DNA from: Paraglaciecola polaris LMG 21857
Lineage (GTDB): Bacteria > Pseudomonadota > Gammaproteobacteria > Enterobacterales > Alteromonadaceae
NCBI RefSeq assembly: GCF_000315055.1
Contig: NZ_BAER01000096.1
Coordinates: 1-47,737, forward strand
DNA: 47,737 nucleotides
Direction: 5' to 3'
The notes beneath the pieces are model-generated. The model was not told the DNA's origin and searched no databases. It worked only from the letters and a program-made list of their open reading frames with translations. The position numbers and the translations under genes were made by a program. This document shows positions 1-47,737 of the stretch, piece by piece (the first letter of the stretch is position 1; every line of letters begins with the position of its first letter).

Positions 1-2
1 AA

Positions 3-557
3 AATGTTTTTAATAACGTCAAAAAAGAAGAGGATGGTGTTCATTTTAGTGTCGTTGATGTTGATAAATTTATTAAATTTATTAAATTTATTTTAGCAAT
101 TTACTGGAGGGCTGCAACGTCTACCCACGAAAGTTACAAAGGAGCAGTAATGCACCGAGATTTATTAAGTAAAAATGGAGATGAAAAATTAAGATTATGT
201 CTTTTTAATGATACAAAAATACCGAGTTTATTATTCAGTGTTAAAATCAGAAGATTGAAGGATTCTACAGGCACTTGGAGCCTTAGTGATTTGAAGAATT
301 TAATTGTAACTCCATTTCATCATCCATACGGAGAGGATAAAAAAGTACAAGTAGATTTTGTTTTTGAAGGATTTTATTTCTCGGTTATTAGTCCTGCCTT
401 GTCTGATAAAGAAAGGAGAAGTGATATGATTTTATATCCGAAGGGACGGCAGTTTGTTGCAAAATATATAGACTTCAATTCAGTTCCTGAGTTGAACGAA
501 ATCATCAATGCCACTGTCATAAAGGTTAGTAATGGGCACAGCAGTATTACTAGTTAG
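3..557 (+). CDS. Unrecognised protein, 3' part of a gene cut by the window start
   Basis: An open frame runs from base 3 without a stop to the TAG ending at 557, so the ATG at 150 is very probably an internal methionine and the true start lies left of the window. The ATG at 150 does have an AGGAG-like sequence before it, so a 135-residue product remains possible. The upstream part reads as protein-like sequence (for example FILAIYWRAATSTHESY), which supports the longer frame. The coding sequence is AT-rich compared with the genes after 1600, which hints at transfer. A 9-bp unit (AAATTTATT) is repeated almost perfectly three times at about 66-92 and encodes KFI repeats. I recognise no family, signal peptide or membrane segment. 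Confidence 0.55.
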   Translation, partial: NVFNNVKKEEDGVHFSVVDVDKFIKFIKFILAIYWRAATSTHESYKGAVMHRDLLSKNGDEKLRLCLFNDTKIPSLLFSVKIRRLKDSTGTWSLSDLKNLIVTPFHHPYGEDKKVQVDFVFEGFYFSVISPALSDKERRSDMILYPKGRQFVAKYIDFNSVPELNEIINATVIKVSNGHSSITS

Positions 558-916
558 TTTTTAATTATATTGCTCGTAAATTCATGGGAACAAATACTTG
601 TTTGCATTTGACAAAATATAAATGTAGTTAACCAATATCTAAATTCCTATGACTCGCCATTAAATAGCAGTTAAATATCATTTTGGTTATAAAGCTATCA
701 GAAATTTCAATAACAATGATATCCAGTTTTCATAAAAATAGTGGAGTTCTGAAGGCTGAATCCAGTTTTTTGGGAATTAGAGGTCAAAAAATATTGGATT
801 ATTTGCAAGAGTTGTTAGAGTGAAAACGTCAATCAAATATCAAGGTAAATTTTGAATCACTCAAATAATGAATCATTAATAATTTAAAAGCATCCATTTC
901 AGTCTATTTTTAAAAA
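558..916. other. AT-rich intergenic stretch, no gene seen
   Basis: This stretch carries stops in every frame at short intervals and no recognisable RNA gene. It is notably AT-rich and separates the truncated gene on the left from the tRNA gene read on the minus strand. Confidence 0.5.
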
Positions 917-995
917 TGGTGGCCCCTGCTGGACTTGAACCAGCGACCTATCGATTATGAGTCGAGTGCTACTAAACCAACTGAGCTAAGGGGCC
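917..995 (-). tRNA. tRNA-Ile2 (CAT anticodon, lysidine-type), slightly irregular
   Basis: Read on the minus strand the gene has a 7-bp acceptor stem GGCCCCT/AGGGGCC, discriminator A, encoded CCA, a T-arm GCTGG-TTCAAGT-CCAGC and anticodon loop CTCATAA. The acceptor stem, T-arm and loop closely match the E. coli ileX/ileY minor isoleucine tRNA rather than elongator tRNA-Met, so the C34 is expected to be changed to lysidine by TilS and the tRNA to read AUA. The D-arm is odd: its 3' strand reads GTAGC where GAGC is normal. The outer anticodon-stem pair is a C-T mismatch. With CCA the gene is 79 nt, about three more than usual. It may be a working but divergent copy or a decaying one. Confidence 0.85.
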
Positions 996-1074
996 TATAT
1001 GTTATAATTTGTATTTTCTATGCTTTGAGTATCGTTGTCAATCAATACCTATTGTTGTAAGTAAAAATGTTAAT

Positions 1075-1090
1075 GTTGTAACCTTACAAC
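1075..1090. repeat. 16-bp perfect inverted repeat GTTGTAA-CC-TTACAAC
   Basis: GTTGTAA at 1075-1081 pairs with TTACAAC at 1084-1090 across CC. Further TTGTTGTAA, ACTACAAC and GTTGTAAC copies lie at 1053-1060, 1091-1099 and 1125-1133, so this spacer between the two tRNA-like sequences is built largely of one short motif in both orientations. Confidence 0.6.
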
Positions 1091-1106
1091 TACTACAACC
1101 CACGTA

Positions 1107-1123
1107 CTCACTCACTCACTCAC
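1107..1123. repeat. Short ACTC tandem repeat
   Basis: Four consecutive ACTC units lie in the spacer between the tRNA gene and the tRNA fragment. No coding frame uses them, so this looks like a simple replication-slippage repeat. Confidence 0.7.
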
Positions 1124-1152
1124 CATGTTGTAACAATTACAGGTGATATACA

Positions 1153-1179
1153 TGCTCTAACCAACTGAGCTATTGGGCC
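1153..1179 (-). pseudogene. 5' half of a tRNA gene (remnant)
   Basis: On the minus strand this reads as an intact tRNA 5' portion: acceptor strand GGCCCAA, TA, and a canonical D-arm GCTC-AGTTGGTTA-GAGC followed by A. The sequence then departs from tRNA: no anticodon stem, no T-arm GGTTC motif and no acceptor complement follow before the tRNA-Ile2 gene. It is therefore a truncated tRNA, and it is on the same strand as the neighbouring tRNA-Ile2. A deletion or recombination between tandem tRNA genes would explain it. Confidence 0.7.
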
Positions 1180-1180
1180 A

Positions 1181-1599
1181 TTTAGATACTGGTTTTATTC
1201 GCTAAAGAAATCAGCAAAGGTATAAAACGACGCGCAGTATAAGCAGTTTTCTTTTGCTTGTCATCTGTTTGCATAGCATTGAGTGACGGTTTGCTGGAAA
1301 AACGCGCAAGTTGAGGGGTTTTTCATCAATGGCGAAGAAAATATATGCCATTTCCTCCATGAGTCAGCACCACATAACGCTCATTTTCTTGTTTGTTAAC
1401 GCCTTATCGCAGCATGGATTGCAAGTTTACACATATGCAAGGTGGGTGTTTTTTGAACACTTACTTGAGTGGCTAAATGTTTGCGTAACTATAAACTTAA
1501 CAATGACATAACAAAGGTGTGCAAGGATATATAAACTTTGTTATCTTGCTATTTATAAAATGAGCCTTAGCAATAGACAAAGGGCATGTGGAGAACAAT
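1181..1599. other. Gene-free stretch between the tRNA remnant and the next gene
   Basis: Only a short, poorly coding frame with no plausible ribosome binding site or family resemblance is present. The last part presumably holds the promoter of the gene starting at 1600. No terminator-like hairpin or RNA gene was recognised. Confidence 0.4.
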
Positions 1600-1929
1600 A
1601 TGACCGAAAAACCATTCTTAGTCAGTGGGCGTAACACCCTTATACATAAAATTAGAAAGCTCGATCTGTTGGTAACAAATGGTGAAGATAATCCTGTCAT
1701 TCTTGTGACTCACAAGAATATAAAGGAATTCACTGGCGCAATACCGGAAAATAAACGAGAAGCAAAACAGCTAGATATGGAATTAGTGGATGTTACAGTA
1801 GGGGATGTTTTCGGTGAAGAAAAGACCTTACTGTTTGTACAAACGATTAACGGCAAAGAATATAAAATTGATTACAGTAAGTATGGAACGCCTTTATTCA
1901 TTAAAGTTCATCAAGATAGTGCTTTTTAA
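1600..1929 (+). CDS. Conserved-looking small hypothetical protein (109 aa)
   Basis: The frame is open from a GTG at 1588, but that GTGGAG is better read as the ribosome binding site for the ATG at 1600, giving a product that begins MTEKPFLVSG. The protein is soluble, mixed alpha/beta in character and rich in charged residues, without a signal peptide or membrane segment. Motifs such as NPVILVTHKNIKEF look like a regular beta-strand/helix succession. I do not recognise the family. It stands alone between the tRNA region and a convergent gene. Confidence 0.7.
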   Translation: MTEKPFLVSGRNTLIHKIRKLDLLVTNGEDNPVILVTHKNIKEFTGAIPENKREAKQLDMELVDVTVGDVFGEEKTLLFVQTINGKEYKIDYSKYGTPLFIKVHQDSAF

Positions 1930-1981
1930 TTAGTTTTTTAAGTATGGCGCATCTCTCGTGTGCCTTATCGGCCATTAGCAC

Positions 1982-2659
1982 CTAATGGCTAACGCACTGC
2001 CACGTGTTAAACGGCAATGAGTTGTAACCGGTAATGGTTTTTGACTTCCCTCTGAATTGTACGTACTGCTCATCAAATACATTGAACCGACAAATATCAA
2101 TTGGCGTCACTTCTGATGCATTCACCGGCCCAATTATTTTTCCTCGCTCCATGGCTTCTGCCACAAGTTCAGAGCAAAACAAGCTGGAAAAATCCTCGGA
2201 GTTTAAACTTATTTTTTTTAACAGCGGGATGTTGTCCGTTGCATCAACGGTAGAACCAAAGAGTTGCCAAATATCGTAGGGTTTATGATTTTGCTTAAGT
2301 AGGAAGTCAAAAAACGCGCTTTTATTGCTCTCTAGACTGATTCTTGCGTTATTGCTTAACGGTAGCCACCACATGTCGCCGTCGTAGGTAGCCACACGTT
2401 CGCTTAATCGTGTGAGCATCACGCCGCACTTACCATTGTAACTGGTGGCTTCAATCGCTTGGTTGAAATAATGTCCGTTACGCTCATCTAGTACTTTCGT
2501 TTTAATAACAACCGCCACGTGTGTCACGACGGAGCGAGTGGTCAGTTTAGCCCATTTTGAAAACAGGCTGTTGCCGCCAAAAGCGATGATATCGCCCGGT
2601 TGCATTCTTTCGCGGATTTGTGCGTAACTTCTTTGTTGGTATTGCTGGCAAACATCCAT
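1982..2659 (-). CDS. YiiX/YebB-like permuted papain-like cysteine hydrolase
   Basis: The protein carries the arrangement of permuted NlpC/P60-type (YiiX-like) hydrolases: an N-terminal PGDIIAFGG strand, a THVAVVIK segment that supplies the catalytic His, and a LFCSELVAEAM helix that supplies the nucleophilic Cys. In this superfamily the Cys lies C-terminal to the His, as here. Such enzymes act as amidases or acyl hydrolases, but the substrate cannot be read from sequence. I chose the ATG at 2659, which has GGGA five bases upstream; the frame continues to a TTG at 2749, which would add 30 residues. There is no signal peptide. It is convergent with the preceding gene and divergent from the DUF3718 gene. 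Confidence 0.75.
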   Translation of the reverse strand: MDVCQQYQQRSYAQIRERMQPGDIIAFGGNSLFSKWAKLTTRSVVTHVAVVIKTKVLDERNGHYFNQAIEATSYNGKCGVMLTRLSERVATYDGDMWWLPLSNNARISLESNKSAFFDFLLKQNHKPYDIWQLFGSTVDATDNIPLLKKISLNSEDFSSLFCSELVAEAMERGKIIGPVNASEVTPIDICRFNVFDEQYVQFRGKSKTITGYNSLPFNTWQCVSH

Positions 2660-2912
2660 TGTTATCCCGTTATCATATCTACGTCCTTGTATGCTTTGTA
2701 TCTTAGCTAACTTTTTACCAGTAACAAAATAATTCTCTTTTCCGCTCAAACAGGCTAAATCTGGGATGATTTAGCCTATCAATTCAGGTGTTAAACGCTT
2801 TACCGCATTCTTCCGTGTTTGAGCGATATTCGAATAACTTTGTCATCTTGGTGATCTACTTATTAGCTGAACCAGCCAAATATTTGGCTTTCTACAGGAA
2901 CAGGGGAATGTC

Positions 2913-3227
2913 ATGAGAAATACAATTATTGCCAGTATCTTAGCGGTAAGTGGGTTTTGTGCAGGATCAGCAAACGCAGAGTATATGGATCCGGCCTTGG
3001 AGAATAAGTTAGTGAAAATTTGCCACGCCATTAAGAGTGACAGTCGAGTCAAGCTATATATGGCCATTAAAAACAGCGGCCTAAGAGCAAGCAATGTGGC
3101 TAAAGGCTTAGTGTGTAACGGATACGATCCGGTTACTTTTGCTGCGCTTAACAATGCCAACAATACGGGTCTGGTAATGGCTAAAAGACTGAATGTTGAT
3201 TATCAAGAGTTATTGGCAAAATTATAA
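2913..3227 (+). CDS. DUF3718-type small periplasmic protein
   Basis: The product is 104 residues with a clear signal peptide (MRNTIIASILAVSGFCAGSA, cleaved after about residue 23 at ANA-EY). The mature part has two cysteines in ICHAIKSD and LVCNGYDPVTFAAL, a pattern I associate with the DUF3718 family of Alteromonadales and Shewanella. The cysteines probably form a disulphide in the periplasm. The function of the family is unknown. The ATG follows GGGGAATGTC. It appears to be a single-gene unit with a weak hairpin downstream. Confidence 0.8.
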   Translation: MRNTIIASILAVSGFCAGSANAEYMDPALENKLVKICHAIKSDSRVKLYMAIKNSGLRASNVAKGLVCNGYDPVTFAALNNANNTGLVMAKRLNVDYQELLAKL

Positions 3228-3248
3228 TAGAAAAATGCAATGTACTGG

Positions 3249-3285
3249 CAGTGTTAATCAAAGGTTAACGCTGGCAGTATTTTTA
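3249..3285 (+). terminator. Possible weak intrinsic terminator after the DUF3718 gene
   Basis: CAGTGTTAA (3249-3257) can pair with TTAACGCTG (3265-3273) with one G-T wobble, and GCAGTATTTTT follows. The stem is AT-rich and the U-tract is offset, so this is tentative. Confidence 0.35.
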
Positions 3286-3484
3286 CTATTTAATGATCCT
3301 GTTAATACCCGTCGCTTAAATAGCGTTTCACACGGTTTTGATTGGCCATTCTGCACCACCATACGTGTGGTTCGTCCCTAATTTATATCCCTGATTGAAC
3401 TTTTTGTTAGCTTAAAAATATCGGGTTCTTGCGTATGCAATTTACCGGTTGATAACAATTAAAATTAATTTCAGGGAGTTATGC

Positions 3485-6400
3485 ATGAAAAATACATCAT
3501 TTAGACGCAGTATTACTGCACTCGCAGTGGCCGCGTCACTTGGTTTTGCCTTACCTGCTTTAGCAGATAACACGACAGCAAATATTTCAGGTTCAATCAA
3601 CGCAAACAATTATTCAGAATATACCGTGACGGCTAAGGATCCTGCCACTGGATTAGAGCGAGAAATCTCTGTCAGCGACGAAGGAAGCTTCCGTTTCGCT
3701 AAGTTACCAACTGGTGTCTATGACATTTCAGTCATGAAGGATGGCAAAGTCGTTGCTGAGCAAAAAACACGTATAAGTTTAGGCTCTAATACATCACTGG
3801 CTTTCGATTTTATCAACAACGATGGTACTGAGCGCATTGAAGTGACTGGCGCGAGGATCTCTGCCATTGACTTGAGCTCAACTGATTCGGGCTTAGTCAT
3901 TGACGAGGTTGAGCTAGATAGAATGCCGGTATCTCGTAACATTACCGCAGTCGCCTTACTTGCTCCTGGCACGGTAATGGGCGACTCAAGCTTTAGCTCG
4001 CCTAATTCAGGTGGTACGGCTTCGTTTGGTGGCGCTTCGGTTGCTGAAAACTCTTGTTATATCAATGGTATGGAAGTTACCAACACCAGTCAAGGTTTAG
4101 GCTGTGGTACGGTTCCTTTTGAATTCTATAAAGAATTCCAAGTTAAAACCGGTGGTTATTCCGCTCAATTTGGTAGAACAACTGGTGGCGTATTAAATGC
4201 GGTGACAAAGAGTGGCTCGAACGAATGGGAATTTGCTGCCACTGCGTTATTCACCCCTAAATCACTGCGCGAGGACGGTCAGGTTTCTTATTCTGCTGGT
4301 GGGGCGGGTGGCCAAGACGTTTTTCGCAACCAAACGCAAGATGATTACAGCAAAAGTGAATTCACTTTATCCGCATCTGGTGCATTAATTGAAGATACCT
4401 TGTTTTTCTATGCGCTAGTTAACCCTCGGGATGTTGAGAATAATTTTGCTTCACAGTCTAGCGGTAATTCGCAATACGCACCTGATGATACTTTCATCAA
4501 ACGTGATTCAAGTGGTTCAGACAATATGTTCTGGGGTGCCAAGGTCGATTGGTTTGTTAATGACGATCACAAAATCAGCTTATTTGGCTATTCGAACAAG
4601 AGTAATACTCAGTCTACCTCGTATGCATTCGATCCACAGACGGGAGAGATTGGAGAGGCTTCACAAAGCACAATCAGAGAGCGTGGTGGCGATCTTAAAA
4701 GTATCAGCTACACGGGTAACTTCACTGACGAGCTAACGGTATCTGCTATGTACGGAGAAATTGAAACGGATTACACCAACACGCCAAGTAATTTGGACTG
4801 CCCGACAGTACTAGATACCAGAAGCGTTCCTGCAAATCAGAAGATAAACAGCTGTGGGGCCGGTGGAAACACAGGTACGAATCAAGATAAAAACAAGCAA
4901 ACTCGTATTGATATTGAGTATGCGTTCGAAGATCATCTCGTCAGAGTGGGCTACGATAAACAGGAACGCGAAACTTTTCACACTTCAGCACCGCTCACTG
5001 GACACAGCTGGACGTATTCTTCGATTGAACCGAACGCTGTAATAAACAATAACGATGGTCCTTTATTCACTAATACTACCGGTGCTTTATTTGATGTTGT
5101 CGCTGATCGTATATTCACAGGTGGTGGTGGTTTCAGTACTGACTTAAGTGCCTGGTACGTAGAAGATGAATGGCAAGTGGCAGATGACTTGATGTTATCG
5201 TTAGGCGTGCGCCGTGATGAGTTTGAAAACTCAGGCGTGACCGGCAAGGTTTTCTCCTCGTTTAAAACGGATATTGCACCGCGCTTAGGTTTCAGCTGGG
5301 ATCCTACCGGTGCAGGCGAGTCTAAAATATACGGTACATACGGTACCTACTATCTACCGGTAGCAAACAATACTAACTATCGTGCAGCGTCAGGATTAAG
5401 TGATACCACGACTTATTATACCTTTAGTGGCTCTGATGCATCGGGCGCCCCTACGGGTACTACGCCGGTATCAGGTACGATTGCTGACTCGCAAATTGTT
5501 AACTCGGTACCTAACCCTGCCACTCAAGAAACATTCCAAGCGGAAGAAGCTGAACCCTTTAGTAAAGACGAATATATCCTAGGGTATGAAACGGCAATTA
5601 ACGATGAGTTCTCGTTCTCAGTTCGCGCTATATATCGTGAAGTAGCTACAGCATTAGATGATTACTGTGGGCCGTTCGCATCTCAAGCGACATGTACGTT
5701 ACTTAATCCCGGTAGTTCTTCAACTTGGCAATTAGATAATGACTTTGACAGTGTTACCGATCCCGATAGCCGCAGAACTTACTCTGCTGAAGAGATTGGT
5801 TTACCTGATGCAGTGAACGAGTACACGGCATTACAACCACAAGTTAATTATCGTGGTGATAACATGCGTATGTCATTAATATACACATGGAGTCGAAGTG
5901 TGGGTAACTTCGAAGGGGCCGTTAAATCAGACATAGGGCAAGCAGACGCAGGTGTAACGCAGGATTTCGATTTCCCAGCGCTAATGGATGGATCAGATGG
6001 TTACCAGCCTAATGATCGACGTCACGTATTTAAATTCTTTGGATCCTATGATGTAACTGAAGATTTAACCGTTGGCTTTAACTCTACACTTTCTAGTGGC
6101 CGCCCCTTAAGTGCCTTTGGTCAGGGGTACCCTTCTCATGATCCTAAAGTTTATGGTAGCTATGGCGACACTTTCTACCTTTACACAAATGAGTGTCCTG
6201 ATGCGAATGGTAATGGCACTTGTGAACAGAGTGAGAAAATCTATCAATTCAGCCCTCGTGGTACTAGGGGACGCACGCCTTGGACATTCAACCTTGATTT
6301 GTCAGCAAACTACAACTTCATCTTTAGTGATATTGATATGCGCGCGACATTGAACGTGTACAACGTGTTAAATGGTCAAGCCGAGACGTCACGAAATGAA

Positions 6401-6508
6401 CATTATGAAAATAATCGAGCGGAAGGTTCATTTAATTCATATTACGGTGCAGCTTACACATGGCAATCGCCGCGTTATGTTGAGTTAGGTTTTGAAGCTC
6501 GATTTTAA
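3485..6508 (+). CDS. Oar-like TonB-dependent receptor with N-terminal carboxypeptidase-regulatory domain
   Basis: About 1007 residues. A signal peptide (MKNTSFRRSITALAVAASLG, cleaved near LPALA-DN) is followed by a carboxypeptidase-D-like beta-sandwich at about 30-120, then a plug domain at about 120-240 with SRNITAVALLAPGTV and FQVKTGGYSAQFGRTTGGV, and a long beta-barrel ending in YVELGFEARF with the terminal aromatic residue typical of outer-membrane barrels. This is the Oar/OmpA-related class of TonB-dependent receptors. The substrate is unknown; such proteins import large oligomers or peptides. The ATG at 3485 is preceded by GGGAG at 3473-3477; the frame extends to 3449 but without a better site. 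A strong terminator follows directly. The LytTR/LytS signalling genes lie next downstream and might respond to the same substrate, though nothing proves this. Confidence 0.9.
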   Translation: MKNTSFRRSITALAVAASLGFALPALADNTTANISGSINANNYSEYTVTAKDPATGLEREISVSDEGSFRFAKLPTGVYDISVMKDGKVVAEQKTRISLGSNTSLAFDFINNDGTERIEVTGARISAIDLSSTDSGLVIDEVELDRMPVSRNITAVALLAPGTVMGDSSFSSPNSGGTASFGGASVAENSCYINGMEVTNTSQGLGCGTVPFEFYKEFQVKTGGYSAQFGRTTGGVLNAVTKSGSNEWEFAATALFTPKSLREDGQVSYSAGGAGGQDVFRNQTQDDYSKSEFTLSASGALIEDTLFFYALVNPRDVENNFASQSSGNSQYAPDDTFIKRDSSGSDNMFWGAKVDWFVNDDHKISLFGYSNKSNTQSTSYAFDPQTGEIGEASQSTIRERGGDLKSISYTGNFTDELTVSAMYGEIETDYTNTPSNLDCPTVLDTRSVPANQKINSCGAGGNTGTNQDKNKQTRIDIEYAFEDHLVRVGYDKQERETFHTSAPLTGHSWTYSSIEPNAVINNNDGPLFTNTTGALFDVVADRIFTGGGGFSTDLSAWYVEDEWQVADDLMLSLGVRRDEFENSGVTGKVFSSFKTDIAPRLGFSWDPTGAGESKIYGTYGTYYLPVANNTNYRAASGLSDTTTYYTFSGSDASGAPTGTTPVSGTIADSQIVNSVPNPATQETFQAEEAEPFSKDEYILGYETAINDEFSFSVRAIYREVATALDDYCGPFASQATCTLLNPGSSSTWQLDNDFDSVTDPDSRRTYSAEEIGLPDAVNEYTALQPQVNYRGDNMRMSLIYTWSRSVGNFEGAVKSDIGQADAGVTQDFDFPALMDGSDGYQPNDRRHVFKFFGSYDVTEDLTVGFNSTLSSGRPLSAFGQGYPSHDPKVYGSYGDTFYLYTNECPDANGNGTCEQSEKIYQFSPRGTRGRTPWTFNLDLSANYNFIFSDIDMRATLNVYNVLNGQAETSRNEHYENNRAEGSFNSYYGAAYTWQSPRYVELGFEARF

Positions 6509-6532
6509 TAGCAATTAGCTTAGCTAAACTAT

Positions 6533-6561
6533 AAAAACGGCAACCAAAGGTTGCCGTTTTT
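6533..6561 (+). terminator. Intrinsic terminator of the Oar-like receptor gene
   Basis: AAAAACGGCAACC pairs perfectly with GGTTGCCGTTTTT across an AAA loop, 25 bases after the stop codon. The U-tract is part of the 3' arm. The symmetric A/T flanks could let it work in both directions. Confidence 0.92.
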
Positions 6562-6912
6562 ATTTAACGCGCTAATTATTCTAATAATTAGCGACAACGA
6601 AATGTTTCTAGGTGTTTCTTGGGGTAACTGAGTGCGTTTATCCCAAAAAATGCTAGATTCATCACAAAGCTTACTAATTATACAATTATAAGCATTATAC
6701 TTTTGTCTATCGGAGTAGTGACCCGATTGATACATTCTGTAAACATGTATCGCTTCCTGGACAAAGGACTTTGCTGTAGGCATTGTCCTTTTTCTTTACA
6801 CTTTTTTACATTCCATCTTTTTCTACCGTCGTTTATCTCACCGCTGTTCTGTCGTGTGCCCGTACCTTGTATATTCCATTCTTATTTTCGTAGAGTTCAC
6901 GGAGAGACTCTT
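6562..6912. other. Intergenic stretch upstream of the LytTR gene
   Basis: The frame of the downstream response regulator stays open through part of this stretch, but it has no homologous look and no ribosome binding site, so it is treated as noncoding leader. The region should hold the promoter of the signalling genes; no specific site was recognised. Confidence 0.4.
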
Positions 6913-7632
6913 ATGAATCGATGTATTGTCATAGACGATGAAGCTTTAGCGCGGGAACGCATTGTCCAATATCTCACCCAGTCGACCGTGTGCGAAGTGG
7001 TGGCCGAAGCGAGCAGTTATGAAACGGCCAAGCGAGTAATACTCGAGCAACAACCCGATATATGTTTTTTGGACATTCAGATCATTGGCGGTAGCGGCGT
7101 GGAATTGGCAAAAGCGCTGCGCAATAGCGTTGCATGCCATTGGGTGTTTACAACGGCTTATAGTGAGTATGCACTCGATGCATTCGACCTTGAGGCGACG
7201 GATTATTTATTGAAACCTTTTGCCGATAGCCGGTTAGCAAGCGTCATCGCTAAAATACATAAAAAGCCCAAGCCTAGTAGCAACTTAAATAAAAAACGTC
7301 GTCAATTACCGGTTAAATCAGTCGGCAGTGTGAAATTTATCAATATCCAGGACATTGTTTGGGTAAAAGGGTCGGCTAATTATGTTGAACTGTATTGTGC
7401 CGATAAAATGCACTTGCATCGCGAAACGCTTTCTGCCCTTGAGCATTTCCTCGATCCGGAACAATTTATACGGGTTCATCGCAGCGCCATCGTCAATATC
7501 GATTATATACATTCGCTCAACAGTGAGTTAGGTCGGTATTCGCTGCTGCAATTAGATAATGGTGATGAAGTGAAAATTGGTCAGTCGTACAAGGCGCAGT
7601 TACTCGTTGCATTAGGTGTCGAAAACGATTAA
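6913..7632 (+). CDS. LytTR-family response regulator (first of two)
   Basis: The 239-residue protein has a receiver domain at residues 1-118 with the acidic pair D8/D9, phospho-acceptor D54 in CFLDIQIIGG and the conserved K in LLKPF. A LytTR DNA-binding domain covers about 135-239, with SVGSVKFINIQDIVWVKGS and FIRVHRSAIVNIDYI. The ATG at 6913 follows GGAGAGACTCTT. The next gene, a LytS-type histidine kinase, begins 27 bases after the stop, so this is the first gene of a three-gene signalling operon. LytTR regulators usually bind pairs of short direct repeats upstream of target genes. Confidence 0.93.
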   Translation: MNRCIVIDDEALARERIVQYLTQSTVCEVVAEASSYETAKRVILEQQPDICFLDIQIIGGSGVELAKALRNSVACHWVFTTAYSEYALDAFDLEATDYLLKPFADSRLASVIAKIHKKPKPSSNLNKKRRQLPVKSVGSVKFINIQDIVWVKGSANYVELYCADKMHLHRETLSALEHFLDPEQFIRVHRSAIVNIDYIHSLNSELGRYSLLQLDNGDEVKIGQSYKAQLLVALGVEND

Positions 7633-7659
7633 TTCATTGTTACGAAGAGCGCAATTTAT

Positions 7660-8805
7660 TTGAACTTGAATATCAAACAAACAATATCTGCTTTTGCAGA
7701 CGTTAAACCTCAATTCTGGCTCTTGCATATACTGGGCTGGGCTTTTTACGTGGTTATTTTTACCATTGAGTATGCCGCGTTTAATACGTATACCGCAAAA
7801 ACGCATTATTTGATTTTGCTGCCATTATTGTTTTCAGGCTTAGTTGGAGGCCTATTAACATGGCCGCTGCGGGGTATTTACCGACAATTTTCCAAAGGTA
7901 ATCCGCTGCAAGTTTTGCTTATTATCATTACTATGAGTTTACTGGTTGCCAGTATTTGGACACCGATTAAAAACCTACTGTTAATGTATTTCTTTGATCA
8001 TGTAACGCTTTTGGATTTGTATTTAGGAAACCAGCCCCAGGATTTTTATTTTGGTGAGCTGTTTCTGACTATCACCTATTCTTTTTTCATGATTATGGTG
8101 TGGAGTTGTCTGTATTTCGGCATTAATTATCACTTTAAATTATTGCGGGAAAAGCATCTCCATTTGGAGGCATTGCGCTTATCTCATATCGCCCAAATCA
8201 AAATGCTGCGTTATCAAATCAATCCGCATTTTTTATTTAATACCCTAAATGCCATTTCCACTTTGGTGTTGCGCGGCGACAAGAGTAAAGCAAATAATAT
8301 GTTAGCCCGCTTAGCCACCTTCTTACGTTTTTCACTGGATAATGATCCTGAGCAAAAAATTCATCTATGTGATGAAATAAAAGCGTTGATGTTATATCTG
8401 GAGATTGAAAAAACGCGTTTTGCCGATCGTCTAGAAGTGAAGTTTACTGTACAGCCTGAGGCTGAGCGACTGTTAGTGCCTGGATTACTGCTACAACCCT
8501 TAGTGGAGAATTCAATAAAGTATGCCATTGCCCAGATGGAAGCGGGTGGGATCATTGAAGTAAGCGCGCAAATTTACAACAACTTGTTACATCTTACGGT
8601 TACAGATAACGGTCCAAATTCAGATAGTATCCCCACAACAACAGCGCAATTGCTGGAAAAAAGTCAACGGGGTGGGGTCGGTTTGAAAAACGTGGTGGAG
8701 CGCTTAAATGTGCTTTATACGAATAATCACCAGTTCGCAATTACACAAGGCACCAACCGTGGGTGTGTGGTGAATATTGTGCTGCCTATGGAAACCATCG
8801 CATGA
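7660..8805 (+). CDS. LytS-type membrane sensor histidine kinase
   Basis: The 381-residue protein has about four membrane segments in the first 160 residues, then the LytS-family phospho-acceptor motif YQINPHFLFNTLN near residue 188. The ATP-binding domain follows, with N-box LVENSIKYAI, DNGPNSD and GGVGLKNVVERLNVLY. The start is a TTG at 7660; no in-frame ATG lies near it, and GAAGAGC sits upstream at normal spacing. There is no separate sensor domain, so the signal is probably sensed in or at the membrane. The stop overlaps the ATG of the second response regulator (ATGA), which points to translational coupling and shared stoichiometry. Confidence 0.9.
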   Translation: MNLNIKQTISAFADVKPQFWLLHILGWAFYVVIFTIEYAAFNTYTAKTHYLILLPLLFSGLVGGLLTWPLRGIYRQFSKGNPLQVLLIIITMSLLVASIWTPIKNLLLMYFFDHVTLLDLYLGNQPQDFYFGELFLTITYSFFMIMVWSCLYFGINYHFKLLREKHLHLEALRLSHIAQIKMLRYQINPHFLFNTLNAISTLVLRGDKSKANNMLARLATFLRFSLDNDPEQKIHLCDEIKALMLYLEIEKTRFADRLEVKFTVQPEAERLLVPGLLLQPLVENSIKYAIAQMEAGGIIEVSAQIYNNLLHLTVTDNGPNSDSIPTTTAQLLEKSQRGGVGLKNVVERLNVLYTNNHQFAITQGTNRGCVVNIVLPMETIA

Positions 8806-9632
8806 GTAATATTCAGGTACTCATTGTTGATGATGAACCACTCGCTCGGGAAGGGTTAGCGCTGCGTTTAAGCGAATTCAGTGAAATATCTGTGTTAGGT
8901 AGCTGTAAAAATGCCACACAAGCATACGATATGCTGATGTTAAACCAGCCCGAGGTGGTTTTTTTAGATATCGAAATGCCGGGGCAAACCGGGTTGGAGT
9001 TAGCCCAACAACTGCGTGAAGAGGGTCATCCGACTAAGATTGTTTTTGTGACGGCATTTCGAGAGTTCGCCGTCAAGGCGTTTGATTTTGATGCTTTTGA
9101 TTATTTACTCAAGCCTTTTTCCGATGAACGACTCAAAGAGTGCATAGACAAGTTAAGCAGTGCAAGTGATGTTACCGATACTGTGCGTCAACATAAAAAA
9201 CTGGGGGCGTTACTCAATCGTAAAACTGGTAATTCAATTGATAGCTTCATGCACAGCTTAGAGGTTTCACATAACGAAGACTTGCATGAGTTACGGCAAA
9301 TTATTTCACTTAAAAGTGGTTCACAGTGGATCAGAGTGAAACTGGACGATATCGTTTGGATTGAAGCCGCAGGTGATTATATGTGTGTGCATACCAACAG
9401 TGAAACGCATATTATTCGTAAAACTCTAAAGCAGTTTGAAGAAGAATTAGACAGTGTACATTTCCCCCGCGTGAGCCGCTCGGCCATCATCAATATTACT
9501 AAACTGTCAACCTTAACACCTAACTCAAATGGCGAGTATGTCGCCCAACTGAGTAACGAGATCCAAGTCAAAGTGGGGCGAAAATATAAGTTCAGTATTG
9601 ACGAGCTGAGGCCGCAGACAAAAGGTGTATAG
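8802..9632 (+). CDS. LytTR-family response regulator (second of two)
   Basis: A receiver domain (D10/D11, phospho-acceptor D56 in VFLDIEMPG, K in LLKPF) is followed by a linker of about 50 residues and a C-terminal LytTR domain with IRVKLDDIVWIEAAGDYMCV and FPRVSRSAIINITKL. The ATG at 8802 overlaps the kinase stop by four bases, which fixes the start; an upstream in-frame ATG at 8763 lies within the kinase gene. It is the closest partner of the kinase by coupling, while the first regulator may be an additional output or a phosphate sink. The two regulators share the same architecture but differ clearly in sequence. Confidence 0.93.
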   Translation: MSNIQVLIVDDEPLAREGLALRLSEFSEISVLGSCKNATQAYDMLMLNQPEVVFLDIEMPGQTGLELAQQLREEGHPTKIVFVTAFREFAVKAFDFDAFDYLLKPFSDERLKECIDKLSSASDVTDTVRQHKKLGALLNRKTGNSIDSFMHSLEVSHNEDLHELRQIISLKSGSQWIRVKLDDIVWIEAAGDYMCVHTNSETHIIRKTLKQFEEELDSVHFPRVSRSAIINITKLSTLTPNSNGEYVAQLSNEIQVKVGRKYKFSIDELRPQTKGV

Positions 9633-9839
9633 AGCCTTGTTGTTATGTTGTTCACACGTCAGTGGATTTTTATCATCTATAACGTGATGTTTATTTTGTT
9701 GTCCGTTGTAAGCTAAATGCCACAAATCGTGTCTCATTCCCTATCTCGTACTTGAAATTACGATAATCAGCACAAAATTAGCTTAATCTATGGCATCTCT
9801 TTCTAGCGAATGCCTTCTAACGTTATCTAAGGACTTACC

Positions 9840-10802
9840 TTGACCATTAAACTTGGCGTAGTAATGGATCCGATCGGATCGATCAACATTAAAAAAGACA
9901 CTAGCTTTGCCATGCTGTTGGGGGCCCAAGCTCGGGGCTATGAAATTTTCTATATGGAAATGGCTGACTTGTATTTGCAAAACGGTAAGCCGATGGCGCA
10001 GATGCGTCGCTTAACCGTACAAGAAGACCCGCAGAATTGGTTTAACTTACAAGAGCAAGAGAACATTGGCTTAGGTGAGTTAGATGTTATTTTAATGCGT
10101 AAAGATCCTCCTTTTGATAGTGAATTTTTGTATGCCACGCAAATGTTTGAGTTGGCCGAGCAAACAGGTACCTTGGTGGTAAATAAAGCCCAGAGCTTAC
10201 GTGATTTTAACGAGAAACTTTTTACGTCTTGGTTCCCTGAATTGATCCCTGACACCCTGGTAACTCGCAGCTCGAAACTCATTCGTGAATTCCATACAAC
10301 TCACCAAGACATGATCTGCAAGCCACTCGATGGCATGGGCGGAACCTCTATTTTTCGGGTCAAGCCTGATGGCAATAATCTGGGTGTCATCATTGAAACC
10401 TTAACTCAGTTAGGTACGCAGTACGCCATGTTCCAGCGCTATTTGCCGGAAATTAAAGAAGGTGACAAACGTATCCTCATTATTGATGGGCAGGTGGTGC
10501 CTTATGCCTTAGCACGACTGCCACAAAAAGGCGAAACACGGGGTAACTTGGCTGCGGGCGGTACAGGAAGAGCACAGCCTTTATCAGAAAGTGATTTTAA
10601 GTTGGCCAATAGTATTGCGCCTTTGTTAGTTGAAAAAGGTCTGATATTTGTTGGACTTGATGTGATTGGTGATCGCATCACCGAAATCAATGTCACTAGT
10701 CCTACTTGCGTACGCGAAATACAAGCCGCTTATCCCATTGATATTATTGCTATGTTATTCGATGCTATCGAGAAACGCTTAACTGCTCGGGACAGTCATT
10801 AA
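9840..10802 (+). CDS. gshB: Glutathione synthetase
   Basis: GshB joins gamma-glutamylcysteine and glycine with ATP to make glutathione in the cytosol. The 320-residue protein begins MTIKLGVVMDPIGSINIKKD, nearly the same as the E. coli enzyme, and has the ATP-grasp core with KPLDGMGGTSIFRVK, RYLPEIKEGDKRI and the glycine-rich GNLAAGGTG. It ends with ITEINVTSPTCVREIQ. The start is a TTG at 9840 preceded by AAGGA at good spacing. It heads the conserved gshB-yqgE-ruvX order. Glutathione is also the cosubstrate expected for the GST at 27477. Confidence 0.97.
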   Translation: MTIKLGVVMDPIGSINIKKDTSFAMLLGAQARGYEIFYMEMADLYLQNGKPMAQMRRLTVQEDPQNWFNLQEQENIGLGELDVILMRKDPPFDSEFLYATQMFELAEQTGTLVVNKAQSLRDFNEKLFTSWFPELIPDTLVTRSSKLIREFHTTHQDMICKPLDGMGGTSIFRVKPDGNNLGVIIETLTQLGTQYAMFQRYLPEIKEGDKRILIIDGQVVPYALARLPQKGETRGNLAAGGTGRAQPLSESDFKLANSIAPLLVEKGLIFVGLDVIGDRITEINVTSPTCVREIQAAYPIDIIAMLFDAIEKRLTARDSH

Positions 10803-10835
10803 TATGCCGACCGTTATTATTTCTGTGGTGACACA

Positions 10836-11393
10836 ATGAATAGTTTTCAAAACTACTTACTCATTGCTATGCCCAGTATGGATGATCCGTACTTTTCTCG
10901 TTCAGTGACTTACATTTGTGAGCACAATGAGCAGGGAGCGATGGGCTTGGTCATCAACCAGCCGGCGGGTATGAGCTTGAAAGAATTGATTAATCAGACG
11001 GATGAAGACGCCGTGGTTGATGATGATAAGGCTGACAATATTGTCTTAGCGGGGGGGCCCGTTAGCCAAGATCGTGGCTTTATTTTACATACCACTCAAC
11101 CAGGTTGGAGCGCGAGCCTAGCGCTTACTTCTGATATCATGGTGACCACGTCGAAAGATATTTTATCATCCTTAGGGAATAGTGACGCACCGGATAAATC
11201 CATTGTGACTTTAGGGTACGCGGGCTGGTCAGCAGGTCAGTTAGAAGAAGAACTGCGGGCAAACTCTTGGCTCATGGTTGAAGCCGATAGTGAATTGCTA
11301 TTCGATACGCCTATTCATAAAAAGTGGGAAGCAGCGGTGCATAAATTGGGTATCGACACCTGGCAAATTGGTCCTGATGTGGGGCATGCCTGA
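10836..11393 (+). CDS. yqgE: YqgE/AlgH family protein
   Basis: The 185-residue protein opens with NSFQNYLLIAMPSMDDPYFS and contains EQGAMGLVINQPAG and LAGGPVSQDRGFILH, the standard signatures of the YqgE/AlgH (DUF179) family. The biochemical role is not settled; AlgH was named for an effect on alginate genes in Pseudomonas. It lies 33 bases after gshB and 72 bases before ruvX, the same order as in E. coli, and is probably cotranscribed. Confidence 0.95.
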   Translation: MNSFQNYLLIAMPSMDDPYFSRSVTYICEHNEQGAMGLVINQPAGMSLKELINQTDEDAVVDDDKADNIVLAGGPVSQDRGFILHTTQPGWSASLALTSDIMVTTSKDILSSLGNSDAPDKSIVTLGYAGWSAGQLEEELRANSWLMVEADSELLFDTPIHKKWEAAVHKLGIDTWQIGPDVGHA

Positions 11394-11465
11394 TGTTTCA
11401 TTGCTGCCAATTAAATTAGATTGGGCCGTCCCTGTGGCTAATTGCCAATATTATAGAGTTTTATT

Positions 11466-11897
11466 ATGACAAAGGCTGCACAGCGCACCGTATTAGCATT
11501 TGATTTTGGCACCAAAAGCATTGGTGTGGCCGTTGGGCAAGAAGTCACTGGCACGGCATCTCCCCTTGATGCTATTAAGGCGGTTGATGGCATTCCTAAT
11601 TGGGATGTGGTGGCCAAGGTCTTCGAGCAATGGCAACCTGACTTAGCCGTTGTGGGTTTACCACTTAACATGGACGGCACATTCCAACAGGTAACCTTTG
11701 CGGCTAAGAAGTTTGCGAATCGTCTGCATGCCAAATATAAAGTGCCCATTGAAACCATGGATGAGCGATTGACTACGGTGGATGCGAAAGCACGATTGTT
11801 TGAGATGGGCGGCTTCAAAAAATTAGATAAACAGAAAATTGACAGTGCCTCAGCGTGCCTGATCTTCGAAAGTTGGGTAGAGCAGTCTTATTCTTAA
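11466..11897 (+). CDS. ruvX: YqgF/RuvX-type RNase H-fold nuclease
   Basis: The 143-residue protein has the RNase H-like fold motifs [24 protein letters not shown] and [12 protein letters not shown], then [12 protein letters not shown]. In E. coli YqgF takes part in 16S rRNA 5'-end maturation and is also named as a putative Holliday junction resolvase. The length is normal. It closes the gshB-yqgE-ruvX cluster; an eight-base tandem repeat follows almost at once. Confidence 0.95.
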
Positions 11898-11900
11898 AGC

Positions 11901-11946
11901 TGCACTCCTGTAGTCCTGTAGTCCTGTAGTCCTGCACTCCTGCACT
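11901..11946. repeat. 8-bp tandem repeat, about six units
   Basis: The unit TGYASTCC occurs as TGCACTCC, three copies of TGTAGTCC, TGCACTCC and a partial TGCACT. It lies just behind ruvX and in front of the thioredoxin-like gene, outside any frame. Such repeats vary in copy number by slippage. Confidence 0.9.
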
Positions 11947-12045
11947 ATTGATCTGTTAGGGCATATTAACAGTGGGTATAAATTCTGAAAGATTAAGTGC
12001 TTAAACGCTTTCTTGTTTACATCACTCTTTGAAAGATAACCGCTT

Positions 12046-12597
12046 ATGCCAATGCAATCTTGTCAGTCCATCAGGGTAAACCATTCAATCGTTAAGATAA
12101 TTGTCCTCGTTTTTGTGATGATATTCATTTCATCTTTGGCTCACGCCGCTGAGCCAGATGCTCCTACCAAAGCCAAGCTGAAAATGGCACCACAATGGAG
12201 CCTGTTTGATGCCCAAGGAAATGAAGTTAAGTCTTCTGATTTTAAAGGCAAACCATTGGTCATTCATTTTTGGGCAACGTGGTGCCCCTATTGTAAAAAA
12301 CTGCAACCTGGCTTGGATAAACTGTATAAAAAATACCAAGCGCAAGGCTTACAGATGATCGCCATTAGTTCGCTTGAAGAGGAGGACGCAAAGCCACAGG
12401 AAGAGCTCACTGCACGGGGTATATCGTTTAAAACCTTAATTAACGGTGACAAAGTCGGCATGGAAAAATTCTTTGTTAGCGGTACTCCCACAACCTTTTT
12501 TATTAATGCTCAAGGGCAAGTGGTGGTGGCGACTAGGCTGTCGGATCCGAACGATCCTCGTTTAGAACAAGTGGTGAAATCGTTATTGCCTAATTAA
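12046..12597 (+). CDS. TlpA/ResA-like periplasmic thioredoxin-fold protein
   Basis: The 183-residue product has an N-terminal hydrophobic signal or anchor (VKIIVLVFVMIFISSLAHA) followed by an AhpC/TSA-redoxin domain. The redox motif is WATWCPYCKK near residues 77-85, and the cis-Pro loop is SGTPTTFFINAQGQ. Proteins of this kind reduce or oxidise thiols in the periplasm, for example in cytochrome c maturation, but nothing nearby shows the partner. The ATG at 12046 has only a weak ribosome binding site. It stands between ruvX and serA and seems to be expressed alone. Confidence 0.88.
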   Translation: MPMQSCQSIRVNHSIVKIIVLVFVMIFISSLAHAAEPDAPTKAKLKMAPQWSLFDAQGNEVKSSDFKGKPLVIHFWATWCPYCKKLQPGLDKLYKKYQAQGLQMIAISSLEEEDAKPQEELTARGISFKTLINGDKVGMEKFFVSGTPTTFFINAQGQVVVATRLSDPNDPRLEQVVKSLLPN

Positions 12598-12684
12598 TGT
12601 CTGACTTATGCGCATTTTTTATCATAGTTTTTAAGGGTTCTACTTCCTTATAGACGCAAGTTCTGCTATTTTGCGTTGGCAAAT

Positions 12685-12700
12685 AGACGTCCAGATGTCT
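12685..12700. promoter_or_regulatory. Candidate MetJ operator (two adjacent met boxes) before serA
   Basis: AGACGTCC followed directly by AGATGTCT matches 14 of 16 bases of two tandem met boxes (consensus AGACGTCT), the minimum arrangement that a MetJ dimer pair binds. The site ends 29 bases before the serA ATG, a position suitable for repression. A weaker half-match, AGACGCAA, lies at 12652-12659. Confidence 0.55.
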
Positions 12701-12729
12701 TCTTACTCTTCATCAACTTGGATACCGCA

Positions 12730-13959
12730 ATGAGCAAAGTTTCGCTTCAAAAAGACAAGATTAAAATTTTACTTCTCGAAGGACTACATCAGAGTAGCTT
12801 AGACACGCTGCAGGCAAATGGTTACGAGAATATTGAGTACGTGAAAACGTCGTTACCTGAAGACGAACTGATTGAGAAAATCAAAGATGTGCATTTCATC
12901 GGACTTCGCTCTCGCACCCAGTTAACGGAGCGGGTAATCGAAGCTGCGAACAAGTTAGTGGCAGTAGGGTGTTTCTGCATCGGAACCAACCAAGTTGATT
13001 TAAAAGCGACCCAAAAACGCGGGATCCCAGTTTTCAACGCCCCGTTTTCAAATACCCGTTCAGTGGCAGAGCTTGTGCTTGGACAACTTATCTTATTATT
13101 GCGCGGTGTACCTGAGCGCAATGCCAAGGCTCATCGTGGCGAGTGGGACAAAAGTGCAGTGGGCTCTTATGAAGCGCGCGGCAAAACACTGGGTATTGTC
13201 GGTTACGGTCATATCGGTACGCAGTTAAGTATTCTCGCTGAGCATTTGGGGATGCGGGTACAGTTTTTTGATATTGAAGACAAATTGGTCTTGGGCAATT
13301 CGACCCAAGTTAAGTCACTCAAAACGTTAATGAGCACGTCTGATGTGGTGAGCTTACATGTGCCTGAAACAGCACAAACCCAGAATATGATTGGTGCCAC
13401 AGAGTTATCTTGGATGAAACAAGGCTCCATTCTGATGAATGCCGCCCGCGGCACGGTTATTGATATTCCAGCGTTAGTTGCCGTACTTGAAAGTGGTAAA
13501 CTAAGCGGCGCAGCGGTGGATGTATTCCCTGTTGAGCCTAAATCAAATTCAGAAGAGTTTGAGTCACCACTGCGTAAATTCGACAACGTTATTTTAACCC
13601 CTCATGTGGGTGGCAGCACGCAAGAAGCGCAGCAAAATATCGGTATTGAAGTCGCGGGTAAGCTGGCTAAATACAGTGATAATGGCTCGACGTTATCCGC
13701 GGTTAATTTCCCTGAAGTATCATTGCCGTCTCATGCCCAGCGTTCACGTTTGTTACATATCCACAAAAACACCCCTGGTGTGCTAACGCAAATTAACCAA
13801 GCGTTTGCCGAGAAAAACATCAACATTGCAGCGCAATATCTGCAAACTGATGACACCATAGGTTATGTGGTTATTGATGTGGAAACTGATGATGCGGATC
13901 AAGCACTTGAACAATTAAATTTGATTGAAGGCACAATTAAGTCACGTATTTTATTATAG
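12730..13959 (+). CDS. serA: D-3-phosphoglycerate dehydrogenase
   Basis: SerA oxidises 3-phosphoglycerate with NAD+, the first step of serine synthesis. The 409-residue protein starts MSKVSLQKDKIKILLLEGLH, as in E. coli SerA. The nucleotide-binding site is LGIVGYGHIGTQLS, and the catalytic Arg/Glu/His are in MNAARGTVIDI, VDVFPVEP and TPHVGGSTQEAQ. A C-terminal ACT domain for serine feedback begins around residue 335 (RLLHIHKNTPGVL). The frame extends 54 bases upstream to 12676, but the family alignment fixes the ATG at 12730. A MetJ-box-like site lies just upstream and an intrinsic terminator downstream. Confidence 0.97.
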   Translation: MSKVSLQKDKIKILLLEGLHQSSLDTLQANGYENIEYVKTSLPEDELIEKIKDVHFIGLRSRTQLTERVIEAANKLVAVGCFCIGTNQVDLKATQKRGIPVFNAPFSNTRSVAELVLGQLILLLRGVPERNAKAHRGEWDKSAVGSYEARGKTLGIVGYGHIGTQLSILAEHLGMRVQFFDIEDKLVLGNSTQVKSLKTLMSTSDVVSLHVPETAQTQNMIGATELSWMKQGSILMNAARGTVIDIPALVAVLESGKLSGAAVDVFPVEPKSNSEEFESPLRKFDNVILTPHVGGSTQEAQQNIGIEVAGKLAKYSDNGSTLSAVNFPEVSLPSHAQRSRLLHIHKNTPGVLTQINQAFAEKNINIAAQYLQTDDTIGYVVIDVETDDADQALEQLNLIEGTIKSRILL

Positions 13960-14008
13960 CCAAATCGTGTCTAGCCTCTAGGGTGATTTTTTAGAGGCTG
14001 ATAAAACT

Positions 14009-14044
14009 AAAAAAGCGACATGTTCAACACCTGTCGCTTTTTTT
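14009..14044 (+). terminator. Intrinsic terminator of serA
   Basis: The arms AAAAAGCGACA and TGTCGCTTTTT enclose an 11-base loop and run into a U-tract. The A-rich 5' flank means it could also stop transcription of the convergent AraC-family gene. Confidence 0.9.
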
Positions 14045-14087
14045 GTGCCTATGGAAAGCGGGAGATACAAAGTCGTTAGAGGCGAAT

Positions 14088-14834
14088 TTACTGGTAACTC
14101 TGGCGAAATTCAGATGGCTTGGTTTCAAATAGTTGGTAGAACTTGCGACTGAAATAACTGGCGTCTTGAAAACCCACTTCTGCGGCAATGACGTTAATCG
14201 GTAGGGTGGTTTCTACTAATAACCGCCGGGCATTTTCCAACCGCACCTGAATGATGTAATGCCTAGGGGTGAGTCCCAAGTATTTCTTAAAACGTCGTTC
14301 AAGGGCACTGATCGACAAATGGGAAAGGGCGGCAAGTTCCTGCATGGAAAGATTTTGCATGTAATGCTGACGAATATGGCTCATGGGGGTTTTCAGGGCA
14401 TCCATACTGTTTAATGCGACAGAGGTTTTTTCTAAGTGCCGTGATGTGCCATATGAGCCAATAATATCCCCATTGGCATCGTACAAAGCGCGCTTTGATG
14501 TGGTAAACCAACATACTTCCCCTGACTCGAGTACATTCATTTCTAAGCGTTCGGTAACGGTCTCACCTTTGATGACACGCTGATCATCGTTTAAAAACTG
14601 TTTAGCTATGTGCCGGGGGGCGAAATCTGCGTCGGTTTGACCCAAAGCTTGTTCCAAGGTATGAATACCGACGTGTTCTAAAAAACATTGGTTGGCATGG
14701 ATTAAACGACTTTGTGTGTCTTTTATCCAAAATAGAATATCGGGTAGAAGATCAAACATGGATAACAACTGGCTTATGTTGCAACGACGAATAAATTGCG
14801 CGCTGTCTTCGCTACTAATATGGTGTGTTGTCAT
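14088..14834 (-). CDS. AraC-family regulator with N-terminal PAS domain
   Basis: The 248-residue protein has a PAS domain at about 20-135 (DILFWIKDTQSRLIHANQCF, QTDADFAPRHIAKQF, GDIIGSYGTSRHLE). Two AraC-type helix-turn-helix motifs follow at about 150-245, with MQELAALSHLSISALERRFK and INVIAAEVGFQDASYFSRKF. Fusion of a PAS sensor to an AraC DNA-binding domain is less common than a cupin sensor and suggests binding of a small ligand or cofactor. The gene is divergent from the gluconate-dehydrogenase-like/GMC operon across 385 bases that contain several repeated motifs, so it is the likely regulator of that operon. Confidence 0.9.
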   Translation of the reverse strand: MTTHHISSEDSAQFIRRCNISQLLSMFDLLPDILFWIKDTQSRLIHANQCFLEHVGIHTLEQALGQTDADFAPRHIAKQFLNDDQRVIKGETVTERLEMNVLESGEVCWFTTSKRALYDANGDIIGSYGTSRHLEKTSVALNSMDALKTPMSHIRQHYMQNLSMQELAALSHLSISALERRFKKYLGLTPRHYIIQVRLENARRLLVETTLPINVIAAEVGFQDASYFSRKFYQLFETKPSEFRQSYQ

Positions 14835-14885
14835 GGTGCTAAATTTCGCTCTTTAGTCGAATTTTTAAGGATTAATATAAGCAGA

Positions 14886-15050
14886 TTAACTGACACTGTA
14901 TACAGTTAAAATCTATTCGAGGTTAATAATTTAGGTTAATAAGGACACTTTTTTATTTCAATACGCTGATTTAGTCCTAGTCATGACCGATTTAACATTA
15001 TCAATGATTAACCTTTATCTCTTACAATAATTAACATTCAGTTAACCTTA
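14886..15050. promoter_or_regulatory. Candidate operator region between the PAS-AraC gene and the GMC operon
   Basis: ACTGTATACAGT at 14895-14906 is a perfect 12-bp palindrome inside a wider inverted repeat TTAACTG (14886-14892) and CAGTTAA (14903-14909). AGGTTAATAA occurs twice as a direct repeat with a 13-base period (14920-14929 and 14933-14942), and reverse copies of AGGTTAA occur at 15008-15014 and 15042-15048. Direct repeats of this kind suit AraC-type binding. Which element serves which protein is unknown. Confidence 0.45.
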
Positions 15051-15219
15051 TTTCCTATTGCTTGTGCATATCCTGCTTATGGTTGAACTAATGCCTAGGA
15101 TTAAACACTTAGCTAGAAGACGCACACCCTGACAAGTTAAATGCTGAACGCCTAATGCTCTGTATTTGGCTTTTCTCATCAGGGGTCTGTAATCATTATC
15201 AAAGATAAAAGGTGTTTCC

Positions 15220-15888
15220 ATGGATAAATCATCATCTCGTCCTCCACATCAGGTGATAAATGAACCGGTGCATAATTCTGCGCAATCGGCTCAAGTAGAC
15301 AATCCCCACAAGCGTTCTTTTTTATTGGGCCTCAGCGCATTGATTGGCAGCGCTAGCGCTGCGAGTTTATTAGGCGGTAACGCGATAAATGTGGCGATGG
15401 CTTATCAAGGTAACGCTCAAAGTTGGCAGTCCTCAGGACGACTACTAACCCAAGGGCAGATGCAGTTGCTACGTGATATCTGTCAATTAGTGATCCCAAA
15501 AACTGATACAGCAGGGGCTGCTGATGTAGACACCCATGGTTTTATTGACAACCAGTTGGTGCGATGCCACCCGCCTTGGCAGCAAACTCAAGTGGTCGAT
15601 TTGTTGGATCGTATCGATCGCGCTGCGCAAAAACGCTTTACCAGCCAATTCACTCAATGCAGTCAGCAGCAACAATTGGCGTTACTCACGTCAATTGAAG
15701 AAGCGGAAAAGGAGTTTGGCCATGACGACGCTGAGCATTTTGCCTTTTTAAAACAACTCATCGTTTTTGGATATTTTACCACTGAGGTTGGGGCGACCAA
15801 AGAACTGGCATATCTACCTGTGCCCGGCGGTTTTAAGGGTTCAATTCCGTATTCTTCAATCGGCAAAGCTTGGCTCGGTGGTTTGTAA
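15220..15888 (+). CDS. Gluconate 2-dehydrogenase subunit 3-like protein
   Basis: The 222-residue protein has a long polar N-terminus, then an export-signal-like segment KRSFLLGLSALIGSASAASL. It carries KR where Tat signals have RR, so Tat export is uncertain. The mature part matches the gluconate dehydrogenase gamma-subunit family: LLRDICQLVIPKTDTAGAAD, VDTHGFIDNQL, and a tail with GGFKGSIPYSSIGKAWLGG. These small subunits partner GMC flavoprotein dehydrogenases at the periplasmic membrane face, and such a gene lies 64 bases downstream. No cytochrome c subunit is encoded nearby, so the electron acceptor is not evident. Confidence 0.88.
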   Translation: MDKSSSRPPHQVINEPVHNSAQSAQVDNPHKRSFLLGLSALIGSASAASLLGGNAINVAMAYQGNAQSWQSSGRLLTQGQMQLLRDICQLVIPKTDTAGAADVDTHGFIDNQLVRCHPPWQQTQVVDLLDRIDRAAQKRFTSQFTQCSQQQQLALLTSIEEAEKEFGHDDAEHFAFLKQLIVFGYFTTEVGATKELAYLPVPGGFKGSIPYSSIGKAWLGGL

Positions 15889-15952
15889 CGTCCAATTTAT
15901 CCCACTGAGTAGGTAATTCTGCAGGCACAAGTATTAAGTATAGGATGATGTA

Positions 15953-17680
15953 ATGAGTGACCAAATGTATATAAAAGACACTGACCAAGTCTATGACGCT
16001 ATTGTTGTTGGTTCTGGACTGTCCGGTGGCTGGGCAGCAAAAGAGTTCTGTGAGCGGGGTTTGAAGACCTTAATGATTGAACGGGGAAGGGTGGTTGAAC
16101 ACCGTAAAGATTATATTGGTGAAGGGGTTCCCCCTTGGGATATGCCCATGCGCGGTAAAGTGGATAACATTTTACTTGAGCAGCGCTACCGCATTCAGAA
16201 GCAGTGTTATGCCTTTAATGATGCCACCAAGCATTTTTTTGGGAATGACCGAGATCTACCCTATACCACCAAACCTGGCACCACTTTTAGCTGGATCCGA
16301 GGCAATCAGTTGGGCGGTAAGTCGCTATTGTGGCATCGACAGTCTTATCGTTTAAGCGATCATGACTTCGCTGCTAATAGTCTAGATGGCCACGGTAATG
16401 ATTGGCCGGTACGTTATGCTGATCTGGAAAAATGGTACAGCCATGTAGAGCGCCATGCTGGTATCAGTGGCGCCAAAGAAGGCTTAGCGCAACTTCCTGA
16501 TAGTGAGTTTTTGCCTGCATTTGAAATGACTAAACCGGAAATTGACATCAAAGCTGCCATCGAAAAAGCGTATCCGGATCGCAAAATGATCATGGGGCGT
16601 ATGGCACATTTAACGCAGCCCACGCAGTTGCATATTGAACAGGGACGGGTGCAGTGCCAAGCGCGCAACGAATGTCAAAAAGGCTGTTCATTTGGCGCTT
16701 ATTTCTCTACTCAAAGCTCAACGTTGCCCGCAGCTGCTGCCACTGGAAATTTGCATATTGCACCTAACAGTGTGGTGCATAGCCTAATTTATGATGAAAA
16801 AAGCCAGCGTGTTAAAGGCGTCAGGGTGATTGATAACGATACGTTAGCTGAGCGTGAGTATTACGGCAAAGTTGTCTTCTTGTGCGCTTCTACCTTAGGC
16901 AGCACACAAATCATGCTTAACTCTACCTCGAAATCGTTTCCTGACGGGATTGCCAATAGTTCCGGGGTATTGGGTCATTATTTGATGGATCACAATTACA
17001 ACGCGGGGGCATCAGGTGATGTTGCGGGCTATGAAGACGAGTATTACCAAGGTCGGCGACCTGGTGGTATTTACGTGCCTAATTTTCAATACGAACCTAA
17101 ACGCGGTAAGAAAAACTACTTACGGGGCTATGCCCTAGCCGGTGGGGCTTATAGGGAAGGGTGGCAGCAAAACGCGAGCAAAAAAGGCTTTGGCGCCGAA
17201 TTTAAGCAACAAGTCACCCAAGCGGGTAAATGGCGCTTTGGCTTGTATGCTCAGGGCGAAATGTTACCCCGCTATGAAAATACCGTGCAGTTGCATGACA
17301 CCTTGAAAGATAAATGGGGGATCCCGCAGCTTGAGATTAATTGCCGGTGGTCAGATAACGAGTTGGATATGATGAAAGATGCCGCGGACACGGCAGAGGA
17401 AATGCTAAAAACGGCAGGTGTAGAGAATGTCAGCAGTTACGTGAATCAAGGGCCGCCTGGGCTAGCCATTCATGAGCTTGGCACGGCACGCATGGGGCAC
17501 GATCCTAAAACATCTGTGTTAAACAGGTTTAATCAATCCCATGATGTGGCTAACTTATTTGTAACCGATGGTGCAAGTTTCAGTAGTTCAGCGGTGCAGA
17601 ATCCATCGTTAACCTTTATGGCATTAACAGCAAGAGCGGTTGATTACGCCACAAAAGAAATGCAGGCAGGGCGCATTTAA
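15953..17680 (+). CDS. GMC-family FAD-dependent oxidoreductase
   Basis: The 575-residue flavoprotein has an N-terminal FAD site DAIVVGSGLSGGWAAKEFCE with the GMC signature region RGNQLGGKSLLWHRQSYRL. Its C-terminal catalytic part has IHELGTARMGHDP and SSAVQNPSLTFMALTARAVD, which supply the His and Asn of GMC enzymes. It most resembles the membrane-linked sugar/polyol dehydrogenase type that oxidises secondary hydroxyls of sugars. No signal peptide is evident; it could be carried out with the preceding subunit if that one is a Tat substrate. It lies between the small subunit and a TIM-barrel isomerase lipoprotein in one operon. Confidence 0.92.
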   Translation: MSDQMYIKDTDQVYDAIVVGSGLSGGWAAKEFCERGLKTLMIERGRVVEHRKDYIGEGVPPWDMPMRGKVDNILLEQRYRIQKQCYAFNDATKHFFGNDRDLPYTTKPGTTFSWIRGNQLGGKSLLWHRQSYRLSDHDFAANSLDGHGNDWPVRYADLEKWYSHVERHAGISGAKEGLAQLPDSEFLPAFEMTKPEIDIKAAIEKAYPDRKMIMGRMAHLTQPTQLHIEQGRVQCQARNECQKGCSFGAYFSTQSSTLPAAAATGNLHIAPNSVVHSLIYDEKSQRVKGVRVIDNDTLAEREYYGKVVFLCASTLGSTQIMLNSTSKSFPDGIANSSGVLGHYLMDHNYNAGASGDVAGYEDEYYQGRRPGGIYVPNFQYEPKRGKKNYLRGYALAGGAYREGWQQNASKKGFGAEFKQQVTQAGKWRFGLYAQGEMLPRYENTVQLHDTLKDKWGIPQLEINCRWSDNELDMMKDAADTAEEMLKTAGVENVSSYVNQGPPGLAIHELGTARMGHDPKTSVLNRFNQSHDVANLFVTDGASFSSSAVQNPSLTFMALTARAVDYATKEMQAGRI

Positions 17681-17733
17681 GCGCTGGGCCTAGATGTTAA
17701 TGACAAGATAAATTACAGTACAAGGAGCATAAA

Positions 17734-18606
17734 ATGGTACAAGGTCGCAATATTTATAAAGCAGTGTCACGGGCAGTTGTAGTGTGTTTGGCATTTGCCA
17801 TCATCGCCTGCACACCCCAGCCAGAAACAACAGAGCCACAGGTGAGCGTACAATTGTGGTCAGTGAAAGATGAGGTCAAACGTGACTTTGAAGGTACCTT
17901 AACCGTGCTGGCTGATATGGGCTTTGACGGAGTTGAGTTTGCCGGGGATTTTGGTGACTATCAACAAAATCCTGAAGGACTTAAAACTTTTTTAGCGGGT
18001 CTAGGTTTGCAGGTTAGCGGAGCACATATTCCATTTGAGATGTTAGACGATGAGCACTTTGCCGCTACCGTGGCATTTTATCAGGCGATTGGGTGCGACA
18101 CCTTAATCGTACCTTACGATGCCCGAGCATTTGACGCTCAGCAGGTAACAAACGTGGTGGCAGATTTAAACCGATTAGCAGTGAAATTAGCGCCTATGGG
18201 AATGCAAATTGGTTATCATAATCATGAAAAAGAATTTGATAGCTTTGAGCAAACAACGTTTTGGGATTATATCGCCACTCACACAGATGAAAACGTCGTA
18301 TTGCAGCAAGATGTGGGCTGGACAACCTATGCAGGTAAAGATCCCGTGGAATATGTTAAGCGCTATCCTGGACGCACGCTAACCACGCATTATAAGGTGA
18401 AACTCCCTGATGAGGTGCAAGGAAAGCAGCCGTTGATTGGCCAAGACACGATTGACTGGTCAAGTCTAATTGAAGCAAATATCACTGTGGGGGGCACGCA
18501 ATGGTTGGTCGTCGAGCAAGAAGAGTACCCGAACGGCCTTAAACCACTGGAAGCAGTGAAAATATCCAAGCAAGGTTTAGAGACTTATCTAGAGGCTCGA
18601 AAATAA
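17734..18606 (+). CDS. Sugar phosphate isomerase/epimerase-like TIM-barrel lipoprotein
   Basis: The 290-residue protein has a lipoprotein signal ending in AFAIIAC, then an AP-endonuclease-2-type TIM barrel with SVQLWSVKDEV, MGFDGVEFAGDFG, IGYHNHEKEF, LQQDVGWTTYAG and VVEQEEYPNG. Glu and His residues suited to bind a divalent metal are visible. Relatives encoded next to GMC or Gfo/Idh oxidoreductases act on keto-sugars, for example 3-keto-glycosides. A lipoprotein location would place the reaction in the periplasm with the dehydrogenase. It follows the GMC gene by 53 bases and is closed by a terminator. Confidence 0.85.
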   Translation: MVQGRNIYKAVSRAVVVCLAFAIIACTPQPETTEPQVSVQLWSVKDEVKRDFEGTLTVLADMGFDGVEFAGDFGDYQQNPEGLKTFLAGLGLQVSGAHIPFEMLDDEHFAATVAFYQAIGCDTLIVPYDARAFDAQQVTNVVADLNRLAVKLAPMGMQIGYHNHEKEFDSFEQTTFWDYIATHTDENVVLQQDVGWTTYAGKDPVEYVKRYPGRTLTTHYKVKLPDEVQGKQPLIGQDTIDWSSLIEANITVGGTQWLVVEQEEYPNGLKPLEAVKISKQGLETYLEARK

Positions 18607-18655
18607 ACCGCTAGGCAGGTGAATATCACAATTGGCTGCTAAATAGACCAAGTGG

Positions 18656-18691
18656 CCCGAGTTCATAACGATTATAAACTCGGGTTTTTTT
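18656..18691 (+). terminator. Intrinsic terminator of the GMC operon
   Basis: CCCGAGTT (18656-18663) pairs with AACTCGGG (18677-18684) and is followed by seven T residues. It lies 50 bases after the isomerase stop. Confidence 0.92.
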
Positions 18692-18774
18692 GTGGGTAAC
18701 TGCTCCCTTGGGATCAGTGACTTGAGCAATAGACAATAACCGGTGTTTTTAAAACCGTATCAAGTTTGTGGTGT

Positions 18775-19488
18775 TTACTCTGCTAACTCATCTACTCGTG
18801 CTTGAAGAACTTGCACTTGCTCCCGTAGCGCCGCCACTGTTAGTTCCAATTCAGCTAAGCGATGTTCATGTGATGTGCTTGCTTGGCTATTTTGATTGTC
18901 TGTTTTGCTTTCCACCGGGCGTTGCGCTGTTATGGATTGTGGGTTTTTATCCAGTTCACTATCGTGACTGACGGATTCATCAGTATCGATATAAAATTGC
19001 TGTGCATAGCGAGATTCACGCTTGCCGGGCACTCTTGCCAAGCGCACAACGAGTTGCTCTTGGTTAAAGTCCATCAGTTGCAGTAAGGCTGTATCTACTT
19101 CTTCAACGCTGGAAAAACCTGCCATACGTTGGGCACGAGTTCTTAGCTCTCCCGGAGTTTGTGGACCGCGTAATAACATCACGCAGATAATGGCTAACTG
19201 GTGGGGAGTAAATCTCAGATCACTAAATTCTGTATTACAAAATCGATGTTTATAACGAGTTGCGCGGCTACCACTTTGCTCGAAAATTAAATTTTTAGCG
19301 TACAGTTCGTCCAACGTACTTTGCACTTGGTGTTCGGTAAGTTCCATGACAGGTTCACGGTTACTCTTTTGGTTGCATGCTGTGGTTACACTATTGAGTG
19401 ACAGCGGGTATTGCTCGGGTGTGGTAACTTCTTTTTCTAATAAAACGCCGATAACACGAGCTTGGTACTGAGTTAAGGTAACTAACAA
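18775..19488 (-). CDS. yceH: YceH family (DUF480) protein
   Basis: The 237-residue protein begins [20 protein letters not shown] and contains [20 protein letters not shown] and [17 protein letters not shown], the tandem winged-helix signature of the DUF480/YceH family. The end is a coiled-coil-like helix rich in E, L and Q. The start is a TTG at 19488 with a perfect AAGGAG five bases upstream. The role of the family is not known; the winged-helix fold suggests nucleic-acid or protein binding. It is divergent from the deacetylase-like gene. Confidence 0.93.
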
Positions 19489-19566
19489 GGTAACTCCTTA
19501 AAAAATAAAATGGCTTGCAGCTGTTTTTCGCTAACGTGACAATAGTGATTATAGCCACCTAAGTAT

Positions 19567-20484
19567 ATGAATGAGAGAGATCTTTTGTCGATACCTTTAG
19601 TTTTTCATCCTATTTATAGTCAACTTGATTTACCTCATAGGCATCGCTTCCCTATCGAAAAATATCAGGCCATTTACGACCGATTAATCGACTCAGGCAT
19701 ACCCAGTAGTCAATTTCATCAACCCCAAGCATTATCGCCAACTCAATTAGCGAGGGTATACAGCCCAGAGTATGTCAACGCGCTCACCCAAGGTGTGCTT
19801 GAAAGTAAGGCGATGCGTCGAATTGGGTTTCCTTGGTCGGCACAATTAATCGAGCGTTCATTGACAGCGGTAGCGGGCACAGTTTTGACATCGTCCCTTG
19901 CTATTGAACATGGTAAAGCGTTGAATTTAACCGGCGGCTATCATCATGCTTTTGCTAATTTTGGTTCTGGATTTTGCTTGTTCAACGATCTGTACTTGGC
20001 AGCGCTGAATATGTTGCAAACGCCTAATATCGACAAGGTGCTGATATTCGACTGTGATGTGCATCAAGGTGACGGCACGGCCAAATTAGCGGCAAATAAC
20101 CCCAAGGTGTTTACGGTGTCAATTCATGGTGAGAAGAACTTCCCCTTGCGCAAACAAATCTCAGATATGGACTTTGCGCTGGCAAAAGGAACAAGTGACA
20201 ACGAATATCTGGAAGTGGTTGAGTCAGCCCTCAATTTGGCTTTTACTGCGTTTCAGCCCGATGCGGTGATTTATGATGCTGGAGTGGATATCCATATAAA
20301 CGATGATTTAGGTCATCTGCACATTTCTACTCAAGGTGTGTATGCCCGTGATTGTATGGTGTTCGATGCATGCGCAAAACATAGGGTACCGGTCGCCGCG
20401 GTTATCGGTGGTGGGTATCAACGAGATATAAACGCATTGGTAGAGGTACATATTCAGTTATATCGGGCGGCGGGTGTGATGTAA
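19567..20484 (+). CDS. Histone deacetylase-like family protein (class II type)
   Basis: The 305-residue protein has the arginase/deacetylase fold signatures: LTGGYHHAFANFGSGFCLFN, which carries the tandem His, IFDCDVHQGDGTA with the zinc-binding DxH, and YDAGVDIHINDDLGHL with the second Asp. Such bacterial enzymes deacylate small amines or proteins; the substrate here is unknown. The ATG at 19567 has no clear ribosome binding site, whereas a TTG at 19585 has GAGAGA seven bases upstream and would begin LSIPLVFHP, so the shorter start is quite possible. Its 3' end is convergent with a small gene only 21 bases away. Confidence 0.9.
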   Translation: MNERDLLSIPLVFHPIYSQLDLPHRHRFPIEKYQAIYDRLIDSGIPSSQFHQPQALSPTQLARVYSPEYVNALTQGVLESKAMRRIGFPWSAQLIERSLTAVAGTVLTSSLAIEHGKALNLTGGYHHAFANFGSGFCLFNDLYLAALNMLQTPNIDKVLIFDCDVHQGDGTAKLAANNPKVFTVSIHGEKNFPLRKQISDMDFALAKGTSDNEYLEVVESALNLAFTAFQPDAVIYDAGVDIHINDDLGHLHISTQGVYARDCMVFDACAKHRVPVAAVIGGGYQRDINALVEVHIQLYRAAGVM

Positions 20485-20505
20485 CTCAGGGTATAACAAA
20501 TGATA

Positions 20506-20829
20506 TTAAGGCGCTTTTAGCAATAAACTCCTAAGGTCAGGGTCGACTAAATCCAACCACTTATTATCAACGTAATAAATGTGTTCAATATTGTGTTTCT
20601 CGCACAAAGCAGTTAATTCAGTGAGATACTTACAGGTGGCATTATCAAAACGTGTTTTGTGCCGCCAAGGGTCACTCTCAATGAAAAATAAAATTTGGCA
20701 GGCACCCTCTCGACTCAGTGCTTTTGAAAGTTTGTACTCAGGGTAGTCAGTGCCCAAAATGATGACATTTTTCTTGGCGCTCGTTTTTCCGGTAAAAATA
20801 GCGTTTAACAAGGACGTGAAAAATTTCAT
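20506..20829 (-). CDS. Small hypothetical protein (107 aa)
   Basis: I do not recognise the family. The protein begins MKFFTSLLNAIFTGKT and then shows a strand-loop-helix NVIILGTDYPEYKLSKAL followed by ILFFIESDPWRH and HNIEHIYYVDNKW, which suggests a small Rossmann-like alpha/beta domain. A nine-residue longer version starting at 20856 is possible, but GAGAAG lies just before the ATG at 20829. It follows the nrtS-like gene by about 77 bases on the same strand and may be cotranscribed with the lig operon, although nothing links it to aromatic metabolism. Confidence 0.65.
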   Translation of the reverse strand: MKFFTSLLNAIFTGKTSAKKNVIILGTDYPEYKLSKALSREGACQILFFIESDPWRHKTRFDNATCKYLTELTALCEKHNIEHIYYVDNKWLDLVDPDLRSLLLKAP

Positions 20830-20906
20830 TCGCTTCTCAGTTGGTCTACTAAGCATAAAAGGCCTATGGCTAAGAGCATAGGCGATAAGTCTTCAGGGGA
20901 AAGCGT

Positions 20907-21158
20907 CTAATAAATGTGTTGTTTTTGGAAGTCATCTTTAGCCGTTTGTATCGCAGACCAGGTAGAAACCGAATAAGGAACAAAATAAGAAATCAATATT
21001 TTGAGTATGTCTGCAAGGGTGATCGTACCCATCAATATATTGTCTCCATGATTAATTAAACCTAAAAGCGTACCGACGACTAAAGCAACTTTAATACTTC
21101 TATTGCGTATATCTGGGCGAAACAGCAACCCGCGTGTAGTTAATTTCACTTGAGGCAT
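20907..21158 (-). CDS. NrtS-like small membrane protein
   Basis: The 83-residue product has two hydrophobic segments, one in IKVALVVGTLLGLINHGDNI and one in DILKILISYFVPYSVSTWSA. The LINHGD and VPYxVS motifs resemble the NrtS family, described as small nitrate/nitrite transporters. The ATG at 21158 lies inside the end of the preceding dehydrogenase gene (12-base overlap), so translation is likely coupled. Its place at the end of a protocatechuate operon is unexpected; transport of another small anion or an aromatic acid cannot be excluded. Confidence 0.72.
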   Translation of the reverse strand: MPQVKLTTRGLLFRPDIRNRSIKVALVVGTLLGLINHGDNILMGTITLADILKILISYFVPYSVSTWSAIQTAKDDFQKQHIY

Positions 21159-22087
21159 TGGGCTAACCTGTCTAAAGTTTGCATGGCACGAAAGCATGTT
21201 ATTACACTAGCGTTAGGTTCACGCTCTTCGCTTATCGCGCTAATAAACTCTCGGTCTATAAGCTCTATACCGTTCATGGATACCGCCACATCGGTTAGGT
21301 CAATTGGGTTTGATTGACCGTCGAAAAGGTCATCATAGCGGGCTAGATAGGTGCCGTTGTCGCACACATAGCGAAAATTACTGCCTAAGGGACCATCATT
21401 ATTAAAGGATAGTGCCAATGTGCAAACCGCTCCGGATGGCACTTTCATGATAATACTCATGTCTAGGGCGATACCCAATTCAGAGTGAATAGGTCCCTGT
21501 AGCGCATAACACTGTGATACGACTTCTCCCGTTTGGTATTGAAACAAATCGACGGTATGACAAGCGTGGTGCCATAACAGGTGATCCGTCCAACTACGAG
21601 CCTCACCTAGGGCGTTAGTGTTCTTACGGCGTAAGAAGAAGGTTTCCACGACCAAATGCTGAATAGATAAGGTGCCCGTGCGGATTTTCTGATGGATCCA
21701 TTGATGACTAGGATTAAAGCGCCGAACATGCCCCACCATAGCAACCTTGTTAGAACGCGTGGCTGCATCAACCAGTGCTTGGGCGTCAATAATATTGTCA
21801 GCCATAGGTATCTCGACTAACACGTGTTTATTCGCAGTAAGTGCCTGAATGGCTTGCTCCGCATGCATATGTGTGGGGGTGGCTAAAATGACGGCATCTA
21901 TATCATCTCGCGCCAGTGCTTGGGCATAATCATTGCTAAAATCCTCAATGGCATATTTTTTCGCGACGCTTTTTGTCGTCGCTGGGTCTGCCCCCACCAA
22001 GCTAATGCTGCGCACTTGGCCAATGTTCTTCAGCGCTTCAATGTGTTTACTGCCAAACGCGCCTTCACCGATCACGCACACATTCAT
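21146..22087 (-). CDS. ligC: Gfo/Idh/MocA oxidoreductase, probable CHMS dehydrogenase LigC
   Basis: LigC oxidises 4-carboxy-2-hydroxymuconate-6-semialdehyde (the ring-cleavage product, as its hemiacetal) to 2-pyrone-4,6-dicarboxylate with NADP+. The 313-residue protein has the N-terminal dinucleotide fold VCVIGEGAFGSKHIEAL, the AVILATPTHMHAEQAI strand and the VEIPMADN segment where the family often has EKP. The C-terminal domain has WHHACHTVDLFQYQTGE. Family membership is clear; the LigC assignment rests on size, on the known LigC belonging to this family, and on its place one base after ligI. The ATG at 22087 has GGGAG upstream. Confidence 0.82.
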   Translation of the reverse strand: MNVCVIGEGAFGSKHIEALKNIGQVRSISLVGADPATTKSVAKKYAIEDFSNDYAQALARDDIDAVILATPTHMHAEQAIQALTANKHVLVEIPMADNIIDAQALVDAATRSNKVAMVGHVRRFNPSHQWIHQKIRTGTLSIQHLVVETFFLRRKNTNALGEARSWTDHLLWHHACHTVDLFQYQTGEVVSQCYALQGPIHSELGIALDMSIIMKVPSGAVCTLALSFNNDGPLGSNFRYVCDNGTYLARYDDLFDGQSNPIDLTDVAVSMNGIELIDREFISAISEEREPNASVITCFRAMQTLDRLAQCLK

Positions 22088-22088
22088 A

Positions 22089-22985
22089 TTATTTAACTCC
22101 CGCATTAACCTGCTCTGGCCAATATAAACGCATGGGATTATCCACCAGTAATTTGTGTTGTAGTGCTGGCGTCACCGCTATGCGTGGGATCATATTGACC
22201 AGTTTTCCGTCATCCGGCATATGCGATTTCATATTGGGATGCGGCCAGTCAGTGCCCCACAAAACTCTATCTGGAAAGGTCTCAACGACTTTACGGCCAA
22301 AAGGAACAAAGTCATCATAACCATCTGGACCTGAGATAGAAATCCGTTCTGGGCAGGTCACTTTTGACCAATAATTAGGGTTGTAATCGAGTAATTTCAA
22401 AAATAAATCGAATTCCGCGCCATTAATGTCTTTATTTAAGTCAGGTCGACCCATGTGATCGACGACAACTGTGGTGGGCAGGGAACTAAAAAAGTCAAAA
22501 TATTCGGCGAGGTCGCTCGCTTCAAAGTAAATGACAATATGCCAATTTAATTTAGCAATACGCTGGGCAATAGCCGTTAATTCATCAAATGGCAGGGCAT
22601 CAACTAGACGTTTAACAAAGTTGAAGCGCACGCCGCGCACACCTGCTTCATGCAGTCTAAATAACTCTTCGTCTGTTACATCGCCACGGACCGTTGCTAT
22701 GCCGCGTGCTAGGTCATTGGCGTGGGCTAAGGCATCAACGAGCGCTGAGTTATCTGCACCATGACAGGTGGCTTGAACAATCACATTGCGGCTGAATTTT
22801 AGGTGGTCTCTTAATGCCCACAGCTGATCTTTGCTCGCGTCACAAGGCGTATATTTGCGTTCGGGTGCATAAGGAAACTGCGCCGCTGGGCCAAATACAT
22901 GACAATGAGCGTCTACCGCGCCTGCCGGGGGGATGAAAGTTGGCTGGCTGGGATTGGGGTGAAAAGGGATCCAGTCTTTGTCCAT
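22089..22985 (-). CDS. ligI: 2-pyrone-4,6-dicarboxylate hydrolase
   Basis: LigI opens the lactone 2-pyrone-4,6-dicarboxylate to 4-oxalomesaconate. The 298-residue amidohydrolase-superfamily protein has the strand-1 motif GAVDAHCHVFGP, then YAPERKYTPCDAS, VDHMGRPDLN and the C-terminal WGTDWPHPN with the catalytic Asp. This pattern (PDC hydrolases need no metal, although they keep HxH) fits LigI well. It lies between ligB and ligC in the first lig operon, 68 bases after ligB and one base before ligC. Confidence 0.93.
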   Translation of the reverse strand: MDKDWIPFHPNPSQPTFIPPAGAVDAHCHVFGPAAQFPYAPERKYTPCDASKDQLWALRDHLKFSRNVIVQATCHGADNSALVDALAHANDLARGIATVRGDVTDEELFRLHEAGVRGVRFNFVKRLVDALPFDELTAIAQRIAKLNWHIVIYFEASDLAEYFDFFSSLPTTVVVDHMGRPDLNKDINGAEFDLFLKLLDYNPNYWSKVTCPERISISGPDGYDDFVPFGRKVVETFPDRVLWGTDWPHPNMKSHMPDDGKLVNMIPRIAVTPALQHKLLVDNPMRLYWPEQVNAGVK

Positions 22986-23053
22986 TGGTTACTCGCTTGA
23001 AAAAGATGATACCTGTGCGACGAGAGCCGCACAGGTAATGAATTGACAAAGGT

Positions 23054-23899
23054 TTATTTGTCTTCGTTCTCTAACACAATAATACCTGCACCAGTATTTG
23101 ACGCTGGCACATGATAATGGCGATAAATCTCTTTTGCGTTATCGTCCAATGCCCCGCGCATAATCATCCACATGACTAATTCTGCACCTTCAGAGCCTGC
23201 TTCTCGTAAGTACTCAACGTGTGAGATGTTTATGAGTCTATCCACGTCGTTAGTCAGATCATCCAAAAATGCTTTGTCAAACGCAGGGTTAACTAAGCCA
23301 GCCCGTTCACCCTGTAATTGATGGGACATGCCACCAGTGCCAAATATAGCGACTTTTATGTCTTCGTCGAAAGACTCAACCGCTTTTCGAATCGCTTTGC
23401 CTAAATTGAAGCAGCGATTACCGGTAGGGGAGGGGTATTGAATAACATTGACGCACAATGGAATGACTTTACACGGCCATTCTTCTGGTTTTCCACAGGT
23501 GATGGAAAGTGGCACGGTTAAACCATGGTCAACGGGAAGTTCGTTGGCTATGGTCATGTCAAATTCGTCAAATATAAGCGATTCAGCAATGTGCCAAGCG
23601 AGTTTAGAATGCCCTTGAACAACGGGCACTTTACGTGGCCCAAATCCTTCATCAGCTGGTGCGAATTGATCCGCAACGCCAATCGCAAATGTTGGGATAA
23701 GTTTTAAAGAAAAAGCAGATGCATGATCATTGTAAACAATGATAGCCACATCAGGCTTTTCTTTTTCCATCCACGCTTTTACTGGCTCATAACCATCAAA
23801 CAGTGGTTTCCAATAATCGGTTTGTGTTGCATCGTGGTCGACTGCACCACCAATTGGTGGTACGTGAGATGTGCCTATTCCTGCAAATAATTTCGCCAT
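23054..23899 (-). CDS. ligB: Protocatechuate 4,5-dioxygenase, catalytic beta subunit
   Basis: LigB holds the non-haem Fe(II) that cleaves protocatechuate between C4 and C5. In the 281-residue protein the iron ligands are visible as H12 in IGTSHVPP, H59 in YNDHASAF and a Glu in EGAELVMWM. The catalytic base His is in FGTGGMSHQLQGERAG. The ATG at 23899 overlaps the ligA stop as TAATG, which fixes the start over an upstream in-frame ATG at 23911. The overlap fits the tight alpha2beta2 assembly of this enzyme. Confidence 0.96.
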   Translation of the reverse strand: MAKLFAGIGTSHVPPIGGAVDHDATQTDYWKPLFDGYEPVKAWMEKEKPDVAIIVYNDHASAFSLKLIPTFAIGVADQFAPADEGFGPRKVPVVQGHSKLAWHIAESLIFDEFDMTIANELPVDHGLTVPLSITCGKPEEWPCKVIPLCVNVIQYPSPTGNRCFNLGKAIRKAVESFDEDIKVAIFGTGGMSHQLQGERAGLVNPAFDKAFLDDLTNDVDRLINISHVEYLREAGSEGAELVMWMIMRGALDDNAKEIYRHYHVPASNTGAGIIVLENEDK

Positions 23900-24291
23900 T
23901 ATTTTTTCCACTCTGAAGTATATCTGTTGCCGTCTATCTGCCTTCCACCGTCCAGCATCATTTTCTGAAATGTTTCTTTGCTAACACCTGACATCGCTGC
24001 GCCAACTTCTTGCATGGTCAGGCCGTCGAAAATCGCAATTTTGAAGGTATAGTAAAAATTTCCACCTAGGCGTAGCATATCAATCCAATTGCGCTCAAGT
24101 ACCGCTTTGCGTTGTTCAGGTGTTACTGGAAACTTATCCAAATAGTGTGTTTCACTTTCACGGAATTCATCGCGATTCTTTGCTTCGTTCAGTGACATGC
24201 AGAACATGTTTAAATGATAACCCTGTCTGGAGTGCTCCGGATCAAATACGTATGTACCGGGAATATCGCTGTAATCTCTGTCTGTTCTCAT
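23899..24291 (-). CDS. ligA: Protocatechuate 4,5-dioxygenase, alpha subunit
   Basis: LigA forms the lid of the LigAB active site and has no metal of its own. The 130-residue protein has the LigA-type helical pattern YHLNMFCMSLNEAKNRDEFR, RKAVLERNWIDMLRLGGNFY and GLTMQEVGAAMSGVS. It is the first gene of the ligABIC operon and is translationally joined to ligB. The 330-base gap upstream should hold the operon promoter. Confidence 0.95.
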   Translation of the reverse strand: MRTDRDYSDIPGTYVFDPEHSRQGYHLNMFCMSLNEAKNRDEFRESETHYLDKFPVTPEQRKAVLERNWIDMLRLGGNFYYTFKIAIFDGLTMQEVGAAMSGVSKETFQKMMLDGGRQIDGNRYTSEWKK

Positions 24292-24622
24292 TTAGTTAAC
24301 TCTCTTGGGGGAAACCTATTTGTTTACTACACGCATATTATTGAAACTTTTCTTAATAGAGCTAAAGTCTAGTTCTATTGAGTGGGTGAATTCAAATTCA
24401 GAAAAGTGAAAAGCTAATGAGAAATGGTACTCATCAAGTTTCAAATTTGGAGACGTTTGAATGTAACAGTGGCTATGCTCTGCTGTTAGGGCAAACGCAA
24501 CGTTAACGCACAGAGCACTGAATAACGCGCTATTTCGAAAGGTAAAATGCCAGATCTAACCATGGCGAATGTCGTTTCGCTATCGCCGCTTAGATCTGAC
24601 ATTAACTTATTTTCAACGAGTT
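24292..24622. other. Intergenic region before ligA
   Basis: No gene is seen. The left part should carry the ligABIC promoter, read on the minus strand; the right part carries the hairpin listed at 24550. No convincing LysR-type or TetR-type operator was recognised, and the 19-bp palindrome found upstream of the pump operon is absent. Confidence 0.45.
24550..24599 (-). terminator. Long imperfect hairpin behind the peroxiredoxin-like gene
   Basis: CCAGATCTAA (24550-24559) pairs with TTAGATCTG (24590-24598), and inner GGCGA/TCGCC arms can extend the stem. It lies about 25 bases behind the stop of the minus-strand gene ending at 24623. The following U-tract (ATTTTAC) is short, so it may serve as a partial terminator or 3'-end protector. 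Confidence 0.5.
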
Positions 24623-25162
24623 TTACGCTGAACCTCTAGGGGGACGAGCTGCGTTATCTTTTACAAAATCAAGGTATGCCAAAATATCTGCCGGTTCTGT
24701 TCGCGCAAAAGCATTTGACGCTATCCATGCGGCGAATACAGTGCCATCCTCGCGAATGAGAAACGATGCCGGTTCGCAAAACAGGGGCATTTCAATTGGT
24801 TTAACTTGTTTTGATACGAACACGCCCAGTAGACGTGCTTGCTCAATAGGCAGATTAATGCCTATTTCAAGCTTATCCAAGTTCAACTCAACCACAGTTG
24901 AACTTGCCCTTTCCAAGGTGTCAGCACTGACTGCAACCATGTTTACGTTTCTGGCGCTGAACTCATCATGAAGCCTGTTCAGTTCCATCAACTGGTGCTT
25001 ACAATGCCCACACCACATGCCACGATAAATAGTCAATAGCGTAAAAGCGTAGTGCATTTTAGCCTGGCTATTCCATTGGCCTCCAGACAACAACTCGAAT
25101 GTCAGTTCAGGAATGGCGGTACCTGTTATACGATTAGGGTAGTTTGTCTGCATTTGGGTCAT
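24623..25162 (-). CDS. AhpC/TSA-type peroxiredoxin-like protein
   Basis: The 179-residue protein has a thioredoxin fold with TLLTIYRGMWCGHCKHQLME, in which C51 and C54 form a CxxC where typical peroxiredoxins of this type have a single peroxidatic Cys. MVAVSADTLERAS and CEPASFLIREDGTV follow. It may reduce peroxides or disulphides. The gene is separated from the ALDH gene by only five bases, so it belongs to the GST-SDR-ALDH operon. Related AhpC/TSA proteins are often found near glutathione- and aldehyde-handling genes. The ATG at 25162 is chosen; one at 25153 is nearly as good. Confidence 0.8.
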   Translation of the reverse strand: MTQMQTNYPNRITGTAIPELTFELLSGGQWNSQAKMHYAFTLLTIYRGMWCGHCKHQLMELNRLHDEFSARNVNMVAVSADTLERASSTVVELNLDKLEIGINLPIEQARLLGVFVSKQVKPIEMPLFCEPASFLIREDGTVFAAWIASNAFARTEPADILAYLDFVKDNAARPPRGSA

Positions 25163-25167
25163 ACCTA

Positions 25168-26619
25168 TTAACTTTGAATCGTAACCCACTTAAGGTCGGT
25201 AAAGGTTTCCAGATCTGCCTCTGTGCCTTCACGACCAAAGCCACTGTCACCGATGCCACCAAATGGCACGTGTGCTTCGTCAGAAATAGACGGGCTGTTA
25301 ATATGGACCATGCCGCTTTCAATGCCTTTGGCAAAAGCCATAGCATTATTGAGGTTAGCGGTATAAATGGCGGCACTGAGTCCGTACTCGGTATCATTTG
25401 CACAGCTTAGGGCTTCGTCAAAAGAATCAACCGGATAGATACTCACCACAGGGCCAAATGTTTCTTGTTGGCAAACATCCATTTCCTTGGTGACATTGAG
25501 CAGTACAGTCGGTGCGCATCGATTACCCGTCCACACTCCGCCCGTAGCCAGTTCAGCACCTTTTGATACGGCATCTTCAATATGTTGTTTAATGCGGTCT
25601 CGCTGGCGATCACTGATTATCGGGCCAATGATGGTTTCTGGATCCCGTAGATCACCCATACCGATTTTGCTGGCAATTCCGACGTACATTTCAACAAATT
25701 TCGGGTAAATCGTCTTCTCTACATAAATTCTACTCGAGCCGATACAGGCTTGCCCTTGATGCATGAAAATACCACGCAGTGCACCTTGCACAGCATCTTT
25801 CATATTGGCATCCGCCATAATAACGAGGGGGTTTTTACCGCCGAGTTCTAAGGTCACGTGTTTGTTTTGTTCTGCACACAATTTCTGGATGTGCTTACCG
25901 ACAACCGTAGAACCCGTAAAGGTCACCGTTTTAATTAATTTGTGTGTCGTCAAGGCATCGCCAATTTTGTATCCGTTACCCGGTACAACGTTAACGGTTC
26001 CAGAGGGGAAGCCTGCTTCAGCTAAAATTTCTGCGAAACGCAAAGACACAATAGGCGTGTGCTCTGATGGCAATAAAACGACCGTGCTGCCTGTTGCCAG
26101 TGCGTTAGCACATAAGCGCGCAGCTTTAATTAGCGGCACATTAAAGGGCGTAATGACGGCCACAACCCCTCTTGGGGCGCGGATGGTCATGCTAATTTTA
26201 TCGGGGTAATCAGACGGTAACGTTTTGCCCGTCATTTGCCTAACCATACCAGCAGAGGCGCGTACAAATGAAACGGCCTTTTCCGCTTCAAAGGAGGCTT
26301 TTCGATAGGCTGAGCCGCCTTCATCTATCAAGATGTCTTTTAACTCATCTATGTACTGCTCCATCAAGTCCGCTGCTTTACACAGCATCTTCTCACGCTC
26401 TTTAGTGGTGGTGTGCTTATAAGTTTGAAATGCTTTATGTGCAGACTCAACGGCCCTATTGACATCATCCACGGTACTTTCTGCGACGTTGCGATAAAGG
26501 CTATCATCCAGTGGATTTAATACCGCTAAAACGCCACCGTCCGAAGCTGCCGTAGGCTTATTATCAATCCAAATTCCATCCAAATTGGGACCAAGGTTAC
26601 CTGTGTTACAAAATGCCAT
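25168..26619 (-). CDS. Aldehyde dehydrogenase, vanillin/benzaldehyde dehydrogenase-like
   Basis: The 483-residue NAD(P)-dependent enzyme has the ALDH signatures FTGSTVVGKHI (cofactor), VTLELGGKNPLVI with the general-base Glu, and HQGQACIGSSRIYVE with the catalytic Cys. The end VPFGGIGDSGFGREG is normal. The overall pattern, including GMVHINSPSISDEAHVPFGG, recalls benzaldehyde and vanillin dehydrogenases such as LigV/Vdh, which would yield vanillate or hydroxybenzoate for the protocatechuate pathway. The ATG at 26619 follows GGAGAACG; frames starting at 26631 and 26643 are also open. No vanillate demethylase is present in the window, so the methoxylated substrate is only one possibility. Confidence 0.87.
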   Translation of the reverse strand: MAFCNTGNLGPNLDGIWIDNKPTAASDGGVLAVLNPLDDSLYRNVAESTVDDVNRAVESAHKAFQTYKHTTTKEREKMLCKAADLMEQYIDELKDILIDEGGSAYRKASFEAEKAVSFVRASAGMVRQMTGKTLPSDYPDKISMTIRAPRGVVAVITPFNVPLIKAARLCANALATGSTVVLLPSEHTPIVSLRFAEILAEAGFPSGTVNVVPGNGYKIGDALTTHKLIKTVTFTGSTVVGKHIQKLCAEQNKHVTLELGGKNPLVIMADANMKDAVQGALRGIFMHQGQACIGSSRIYVEKTIYPKFVEMYVGIASKIGMGDLRDPETIIGPIISDRQRDRIKQHIEDAVSKGAELATGGVWTGNRCAPTVLLNVTKEMDVCQQETFGPVVSIYPVDSFDEALSCANDTEYGLSAAIYTANLNNAMAFAKGIESGMVHINSPSISDEAHVPFGGIGDSGFGREGTEADLETFTDLKWVTIQS

Positions 26620-26691
26620 CTCGTTCTCCATCAATAGTGGCACTCACTGCGGATAAACCACAAATTTGAGCACCGCTATGCAAACTAGTTA

Positions 26692-27447
26692 TTAATAATT
26701 TATTGCGCCGCCATCGACGTTCACGCATTGTCCGGTCACAAAATCACTATCCTCTGAGGCCAAATAGTAAAGTGTACCCAGTAGGTCTTCTGGCAACATC
26801 TCACGTTTAATAACGCGAGCCGCCAAGGTTGGTGCTTTGGCCGCGCCTAATTGTTTGTGCTCTTTTACGCCTTCGCTTTCAGTCAGGCCGACCAAAATAC
26901 AATTCACTAATACCTTATCAGCCCCTAGTTCAGCAGCGAGTGCACGGGTTTGCCCGACAATCGCGCCTTTTGAGGAAACGTAATGACAAAACATCGGCGC
27001 GCCGCGTAAAAACGTACCTGAGGCGATATTGATGATTTTGCCGCGGCCATTTTTGCGCATGCTAGGCACGATCGCTTTGGCACATTGAAAAGGACCACGC
27101 ACGTTCACGCGCATGACAAGATCCCATTCGTCTTCAGTGATTTGACTGAAGGGTTTTAGCTCCAAGCTCGCGAAAATGGCCGCGTTATTGACCAAAATCT
27201 CGATCGGCCCAAATTCAGCTTCGGTTTGCGCAACCAGTGCATTTAACGAATCATTGTTTGTTACGTCCGCGGTGCAACCGATTGCAATGCCGCCGCTGGC
27301 ATTTATTTCAGCCACCACAGCGGATGTATCCGCTACATCAGCAACGACCACTTTCGCCCCTTGTGAAGCGAGGCCAATAGCATACGCTGCACCAATACCT
27401 TGTGCTGCACCAGTAACGACTGCGACCTTTCCATCTAATCTTTTCAT
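26692..27447 (-). CDS. SDR-family oxidoreductase (copy 1 of a paralogous pair)
   Basis: The 251-residue short-chain dehydrogenase has the cofactor loop VVTGAAQGIGAAYAIGLA, the NNA motif in ILVNNAAIF, catalytic Ser in INIASGTFLRG, YxxxK in YVSSKG, and a C-terminal TGQCVNVDGGAINY. D36-type residues in VVADVADT suggest preference for NAD. It differs from the second copy at 31584 in about 24 of 251 residues. In lignin degradation, SDRs of the LigD/L/N type oxidise the alpha-alcohol before GST cleavage of the ether, and this gene lies directly downstream of a LigF-like GST. That role is inference; the true substrate is unknown. Confidence 0.9.
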   Translation of the reverse strand: MKRLDGKVAVVTGAAQGIGAAYAIGLASQGAKVVVADVADTSAVVAEINASGGIAIGCTADVTNNDSLNALVAQTEAEFGPIEILVNNAAIFASLELKPFSQITEDEWDLVMRVNVRGPFQCAKAIVPSMRKNGRGKIINIASGTFLRGAPMFCHYVSSKGAIVGQTRALAAELGADKVLVNCILVGLTESEGVKEHKQLGAAKAPTLAARVIKREMLPEDLLGTLYYLASEDSDFVTGQCVNVDGGAINY

Positions 27448-27476
27448 TTCATTCTCACTTATAAATAAAGAGGAAG

Positions 27477-28289
27477 TTAAGCCATACCTATGATGCGTTT
27501 CACATCAGGCCAGGTTTGCACACCAAAGGTGGCAAGATCCTCGGTTAAATCTGCTGGACACCAATCAAGAAAAGCGGCTTTAAAATCTGGTCGCTGTTTT
27601 ATTCTGCTAAACCAATCAGCCACATGGGGTAAACGGCCGTTTTCCCACATACCAGACATGTTCAACATGTCTAACCGGTTAACGTACGGTGTTAAGCCAA
27701 TATCTGCTAAAGAGAAGGTTTCACCCGCTAACCAAGTGTGGTTTTTAAGGGTCTCTTCCATTTTCGATAAGTAGCCATCATAAAGACGAATTGTGTCTTC
27801 GATTCCAGGGGCGTCAAATCCCATTAGTACGATTTGTTTTTTACGCTCTTTCCACTTAGAGGTAACAGACTGGTCTGGTGTACTGCTTAAAAATTCCTGC
27901 ATTTTTTCTTTGCCTAGACGCTGCACAATAAAGCGATGACAGCAGACAAATGTCAGTTCGCCGCACGCAGGGTGAAGTTGCTCGTCAACCGCTTTAGTCC
28001 AAATGCGCATTAACGTTTTTTCATAGGCGCCCTCTGGCTTTAAACTTGGTCCAGGAAACACCTCATCAAGATATTCGCAGATAACCGTAGATTCGTTGAT
28101 AATCAGGCCGTCATGTACCAAAGACGGCACAACCGCTTTAGGATTTATCTTGCGATAATCTTCGGTAAACTGCTCACCTTTAAGAATGTCTATATAGTGT
28201 GCGTTATCCACCTGCACTTGCTTTTCAGCCAGAGCGAATCTTACTTTGGCGGCACATACTGAAGAACCATGATGATATAAGTCGAGCAT
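27477..28289 (-). CDS. Glutathione S-transferase, LigF-like (beta-etherase type)
   Basis: The 270-residue protein starts with a thioredoxin-fold N-domain (MLDLYHHGSSVCAAKVRF). The glutathione-binding segment is VVPSLVHDGLIINESTVICE, followed by YLDEVFPGPSLKP and RIWTKAVDEQLHPA. A helical C-domain ends with WLAGETFSLADIGLTPYVNR. The block NESTVICEYL...FP and R-WTK-VDE is the pattern of LigF-type beta-etherases, which cleave beta-aryl ethers with glutathione, and of related fungal-type GSTs. Candidate activating residues are S9, S10 and C12. It is the first gene of the GST-SDR-ALDH-peroxiredoxin operon. Ring-opening isomerase or dehalogenase activity cannot be excluded. Confidence 0.82.
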   Translation of the reverse strand: MLDLYHHGSSVCAAKVRFALAEKQVQVDNAHYIDILKGEQFTEDYRKINPKAVVPSLVHDGLIINESTVICEYLDEVFPGPSLKPEGAYEKTLMRIWTKAVDEQLHPACGELTFVCCHRFIVQRLGKEKMQEFLSSTPDQSVTSKWKERKKQIVLMGFDAPGIEDTIRLYDGYLSKMEETLKNHTWLAGETFSLADIGLTPYVNRLDMLNMSGMWENGRLPHVADWFSRIKQRPDFKAAFLDWCPADLTEDLATFGVQTWPDVKRIIGMA

Positions 28290-28507
28290 ATCTATTACCT
28301 TTACTTAGAAAAAATAACGGCGGTATCCCAGCCGTTGGTTTGGAAAAAATGTTCTTTATGACTGCTTTCACGCTTTGCCTATTAAGGTTTGACGCTTTTT
28401 TACATTCGTTTTCTCACCACTTGATGAAAATCCTGCTCCCGTTCTAGGGAAATGTTAATTACTTGATTGCTTAGCAATTCTTATTATTTTGTTTATAAAC
28501 TTCACTT

Positions 28508-28535
28508 CTTCAAGACGGCACATGCCGCCTTGAAG
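28508..28535. terminator. Strong hairpin between the TonB-dependent receptor and the GST gene
   Basis: CTTCAAG and CTTGAAG flank inner CGGCA/TGCCG arms, with one A-C mismatch between the two stem parts and a two-base loop. It starts 12 bases behind the receptor stop. No U-tract follows on the minus strand, so Rho-independent termination is not assured; it may protect the 3' end or reduce read-through to the GST operon. Confidence 0.5.
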
Positions 28536-28546
28536 CATCCTGAGGC

Positions 28547-30862
28547 TTAATAACGATATTTAAGCTTGAGGGTGATTTCACGTGGTGGCGCCATCGCGGC
28601 CAAAATATTTGGACCTGACGGAACACCCCAGGCCAAAATTTCCTCATTTGTTAAATTCTTGCCTATTAAAGAGATAGTAACGTTTTCATCAGGCGAAATA
28701 ACACGCAGGCTGGCGTTATAGGTCTCATAGGCTTTTTGCTCCACTGTCGGTCTGTAGGTAATATCAGTGAATTGAGCACCGTTGAATGCAATATCAGTGC
28801 GTGCGCTGAAGTCCCATTCGCCAAAAAGATCGTCATAGTAATATTCAGCGAATAACGCGCCTTTCGTTTCAGGGGCATAGATAAGGGGCTGTCCACTTAA
28901 ATCACAGACGCCATCACCATTGAGGAATTTAGGGTCGCAATCGGCGGCGCCAACAAACTTGTCATAGGTTGCATCTGTGTAGGCAAAGTTACCGCCTAAA
29001 GTCCAGTTGTCGGCGGCGTGCCATAATACTTCTAACTCGACGCCTTCACTGGTGCTATCAGCCGCGTTACCCACAGTAAACTGCGCCACAGAGCCGGCTA
29101 ATTGGGTTGCAAGTTGTAACCCTTCTATATTCATACTAAAGACAGTGAAATTAACGTTTAACGTGCCTTCTAACCAAGTCGTCTTGGCACCAAATTCAAG
29201 TGAATCCACTTCTTCCGCATCAAACTCGATTTGGGCGTCTTGTTCATCAATACGATCACTGAATCCACCTGTTTTATGCCCTTGGGCGAAGGTTCCATAA
29301 AGATTGATGTCATCATGGGCTTGCCATTGAATAGTGACTGATGGAGTGAACTTACTTTCACTTCTGCTCTCGATACGATTCACTTCATCTTCGCCAAGTA
29401 CGTTCTGAGTTTGGTACTCTTTCAAGAAACGCCGGAAGGCGAAATCTTTATCTTCGGTAGCCCAGCGCCCACCGATAATGCCGGTCCAATCTTCATTGAA
29501 TTTATAACGAGCTTGTCCAAACAGTGCCAAGGTTTCGGTGTCTTGAGTCCACGGCTCTTCTTCGGTCACTTTAGGGCCAGCTAATGAGGTGAGATTGAAG
29601 TGAGAGGTTTGGCCACGCGCTAAGCTACTGTCTTCGTAGTAAAGTCCGACAATGTAGTCGAACGTGTCACTTTCCTCTGACGTAAAGCGAACTTCCTGAC
29701 TAAACCCATCGTATTTTTCATGGCGATTTGCTCTGAATAAGTTAGCAAGCCCCATATCTAAACCTTGAAAGTTATGGTCATACTCATACTCTTGGTATGC
29801 TGAAATCCACGTTAATGCGCCAGCTTCGAAGTCATGTTCAACATTAAAGGTTATATTGGTTGAATCCTGATCCCTTGACGGGCAAAAAGAGCCGATGTCA
29901 TTGCCCTCTTGGTCTGTGGCTGGCCCGCAATTATAGTGCACAACCCAGTCTAATTTAGGCTCAGTCACTGTACTTCCGTCAGCACCTGATCCCGTCGATA
30001 GGTTTTGCCAAACGGCTAAAGGTGGTCCACCTAACGCATTGATTTCGGCAGCATCAGAGCCATACTCGTCAAATTCCATGTACTCTAATTTCAAACCAAC
30101 TTTGGTGTTTTCACTGGCACGCCAAGCAAATTTTGCTCTAACGCCGGTATCTTCGCGGTTTGCGCCGTCAGGACCATTGAGGGTATTTTCATAAAAGCCA
30201 TCTTTGTCACGATAAATAAAGGCTAAACGCGCATCCACGGTATCGCTGAGTGCGCCGGTCACATAGCCTGAGACTTCTTTTGTGCCTCCAGTCGTGCTGT
30301 ATGTACTGGCGGATACATCAAAACCATAACCAAAATTACTGTCCGGGTTTGCGGTGCGCAAAATCATGGCACCTGCCGCTGTGTTCTTGCCAAATAATGT
30401 CCCTTGTGGGCCTCGTAACACTTCCACCGCTTCTATATCTAAAAATGGATGTAAGTTAATAGCAGCACGGCTGATGTACACGTCATCCACGAATCGGCCG
30501 ACCGATTGCTCAATAGAATGTGATGTGCCGCCGCCTAATCCACGCACGTAAAGGTTGGGTAATATTCCAGCACTGTTAATTTCGAAATTGGGGATCAGGA
30601 TGGAAAGGTCTTCCATGTCACTAATGCCGACCTTGTCGATGAGATCTGCGGAAACGGCTGCCACTGAAACGGGCACATCCTGAATACTTGCGGGGCGTTT
30701 GGTAGCAGATACGAGAATAACTTCTACGTCACTCTCTTTGGTTTTTTCCATTTTTTCTTGTGCAAAAGCCTGATTAATACCGAGCGTTAATGTGGAAAAA
30801 ATAAAACAGTGATGTAAGCTGCGTAGATATTTATTATTTTTCTTCTTCTCTGTCAAACTCAT
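28547..30862 (-). CDS. TonB-dependent outer-membrane receptor
   Basis: The 771-residue protein has a signal peptide ending near NQAFA-QE, a TonB-box-like EVILVSATKR, and a plug with DVPVSVAAVSADLIDKVG, FEINSAGILPNLYVRGLGG and EVLRGPQGTLFGKNTAAGA. A 22-strand-type barrel follows, ending in REITLKLKYRY. This is the catecholate/organic-molecule type abundant in Sphingomonads and Alteromonads, not the Oar type. The ATG at 30862 has AGGGG upstream; the frame extends to 30898. Placed between the GST operon and the pump/SDR operon, it is a good candidate to import the aromatic substrate, but siderophore import cannot be excluded, particularly as a Fur-like fragment is nearby. Confidence 0.93.
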   Translation of the reverse strand: MSLTEKKKNNKYLRSLHHCFIFSTLTLGINQAFAQEKMEKTKESDVEVILVSATKRPASIQDVPVSVAAVSADLIDKVGISDMEDLSILIPNFEINSAGILPNLYVRGLGGGTSHSIEQSVGRFVDDVYISRAAINLHPFLDIEAVEVLRGPQGTLFGKNTAAGAMILRTANPDSNFGYGFDVSASTYSTTGGTKEVSGYVTGALSDTVDARLAFIYRDKDGFYENTLNGPDGANREDTGVRAKFAWRASENTKVGLKLEYMEFDEYGSDAAEINALGGPPLAVWQNLSTGSGADGSTVTEPKLDWVVHYNCGPATDQEGNDIGSFCPSRDQDSTNITFNVEHDFEAGALTWISAYQEYEYDHNFQGLDMGLANLFRANRHEKYDGFSQEVRFTSEESDTFDYIVGLYYEDSSLARGQTSHFNLTSLAGPKVTEEEPWTQDTETLALFGQARYKFNEDWTGIIGGRWATEDKDFAFRRFLKEYQTQNVLGEDEVNRIESRSESKFTPSVTIQWQAHDDINLYGTFAQGHKTGGFSDRIDEQDAQIEFDAEEVDSLEFGAKTTWLEGTLNVNFTVFSMNIEGLQLATQLAGSVAQFTVGNAADSTSEGVELEVLWHAADNWTLGGNFAYTDATYDKFVGAADCDPKFLNGDGVCDLSGQPLIYAPETKGALFAEYYYDDLFGEWDFSARTDIAFNGAQFTDITYRPTVEQKAYETYNASLRVISPDENVTISLIGKNLTNEEILAWGVPSGPNILAAMAPPREITLKLKYRY

Positions 30863-31011
30863 GATGTAAACCCCTAGTTCCAATATGTATTCGCTCAAGT
30901 GTGTGAACGTCTTCCTTCATTACCGCTTTTTCGGTGCATGTCGCCCATTAAGATTTTAGTGATGCTGGTGGACTGCGGTAACTTGGTGTTAAGAAGTTAA
31001 CTTTGATACCA

Positions 31012-31040
31012 CTGAAAACGAAATGACTAGTTGTTTTCAG
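31012..31040. promoter_or_regulatory. Inverted repeat upstream of the TonB-dependent receptor
   Basis: CTGAAAAC (31012-31019) and GTTTTCAG (31033-31040) are exact inverses separated by 13 bases, 150 bases before the receptor start. It could be an operator for the receptor promoter. Except for this the stretch 30863-31226 shows no gene. Confidence 0.35.
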
Positions 31041-31226
31041 CGTATGAATATTATTTTTTACACTCGGTTAACAATCGTTTCATGGTTGTTTTACTATCGC
31101 GCAAAACAGCCAAGGGCAAATGCCTAGTCATATTTGATACATGCTAGTTCGGTAGGCTAACTTTCAGTTGTGCAGTGCTCTTGCTACACGTTATGCATAC
31201 CAATTGATTATGGCGGTGTGAGCTAC

Positions 31227-31469
31227 TTAGTTTAAAAACGGACTTCCCTGCGTCAAATCGATGCGTGCTAATTTAGCAAGCTCACTAAAATGGTTGAGTA
31301 CCCGATATACAAAGGCCAATCGTATTTGTTGGTTTTTCTCCAATAAGGTTTCATCTAGGTCTTCGGCCCTTGAATGTTTGCATGACGGCTGCATGAGGCG
31401 TTGAAGTATGGTGACCCTAGGGTGTGTCACTTTTAGTGCAAACGTCTTTGATGCTTGGTGCTTAATCAT
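31227..31469 (-). CDS. Stand-alone Fur-type DNA-binding domain (truncated Fur paralogue)
   Basis: The 80-residue frame matches only the N-terminal winged helix of Fur: TFALKVTHPRVTILQRL corresponds to GLKVTLPRLKILEVL in Fur, RAEDLDETLLEKNQQIRLA to the AEDLY...EIGLA segment, and FVYRVLNHFSELAKLARI to the recognition helix and wing. It stops where the dimerisation and metal-binding domain should begin; no HHDH-type or cysteine metal motif is encoded in any frame just downstream. It is either a truncated pseudogene or a short regulator that could compete with Fur. The ATG at 31469 is preceded by GCAGAG; an upstream in-frame start at 31496 exists. It is the last frame after the SDR copy 2 gene. 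Confidence 0.65.
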   Translation of the reverse strand: MIKHQASKTFALKVTHPRVTILQRLMQPSCKHSRAEDLDETLLEKNQQIRLAFVYRVLNHFSELAKLARIDLTQGSPFLN

Positions 31470-31583
31470 AGCTCTGCAATATGTGTGGGCTGCCAATAAA
31501 GCATTCTTGAGGCCTCGTTATTCAGGGCGTGTGTATCTAGTGGCAGCATCGACAATTTCCGATGCTGACTTAGGGACACATTG

Positions 31584-32339
31584 CTAATAATTGATTGCGC
31601 CACCGTCAACGTTGACACATTGACCCGTGATAAAATCGCTATCCGCTGATGCTAAGTAGTAAAGAGTGCCAAGCAGATCTTCTGGCACCATTTCGCGTTT
31701 TATCAATCTGGCCGCTAGGGTAGGTGCTTTAGCGGCGCCCAATTGTTTATGCTCTTTAACACCTTCGCTTTCGGTTAAACCAACCAAAATACAATTAACT
31801 AAAATGTTATCAGCCCCTAGTTCAGCGGCCAGGGCGCGGGTTTGCCCGACAATGGCGCCTTTGGATGAAACGTAATGGCAAAACATGGGCGCGCCGCGTA
31901 AAAAGGTGCCTGAAGCAATATTAATAATTTTGCCACGACCATTTTTACGCATGCTAGGCACGATCGCTTTTGCGCACTGAAACGGCCCGCGTACATTTAC
32001 GCGCATGACGAGATCCCATTCATCTTCAGTGATTTGGGTAAATGGCTTTAATGCTAACGTCGCGAAGATAGCGGCATTGTTGATTAATATTTCTATCGGC
32101 CCAAATAGCGCTTCAGTTTGGCTGACCATTGCGTTTAACGATTCATTATTAGTCACGTCAACCTTGCAGCCAATTGCCCTGCCGCCTTGGGCGGCGATTT
32201 GTGCGACAACTGAAGCCGTATCGGCGATATCTGCAACTACTACTTTTGCCCCTTGAGCAGCTAAACCAATCGCATATGCAGCGCCAATACCTTGGGCTGC
32301 CCCCGTTACTACTGCTACTTTTCCATCTAATCTTTTCAT
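31584..32339 (-). CDS. SDR-family oxidoreductase (copy 2 of a paralogous pair)
   Basis: Same length (251 residues) and motifs as the SDR at 26692: VVTGAAQGIGAAYAIGLA, ILINNAAIF, INIASGTFLRG, YVSSKG and VNVDGGAINY. About 24 residues differ, nearly all in the first 100 and last 50 residues; the middle block from TEDEWDLV to LAAELGAD is identical at protein level but has many synonymous base changes. The ribosome binding region (GAGAATGAAATG) is also the same in both. It follows the HlyD gene by 43 bases and so seems to belong to the TetR-controlled pump operon. The frame extends upstream to 32396, but the paralogue fixes the ATG at 32339. Confidence 0.9.
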   Translation of the reverse strand: MKRLDGKVAVVTGAAQGIGAAYAIGLAAQGAKVVVADIADTASVVAQIAAQGGRAIGCKVDVTNNESLNAMVSQTEALFGPIEILINNAAIFATLALKPFTQITEDEWDLVMRVNVRGPFQCAKAIVPSMRKNGRGKIINIASGTFLRGAPMFCHYVSSKGAIVGQTRALAAELGADNILVNCILVGLTESEGVKEHKQLGAAKAPTLAARLIKREMVPEDLLGTLYYLASADSDFITGQCVNVDGGAINY

Positions 32340-32382
32340 TTCATTCTCATTTTTTAGGTTAAGGTAAATCAATTCCGATGTT

Positions 32383-33429
32383 TTAAATTTTTTCACTGTT
32401 TGCGGTATTTATGGTGGGGGTGACTGACATGCCTACCCGCAGTTTGCTCGCGTTTTTTTGAGTCATATCAATGCTGATGCGCACGGGTAAACGCTGGACG
32501 ATTTTAGTGAAATTCCCTGTTGCATTGTGTGGCGCAATAGCCGAATAGCTTACGCCGCTGGCAGGTCCTAGACTTTCGACTTTTCCGGATAGATTCACCC
32601 CTGGTAGGGCATCCACCTCGATATCAACGGACTGCCCGGGTTGCACATTGGCCAGTTGCGTTTCACGGTAATTCGCAGAAATATAGATAGCAGATGTGGG
32701 AACGATCACCGCTAGTGGTTTGCCAGTGCTAACAAATTCACCTACGCGAGCTGTTTTTCTACCGATCACGCCATCAATGGGGGAATAAACTTTACTGTAA
32801 GACAACTTTAATTGTTGCGTGTTTAGGTCCGCTCGGGCTAAAGCTAACGCCGCCACAGCATTGTCTACGTTGGCACTTAGTACCTTTAGTTGTTGCTTGG
32901 CGAACGAAATTTGCGCCAAGCTTTTGGTTAAATTAGATTGCTCGATGGCCAGTTTGGCATTGGCTTGCTGGCGTGCTTGTACACTGCCTGAACCATCGTC
33001 AGCTAGATTACTAAAACGGGTTTGATCGGCCTTGGCTAATGTAACCGATGCCTGATTCGCGTTGAAAGTGGCTTCTGCGCGTAAAATCTCAGCTTGTTGC
33101 TGTGTGAGCTGGGCTTCAAAACTGGCTAACGTTGCCTGGGCACTACCTACTTTCGCTTTGCCAGCAGCAACCGTTAAAACAAAATCTTTATCATCAATAG
33201 CAACCAATAAATCTCCTTTGTGAACCGGTTGGTTTTCCGCTATCAGTACATCTGTAATGGTTCCAGAGATTTTTGCCCCGACAGCACTGAAGTCAGCTTG
33301 CACATAAGCATCGTTAGTCGACTGTGATGCACTGCTAGAATCCGGTTGATTGATATACGCTATGCAACCGATTGCCAGCGCAATACACACAGTGGCTACG
33401 GTTAATTTGATGGGAGTAGGTAAAGCCAT
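32383..33429 (-). CDS. HlyD/EmrA-type membrane fusion protein
   Basis: The 348-residue periplasmic adaptor has one N-terminal membrane anchor (ATVCIALAIGCIAYI), a biotinyl-lipoyl-like half domain with DFSAVGAKISGTITDVLIAE, and a long alpha-helical hairpin rich in A, Q and L (about 80-200). The second half has YSPIDGVIGRKTARVGEFVS and a beta-barrel domain to the end. EmrA-type adaptors link an MFS pump of the inner membrane to an outer-membrane channel. It follows the MFS gene by 23 bases in the nodT-mfs-hlyD order. Confidence 0.93.
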   Translation of the reverse strand: MALPTPIKLTVATVCIALAIGCIAYINQPDSSSASQSTNDAYVQADFSAVGAKISGTITDVLIAENQPVHKGDLLVAIDDKDFVLTVAAGKAKVGSAQATLASFEAQLTQQQAEILRAEATFNANQASVTLAKADQTRFSNLADDGSGSVQARQQANAKLAIEQSNLTKSLAQISFAKQQLKVLSANVDNAVAALALARADLNTQQLKLSYSKVYSPIDGVIGRKTARVGEFVSTGKPLAVIVPTSAIYISANYRETQLANVQPGQSVDIEVDALPGVNLSGKVESLGPASGVSYSAIAPHNATGNFTKIVQRLPVRISIDMTQKNASKLRVGMSVTPTINTANSEKI

Positions 33430-33452
33430 GTTTGTTTCCTTTTTTAAATAGG

Positions 33453-35027
33453 TTAGTTCGAATTGGATTGTGCGCTGGGCGCAGGAATGTGGGTCATACG
33501 TAAAACTAAAGGGATCAATAAGCAGGCGGCCACGCCGAAAATGCGATATATGTCAGCAACCGATAAGGTCATTGATTGCTGGGCAATGGCTTGACCTAGC
33601 CCAGCGACACTCAGTTCTGAAAATACCGTGTTGCTGCTTGTCGAGTGCTCGATAAGCATTTCTGTATGGAAGTTCCCTCGGATAACCAATAGGTGACCGA
33701 CTAAAGCGCCACCAATAAGCGTACCGAGGACGCGCAGCGTATTAATGATGCCAGAGAAATACGGGCCTTCTGTGTGATGCACTATGCTCGTCATCAAGAA
33801 CAGCATAGAAACCACAGCCATTGGTTGGCCAACGGCTTGTAAAACTTGGGCAATGAGAAATTGCTCTCTATTCCACTGGGCGGTCAGTTCGGCGCCGAAG
33901 AAACATGCGCAGGCTATTAAAAGCAAACCGATTGAAAATACAATGCGCGCATCCGTCCATTTTTTATACAACAGTAAAGCGACGAGCGAACCAAGCACCA
34001 ATTGCGGTAGGGCGACGATTAGGCCTAATTGAGCCGATTGGTAGATTCGGTATTCTTGCAAAGCAGCCAAAAAATTGAGCGGCAATGAAGTCGCAGACAT
34101 CAATACAATCAATAAGATAGTAAAGATAATGGCGCCCAAGCCGAGGTTTCTACGCCCAAGCAGTCGAAGATCAATAAAGGGCGTAGGGTGATACCATTCA
34201 GTGAGTAAATACAGGGAGAACAAGATCACGCCGCTTATCAAACTCAGGGTGATCAAAGTAGAATTGAACCAATCCAAACGTACACCTTGAGTCAAAGCAA
34301 TGGTCAGTAACGCCATACCAACCACGCCAAGTGCCATTCCCAACCAATTTCCTTGGCTAAAGCGTGGATATTTAATCTCTTCTTTAGGCAGCCCTGCATT
34401 AACAAGCCCGATAGCAAGCACACAAAGTGGGATCACCTGCCAATAAATAAGACGCCAATCGTTAAAACCGTCAGTCCATTGTCCAGTCAACCAAATGGCA
34501 ATATTGGGTGAAAATGTAGCGGTCATCGCGTACAGCGCAAGCCCATGAAGACGCAGATGAAGGGGCAACGCCTTTAACGCCATCATCATTAACAGGGGCA
34601 CTAATGCGCCACTTGCCATACCTTGCACAAAACGTAAGGCAATCAGTAGTGAAAGGTCATGAATAAATGGCAGTATTAGCGCAATAACGGCGCACAGAGC
34701 GACTGTATAAGTATGGAAGCGTCTAATGGATAATGTTATCGCGAACCAAGTGGCAAAGGGAGTGATGAGCAGTTCACCGGCGAGGTAGCTGGTTGTTACC
34801 CATGAAGAACCGTCCACGCCAAACCCAAGCGCACCGCGCACATCGATTAACCCCAAGGCGCCGACCCGATTGTTAAGGCCTGCCATCATGGCGCTGATAA
34901 ATATGCCAAGCAGTACCAGCATGACCTTCACTGGGAGATGGGACGTGGGTTTGGCCACGGTTGCCGTCTCAGCCGCACTATTAGCGGGTGCCTTTGTGGG
35001 AATGGTTATTGTCATACTATTTGCCAT
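33453..35027 (-). CDS. DHA2-type (EmrB-like) MFS drug/aromatic efflux transporter
   Basis: The 524-residue protein has about 14 membrane segments and the DHA2 pattern: FISAMMAGLNNRVGAL in the first helix, DGSSWVTTSYLAGELLITPF, and RFVQGMASGALVPLLMMMAL. Such pumps expel hydrophobic drugs, aromatic acids or other weak acids using protons. The ATG at 35027 lies 11 bases inside the end of the outer-membrane factor gene and has GAGGT before it; a longer frame to 35114 is open but lies within that gene. In this setting the likely load is an aromatic intermediate or by-product. Confidence 0.93.
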   Translation of the reverse strand: MANSMTITIPTKAPANSAAETATVAKPTSHLPVKVMLVLLGIFISAMMAGLNNRVGALGLIDVRGALGFGVDGSSWVTTSYLAGELLITPFATWFAITLSIRRFHTYTVALCAVIALILPFIHDLSLLIALRFVQGMASGALVPLLMMMALKALPLHLRLHGLALYAMTATFSPNIAIWLTGQWTDGFNDWRLIYWQVIPLCVLAIGLVNAGLPKEEIKYPRFSQGNWLGMALGVVGMALLTIALTQGVRLDWFNSTLITLSLISGVILFSLYLLTEWYHPTPFIDLRLLGRRNLGLGAIIFTILLIVLMSATSLPLNFLAALQEYRIYQSAQLGLIVALPQLVLGSLVALLLYKKWTDARIVFSIGLLLIACACFFGAELTAQWNREQFLIAQVLQAVGQPMAVVSMLFLMTSIVHHTEGPYFSGIINTLRVLGTLIGGALVGHLLVIRGNFHTEMLIEHSTSSNTVFSELSVAGLGQAIAQQSMTLSVADIYRIFGVAACLLIPLVLRMTHIPAPSAQSNSN

Positions 35028-36582
35028 CACGCACCTCAGACATGGCTGCTGCATTATTCGGTCTGGATATCGTTGCTGCGTCGGTGGCAGCGAAAACCGG
35101 TGCGGTTGGGTCATTATTGCTCACATCCCAGCCCCCACCGAGTGCTTTATAGAGCGTAACAAGACTAAGAGTGGCATTGGTTGCGCTATCATTGAGTGCC
35201 ATTCTACTGTCGAGCACGTTACGCTGTGCAGTGAGGACATTTAGATAATTTCCTGCGCCTTCTTGATAGTTTCGTTGGGCGAAATGCAACGCTATTTTGT
35301 AGCTTTCGTAAGCATCATTTAAGTGATCAAACTGACTCCGTTGTGAGGCAAGGCCGTCCAAGGCGTTGTCAACTTCATGCCATGCGTTAAGCACGGTTTG
35401 CCGGTACGCTAACGCGGCGCTTTTTTGCTTCGCTTCGGTTAACTTGAGGCGCTGTTTTAGCTCACCTCCTTGAAATATTGGAAGGTACACAGCTGGTCCC
35501 ACTGAGAAAAAACTGGAATCCCAACTGGCTAAGTCACTACTTTGGAATGCCTCAAATCCCGAACGACCAACAAGCGTGATACGCGGGTAGAAATTTGATT
35601 GAGCCACACCAATGGCGGCGGTCGCTTGATGCAATTGCGCTTCTGCTTTTAAAACATCAGGACGCTTGTGCGCGAGTTGGGCAGGTATGCCAACAGGAAT
35701 CGTTTTGGGGAGTGACGGCAATGGCACATCATTGATTAACTCTTCGTCTAACGCTCTGGGGTTTTCTCCTAGCAACAAGGCTAATTTATTCATTTGCGTA
35801 TTTCTGCGTTCGACTAATTTGGGGATTTGCGCTGTGACTGCGGCCAGTTGAGCGCTTGCCATTGATGTTTCAAATTTGCTGGTTAAACCATTTTTTGTTG
35901 TGCTTTTGACTAACGTCAATTTGTGTTCAGCAATTTGCTTGTTTTGCTCGGTGATGCGCAGCTGAGCCTGAATTCCTCGAAACTGTAAGTAATTACGAGC
36001 GACTTCGGCAGCAAGGGTGATTTGATACGCTTCGCGCGCTAAAACGGTTACTTCAAACTCAGCTTGAGCGCCTTCTACAGTGCGTTTTATATGCCCCCAT
36101 AAATCAATTTCCCAGCTTGCATCGAACCCAGCCTGCCAATAATCGTTACCGCTGCTTTTTGCGCCTAACGCTGCAAACTTACTGTTATCGCTGATGTCTT
36201 CTCGAGTGTAACTGCCACTCGTGGATACTTTGGGGAGGTAGTTGGATGAGGTTATCCCTAGATTTGCGCGGCTTTGTTCGACTCGGCTAGCCATTATTTT
36301 CAAGTCTAAATTTGCCAAGCGCGCTCGTGCTTCTAAATTTGAAAGGATAGGATCGTTAAATAAAGTCCACCATTGAGATGAGATATCTGCGTTGGATACT
36401 GGGTATTGATGGCTGTGATCATCACGTGCGGCAAGATCAATTTGTGTCGCGGTGGCGCTGGGAGAGGTAAAGTTAGGGCCCACGGTGCAGCCAGTCAATA
36501 ACGCAATACCTACCGCGATACCTATTTTTTTCAACATTCGGCTGGCAGTGGCAGTGGCTGTGTTGTGAGTATTGTTACGCAT
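35017..36582 (-). CDS. NodT-family outer-membrane efflux lipoprotein
   Basis: The 521-residue protein has a lipoprotein signal with the lipobox ALLTGC followed by TVGPNFTSP, the standard opening of RND/MFS outer-membrane factors. Two OEP repeats follow, each with helical hairpins (SQWWTLFNDPILSNLEARAR, RARLANLDLKIMASRVEQSR; ITLAAEVARNYLQFRGIQAQ; GLTSKFETSMASAQLAAVTA). It forms the trimeric channel-tunnel for the MFS/HlyD pump encoded next. It is the first gene of the operon facing tetR, with two copies of a palindrome in the shared promoter region. Confidence 0.95.
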   Translation of the reverse strand: MRNNTHNTATATASRMLKKIGIAVGIALLTGCTVGPNFTSPSATATQIDLAARDDHSHQYPVSNADISSQWWTLFNDPILSNLEARARLANLDLKIMASRVEQSRANLGITSSNYLPKVSTSGSYTREDISDNSKFAALGAKSSGNDYWQAGFDASWEIDLWGHIKRTVEGAQAEFEVTVLAREAYQITLAAEVARNYLQFRGIQAQLRITEQNKQIAEHKLTLVKSTTKNGLTSKFETSMASAQLAAVTAQIPKLVERRNTQMNKLALLLGENPRALDEELINDVPLPSLPKTIPVGIPAQLAHKRPDVLKAEAQLHQATAAIGVAQSNFYPRITLVGRSGFEAFQSSDLASWDSSFFSVGPAVYLPIFQGGELKQRLKLTEAKQKSAALAYRQTVLNAWHEVDNALDGLASQRSQFDHLNDAYESYKIALHFAQRNYQEGAGNYLNVLTAQRNVLDSRMALNDSATNATLSLVTLYKALGGGWDVSNNDPTAPVFAATDAATISRPNNAAAMSEVRDGK

Positions 36583-36615
36583 GTGTTTGATATCTCGTAT
36601 AAATGCCCATAAATC

Positions 36616-36634
36616 GAACCGAACTTATCGGTAC
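36616..36634. promoter_or_regulatory. Candidate TetR operator, copy 1 (G-A-ACCG-N7-CGGTAC)
   Basis: GAACCG and CGGTAC flank seven bases. The site lies 34 bases upstream of the outer-membrane factor start and is one mismatch from the perfect palindrome at 36752. The two sites are in opposite orientation and share CTGTACCG and GTTCGGT beyond the core. Confidence 0.6.
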
Positions 36635-36751
36635 AGTTTCACGGTGTCAGAAAACCTATAACGGCTGTTATCTGGGCATAAGGTTATTGTCGATAGCTAA
36701 ATATTGTGAGTATGGCGGACTATAAAGATCGCTGAAACTTACTGTTGTGCT

Positions 36752-36770
36752 GTACCGCTCAGTTCGGTAC
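36752..36770. promoter_or_regulatory. Candidate TetR operator, copy 2 (GTACCG-N7-CGGTAC)
   Basis: GTACCG (36752-36757) and CGGTAC (36765-36770) form a 6+6 perfect palindrome 53 bases upstream of the tetR start. Together with copy 1 it brackets the divergent promoters, as expected for a local TetR repressor that controls itself and the pump. Confidence 0.65.
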
Positions 36771-36823
36771 TATATCGCTGTGAAAACGACTTGTCAATCA
36801 AGATCATTATTAGGTAAAACATT

Positions 36824-37477
36824 ATGACTAAATTAATTGTCACACCGAATCGTCATGTAGGTGTTGAAAAAGGGTTGGGGGCAAAAGCCAATACGGTTCT
36901 GCAGGCAGCTAGAACCATATTTTTAACCTATGGATTTGCGGGGGCTACCACGGATATGATCCAGCGAGAGGCCGGGGTATCCAAATCTACGGTCTACGCC
37001 CACTTTACGAATAAGGAAACATTGTTTAGTGAGGTGGTGAAGGCTGAGTGTTTATCGACTTCGAATCATATTCGCAGTATTCAATTTATACCCGGCAAAA
37101 TTAAGGAAACGCTGCACGAAGTTGCCGATGCATATCTGCAAATCGTGTTATCGAAATCAGGGGCATCTTTGGCAAGAATTGTGATTGCTGAAGTAGAGCG
37201 TTTTCCCCGTCTGGGAAAAACTTTTTACGAAGCGGGTCCTAAACCTTGTATCTTATTAGTTGCGCAGTTGTTGTCATTGGCACATGACGCCGGTGATATT
37301 GAGTTAGGCACGCTCACGCCTGAAGAAGCGGCGCGAGTATTTGTCGGCGCAGTGCGAAGCGAGCCGCAATTGCACTATTTAACCCATCCCAATGAAAAAC
37401 CAACTAAGGTACAAAGAGAACAATGGTCTGGGCTAGTGGTTGAAACCTTCATGCGCGCTTACGGTAAAGCAGATTAA
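36824..37477 (+). CDS. TetR/AcrR-family repressor of the efflux operon
   Basis: The 217-residue protein has an N-terminal TetR helix-turn-helix at about 25-75 (ARTIFLTYGFAGATTDMIQR, EAGVSKSTVYAHFTNKETLF) and a C-terminal ligand domain with FMRAYGK at the end. It is divergent from the nodT-mfs-hlyD-SDR operon, and two copies of one palindrome lie between them, so it very likely represses that operon until a pump substrate, possibly an aromatic acid or aldehyde, binds. Its stop overlaps the convergent isochorismatase gene by four bases. Confidence 0.92.
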   Translation: MTKLIVTPNRHVGVEKGLGAKANTVLQAARTIFLTYGFAGATTDMIQREAGVSKSTVYAHFTNKETLFSEVVKAECLSTSNHIRSIQFIPGKIKETLHEVADAYLQIVLSKSGASLARIVIAEVERFPRLGKTFYEAGPKPCILLVAQLLSLAHDAGDIELGTLTPEEAARVFVGAVRSEPQLHYLTHPNEKPTKVQREQWSGLVVETFMRAYGKAD

Positions 37478-38073
37478 ATCTTTTGCTTTAATATGGTCTC
37501 AAGTGAGGTGACAGAAGCAATCCGTGTTAGTAACTGCAAAGTAGAGTTGTGAACGTCTTCATTTTTGGCTACGCAGCAGTCGCTCACTACAGTAACAATA
37601 AAATCTCGGTCATGGGCATCACGGGCAGTGCTTTGAACAGCGAGATCGGTGGCGCAACCACATAATATGAGCTGTGAAATATTATGACTGCGCAGGATGT
37701 CAGCCAATGGCGTACTGTAGAATGCATTTACGCGGCGCTTTTCAATAAGTAGGTCATTCCCTTGATTGGCCAATTGCGCTATGAATTCGGTGCCCCACGT
37801 GTCACTGACAAAAATATTATTCTTTTTAGCTGAGCCAAATAATGGAGAGGTCGTCGGATGGGGATTGTAGTTATCTGAAAAGCCTATTTTAACATGGATC
37901 ACCAAGTAGTCTTTATTCTTGGCCCAAGTCTGCAGCTGTTCTACTTTGCTTAAGGTGTCGTTTCGGGCTATGAAATCTGCGTTGCCATGTTTAGCAACTT
38001 TTCCATCGGGATGGACAATATCATTGATAAAGTCAATGCATATAAGGGCGGTAGAGGATTGTGAAAAGGTCAT
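37474..38073 (-). CDS. Isochorismatase-like cysteine hydrolase
   Basis: The 199-residue protein has the catalytic triad of the family: D14 in ALICIDFIND, Lys in LIEKRRVNAFYSTPL, and Cys in LILCGCATDLAVQSTARDA. Members hydrolyse amides, vinyl ethers (isochorismate) or N-carbamoyl compounds. It is the last gene of the ligU-ligK-ligJ operon, 75 bases after ligJ, so it could act on an amide or a side-product of aromatic catabolism. No lig pathway known to me has this step. Its end overlaps the tetR end. Confidence 0.85.
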   Translation of the reverse strand: MTFSQSSTALICIDFINDIVHPDGKVAKHGNADFIARNDTLSKVEQLQTWAKNKDYLVIHVKIGFSDNYNPHPTTSPLFGSAKKNNIFVSDTWGTEFIAQLANQGNDLLIEKRRVNAFYSTPLADILRSHNISQLILCGCATDLAVQSTARDAHDRDFIVTVVSDCCVAKNEDVHNSTLQLLTRIASVTSLETILKQKI

Positions 38074-38148
38074 GATTGGATCCCTTTGGACAGAAGAACG
38101 AAAAACCTGAAACAGCTATCTGCTTCAGGTCTTGGCAATGGATAATGA

Positions 38149-39156
38149 TTAGTCTTTAATGCGGCTAAAGACCTTACGAATGTTGCCATCGAAAATAGCG
38201 TCTTTTTCTGCTTGACTGATGTTGGCATTGTCTATGTAGCGTTTGGTATCGTCAAAGTACTGACCTGTTTGTGGATCGATTCCACGCACAGCACCCACCA
38301 TTTCGGAAGCGAAAAGAATGTTCTTATTCGGGATAACGTCGAGTAATAAATCGATGCCCGGCTGGTGGTAAACGCAAGTATCAAAATACACATTATTCAT
38401 GACAAGCTCGTCCAATGGTGGCAACTTCATCATGTCGGCTAAGCCGCGAAAACGCCCCCAATGATAAGGAACCGCGCCGCCGCCATGGGGAATGATAAAT
38501 TTAATGTCAGGGAAATCTTTACATACGTCAGACGTCATTAGCTGCATAAATGCAACTGTGTCTGCGCTTAGATAGTACGAGCCAGTAGCATGAAAAGCGG
38601 GATTACAACAACCACTGACATGGATCATCGCGGGTACATCTAAATCACACATTGCTTCGTAAATTGGATACCAGTAACGGTCACCTAAAGGAGGGGATTT
38701 CCAATGGCCGCCGCTAGGATCTAAATTCAGATTGCAACCGACAAAATTGAATTCACTCACACAACGTCTTAATTCTGCAACGGCATTATCAAGCGGCGCG
38801 CCTTCGGTTTGAGGTAATTGACAACCACCGATAAAATTCTCAGGATAGAGCTCGGTAATACGGGCGATTAATTCATTACAATGTTCAGACCAATATTTGC
38901 TGGTGAGTTCGTTACCAATATGATGTCCCATCCAACTTGCACGGGGAGAAAATATGGTCATGTCAGTTCCGCGCTCACGCTGCAAACGAAGTTGGTTATT
39001 TTCTAGGCTTTCGCGTAGTTGATCATCCGTGATGTTTAGCTGACCTTTTTTGTGTGTAAACTGTGGATCTTGGGCTAACTCACGTTTTTGTTGTTCGCGA
39101 TACTCCCCCAATTCTTCAGGTCCAGTGGTGTAATGTCCGTGGCAATCAATTATCAT
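38149..39156 (-). CDS. ligJ: 4-oxalomesaconate hydratase
   Basis: LigJ adds water to 4-oxalomesaconate to give 4-carboxy-4-hydroxy-2-oxoadipate (CHA). The 335-residue amidohydrolase-like protein starts MIIDCHGHYTTGPEELGEYR, as LigJ proteins do. The HxH metal motif is in DCHGHYT, with FSPRASWMGHHIG, IIPHGGGAVPYHWGRFRG and FASEMVGAVRGIDP later in the chain. The ligand spacing and length fit the family. It follows ligK by 12 bases. Confidence 0.94.
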   Translation of the reverse strand: MIIDCHGHYTTGPEELGEYREQQKRELAQDPQFTHKKGQLNITDDQLRESLENNQLRLQRERGTDMTIFSPRASWMGHHIGNELTSKYWSEHCNELIARITELYPENFIGGCQLPQTEGAPLDNAVAELRRCVSEFNFVGCNLNLDPSGGHWKSPPLGDRYWYPIYEAMCDLDVPAMIHVSGCCNPAFHATGSYYLSADTVAFMQLMTSDVCKDFPDIKFIIPHGGGAVPYHWGRFRGLADMMKLPPLDELVMNNVYFDTCVYHQPGIDLLLDVIPNKNILFASEMVGAVRGIDPQTGQYFDDTKRYIDNANISQAEKDAIFDGNIRKVFSRIKD

Positions 39157-39168
39157 TTTTTATTATTC

Positions 39169-39867
39169 CTAGTCGTTCAAGTCGCTAAGTGATTCAAGGT
39201 AAACCAAGCCCGCCTTTTCCAGTGCGGGGCGCATGTTGTACATGTCTAATCCGAGTATGCCTGTGGCCAATTTATCGCGCTTTTCTGCCTCATGGGCTTC
39301 CCTTGCTTGGGCAATCGATAAGACTTTTTCGGCGCTTTTACGGGGAACTATGGTGATACCGTCATCGTCAGCAACCACCACATCGCCCGGCATTACATAT
39401 TGACCGGCGCATACGACGGGGACATTGACCGCACCTAAGGTATTTTTTACCGTGCCTTTACTCGAAATTGCTTTAGACCAAACAGGAAAATTCATTTCTT
39501 TCAGATCGGCCACATCCCGCACGCCTGCATCGATAATTAAGCCGCGAACACCTTTAGCTTGTGCCGAGGTCGCGAGTAGATCGCCAAACATGCCATCGGT
39601 GTTCTCTGTAGTACATGCGACTAACAGCACATCGCCTGGTTGGCATAATTCTATTGCCACATGCAGCATCCAGTTGTCGCCTGGCTGGGCTAATACGGTT
39701 ACAACGCTGCCACTAATGCGTGCGTCCGAATAGATAGGGCGCATGTACGGCTTGAGTAAACCTATTCGACCTTGCGCTTCATGCACCGTCGATGCCCCAA
39801 GTTTGCCTAATGCATCGACAATATCTGTGTTTGCTCGCGGAATGTTTTTAACGGCAACTGTCTTCAT
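39169..39867 (-). CDS. ligK: 4-carboxy-4-hydroxy-2-oxoadipate aldolase (RraA-like fold)
   Basis: LigK splits CHA into pyruvate and oxaloacetate, the last step of the pathway; the same family enzyme (ProA/GalC) also decarboxylates oxaloacetate. The 232-residue protein has [20 protein letters not shown], the active-site segment [25 protein letters not shown] with the conserved Arg-Asp, and [15 protein letters not shown]. It lies three bases behind ligU and 12 before ligJ, in a tight operon. Confidence 0.94.
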
Positions 39868-39870
39868 AAA

Positions 39871-40962
39871 TTACTTCTCCTGGCAGAATAAAGATGAGGG
39901 CACAAAGAGTGTCCCTTTACTGAGTAGCCGTGCTGTTCGCAGCACGCCTGCTTTCGTGATGGATGGCAACGAGCCTTGTTCATCGACGAGTAATGAGACG
40001 TCAAATTTTCCGCTGGGGTGTTCAACGGAAATACGTTTATTCTGGCCGCTACATATGTGTACTAAGTCACTTGCAACAGTGCCGGGCAGAATACACCCGG
40101 TAGCGACAGTCACCGCTCCCAGCACGCCAATAGACGAGTGGCATTGATGGGGGATAAACGTGCGGGTGTTAATTAAGCCGCCATTTTGGGCTGGAGAAAT
40201 CAAACACATCTTAGGAATAGCCTTGTGCGTAACATCTCCTAAGTTCATGCGTTGACCTGCTTCGATGCGAATACGTTCAAGCCTCTCCCGCAATGGAACG
40301 TTGTCGTTGAGTGTTTGTGGGGATTCGCTACCTGTTACACCCAATGCTTGCGCCTTAATCATGACTACTGGCATGCCATTATCAATGCAGGTAACGAGCG
40401 TGCCTTGAATGTCATCAATAAGATTCGTTGTAGGCAGCAAGGCGCCGCAAATGGAACCGGCGACATCTAAGTAATTACACACCACAGGGGCTGAAGTGCC
40501 GGGGACGCCGTCAATGGATTCATTGCCCTCGTATTGCATCTGCTTATTAGGGGTACACAGTTCCAGCTCGCATATTTTTCCGCTGTTAACCATATGGACA
40601 CGCACAAAGGTTTTGCCTTCACTGGCAGCAATAAGACCCGCCTCAATCGCAAAAGGACCTACACCGGCAAGAATATTTCCGCAATTTGGCGTGATATCTA
40701 CTTGGTTTTTACCCACCACAACTTGGACAAAGAGAAAATCTATATCGGCATCATCACGTGACGCGGGCGAAACAATCGCTACTTTGCTGGTCAGGGCATC
40801 GGCCCCGCCTAAGCCATCAATTTGCCTCTCATCTCGTCCGATTGCAGTGAGGATCACTTGATTTCTCACTGCTTCGTCCAATGGCAAGTCGTCGGCTAAA
40901 AAGTAGAGTCCTTTTGAGCTTCCACCGCGCAGTTGCATGAAATTGATAGCCGTTTGTTGCAT
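39871..40962 (-). CDS. ligU: 4-oxalomesaconate tautomerase, PrpF/GalD family
   Basis: LigU shifts the double bond of 4-oxalomesaconate so that it becomes the substrate form of the hydratase. The 363-residue PrpF-family protein has INFMQLRGGSSKGLYFLADD, GLGGADALTSKVAIVSPASR, DITPNCGNILAGVGPFAIEA and MSLISPAQNGG-like CLISPAQNGGLINT. The conserved Cys in PNCGN and the RGGSSKG loop are typical. The ATG at 40962 has AGGGG at good spacing; the ATG six bases earlier is too close to that site. It is the first gene of the ligUKJ operon and is divergent from the LysR-type gene. Confidence 0.92.
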   Translation of the reverse strand: MQQTAINFMQLRGGSSKGLYFLADDLPLDEAVRNQVILTAIGRDERQIDGLGGADALTSKVAIVSPASRDDADIDFLFVQVVVGKNQVDITPNCGNILAGVGPFAIEAGLIAASEGKTFVRVHMVNSGKICELELCTPNKQMQYEGNESIDGVPGTSAPVVCNYLDVAGSICGALLPTTNLIDDIQGTLVTCIDNGMPVVMIKAQALGVTGSESPQTLNDNVPLRERLERIRIEAGQRMNLGDVTHKAIPKMCLISPAQNGGLINTRTFIPHQCHSSIGVLGAVTVATGCILPGTVASDLVHICSGQNKRISVEHPSGKFDVSLLVDEQGSLPSITKAGVLRTARLLSKGTLFVPSSLFCQEK

Positions 40963-41055
40963 ATTCATCCCCTAGTTCAGTTGGCAATATTCTATGAACT
41001 TGAAAGCTTCTCGACTAATGGAAAAAAATTAGCCAGCCATGTGAAAAATAAAATT

Positions 41056-41071
41056 AATTAGTTAACGAATT
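41056..41071. promoter_or_regulatory. Candidate operator between ligU and the LysR-type gene
   Basis: AATTAGTTAACGAATT is a 16-bp palindrome with one mismatched pair around GTTAAC, placed 94 bases before ligU and 130 before the LysR-type start. LysR-type boxes are often AT-rich dyads in such divergent regions, but the region is AT-rich as a whole, so chance is possible. Confidence 0.3.
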
Positions 41072-41201
41072 ATCTATTGCGCTTTTGTACTCTGGAGTCG
41101 CCAATTAACGTGGGGCGATAGGTGGTCATGTAATAATTGGTATGAAATAAAAAAAATGAATGCTAGATTATTAAATGAATATTTATTATTTGGATATTGA
41201 T

Positions 41202-42440
41202 ATGAGCCGTTTAAGTATAGGTATACCGGAGTTGAGCCTGCGACAATTGAAGGCCGCGTTGTATGTTGCTGATGAAAAAAGTGTTACTCGGGCAGCTGAA
41301 TCGCTTAATCGTTCACAGACAGCTGTGACAAAAGCGTTAAGTGATTTGGAAGCCACATTAGGTGTTAAATTATTTGATCGTACGTTTGCTGGGATGGTGC
41401 CGACGGTATACGGTGAAGCCCTGACGAACAGGGTCAAACAAGCAGAAGAAGAATTTTGCAAAGCGGGTGTAGAGTACGAAAAACATAAGGTGGGATGTCG
41501 TCCGTTTAGAGCTATTCCTATTTTTTCGATGGAAATCAGCCATAAGCGCCTTGCAGCATTTGTTGCCTTGTTCGAAACCCATGATATTAATGCTACAGCC
41601 TCGTTATTGAATATCACTAAGGCTGCAGTATATAACTCCATTCGGCAAATTGAAGAGTTGTTAGATTTAACGCTGTTTGAACGTGAGGCGATGGGGGTAA
41701 TTCCGACTAATTTTTGTACTATTTTAGCGCGCCACGTAAAGCTAGCGTTTTATCAGATACGTCATGCAATAGAGGATATTGCCAGTTTGGAAGGGGTGAC
41801 AAAAGGACAAGTGGTTATTGGAACGCTGCCCTATACGCGAACATTCTTAACTCCAAGAGCAATAAACAGTCTGCTGGACAAGCACCCACAACTTGATGTG
41901 GAGACGGTTGAAGGCCCTTATTCTGGGATGGAAACTGCGCTGCGAAGTGGTGACGTTGATTTTATCGTGGGGGCCATTCGTGATGACGGTGATAGCCCTG
42001 AGATTGCAACGATAAAACTGTTTGAAGATCAACTGGCTATCATTGCACGTAAGGATCATCCTTTAGCCCATAAAAAGGACTTAAAGATGCAAGACTTGCA
42101 ACATGCTCAGTGGGTGTTGCCATCAAAACAAACGCCATCACGGCAACTGTTTGAAGAAACACTTAAGCGTCATGGCATGGAAATACCAGAACATGCAGTG
42201 CAAACCAGTTCTTTATCTATGGTAAGGGGCTTACTGCTGGGAAGCGATCGGATAGCGCTGCTTTCAGAGCATCAAATTCATTACGACAAAATGTTTGATG
42301 TATTAGATGTCTTACCGGTTCAACTGGAAAATACATTCAGACCTATTGGGGTCACAATGCGTGCTCACACACAGCCATCCCCAGCGGCCAAATTGTTCTT
42401 AATGCACCTGAAACAGGCAGCTTTGGAAATTAGTCGTTAG
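41202..42440 (+). CDS. LysR-type regulator with two tandem helix-turn-helix domains
   Basis: The 412-residue protein has two LysR-type winged helices in a row. The first is at about 11-70 (LSLRQLKAALYVADEKSVTR, SQTAVTKALSDLEATLGVKL) and the second at about 106-160 (ISHKRLAAFVALFETHDINA, KAAVYNSIRQIEELLDLTLF). A single effector-binding domain follows from about 195 (GQVVIGTLPYTRTFLTPRAI, DVDFIVGAIRDDG). Usual LysR proteins are about 300 residues with one such domain, so the extra 100 residues are explained by the second one. The ATG at 41202 has GGAT upstream; one at 41175 has none. Divergent from ligUKJ, it is the likely activator of the lig genes, with protocatechuate or a cleavage product as effector. 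Confidence 0.9.
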   Translation: MSRLSIGIPELSLRQLKAALYVADEKSVTRAAESLNRSQTAVTKALSDLEATLGVKLFDRTFAGMVPTVYGEALTNRVKQAEEEFCKAGVEYEKHKVGCRPFRAIPIFSMEISHKRLAAFVALFETHDINATASLLNITKAAVYNSIRQIEELLDLTLFEREAMGVIPTNFCTILARHVKLAFYQIRHAIEDIASLEGVTKGQVVIGTLPYTRTFLTPRAINSLLDKHPQLDVETVEGPYSGMETALRSGDVDFIVGAIRDDGDSPEIATIKLFEDQLAIIARKDHPLAHKKDLKMQDLQHAQWVLPSKQTPSRQLFEETLKRHGMEIPEHAVQTSSLSMVRGLLLGSDRIALLSEHQIHYDKMFDVLDVLPVQLENTFRPIGVTMRAHTQPSPAAKLFLMHLKQAALEISR

Positions 42441-42450
42441 ACTGCAGTAT

Positions 42451-42481
42451 ATGCAAAAACCCACATAGGTGGGTTTTGCAT
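42451..42481. terminator. Bidirectional intrinsic terminator
   Basis: ATGCAAAAACCCAC and GTGGGTTTTGCAT form a long stem with an ATAG-type loop between two convergent genes. A and T tracts on both arms allow function for the LysR-type gene and for the membrane-protein gene alike. Confidence 0.88.
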
Positions 42482-42493
42482 TTGTCCTATTGC

Positions 42494-43252
42494 CTAAGCT
42501 GGGCGCTTGAGCGGCCAAAAATTGAAAAATCCAGAGACCACGAAGATGACAGGGAAGGTTACGCCCAACATTGCTGATGCGATCCATATTTCTTTTGCAA
42601 AACCATTTTGTGGTCCCATGCCCAACTCATGACCTGTATGCAGGTATGAACCATAGGCATACACCTTGTACATAATGATGGCCATTATAGCAGCGCAAAT
42701 AGTTAACAAAATGCCCCGTATCGGTTGTGCTATCTTAGTCAATAACGAAAACTGCATCATGTTATTGACTAAGAATGTACCTAGGATCAAGCATACGGGT
42801 ACACGTATCATGTATTCGACCTGTTGCATGCCGAACCCACTGACGAAAACCCATCGCAATACCCAAGAGAGTATTAATAAATATACTGTTGCGATGATGC
42901 CACGAATGGGCTGAGATGCACCTCGGGTGAGTTTATCAATAGGCCAGAAATCAAATAACATGTGGACGATAACCAGGCCCACAGCGGTAACGGAAAATGT
43001 CATGGCATCCCACATATCAAATAACCCACTCGGGTCAAGTGAGGCAAAATATTTAGGGTGTCCGACTTTTTGCAGCATTGAATAATCAAAGAATACAATC
43101 CACAGAATATACGCAATAACATAGGCGCCAACTAAGGTATAAATTCCCACTTTGATGGGATCTTTACTGAGTAATTTAAATGGCCAGCATTGCCAAATAG
43201 GTACCAAAAACAAGATCGCGATAATGGTCATGATCGCGTATTGAACAAGCAT
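42494..43252 (-). CDS. Repeat-module membrane protein, C-terminal part or second subunit
   Basis: The 252-residue protein is almost entirely hydrophobic with about seven to eight membrane segments. It contains a repeated unit: a WP motif (23-24, 103-104, 246-247) followed after some residues by D/Q-P-I-K/R-x-G-I-x-T (31-39, 114-122, 176-184) leading into a membrane helix. The frame immediately upstream, at +1, encodes one more copy of the unit. The ATG at 43252 has AGGGA eight bases before it and lies 24 bases inside the previous gene. The family is not known to me; a transporter for an aromatic or dicarboxylic acid is a guess based only on location. See the finding on a possible frameshift. 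Confidence 0.75.
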   Translation of the reverse strand: MLVQYAIMTIIAILFLVPIWQCWPFKLLSKDPIKVGIYTLVGAYVIAYILWIVFFDYSMLQKVGHPKYFASLDPSGLFDMWDAMTFSVTAVGLVIVHMLFDFWPIDKLTRGASQPIRGIIATVYLLILSWVLRWVFVSGFGMQQVEYMIRVPVCLILGTFLVNNMMQFSLLTKIAQPIRGILLTICAAIMAIIMYKVYAYGSYLHTGHELGMGPQNGFAKEIWIASAMLGVTFPVIFVVSGFFNFWPLKRPA

Positions 43253-43578
43253 GGGGTTATTCCCTGATTTTGGCCCACGCCCCATAACAAAAAAGCGAAT
43301 ACTATGGCGCCACTGGCTATGGTAATGAGGGTTAATACCATTCCTTTGAGCGGTTGGCTTAACGTTGCCACGAAGGCCGGTTTTTGGTTGTGCCACAGTA
43401 AGCCTAGAATAACTTGGGCCGGAGTGGCGGCCATAAATGCTGTTCCGACCCAATCGGTAAATGTGTGATGTCCGAAAGGGGCGATGATAGCGGCTGTAAT
43501 TGCAAACACGAATAATGATCCTAATACACCCGTGATTAGCACCTGACTCAGGGGGGCGGTTTTGACTGCTGTACTCAT
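43228..43578 (-). CDS. Repeat-module membrane protein, N-terminal part or first subunit
   Basis: The 116-residue product has about three membrane segments and one copy of the repeat unit, QPLKGMVLTLITIASG at residues 75-90. Its last seven residues (CLFNTRS) look like out-of-frame sequence, because adding a single base to the CCCC run at 43253-43256 would join GITP directly to MLVQYAIM of the next frame and give one protein of about 361 residues. The ATG at 43578 is preceded by GAGTTATCACT. It may be a real small subunit coupled to the next gene, or the two frames may be a single gene broken by a natural or sequencing frameshift. Confidence 0.7.
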   Translation of the reverse strand: MSTAVKTAPLSQVLITGVLGSLFVFAITAAIIAPFGHHTFTDWVGTAFMAATPAQVILGLLWHNQKPAFVATLSQPLKGMVLTLITIASGAIVFAFLLWGVGQNQGITPCLFNTRS

Positions 43579-44067
43579 AGTGATAACTCATTTTTATTAT
43601 AAATTTTTCTTCGGGCTATATTGAACGGGGTTTGCAAAGGCCGCTATTTACTTTTATTTAACAAAGCATGAGTTTTTCATTTACGTGCACTTGGCTGTGA
43701 TTCCATTTGATGTCTGTAAATACGTTTTTTAATCAAAAAGGTCCTTAGTTTTAATCGAGTAACCGTAAGGGGGATGAGCACTTTTTTACTTGCAAGGAAA
43801 GTGGATGAAATGATAACCAACTAAAAACGAATGAGGGGGCAACGAACAACCGAGTTCCTGTTGCTTGTCGTTGACTTTAGTAAATGCAGTGGCAGTTTCC
43901 TCATGAACTTATAGCACGTTTAAAACCAGCATGAACATTCAGCTGCGTTAGGGCTGGTATATATTAAGCAATAACGATTCCCCTAGAATATTGCTTTCTT
44001 TGTGCACCAATTCTGCACATTTTATTGTTAAATTTTGCTTATTACATCACTACTAATGAGCACTATT
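43579..44067. other. Intergenic stretch between divergent genes, no gene seen
   Basis: No convincing frame is present. An imperfect dyad (CAACGAACAA near 43839 and TTGCTTGTCGTTG near 43861) could fold into a hairpin. The right end should carry the promoter of the YHYH lipoprotein operon, the left end that of the repeat-module membrane protein. Confidence 0.4.
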
Positions 44068-44913
44068 ATGAATATCAATTTAAGCCGATACTTTTTTGCA
44101 TCACTTGTCACTATTGGGCTAACGCTCGCGCTAACAGGATGCAACGGAAGTACGGATAACGACGTGGATACAGTTGATACGACTGGTAACTCTGACTCGG
44201 AAACTGACACAAGTGCAGATTCAGATGAAAGTAGTGATGATGGGGTAACCGGCACGGGTATTTTACATTCAGCTTATTATGAATTTGACAGCGACCATGT
44301 TGAAGTCGTGCTTAATGGCGATACCGTTAGCATTGAGACCAATGGTTTGCCCAATCACACGTCTCCCTATTGGTCTTCAGATCACGCACTGTTTGTTGAG
44401 CCGACGGTTACCTCCTATGAGCAAATGGCGCCGGGTAACATTGACGAATTTGTCGGTACGTATACGTTAACCGTGGATAATACCCCGCAAAAAGCAGCCG
44501 CTACCTCCGCGACGGGTCTAGGGGCGATAGGTATCGCGGTCAGTGGCTCGGTAATATATAACGACGAGGAAGGTCCGGGGATTGCGCTTGATGGAGCGGT
44601 GGGAAGCTTGGACTTTAATGGCGCCCATACGGGACCACAAAGTTATCACTATCATTTAGAGCCTATTTCATTTTCCGAAGATGACAGCAACCTCATTGGT
44701 GTCATTGCTGACGGTTTCTTTTTGTATGGGCGCAAATGTAATTCCACGGGAACGTATCCGACAGATTTAGATGTATCTGGTGGGCATACCTCTATTACTC
44801 AGTACGCACAAGACGCAGAGTATCACTACCATATCCAAAATGAAGTGTATCTGGGGTCATATTATATTTTGTTCCCTGGGGATTATCAGGGCAGTGCCAG
44901 TGCTATCCGTTAG
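44068..44913 (+). CDS. YHYH-domain lipoprotein
   Basis: The 281-residue protein has a lipoprotein signal with lipobox ALTGC, then an acidic Asp/Ser/Thr-rich linker of about 45 residues (DNDVDTVDTTGNSDSETD). The YHYH domain follows, named for the two copies of that motif in GPQSYHYHLEP and AEYHYHIQN. GVIADGFFLYGR lies between them. The paired YHYH motifs are plausible metal ligands, and copper would fit the SCO1 gene two genes downstream, but this is not proved. In-frame ATGs at 44035 and 44056 are alternative starts; none has a strong ribosome binding site. Confidence 0.85.
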   Translation: MNINLSRYFFASLVTIGLTLALTGCNGSTDNDVDTVDTTGNSDSETDTSADSDESSDDGVTGTGILHSAYYEFDSDHVEVVLNGDTVSIETNGLPNHTSPYWSSDHALFVEPTVTSYEQMAPGNIDEFVGTYTLTVDNTPQKAAATSATGLGAIGIAVSGSVIYNDEEGPGIALDGAVGSLDFNGAHTGPQSYHYHLEPISFSEDDSNLIGVIADGFFLYGRKCNSTGTYPTDLDVSGGHTSITQYAQDAEYHYHIQNEVYLGSYYILFPGDYQGSASAIR

Positions 44914-45478
44914 AAACTTAATCTTTGTCCTAAGTTGTGCTTTTAGCTGGCCAGGAGTCGCTCAGATGCAGCTTGAGGTAAAACCTGTTGCTGCAAATGA
45001 AATCAATATTGCGATGAATACTGGTTTACGTATGTATCTGGGGTTGCCTTTCACCGGTGAAGCTGTGACATATTATGCTTCAGGACAGATTGCAAAGTTG
45101 CAACAGTTTAAAGAGGGGCGTCGAGAGGGCTTCCTCAGGCAGTGGTTTGAAAACAAGGTGTTGGCATTTGATTCTCAATATGTTGCTGGACGTCTTGAAG
45201 GGGAGACAAAAAGTTGGTGGAGCAACGGAAATCTGCGTTCTATCTCACCTTATGTAAAAGGGCGAGTAACCGGAGAATCTAAACAATGGTACGTCACTGG
45301 CGAGTTGTTTAAAAAAATGCATTACCTCGATGGGCAAGAAGTGGGCTTGCAACAAGCTTGGCGTCAAAATGGCAAGTTATACAGTAATTATCAGTACATC
45401 AATGGTCGTGTATTTGGTCTGAAACGGTCAAATATGTGCGTAGGATTAGAAGATGAAAAAGTTGTTAAAGCAGATTAG
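44900..45478 (+). CDS. Exported MORN/YwqK-type repeat protein
   Basis: The 192-residue product starts at a GTG (44900) eight bases after AGGG and 14 bases before the end of the YHYH gene, and begins with a signal peptide (VRNLIFVLSCAFSWPGVAQ). The mature part has four to five repeats of about 23 residues of the MORN/YwqK type: FTGEAVTYYASGQIAKLQQF, LEGETKSWWSNGNLRSISPY, VTGESKQWYVTGELFKKMHY and VGLQQAWRQNGKLYSNYQY. Such repeats form an extended beta-sheet. The function is unknown. It overlaps the SCO1 gene by 26 bases, so the three genes are translationally linked. Confidence 0.78.
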   Translation: MLSVRNLIFVLSCAFSWPGVAQMQLEVKPVAANEINIAMNTGLRMYLGLPFTGEAVTYYASGQIAKLQQFKEGRREGFLRQWFENKVLAFDSQYVAGRLEGETKSWWSNGNLRSISPYVKGRVTGESKQWYVTGELFKKMHYLDGQEVGLQQAWRQNGKLYSNYQYINGRVFGLKRSNMCVGLEDEKVVKAD

Positions 45479-46136
45479 TTTTGTAGTGGCATTTGCCAGT
45501 ATCGTATTGATTAATACACATTCACATGCAAAGCTGCAAGAAGTAGAGAGTTCTGCCCGAGTGTCGTCATTGCCATATTACGCAAGTGCCGACTTTACCC
45601 CTCATTGGTTTAGCCCCGACAGTGTCGAGCTTATTGATTTTCATCGGGTTTCGGATTTTACTTTCATTGACCAAGACGCAAAGCATATTTCGCAAGTTGA
45701 TATGCAAGGCAAGGTTTATGTCGCTAGTTTTTTCTTCACTTCTTGCCCGGGAATTTGCCCACGGATGCGCTCTCAACTTTCCAAGGTGCAGGCGAAATTT
45801 ATGGATGATGATAAGGTCAGTATTATCTCGCACTCTATTCAGCCAAATAATGACACGGTTAAGGTGTTGCGTGACTACGCAGATGAGAATGGCGTCGTGT
45901 CAGGTAAATGGCATTTAGTTACTGGTGACCGCGACAGTATTTATCGCGTTGCACGCAATGATTATTTTGCCAATGAAGATTTAGGAGAATATGTGAGCGA
46001 TAAAGATTTTTTACATACCGAAAACTTGGTTTTGGTTGATACTAAACGCCATATTCGCGGCATATATAACGGCTTAAACAACACGTCTGTAGGGCATTTA
46101 ATGGAAGACATTAAAACGTTAAGAAGTGAGCGGTAA
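45453..46136 (+). CDS. SCO1/SenC-family copper chaperone
   Basis: The 227-residue periplasmic thioredoxin-fold protein has a signal peptide (MKKLLKQISFVVAFASIVLI, cut near SHA-KL) and the SCO metal site: CxxxC in TSCPGICPRM and the distal His in DFLHTENLVLVD. SCO proteins deliver copper to the CuA site of cytochrome oxidase or act as thiol reductases. No oxidase gene is nearby. Instead it is coupled to the MORN-type and YHYH genes, suggesting a specialised copper-handling group. Confidence 0.9.
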   Translation: MKKLLKQISFVVAFASIVLINTHSHAKLQEVESSARVSSLPYYASADFTPHWFSPDSVELIDFHRVSDFTFIDQDAKHISQVDMQGKVYVASFFFTSCPGICPRMRSQLSKVQAKFMDDDKVSIISHSIQPNNDTVKVLRDYADENGVVSGKWHLVTGDRDSIYRVARNDYFANEDLGEYVSDKDFLHTENLVLVDTKRHIRGIYNGLNNTSVGHLMEDIKTLRSER

Positions 46137-46200
46137 GCGTCTTTGATAATGGCAGATCCATAGTCGTATTTTGGCTGGGTACCTAACAACTGCCATCTAC

Positions 46201-46371
46201 TTATTGCTTTTCAAGACGCTCAATTTCGCGCCACATTTCTTCTGCTTGAGCGGTTAACCTGGCATAGCTGCGTATATCGCCTTTTCGCTGAGCGAGCATG
46301 GCTTCTTCTAATTTCTGGTCATATTGTTTACGACGTTTTTTTACTGGTGAAGACTTTAAAAAACCGAACAT
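46201..46371 (-). CDS. Small DUF6435-type protein (56 aa)
   Basis: A short frame begins MFGFLKSSPVKKRRKQYDQK, continues with LEEAMLAQRKGDIRSYARLT and ends AEEMWREIERLEKQ. The very basic N-terminus followed by an amphipathic, probably coiled-coil helix is what I know from DUF6435-type small proteins of marine gammaproteobacteria. The function is unknown. An AAGG sequence precedes the ATG. It stands alone, convergent with the SCO1 gene. Confidence 0.8.
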   Translation of the reverse strand: MFGFLKSSPVKKRRKQYDQKLEEAMLAQRKGDIRSYARLTAQAEEMWREIERLEKQ

Positions 46372-46546
46372 AGACTACCTTTTGTGAATGTTATATTGAG
46401 GGGATCCTACATCAAATATGTCAAGCTGGATCACACCGCTTAGAGGTTTAGCATTCAACTTTCTTGCTACCGACAAGCTAAATATCCAGTCGTATTCCCC
46501 AGTCTTAATCTGTGGACCCGCACCGTTAGACGATAGATAATACTAG

Positions 46547-46569
46547 ATTGGGTCGTTAAAAAGACCAAT
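46547..46569. promoter_or_regulatory. Candidate operator upstream of the Old Yellow Enzyme gene
   Basis: ATTGGGTC (46547-46554) and GACCAAT (46563-46569) form an inverted repeat with one unpaired base, and a third half-site CGACCAATCT follows at 46597-46606. OYE genes are often repressed by a linked NemR-type TetR protein, but no regulator gene is in the window. The rest of 46372-46706 shows no gene. Confidence 0.4.
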
Positions 46570-46706
46570 TTATTCCCACTCAAATTGAATTAAATTCGAC
46601 CAATCTATTTTTTCGAATGGATAGACGCATTTTTTGCGTTCGTAATTTCACTCTGCATCCCAATTAACAGTGGTACGAATATATTTTTGGCTCACTAGGA
46701 GATCAC

Positions 46707-47737
46707 ATGAGTGATTTATTTTCCCCCATTCAATTAGGCGATACACAGCTTAACAATCGCATTATTATGGCACCTTTGACCCGTTCTCGGGCGAGTACAG
46801 GCCATATGCCGAATCAATTAATGGCGACTTACTATGCTCAGCGCGCTACTGCAGGTTTAATTATTTCTGAAGCGACTATGATTACCCAAGGCAATTCAGC
46901 CTTCGTTAATGAGCCTGGGATTTATAACCAAGCACAAATATCAGCGTGGAAAACCGTCACCGATGCTGTGCATGCACAAGAGGGCAAAATTTATTTGCAA
47001 ATTTGGCATGGTGGGCGCGCTGCGCACTCTGTATTAAACGACGGTCAGCAGCCAGTAGCTCCCTCAGCTATTGCGATTGATGATGTTATCCATACTCCTC
47101 AGGGGAAATTACCCTACGAAGTGCCCAGAGCGCTTGAAACCAGTGAAATTTCTATGGTTGTTTATGCCTTCAGACAAGCTGCCCACAATGCTATGTTGGC
47201 AGGTTTCGATGGGGTGGAGATACACGGTGCGAATGGTTATTTAATCGATCAATTTCTGCGCAGCAGTTCCAATACACGCGAAGATCAATACGGTGGCTCA
47301 GTAGAAAACCGAGCGCGTTTATTGTTAGAAGTAATCGATGCGGTCAGTGACGAAATCGGTAGCACAAAAGTGGGTTTGCGCTTGTCACCGTTAAACAGTT
47401 TTAACAGCATGCAAGATGATGATCCTCTTGGGCTATTAACCTTTGTTAGTAAAGAGCTCGATACACGTAACTTAGCTTATTTTCATGTGATGCGTGCCGA
47501 TTTCTATGACAAACAACATGGCGATACCTTAACCACCGTACGTGCTCATTTTCACGGTAATTTGATTGCTAATATGAGATACACCGAAAGTGAAGCAACC
47601 ACTGCGATACAAAACAACCGTGTAGATGCAATTGCATTTGGTACTGATTTCATTAGTAATCCAGATTTACCGCAACGTTTTGCCCGTGATATTGCATTGG
47701 CACCTGCTGACCCCAACACCTTTTATTTAGGCGGGGA
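46707..47737 (+). CDS. Old Yellow Enzyme-type alkene reductase, 3' end beyond the window
   Basis: The frame is open from the ATG at 46707 (AGGAG six bases upstream) to the window end, 343 codons, which is nearly full length for this family of about 360. The FMN-dependent TIM barrel shows LFSPIQLGDTQLNNRIIMAP, PLTRSRAS, LQIWHGGRAAH with the substrate-binding His, FDGVEIHGANGYLIDQFL and NTREDQYGGSVENR. It resembles NemA/xenobiotic reductases, which reduce activated alkenes, nitro-compounds and nitrate esters with NADPH. Gene symbol is withheld because several OYE paralogues are usual in this group. Confidence 0.92.
   Translation, partial: MSDLFSPIQLGDTQLNNRIIMAPLTRSRASTGHMPNQLMATYYAQRATAGLIISEATMITQGNSAFVNEPGIYNQAQISAWKTVTDAVHAQEGKIYLQIWHGGRAAHSVLNDGQQPVAPSAIAIDDVIHTPQGKLPYEVPRALETSEISMVVYAFRQAAHNAMLAGFDGVEIHGANGYLIDQFLRSSSNTREDQYGGSVENRARLLLEVIDAVSDEIGSTKVGLRLSPLNSFNSMQDDDPLGLLTFVSKELDTRNLAYFHVMRADFYDKQHGDTLTTVRAHFHGNLIANMRYTESEATTAIQNNRVDAIAFGTDFISNPDLPQRFARDIALAPADPNTFYLGG

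Follow-up and report, generated by a model that had tools for sequence, protein, structure and literature searches.

The central genes of the window, i.e., of the whole analyzed stretch of 47,737 nucleotides from the probably marine bacterium Paraglaciecola polaris LMG 21857, may encode the first steps in the breakdown of a halogenated 3,4-dihydroxybenzyl alcohol, with lanosol liberated from its sulfate esters as the likeliest substrate; judged from the sequence, we give this reading slightly less than an even chance. Lanosol is the red-algal bromophenol 2,3-dibromo-4,5-dihydroxybenzyl alcohol, and lanosol-4,7-disulfate has two bromines, one benzyl alcohol, and two sulfates, of which one is phenolic and the other benzylic. 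Brominated phenols are red-algal products, and lanosol-4,7-disulfate is a major metabolite of one species, Vertebrata lanosa (PMC9322897). In the proposed route, the compound or its sulfate would be imported by a TonB-dependent receptor (TBDR), and the sulfates would be stripped by aryl- and alkylsulfatases encoded outside the window. A glutathione S-transferase (GST1), aided by a second one (GST2), would exchange the halogen for glutathione, Cys12 would then take the glutathione and leave the reduced ring, and a CGHC protein may re-reduce the thiols. The benzyl alcohol would be oxidized by the short-chain dehydrogenases SDR1 and SDR2 and the aldehyde by an aldehyde dehydrogenase (ALDH), yielding protocatechuate, which LigAB would open and LigC, LigI, LigU, LigJ, and LigK would process further. 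An efflux pump would protect against phenols. The reactions, their order, the substrate, and its halogen are predicted from the observed gene content and order, motifs, and clade positions, together with searches for demethylation and 4-hydroxybenzoate genes that gave no match. The window itself contains nothing that points specifically to a halogen or a sulfate; the pointer to them comes from two related loci in other genomes, L134 and L028.

Table 1. Features of the locus, with positions in the window and the basis of each assignment
Feature	Position	Strand	Basis
ligC, GFO/IDH/MocA-type 4-carboxy-2-hydroxymuconate semialdehyde dehydrogenase	21146..22105	-	Pfam PF19858/PF01408; kept in sibling clusters
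ligI, 2-pyrone-4,6-dicarboxylate lactonase type	22089..22985	-	Pfam Amidohydro_2; lig-cluster position; kept in sibling clusters
ligB, protocatechuate 4,5-dioxygenase beta	23054..23911	-	NF009903 (subfamily model, class III extradiol dioxygenase beta), 458.7 bits > cut-off 317
ligA, protocatechuate 4,5-dioxygenase alpha	23899..24291	-	TIGR02792, 131.3 bits > cut-off 108.6
Strong hairpin 3' of redoxin gene, likely end of GST operon	24545..24615	-	RNA fold -27.7 kcal/mol, z -5.7
Peroxiredoxin-like/thioredoxin-fold protein	24623..25189	-	Pfam AhpC-TSA, 52.6 bits; CGHC at residues 60-63
ALDH, aldehyde dehydrogenase, probably aromatic type	25168..26643	-	PDB matches
SDR1, short-chain alcohol dehydrogenase	26692..27447	-	Pfam PF13561/PF00106; motifs TGAAQGIG, YVSSK
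GST1, glutathione S-transferase, 270 aa	27477..28289	-	Pfam GST_N/GST_C; S10-x-C12 active-site motif
Likely terminator or attenuator hairpin directly 3' of TBDR stop codon	28490..28546	-	RNA fold -22.5 kcal/mol, z -4.0
TonB-dependent receptor, Plug + beta-barrel	28547..30898	-	Pfam PF00593/PF07715; likely start ATG at 30862
SDR2, SDR1 paralogue, upstream of receptor	31584..32396	-	90% protein, 79% DNA identity to SDR1
EmrA/EmrB/NodT-like tripartite efflux pump, three genes	32383..36582	-	NCBIfam TIGR01845, 381.9 bits > cut-off 210
TetR-type regulator, divergent from efflux pump	36824..37477	+	ORF sequence judged by eye
ligJ, ligK, ligU (OMA hydratase, CHA aldolase, OMA tautomerase), upstream block	38149..40968	-	
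LysR regulator, PcaQ-like, predicted probable control of lig genes	41175..42440	+	NCBIfam PcaQ, 207 bits, below cut-off 303.8

The earlier note had described genes for a TonB receptor, a GST, an SDR, an ALDH, and a CxxC peroxiredoxin-like protein, in part as one tight operon next to the lig genes. All five were found where it had placed them, with its end at 30862 on an ATG of the receptor gene, their families were backed by Pfam and NCBIfam models, and the minus-strand order TBDR, GST1, SDR1, ALDH, redoxin, ligA, ligB, ligI, ligC was confirmed (Table 1). The tight arrangement held for GST1, SDR1, ALDH, and the redoxin gene, with distances of 29 bp and 48 bp followed by an overlap, but did not extend to the TBDR and the lig genes. 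Gaps of 257 bp after the TBDR and 331 bp after the redoxin gene each hold a stable hairpin, and thus the locus appears to consist of three neighboring units, namely the TBDR, the GST operon, and the lig genes; a single operon joining them is probably not present. SDR2 and the block of ligJ, ligK, and ligU had gone without mention in that note. The efflux pump also matched TIGR00998 (227.5 bits) and TIGR00711 (141.0 bits), each below its own cut-off. The TBDR shares 77% identity with its counterpart in the lig cluster of a genome of the same genus (G161), which also contains a 60% identical copy of the PcaQ-like regulator, and 53% with the receptor of L134.

The gene set for protocatechuate 4,5-cleavage (ligABCIJKU) appears complete, and ligA, ligB, ligK (TIGR02798, 371 bits, cut-off 304.5), and ligU (NF033377, 503.5 bits, cut-off 440) scored above curated cut-offs. 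The gene ligJ, which has no NCBIfam match of its own, was assigned by synteny and by 63–80% identity in sibling clusters, and ligC and ligI by fitting Pfam families and conserved synteny, with neither reaching an equivalog model. In contrast to a single cluster, the genes form two blocks here, split by the TBDR, SDR2, the efflux pump, and an isochorismatase-like gene. The window contains no pobA, whereas among six further lig regions retrieved from the same family, two have a PobA above cut-off next to them.

The label "LigF-like" that the earlier note had given to GST1 proved apt at the superfamily level. LigF is the nearest solved structure (best PDB match 4xt0, E 5e-30; 32% identity), and it ranked first in Foldseek with the AlphaFold model of GST1 (pLDDT 94.5). 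The label did not fit the active site or the phylogeny, however: although the fold is nearest to LigF, GST1 lies outside the LigF clade. Cys12-Ala13 of GST1 aligns with Asn13-Ser14 of LigF, and among the 65 rows of the GST alignment Asn-Ser occurs in LigF alone. According to PMC6369299, Asn13 and Ser14 are kept in LigF-type etherases. In the tree, LigF and three sphingomonad homologues formed a clade (100/98) without GST1; a tree with GST1 inside that clade obtained p 0.024 in a one-clade test, for a group that was chosen after the tree had been seen. With the beta-etherase model NF042997 (LigE/LigP), GST1 scored 25.8 bits, where the cut-off is 440.

These results bear directly on the lignin beta-aryl ether route, in which GST1 would be a LigF-like etherase, SDR1 a C-alpha dehydrogenase, and ALDH a vanillin dehydrogenase. 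The window shares with LigF and the LigDEFG system of Sphingobium SYK-6 the GST fold and an end in protocatechuate 4,5-cleavage, with the lig genes adjacent, and the best PDB matches of ALDH include, among other ALDHs, dehydrogenases for 4-hydroxybenzaldehyde and benzaldehyde and, at lower rank, for vanillin, with no NCBIfam equivalog model above cut-off. In contrast to that system, it lacks the Asn-Ser pair, a LigE-type score, and a place in the LigF clade. LigD, LigL, and LigO, which have structures in the PDB, were not named for SDR1 among the 60 matches listed of 330. In addition, VanA_C (PF19112) had no match in the window genome, compared with 4 of 14 control genomes. PF01571 (GCV_T), which presumably would catch LigM or DesA, matched only two proteins, of 385 aa (strongly) and 321 aa (weakly), neither of them a LigM/DesA candidate, in a run without a LigM positive control. 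The sole P450 of the genome had its best match in 6g5o (E 6.5e-189), a 6-O-methylgalactose demethylase, and was rejected as a vanillate O-demethylase. As a source of protocatechuate, 4-hydroxybenzoate was also rejected, because all four matches of PobA models in the genome were weak and below cut-off. With no VanA, no PobA above cut-off, and no LigM/DesA candidate found in these searches, no known route seems open from vanillate or 4-hydroxybenzoate to protocatechuate. On the grounds of active-site residues, clade, and demethylases not found in these searches, the lignin ether route was rejected as the function of the locus, and we regard it as very improbable.

The S-x-C motif is the pattern of zeta-class isomerases, and DesD, a GST encoded among lignin-catabolism genes (Saro_2865), acts as an isomerase. 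GST1 could thus isomerize a ring-cleavage product, either like a maleylacetoacetate isomerase or like DesD in the 3-O-methylgallate route, and its best NCBIfam match was indeed the maiA model TIGR01262. Yet the score of 78.7 bits is well under the cut-off of 171, the protocatechuate route is already covered by the LigU tautomerase and LigJ, there is no LigM/DesA candidate, and an isomerase would leave the sulfatases and the haloalkane dehalogenase of L134 unexplained. Both types of isomerase were rejected on score and missing LigM/DesA candidate, and this explanation appears very improbable. Saro_2865 appears in PMC6369299 under the name NaLigF2.

For the dehalogenation proposed here, a cysteine at the thiol position of the glutathione site would be expected from GST-type reductive dehalogenases, and GST1 has it in Cys12. 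Ser10 and Cys12 were invariant across 25 chosen alignment rows. Cys12 is not specific for dehalogenases, because zeta GSTs have it too and S-x-C occurs in 48 of the 65 rows. GST1 is 26% identical to a PcpC sequence, a value to be taken as a lead only; among plasmids, no record matched PcpC at 60% identity or more. PMC3205185 places a catalytic Cys at the glutathione site of PcpC and DrcA, of which DrcA differs from GST1 in belonging to a Ure2p-like class, and reports that an exchange of Asn for Cys turns DrcA into a reductive dehalogenase, while the reverse exchange halts the reaction at the conjugate. A further likeness is to BbdI/BbdJ from Aminobacter sp. MSH1 (2,6-dichlorobenzoate catabolism, plasmid pBAM2), an S-x-C GST with 33% identity over 268 aa, i.e., nearly full length including the C-terminal tail. 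Like GST1, BbdI/BbdJ is encoded in a cluster for aromatic catabolism that includes a gene for thiol recycling, and the GST related to GST1 is repeated beside gorA. The systems differ in the partner (gorA versus the CGHC redoxin) and in the TRAP importer, and the 25 kb of pBAM2 shown have no SDR, ALDH, or ligAB annotated. In PMC8460812, bbdI is termed a glutathione-dependent thiolytic dehalogenase. The earlier note had held that a firm placement in a dehalogenase clade would speak against its proposal; GST1 and BbdI fall into one large clade of 29 rows (99/98), but GST1 is not the direct sister. An exclusive GST1-BbdI clade was rejected (p 2e-5), and with it a close orthology of the two. The GST-type reductive dehalogenases of the PcpC, DrcA, and BbdI kind are not one natural family.

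Several genes of the window are combined at three other loci (L134, L028, and L022), which supports the view of the earlier note that importer, GST, SDR, and ALDH would feed into protocatechuate 4,5-cleavage. At L134 (genome 71% complete), one contig carries an alkylsulfatase (PF14863), an arylsulfatase (PF00884), a haloalkane dehalogenase (NF002938, 325.4 bits, cut-off 241), GST3, TBDR, GST2, GST1 (73% identity to the window protein), SDR (68%), ALDH (58%), an MFS gene, and ligCUIKJAB. L028, from a metagenome-assembled genome (MAG) of Granulosicoccaceae, has an alkylsulfatase, GST2, ALDH (58%), GST1 (60%), and SDR (52%, truncated where the contig stops), and ligAB of this MAG lies on a contig that also bears an alkylsulfatase and a sulfatase. 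The sulfatase on the ligAB contig of G580 is only 21–22% identical to the other two sulfatases. In G161, the cluster contains TBDR, SDR, GST2, and lig genes, while PF14863 had no match in this genome.

The combination of GST1, SDR, and ALDH occurs in three genomes, which represent at least two families, and their GST1 proteins form a supported clade (98/97). In 7 of the 10 genomes of an 11-row GST1 clade, SDR and ALDH were not found beside GST1 in the flanks fetched, and at L029–L034, which hold close GST1 relatives from Rhodospirillaceae or other Alphaproteobacteria, the neighboring genes were unlike those of the window (for L032 and L033, the comparison was limited to BLAST against the proteins of the window). 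Three genomes of the order of G915 were searchable, and only G915 had GST1. Across 369 genomes of the class, SDR relatives were found in three others, G915, G212, and G782. In G782 and G212, the SDR is paired with an ALDH (30–31%) beside TRAP-type genes (recognized by eye), with no GST seen, and thus the SDR-ALDH pair is not tied to a halogen.

Two readings without dehalogenation can be weighed against these loci. The first assumes a substrate of the 3,4-dihydroxybenzyl or phenylpropanoid type that lacks halogen but may be sulfated, with GST1 adding or removing glutathione on reactive quinone or quinone-methide intermediates and with SDR, ALDH, and the lig genes acting as proposed. The S-x-C motif, which suits glutathionyl transfer from a conjugate, the CGHC redoxin within the GST operon, and the lack of proof of a halogen inside the window agree with it. 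It is nevertheless rather unlikely, given the haloalkane dehalogenase in the L134 cluster, the description of a GST1 relative as a dehalogenase, and the three GSTs at L134 and two at L028, which better suit several carbon–halogen bonds. The second reading is that GST1 and the redoxin serve general detoxification and lie in an aromatic operon by chance, without taking part in carbon flow. Both GSTs and peroxiredoxin-like proteins are frequent among stress proteins, the efflux pump is nearby, and no redoxin gene was seen at L134, L028, or L022. However, the repeated association of GST1 with SDR and ALDH in a supported clade and the presence of GST2 inside the G161 cluster make this improbable. 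For the halogenated substrate that we prefer, the CGHC protein, relatives of which on plasmids are labeled "peroxiredoxin-like family protein", is a possible thiol-disulfide partner of GST1.

The sulfatases of the proposed route have candidates elsewhere in the window genome. On another contig, an arylsulfatase (64% identical to that of L134; best PDB match 1hdh, E 5e-140) with the active-site motif CSPSR adjoins an alkylsulfatase-family gene and a TBDR. This alkylsulfatase lacks 49 internal residues relative to its paralogue and may be inactive. The full-length paralogue lies on a further contig, with no aromatic genes seen beside it, and both contain HGHGDH. PF14863 matched in 2 of 14 control genomes. 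GST2, a relative of GST1, is also encoded on another contig.

Among the matches listed for lanosol, bromophenols, and debromination in the open-access literature, no bacterial pathway mineralizing lanosol was found, which is weak evidence of absence. Taken together, we tentatively propose that more than one bacterial lineage possesses a complete aerobic route mineralizing sulfated red-algal bromophenols via protocatechuate, with import, sulfatases, a Cys-type GST dehalogenase team, SDR, and ALDH, as a natural counterpart of the pollutant-degrading PcpC and BbdI systems. A "LigF-like" GST beside ligAB should not be taken for a lignin etherase until the Asn-Ser pair has been checked. If the proposal is true, GST1, GST2, SDR, ALDH, TBDR, and the lig genes, together with sulfatases, would be a marker set for bromophenol mineralization, and the pathway would place GST dehalogenases, for example those of pollutant degraders, in a natural context.

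The coordinates and families of the five genes singled out in the earlier note (TonB receptor, GST, SDR, ALDH, and CxxC protein) were confirmed by ORF positions and domain searches. The genes for GST1, SDR1, ALDH, and the CGHC protein are tightly spaced. On either side, stable hairpins set them apart from the receptor gene and from the lig genes, so the sequence favours three transcription units over a single one. The window is the complete contig C51 of a 5.24-Mb genome (146 contigs, completeness rated 100%). Upstream lies a second copy of SDR1 (90% identical), adjoined by an EmrAB/NodT-like efflux pump, with two of the three pump genes under the curated cut-offs in a profile search. The genes ligJ, ligK, and ligU are found still farther upstream, and with them the pathway of protocatechuate 4,5-cleavage appears to be complete. 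Additional features are compiled in the table.

Coordinates and observations for features of the window and of related loci
Locus	Position	Strand	Feature	Observation
Window	23037-23010	-	Terminator-like 12-pair hairpin	Between ligB and ligI; such matches occur in about chance number in the region
Window	41175-42440		LysR-type regulator, 421 aa	PcaQ-like matches begin at residue 123; seems to have an additional N-terminal helix-turn-helix region ahead of the PcaQ-like part; relatives of comparable length in genomes G161 and G143
Window	42494-43591		TctB-like ORF	Partial-length matches (59% and 39-42%) to genes near other lig clusters; no match in Pfam search; N-terminal half odd, its beginning possibly in the wrong frame
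L079 (pBAM2)	12004-22131		Four tandem GST + gorA pairs	Match the bbdI/bbdJ description in PMC8460812
L108	8001-8789		Related GST	Beside TRAP transporter, Rhodobacterales plasmid
L109	6001-6798		Related GST	Beside TRAP transporter, Rhodobacterales plasmid; aromatic-catabolism genes also adjacent
L147 (C100)	9780-11006		Alkylsulfatase-family gene	49 internal residues absent versus the C142 paralogue (L148)
L102; L022 (G161)	13335-15187; 267-722		Ferredoxin reductase, ferredoxin, and cupin genes	Adjoin the G161 cluster; no oxygenase seen nearby

The description of GST1 as LigF-like was borne out in part. LigF (4xt0) is the closest solved structure by sequence and by fold (high-confidence model, pLDDT 94.5; Foldseek E 5.5e-14), but the Asn13 and Ser14 that PMC6369299 gives as common to LigF homologues with etherase activity are replaced in GST1 by Cys12 and Ala13. 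S10 and C12 were invariant in a chosen 25-row GST alignment, and 48 of 65 rows in a larger one carried the S-x-C motif. According to PMC3205185, replacement of Asn by Cys at the GSH site in DrcA of a slime mould turns a GST into a reductive dehalogenase, and with the reverse replacement the reaction goes no further than the conjugate with glutathione. A tree of 72 rows placed LigF and three sphingomonad homologues in a clade of their own (support 100/98) and GST1 inside a 29-row clade (99/98) together with BbdI, which was recognised by its pBAM2 position, repeated beside gorA, and by its description in PMC8460812. With 35 rows and groups picked after the tree had been seen, forcing GST1 together with LigF was rejected (p 0.024), and an exclusive clade of GST1 and BbdI was rejected more strongly (p 2e-5). 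The phylogeny thus speaks against GST1 being a LigF orthologue, yet by itself it does not make GST1 a dehalogenase.

The genome seems to lack several other entry routes. The VanA_C domain was not found in the genome by a profile search that matched 4 of 14 control genomes. A search for LigM/DesA-type GCV_T domains, run without a LigM control, yielded only a strong 385-aa and a weak 321-aa match, sizes that we take to be those of GcvT and YgfZ. None of four PobA matches exceeded the cut-off, which was exceeded beside lig genes in two of six other lig regions from the family. The sole P450 matched best to 6g5o (E 6.5e-189), presumably a 6-O-methylgalactose demethylase. According to PMC10033563, such P450s act with a ferredoxin and a reductase in red-algal porphyran use; a ferredoxin-reductase-like gene adjoins the P450 on contig C141, and the pair is a possible sign of red-algal galactan use. 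These results make it unlikely that vanillate or 4-hydroxybenzoate is the source, and suggest that the 3,4-dihydroxy pattern should already be present on the entering aromatic. The lignin beta-aryl ether route of the earlier note is favoured by the likeness to LigF, but Cys12/Ala13, the position outside the LigF clade, and the doubtful vanillate source make it very improbable.

Among 196 sampled family genomes, the window genome included, the best GST match outside it had an E value of 8.1e-43, and among 398 phylum genomes three, again including it, reached E<=1e-50. A collection scan with the GST yielded 52 loci, the closest 53-64% identical. Ten genomes contribute to the 11-row GST1 clade; SDR and ALDH adjoin GST1 in three (window genome, G915, and G580, whose GST1s form one clade, 98/97), and neither was seen in the flanks fetched from the other seven. 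The richest locus, L134, is from G915, a 71% complete genome of the same class. It encodes counterparts of the TBDR (53%), GST1 (73%), SDR (68%), and ALDH (58%), together with GST2, GST3, an alkylsulfatase, an arylsulfatase, a haloalkane dehalogenase, an MFS protein, a siderophore-interacting-type reductase, and ligC, U, I, K, J, A, and B. In the Granulosicoccaceae MAG G580, one contig contains an alkylsulfatase, TRAP-type genes, GST2, ALDH, GST1, and a cut SDR; a second contains an alkylsulfatase, ligAB, and a sulfatase just 21-22% identical to the other two. The same-genus genome G161 contains SDR (73%), ligCIBA, LysR, GST2, TBDR (77%), ligUKJ, a different ALDH, and the MFS gene of L134 (59%); its only GST match at E<=1e-30 is GST2, so that GST1 is missing, and a profile search found no PF14863. 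In G782 and G212, SDR relatives (54-58%) are paired with ALDHs of 30-31% identity, and no GST was seen nearby.

Conversion of a lanosol-disulfate-type substrate to protocatechuate would call for sulfatases acting on the phenol and on the benzyl position, for loss of two bromines, and for an alcohol and an aldehyde dehydrogenase. These activities closely fit the L134 cluster, which is chemical logic rather than proof, and no gene inside the window reports on bromine. A glutathione-dependent role of GST1 on a non-halogenated compound would agree with the latter, but not with the fit of L134, and is rather unlikely. The window genome has most L134 parts on four contigs: C51; C56 with GST2; C100 with an arylsulfatase and a perhaps damaged alkylsulfatase; and C142 with a full-length alkylsulfatase. 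The C100 arylsulfatase is 64% identical to that of L134 (best PDB match arylsulfatase 1hdh), and its neighbours are a TBDR, a LysR-type gene, and the alkylsulfatase-family gene, for which a sec-alkylsulfatase is the best match in the PDB. Against a sulfated substrate stand the residues absent from this alkylsulfatase and the C142 paralogue, near which no aromatic genes were seen; PF14863 also occurs in 2 of 14 control genomes and is hence no rarity. Taken together, we tentatively propose that the window locus may be a route for a halogenated benzyl alcohol of the lanosol type.
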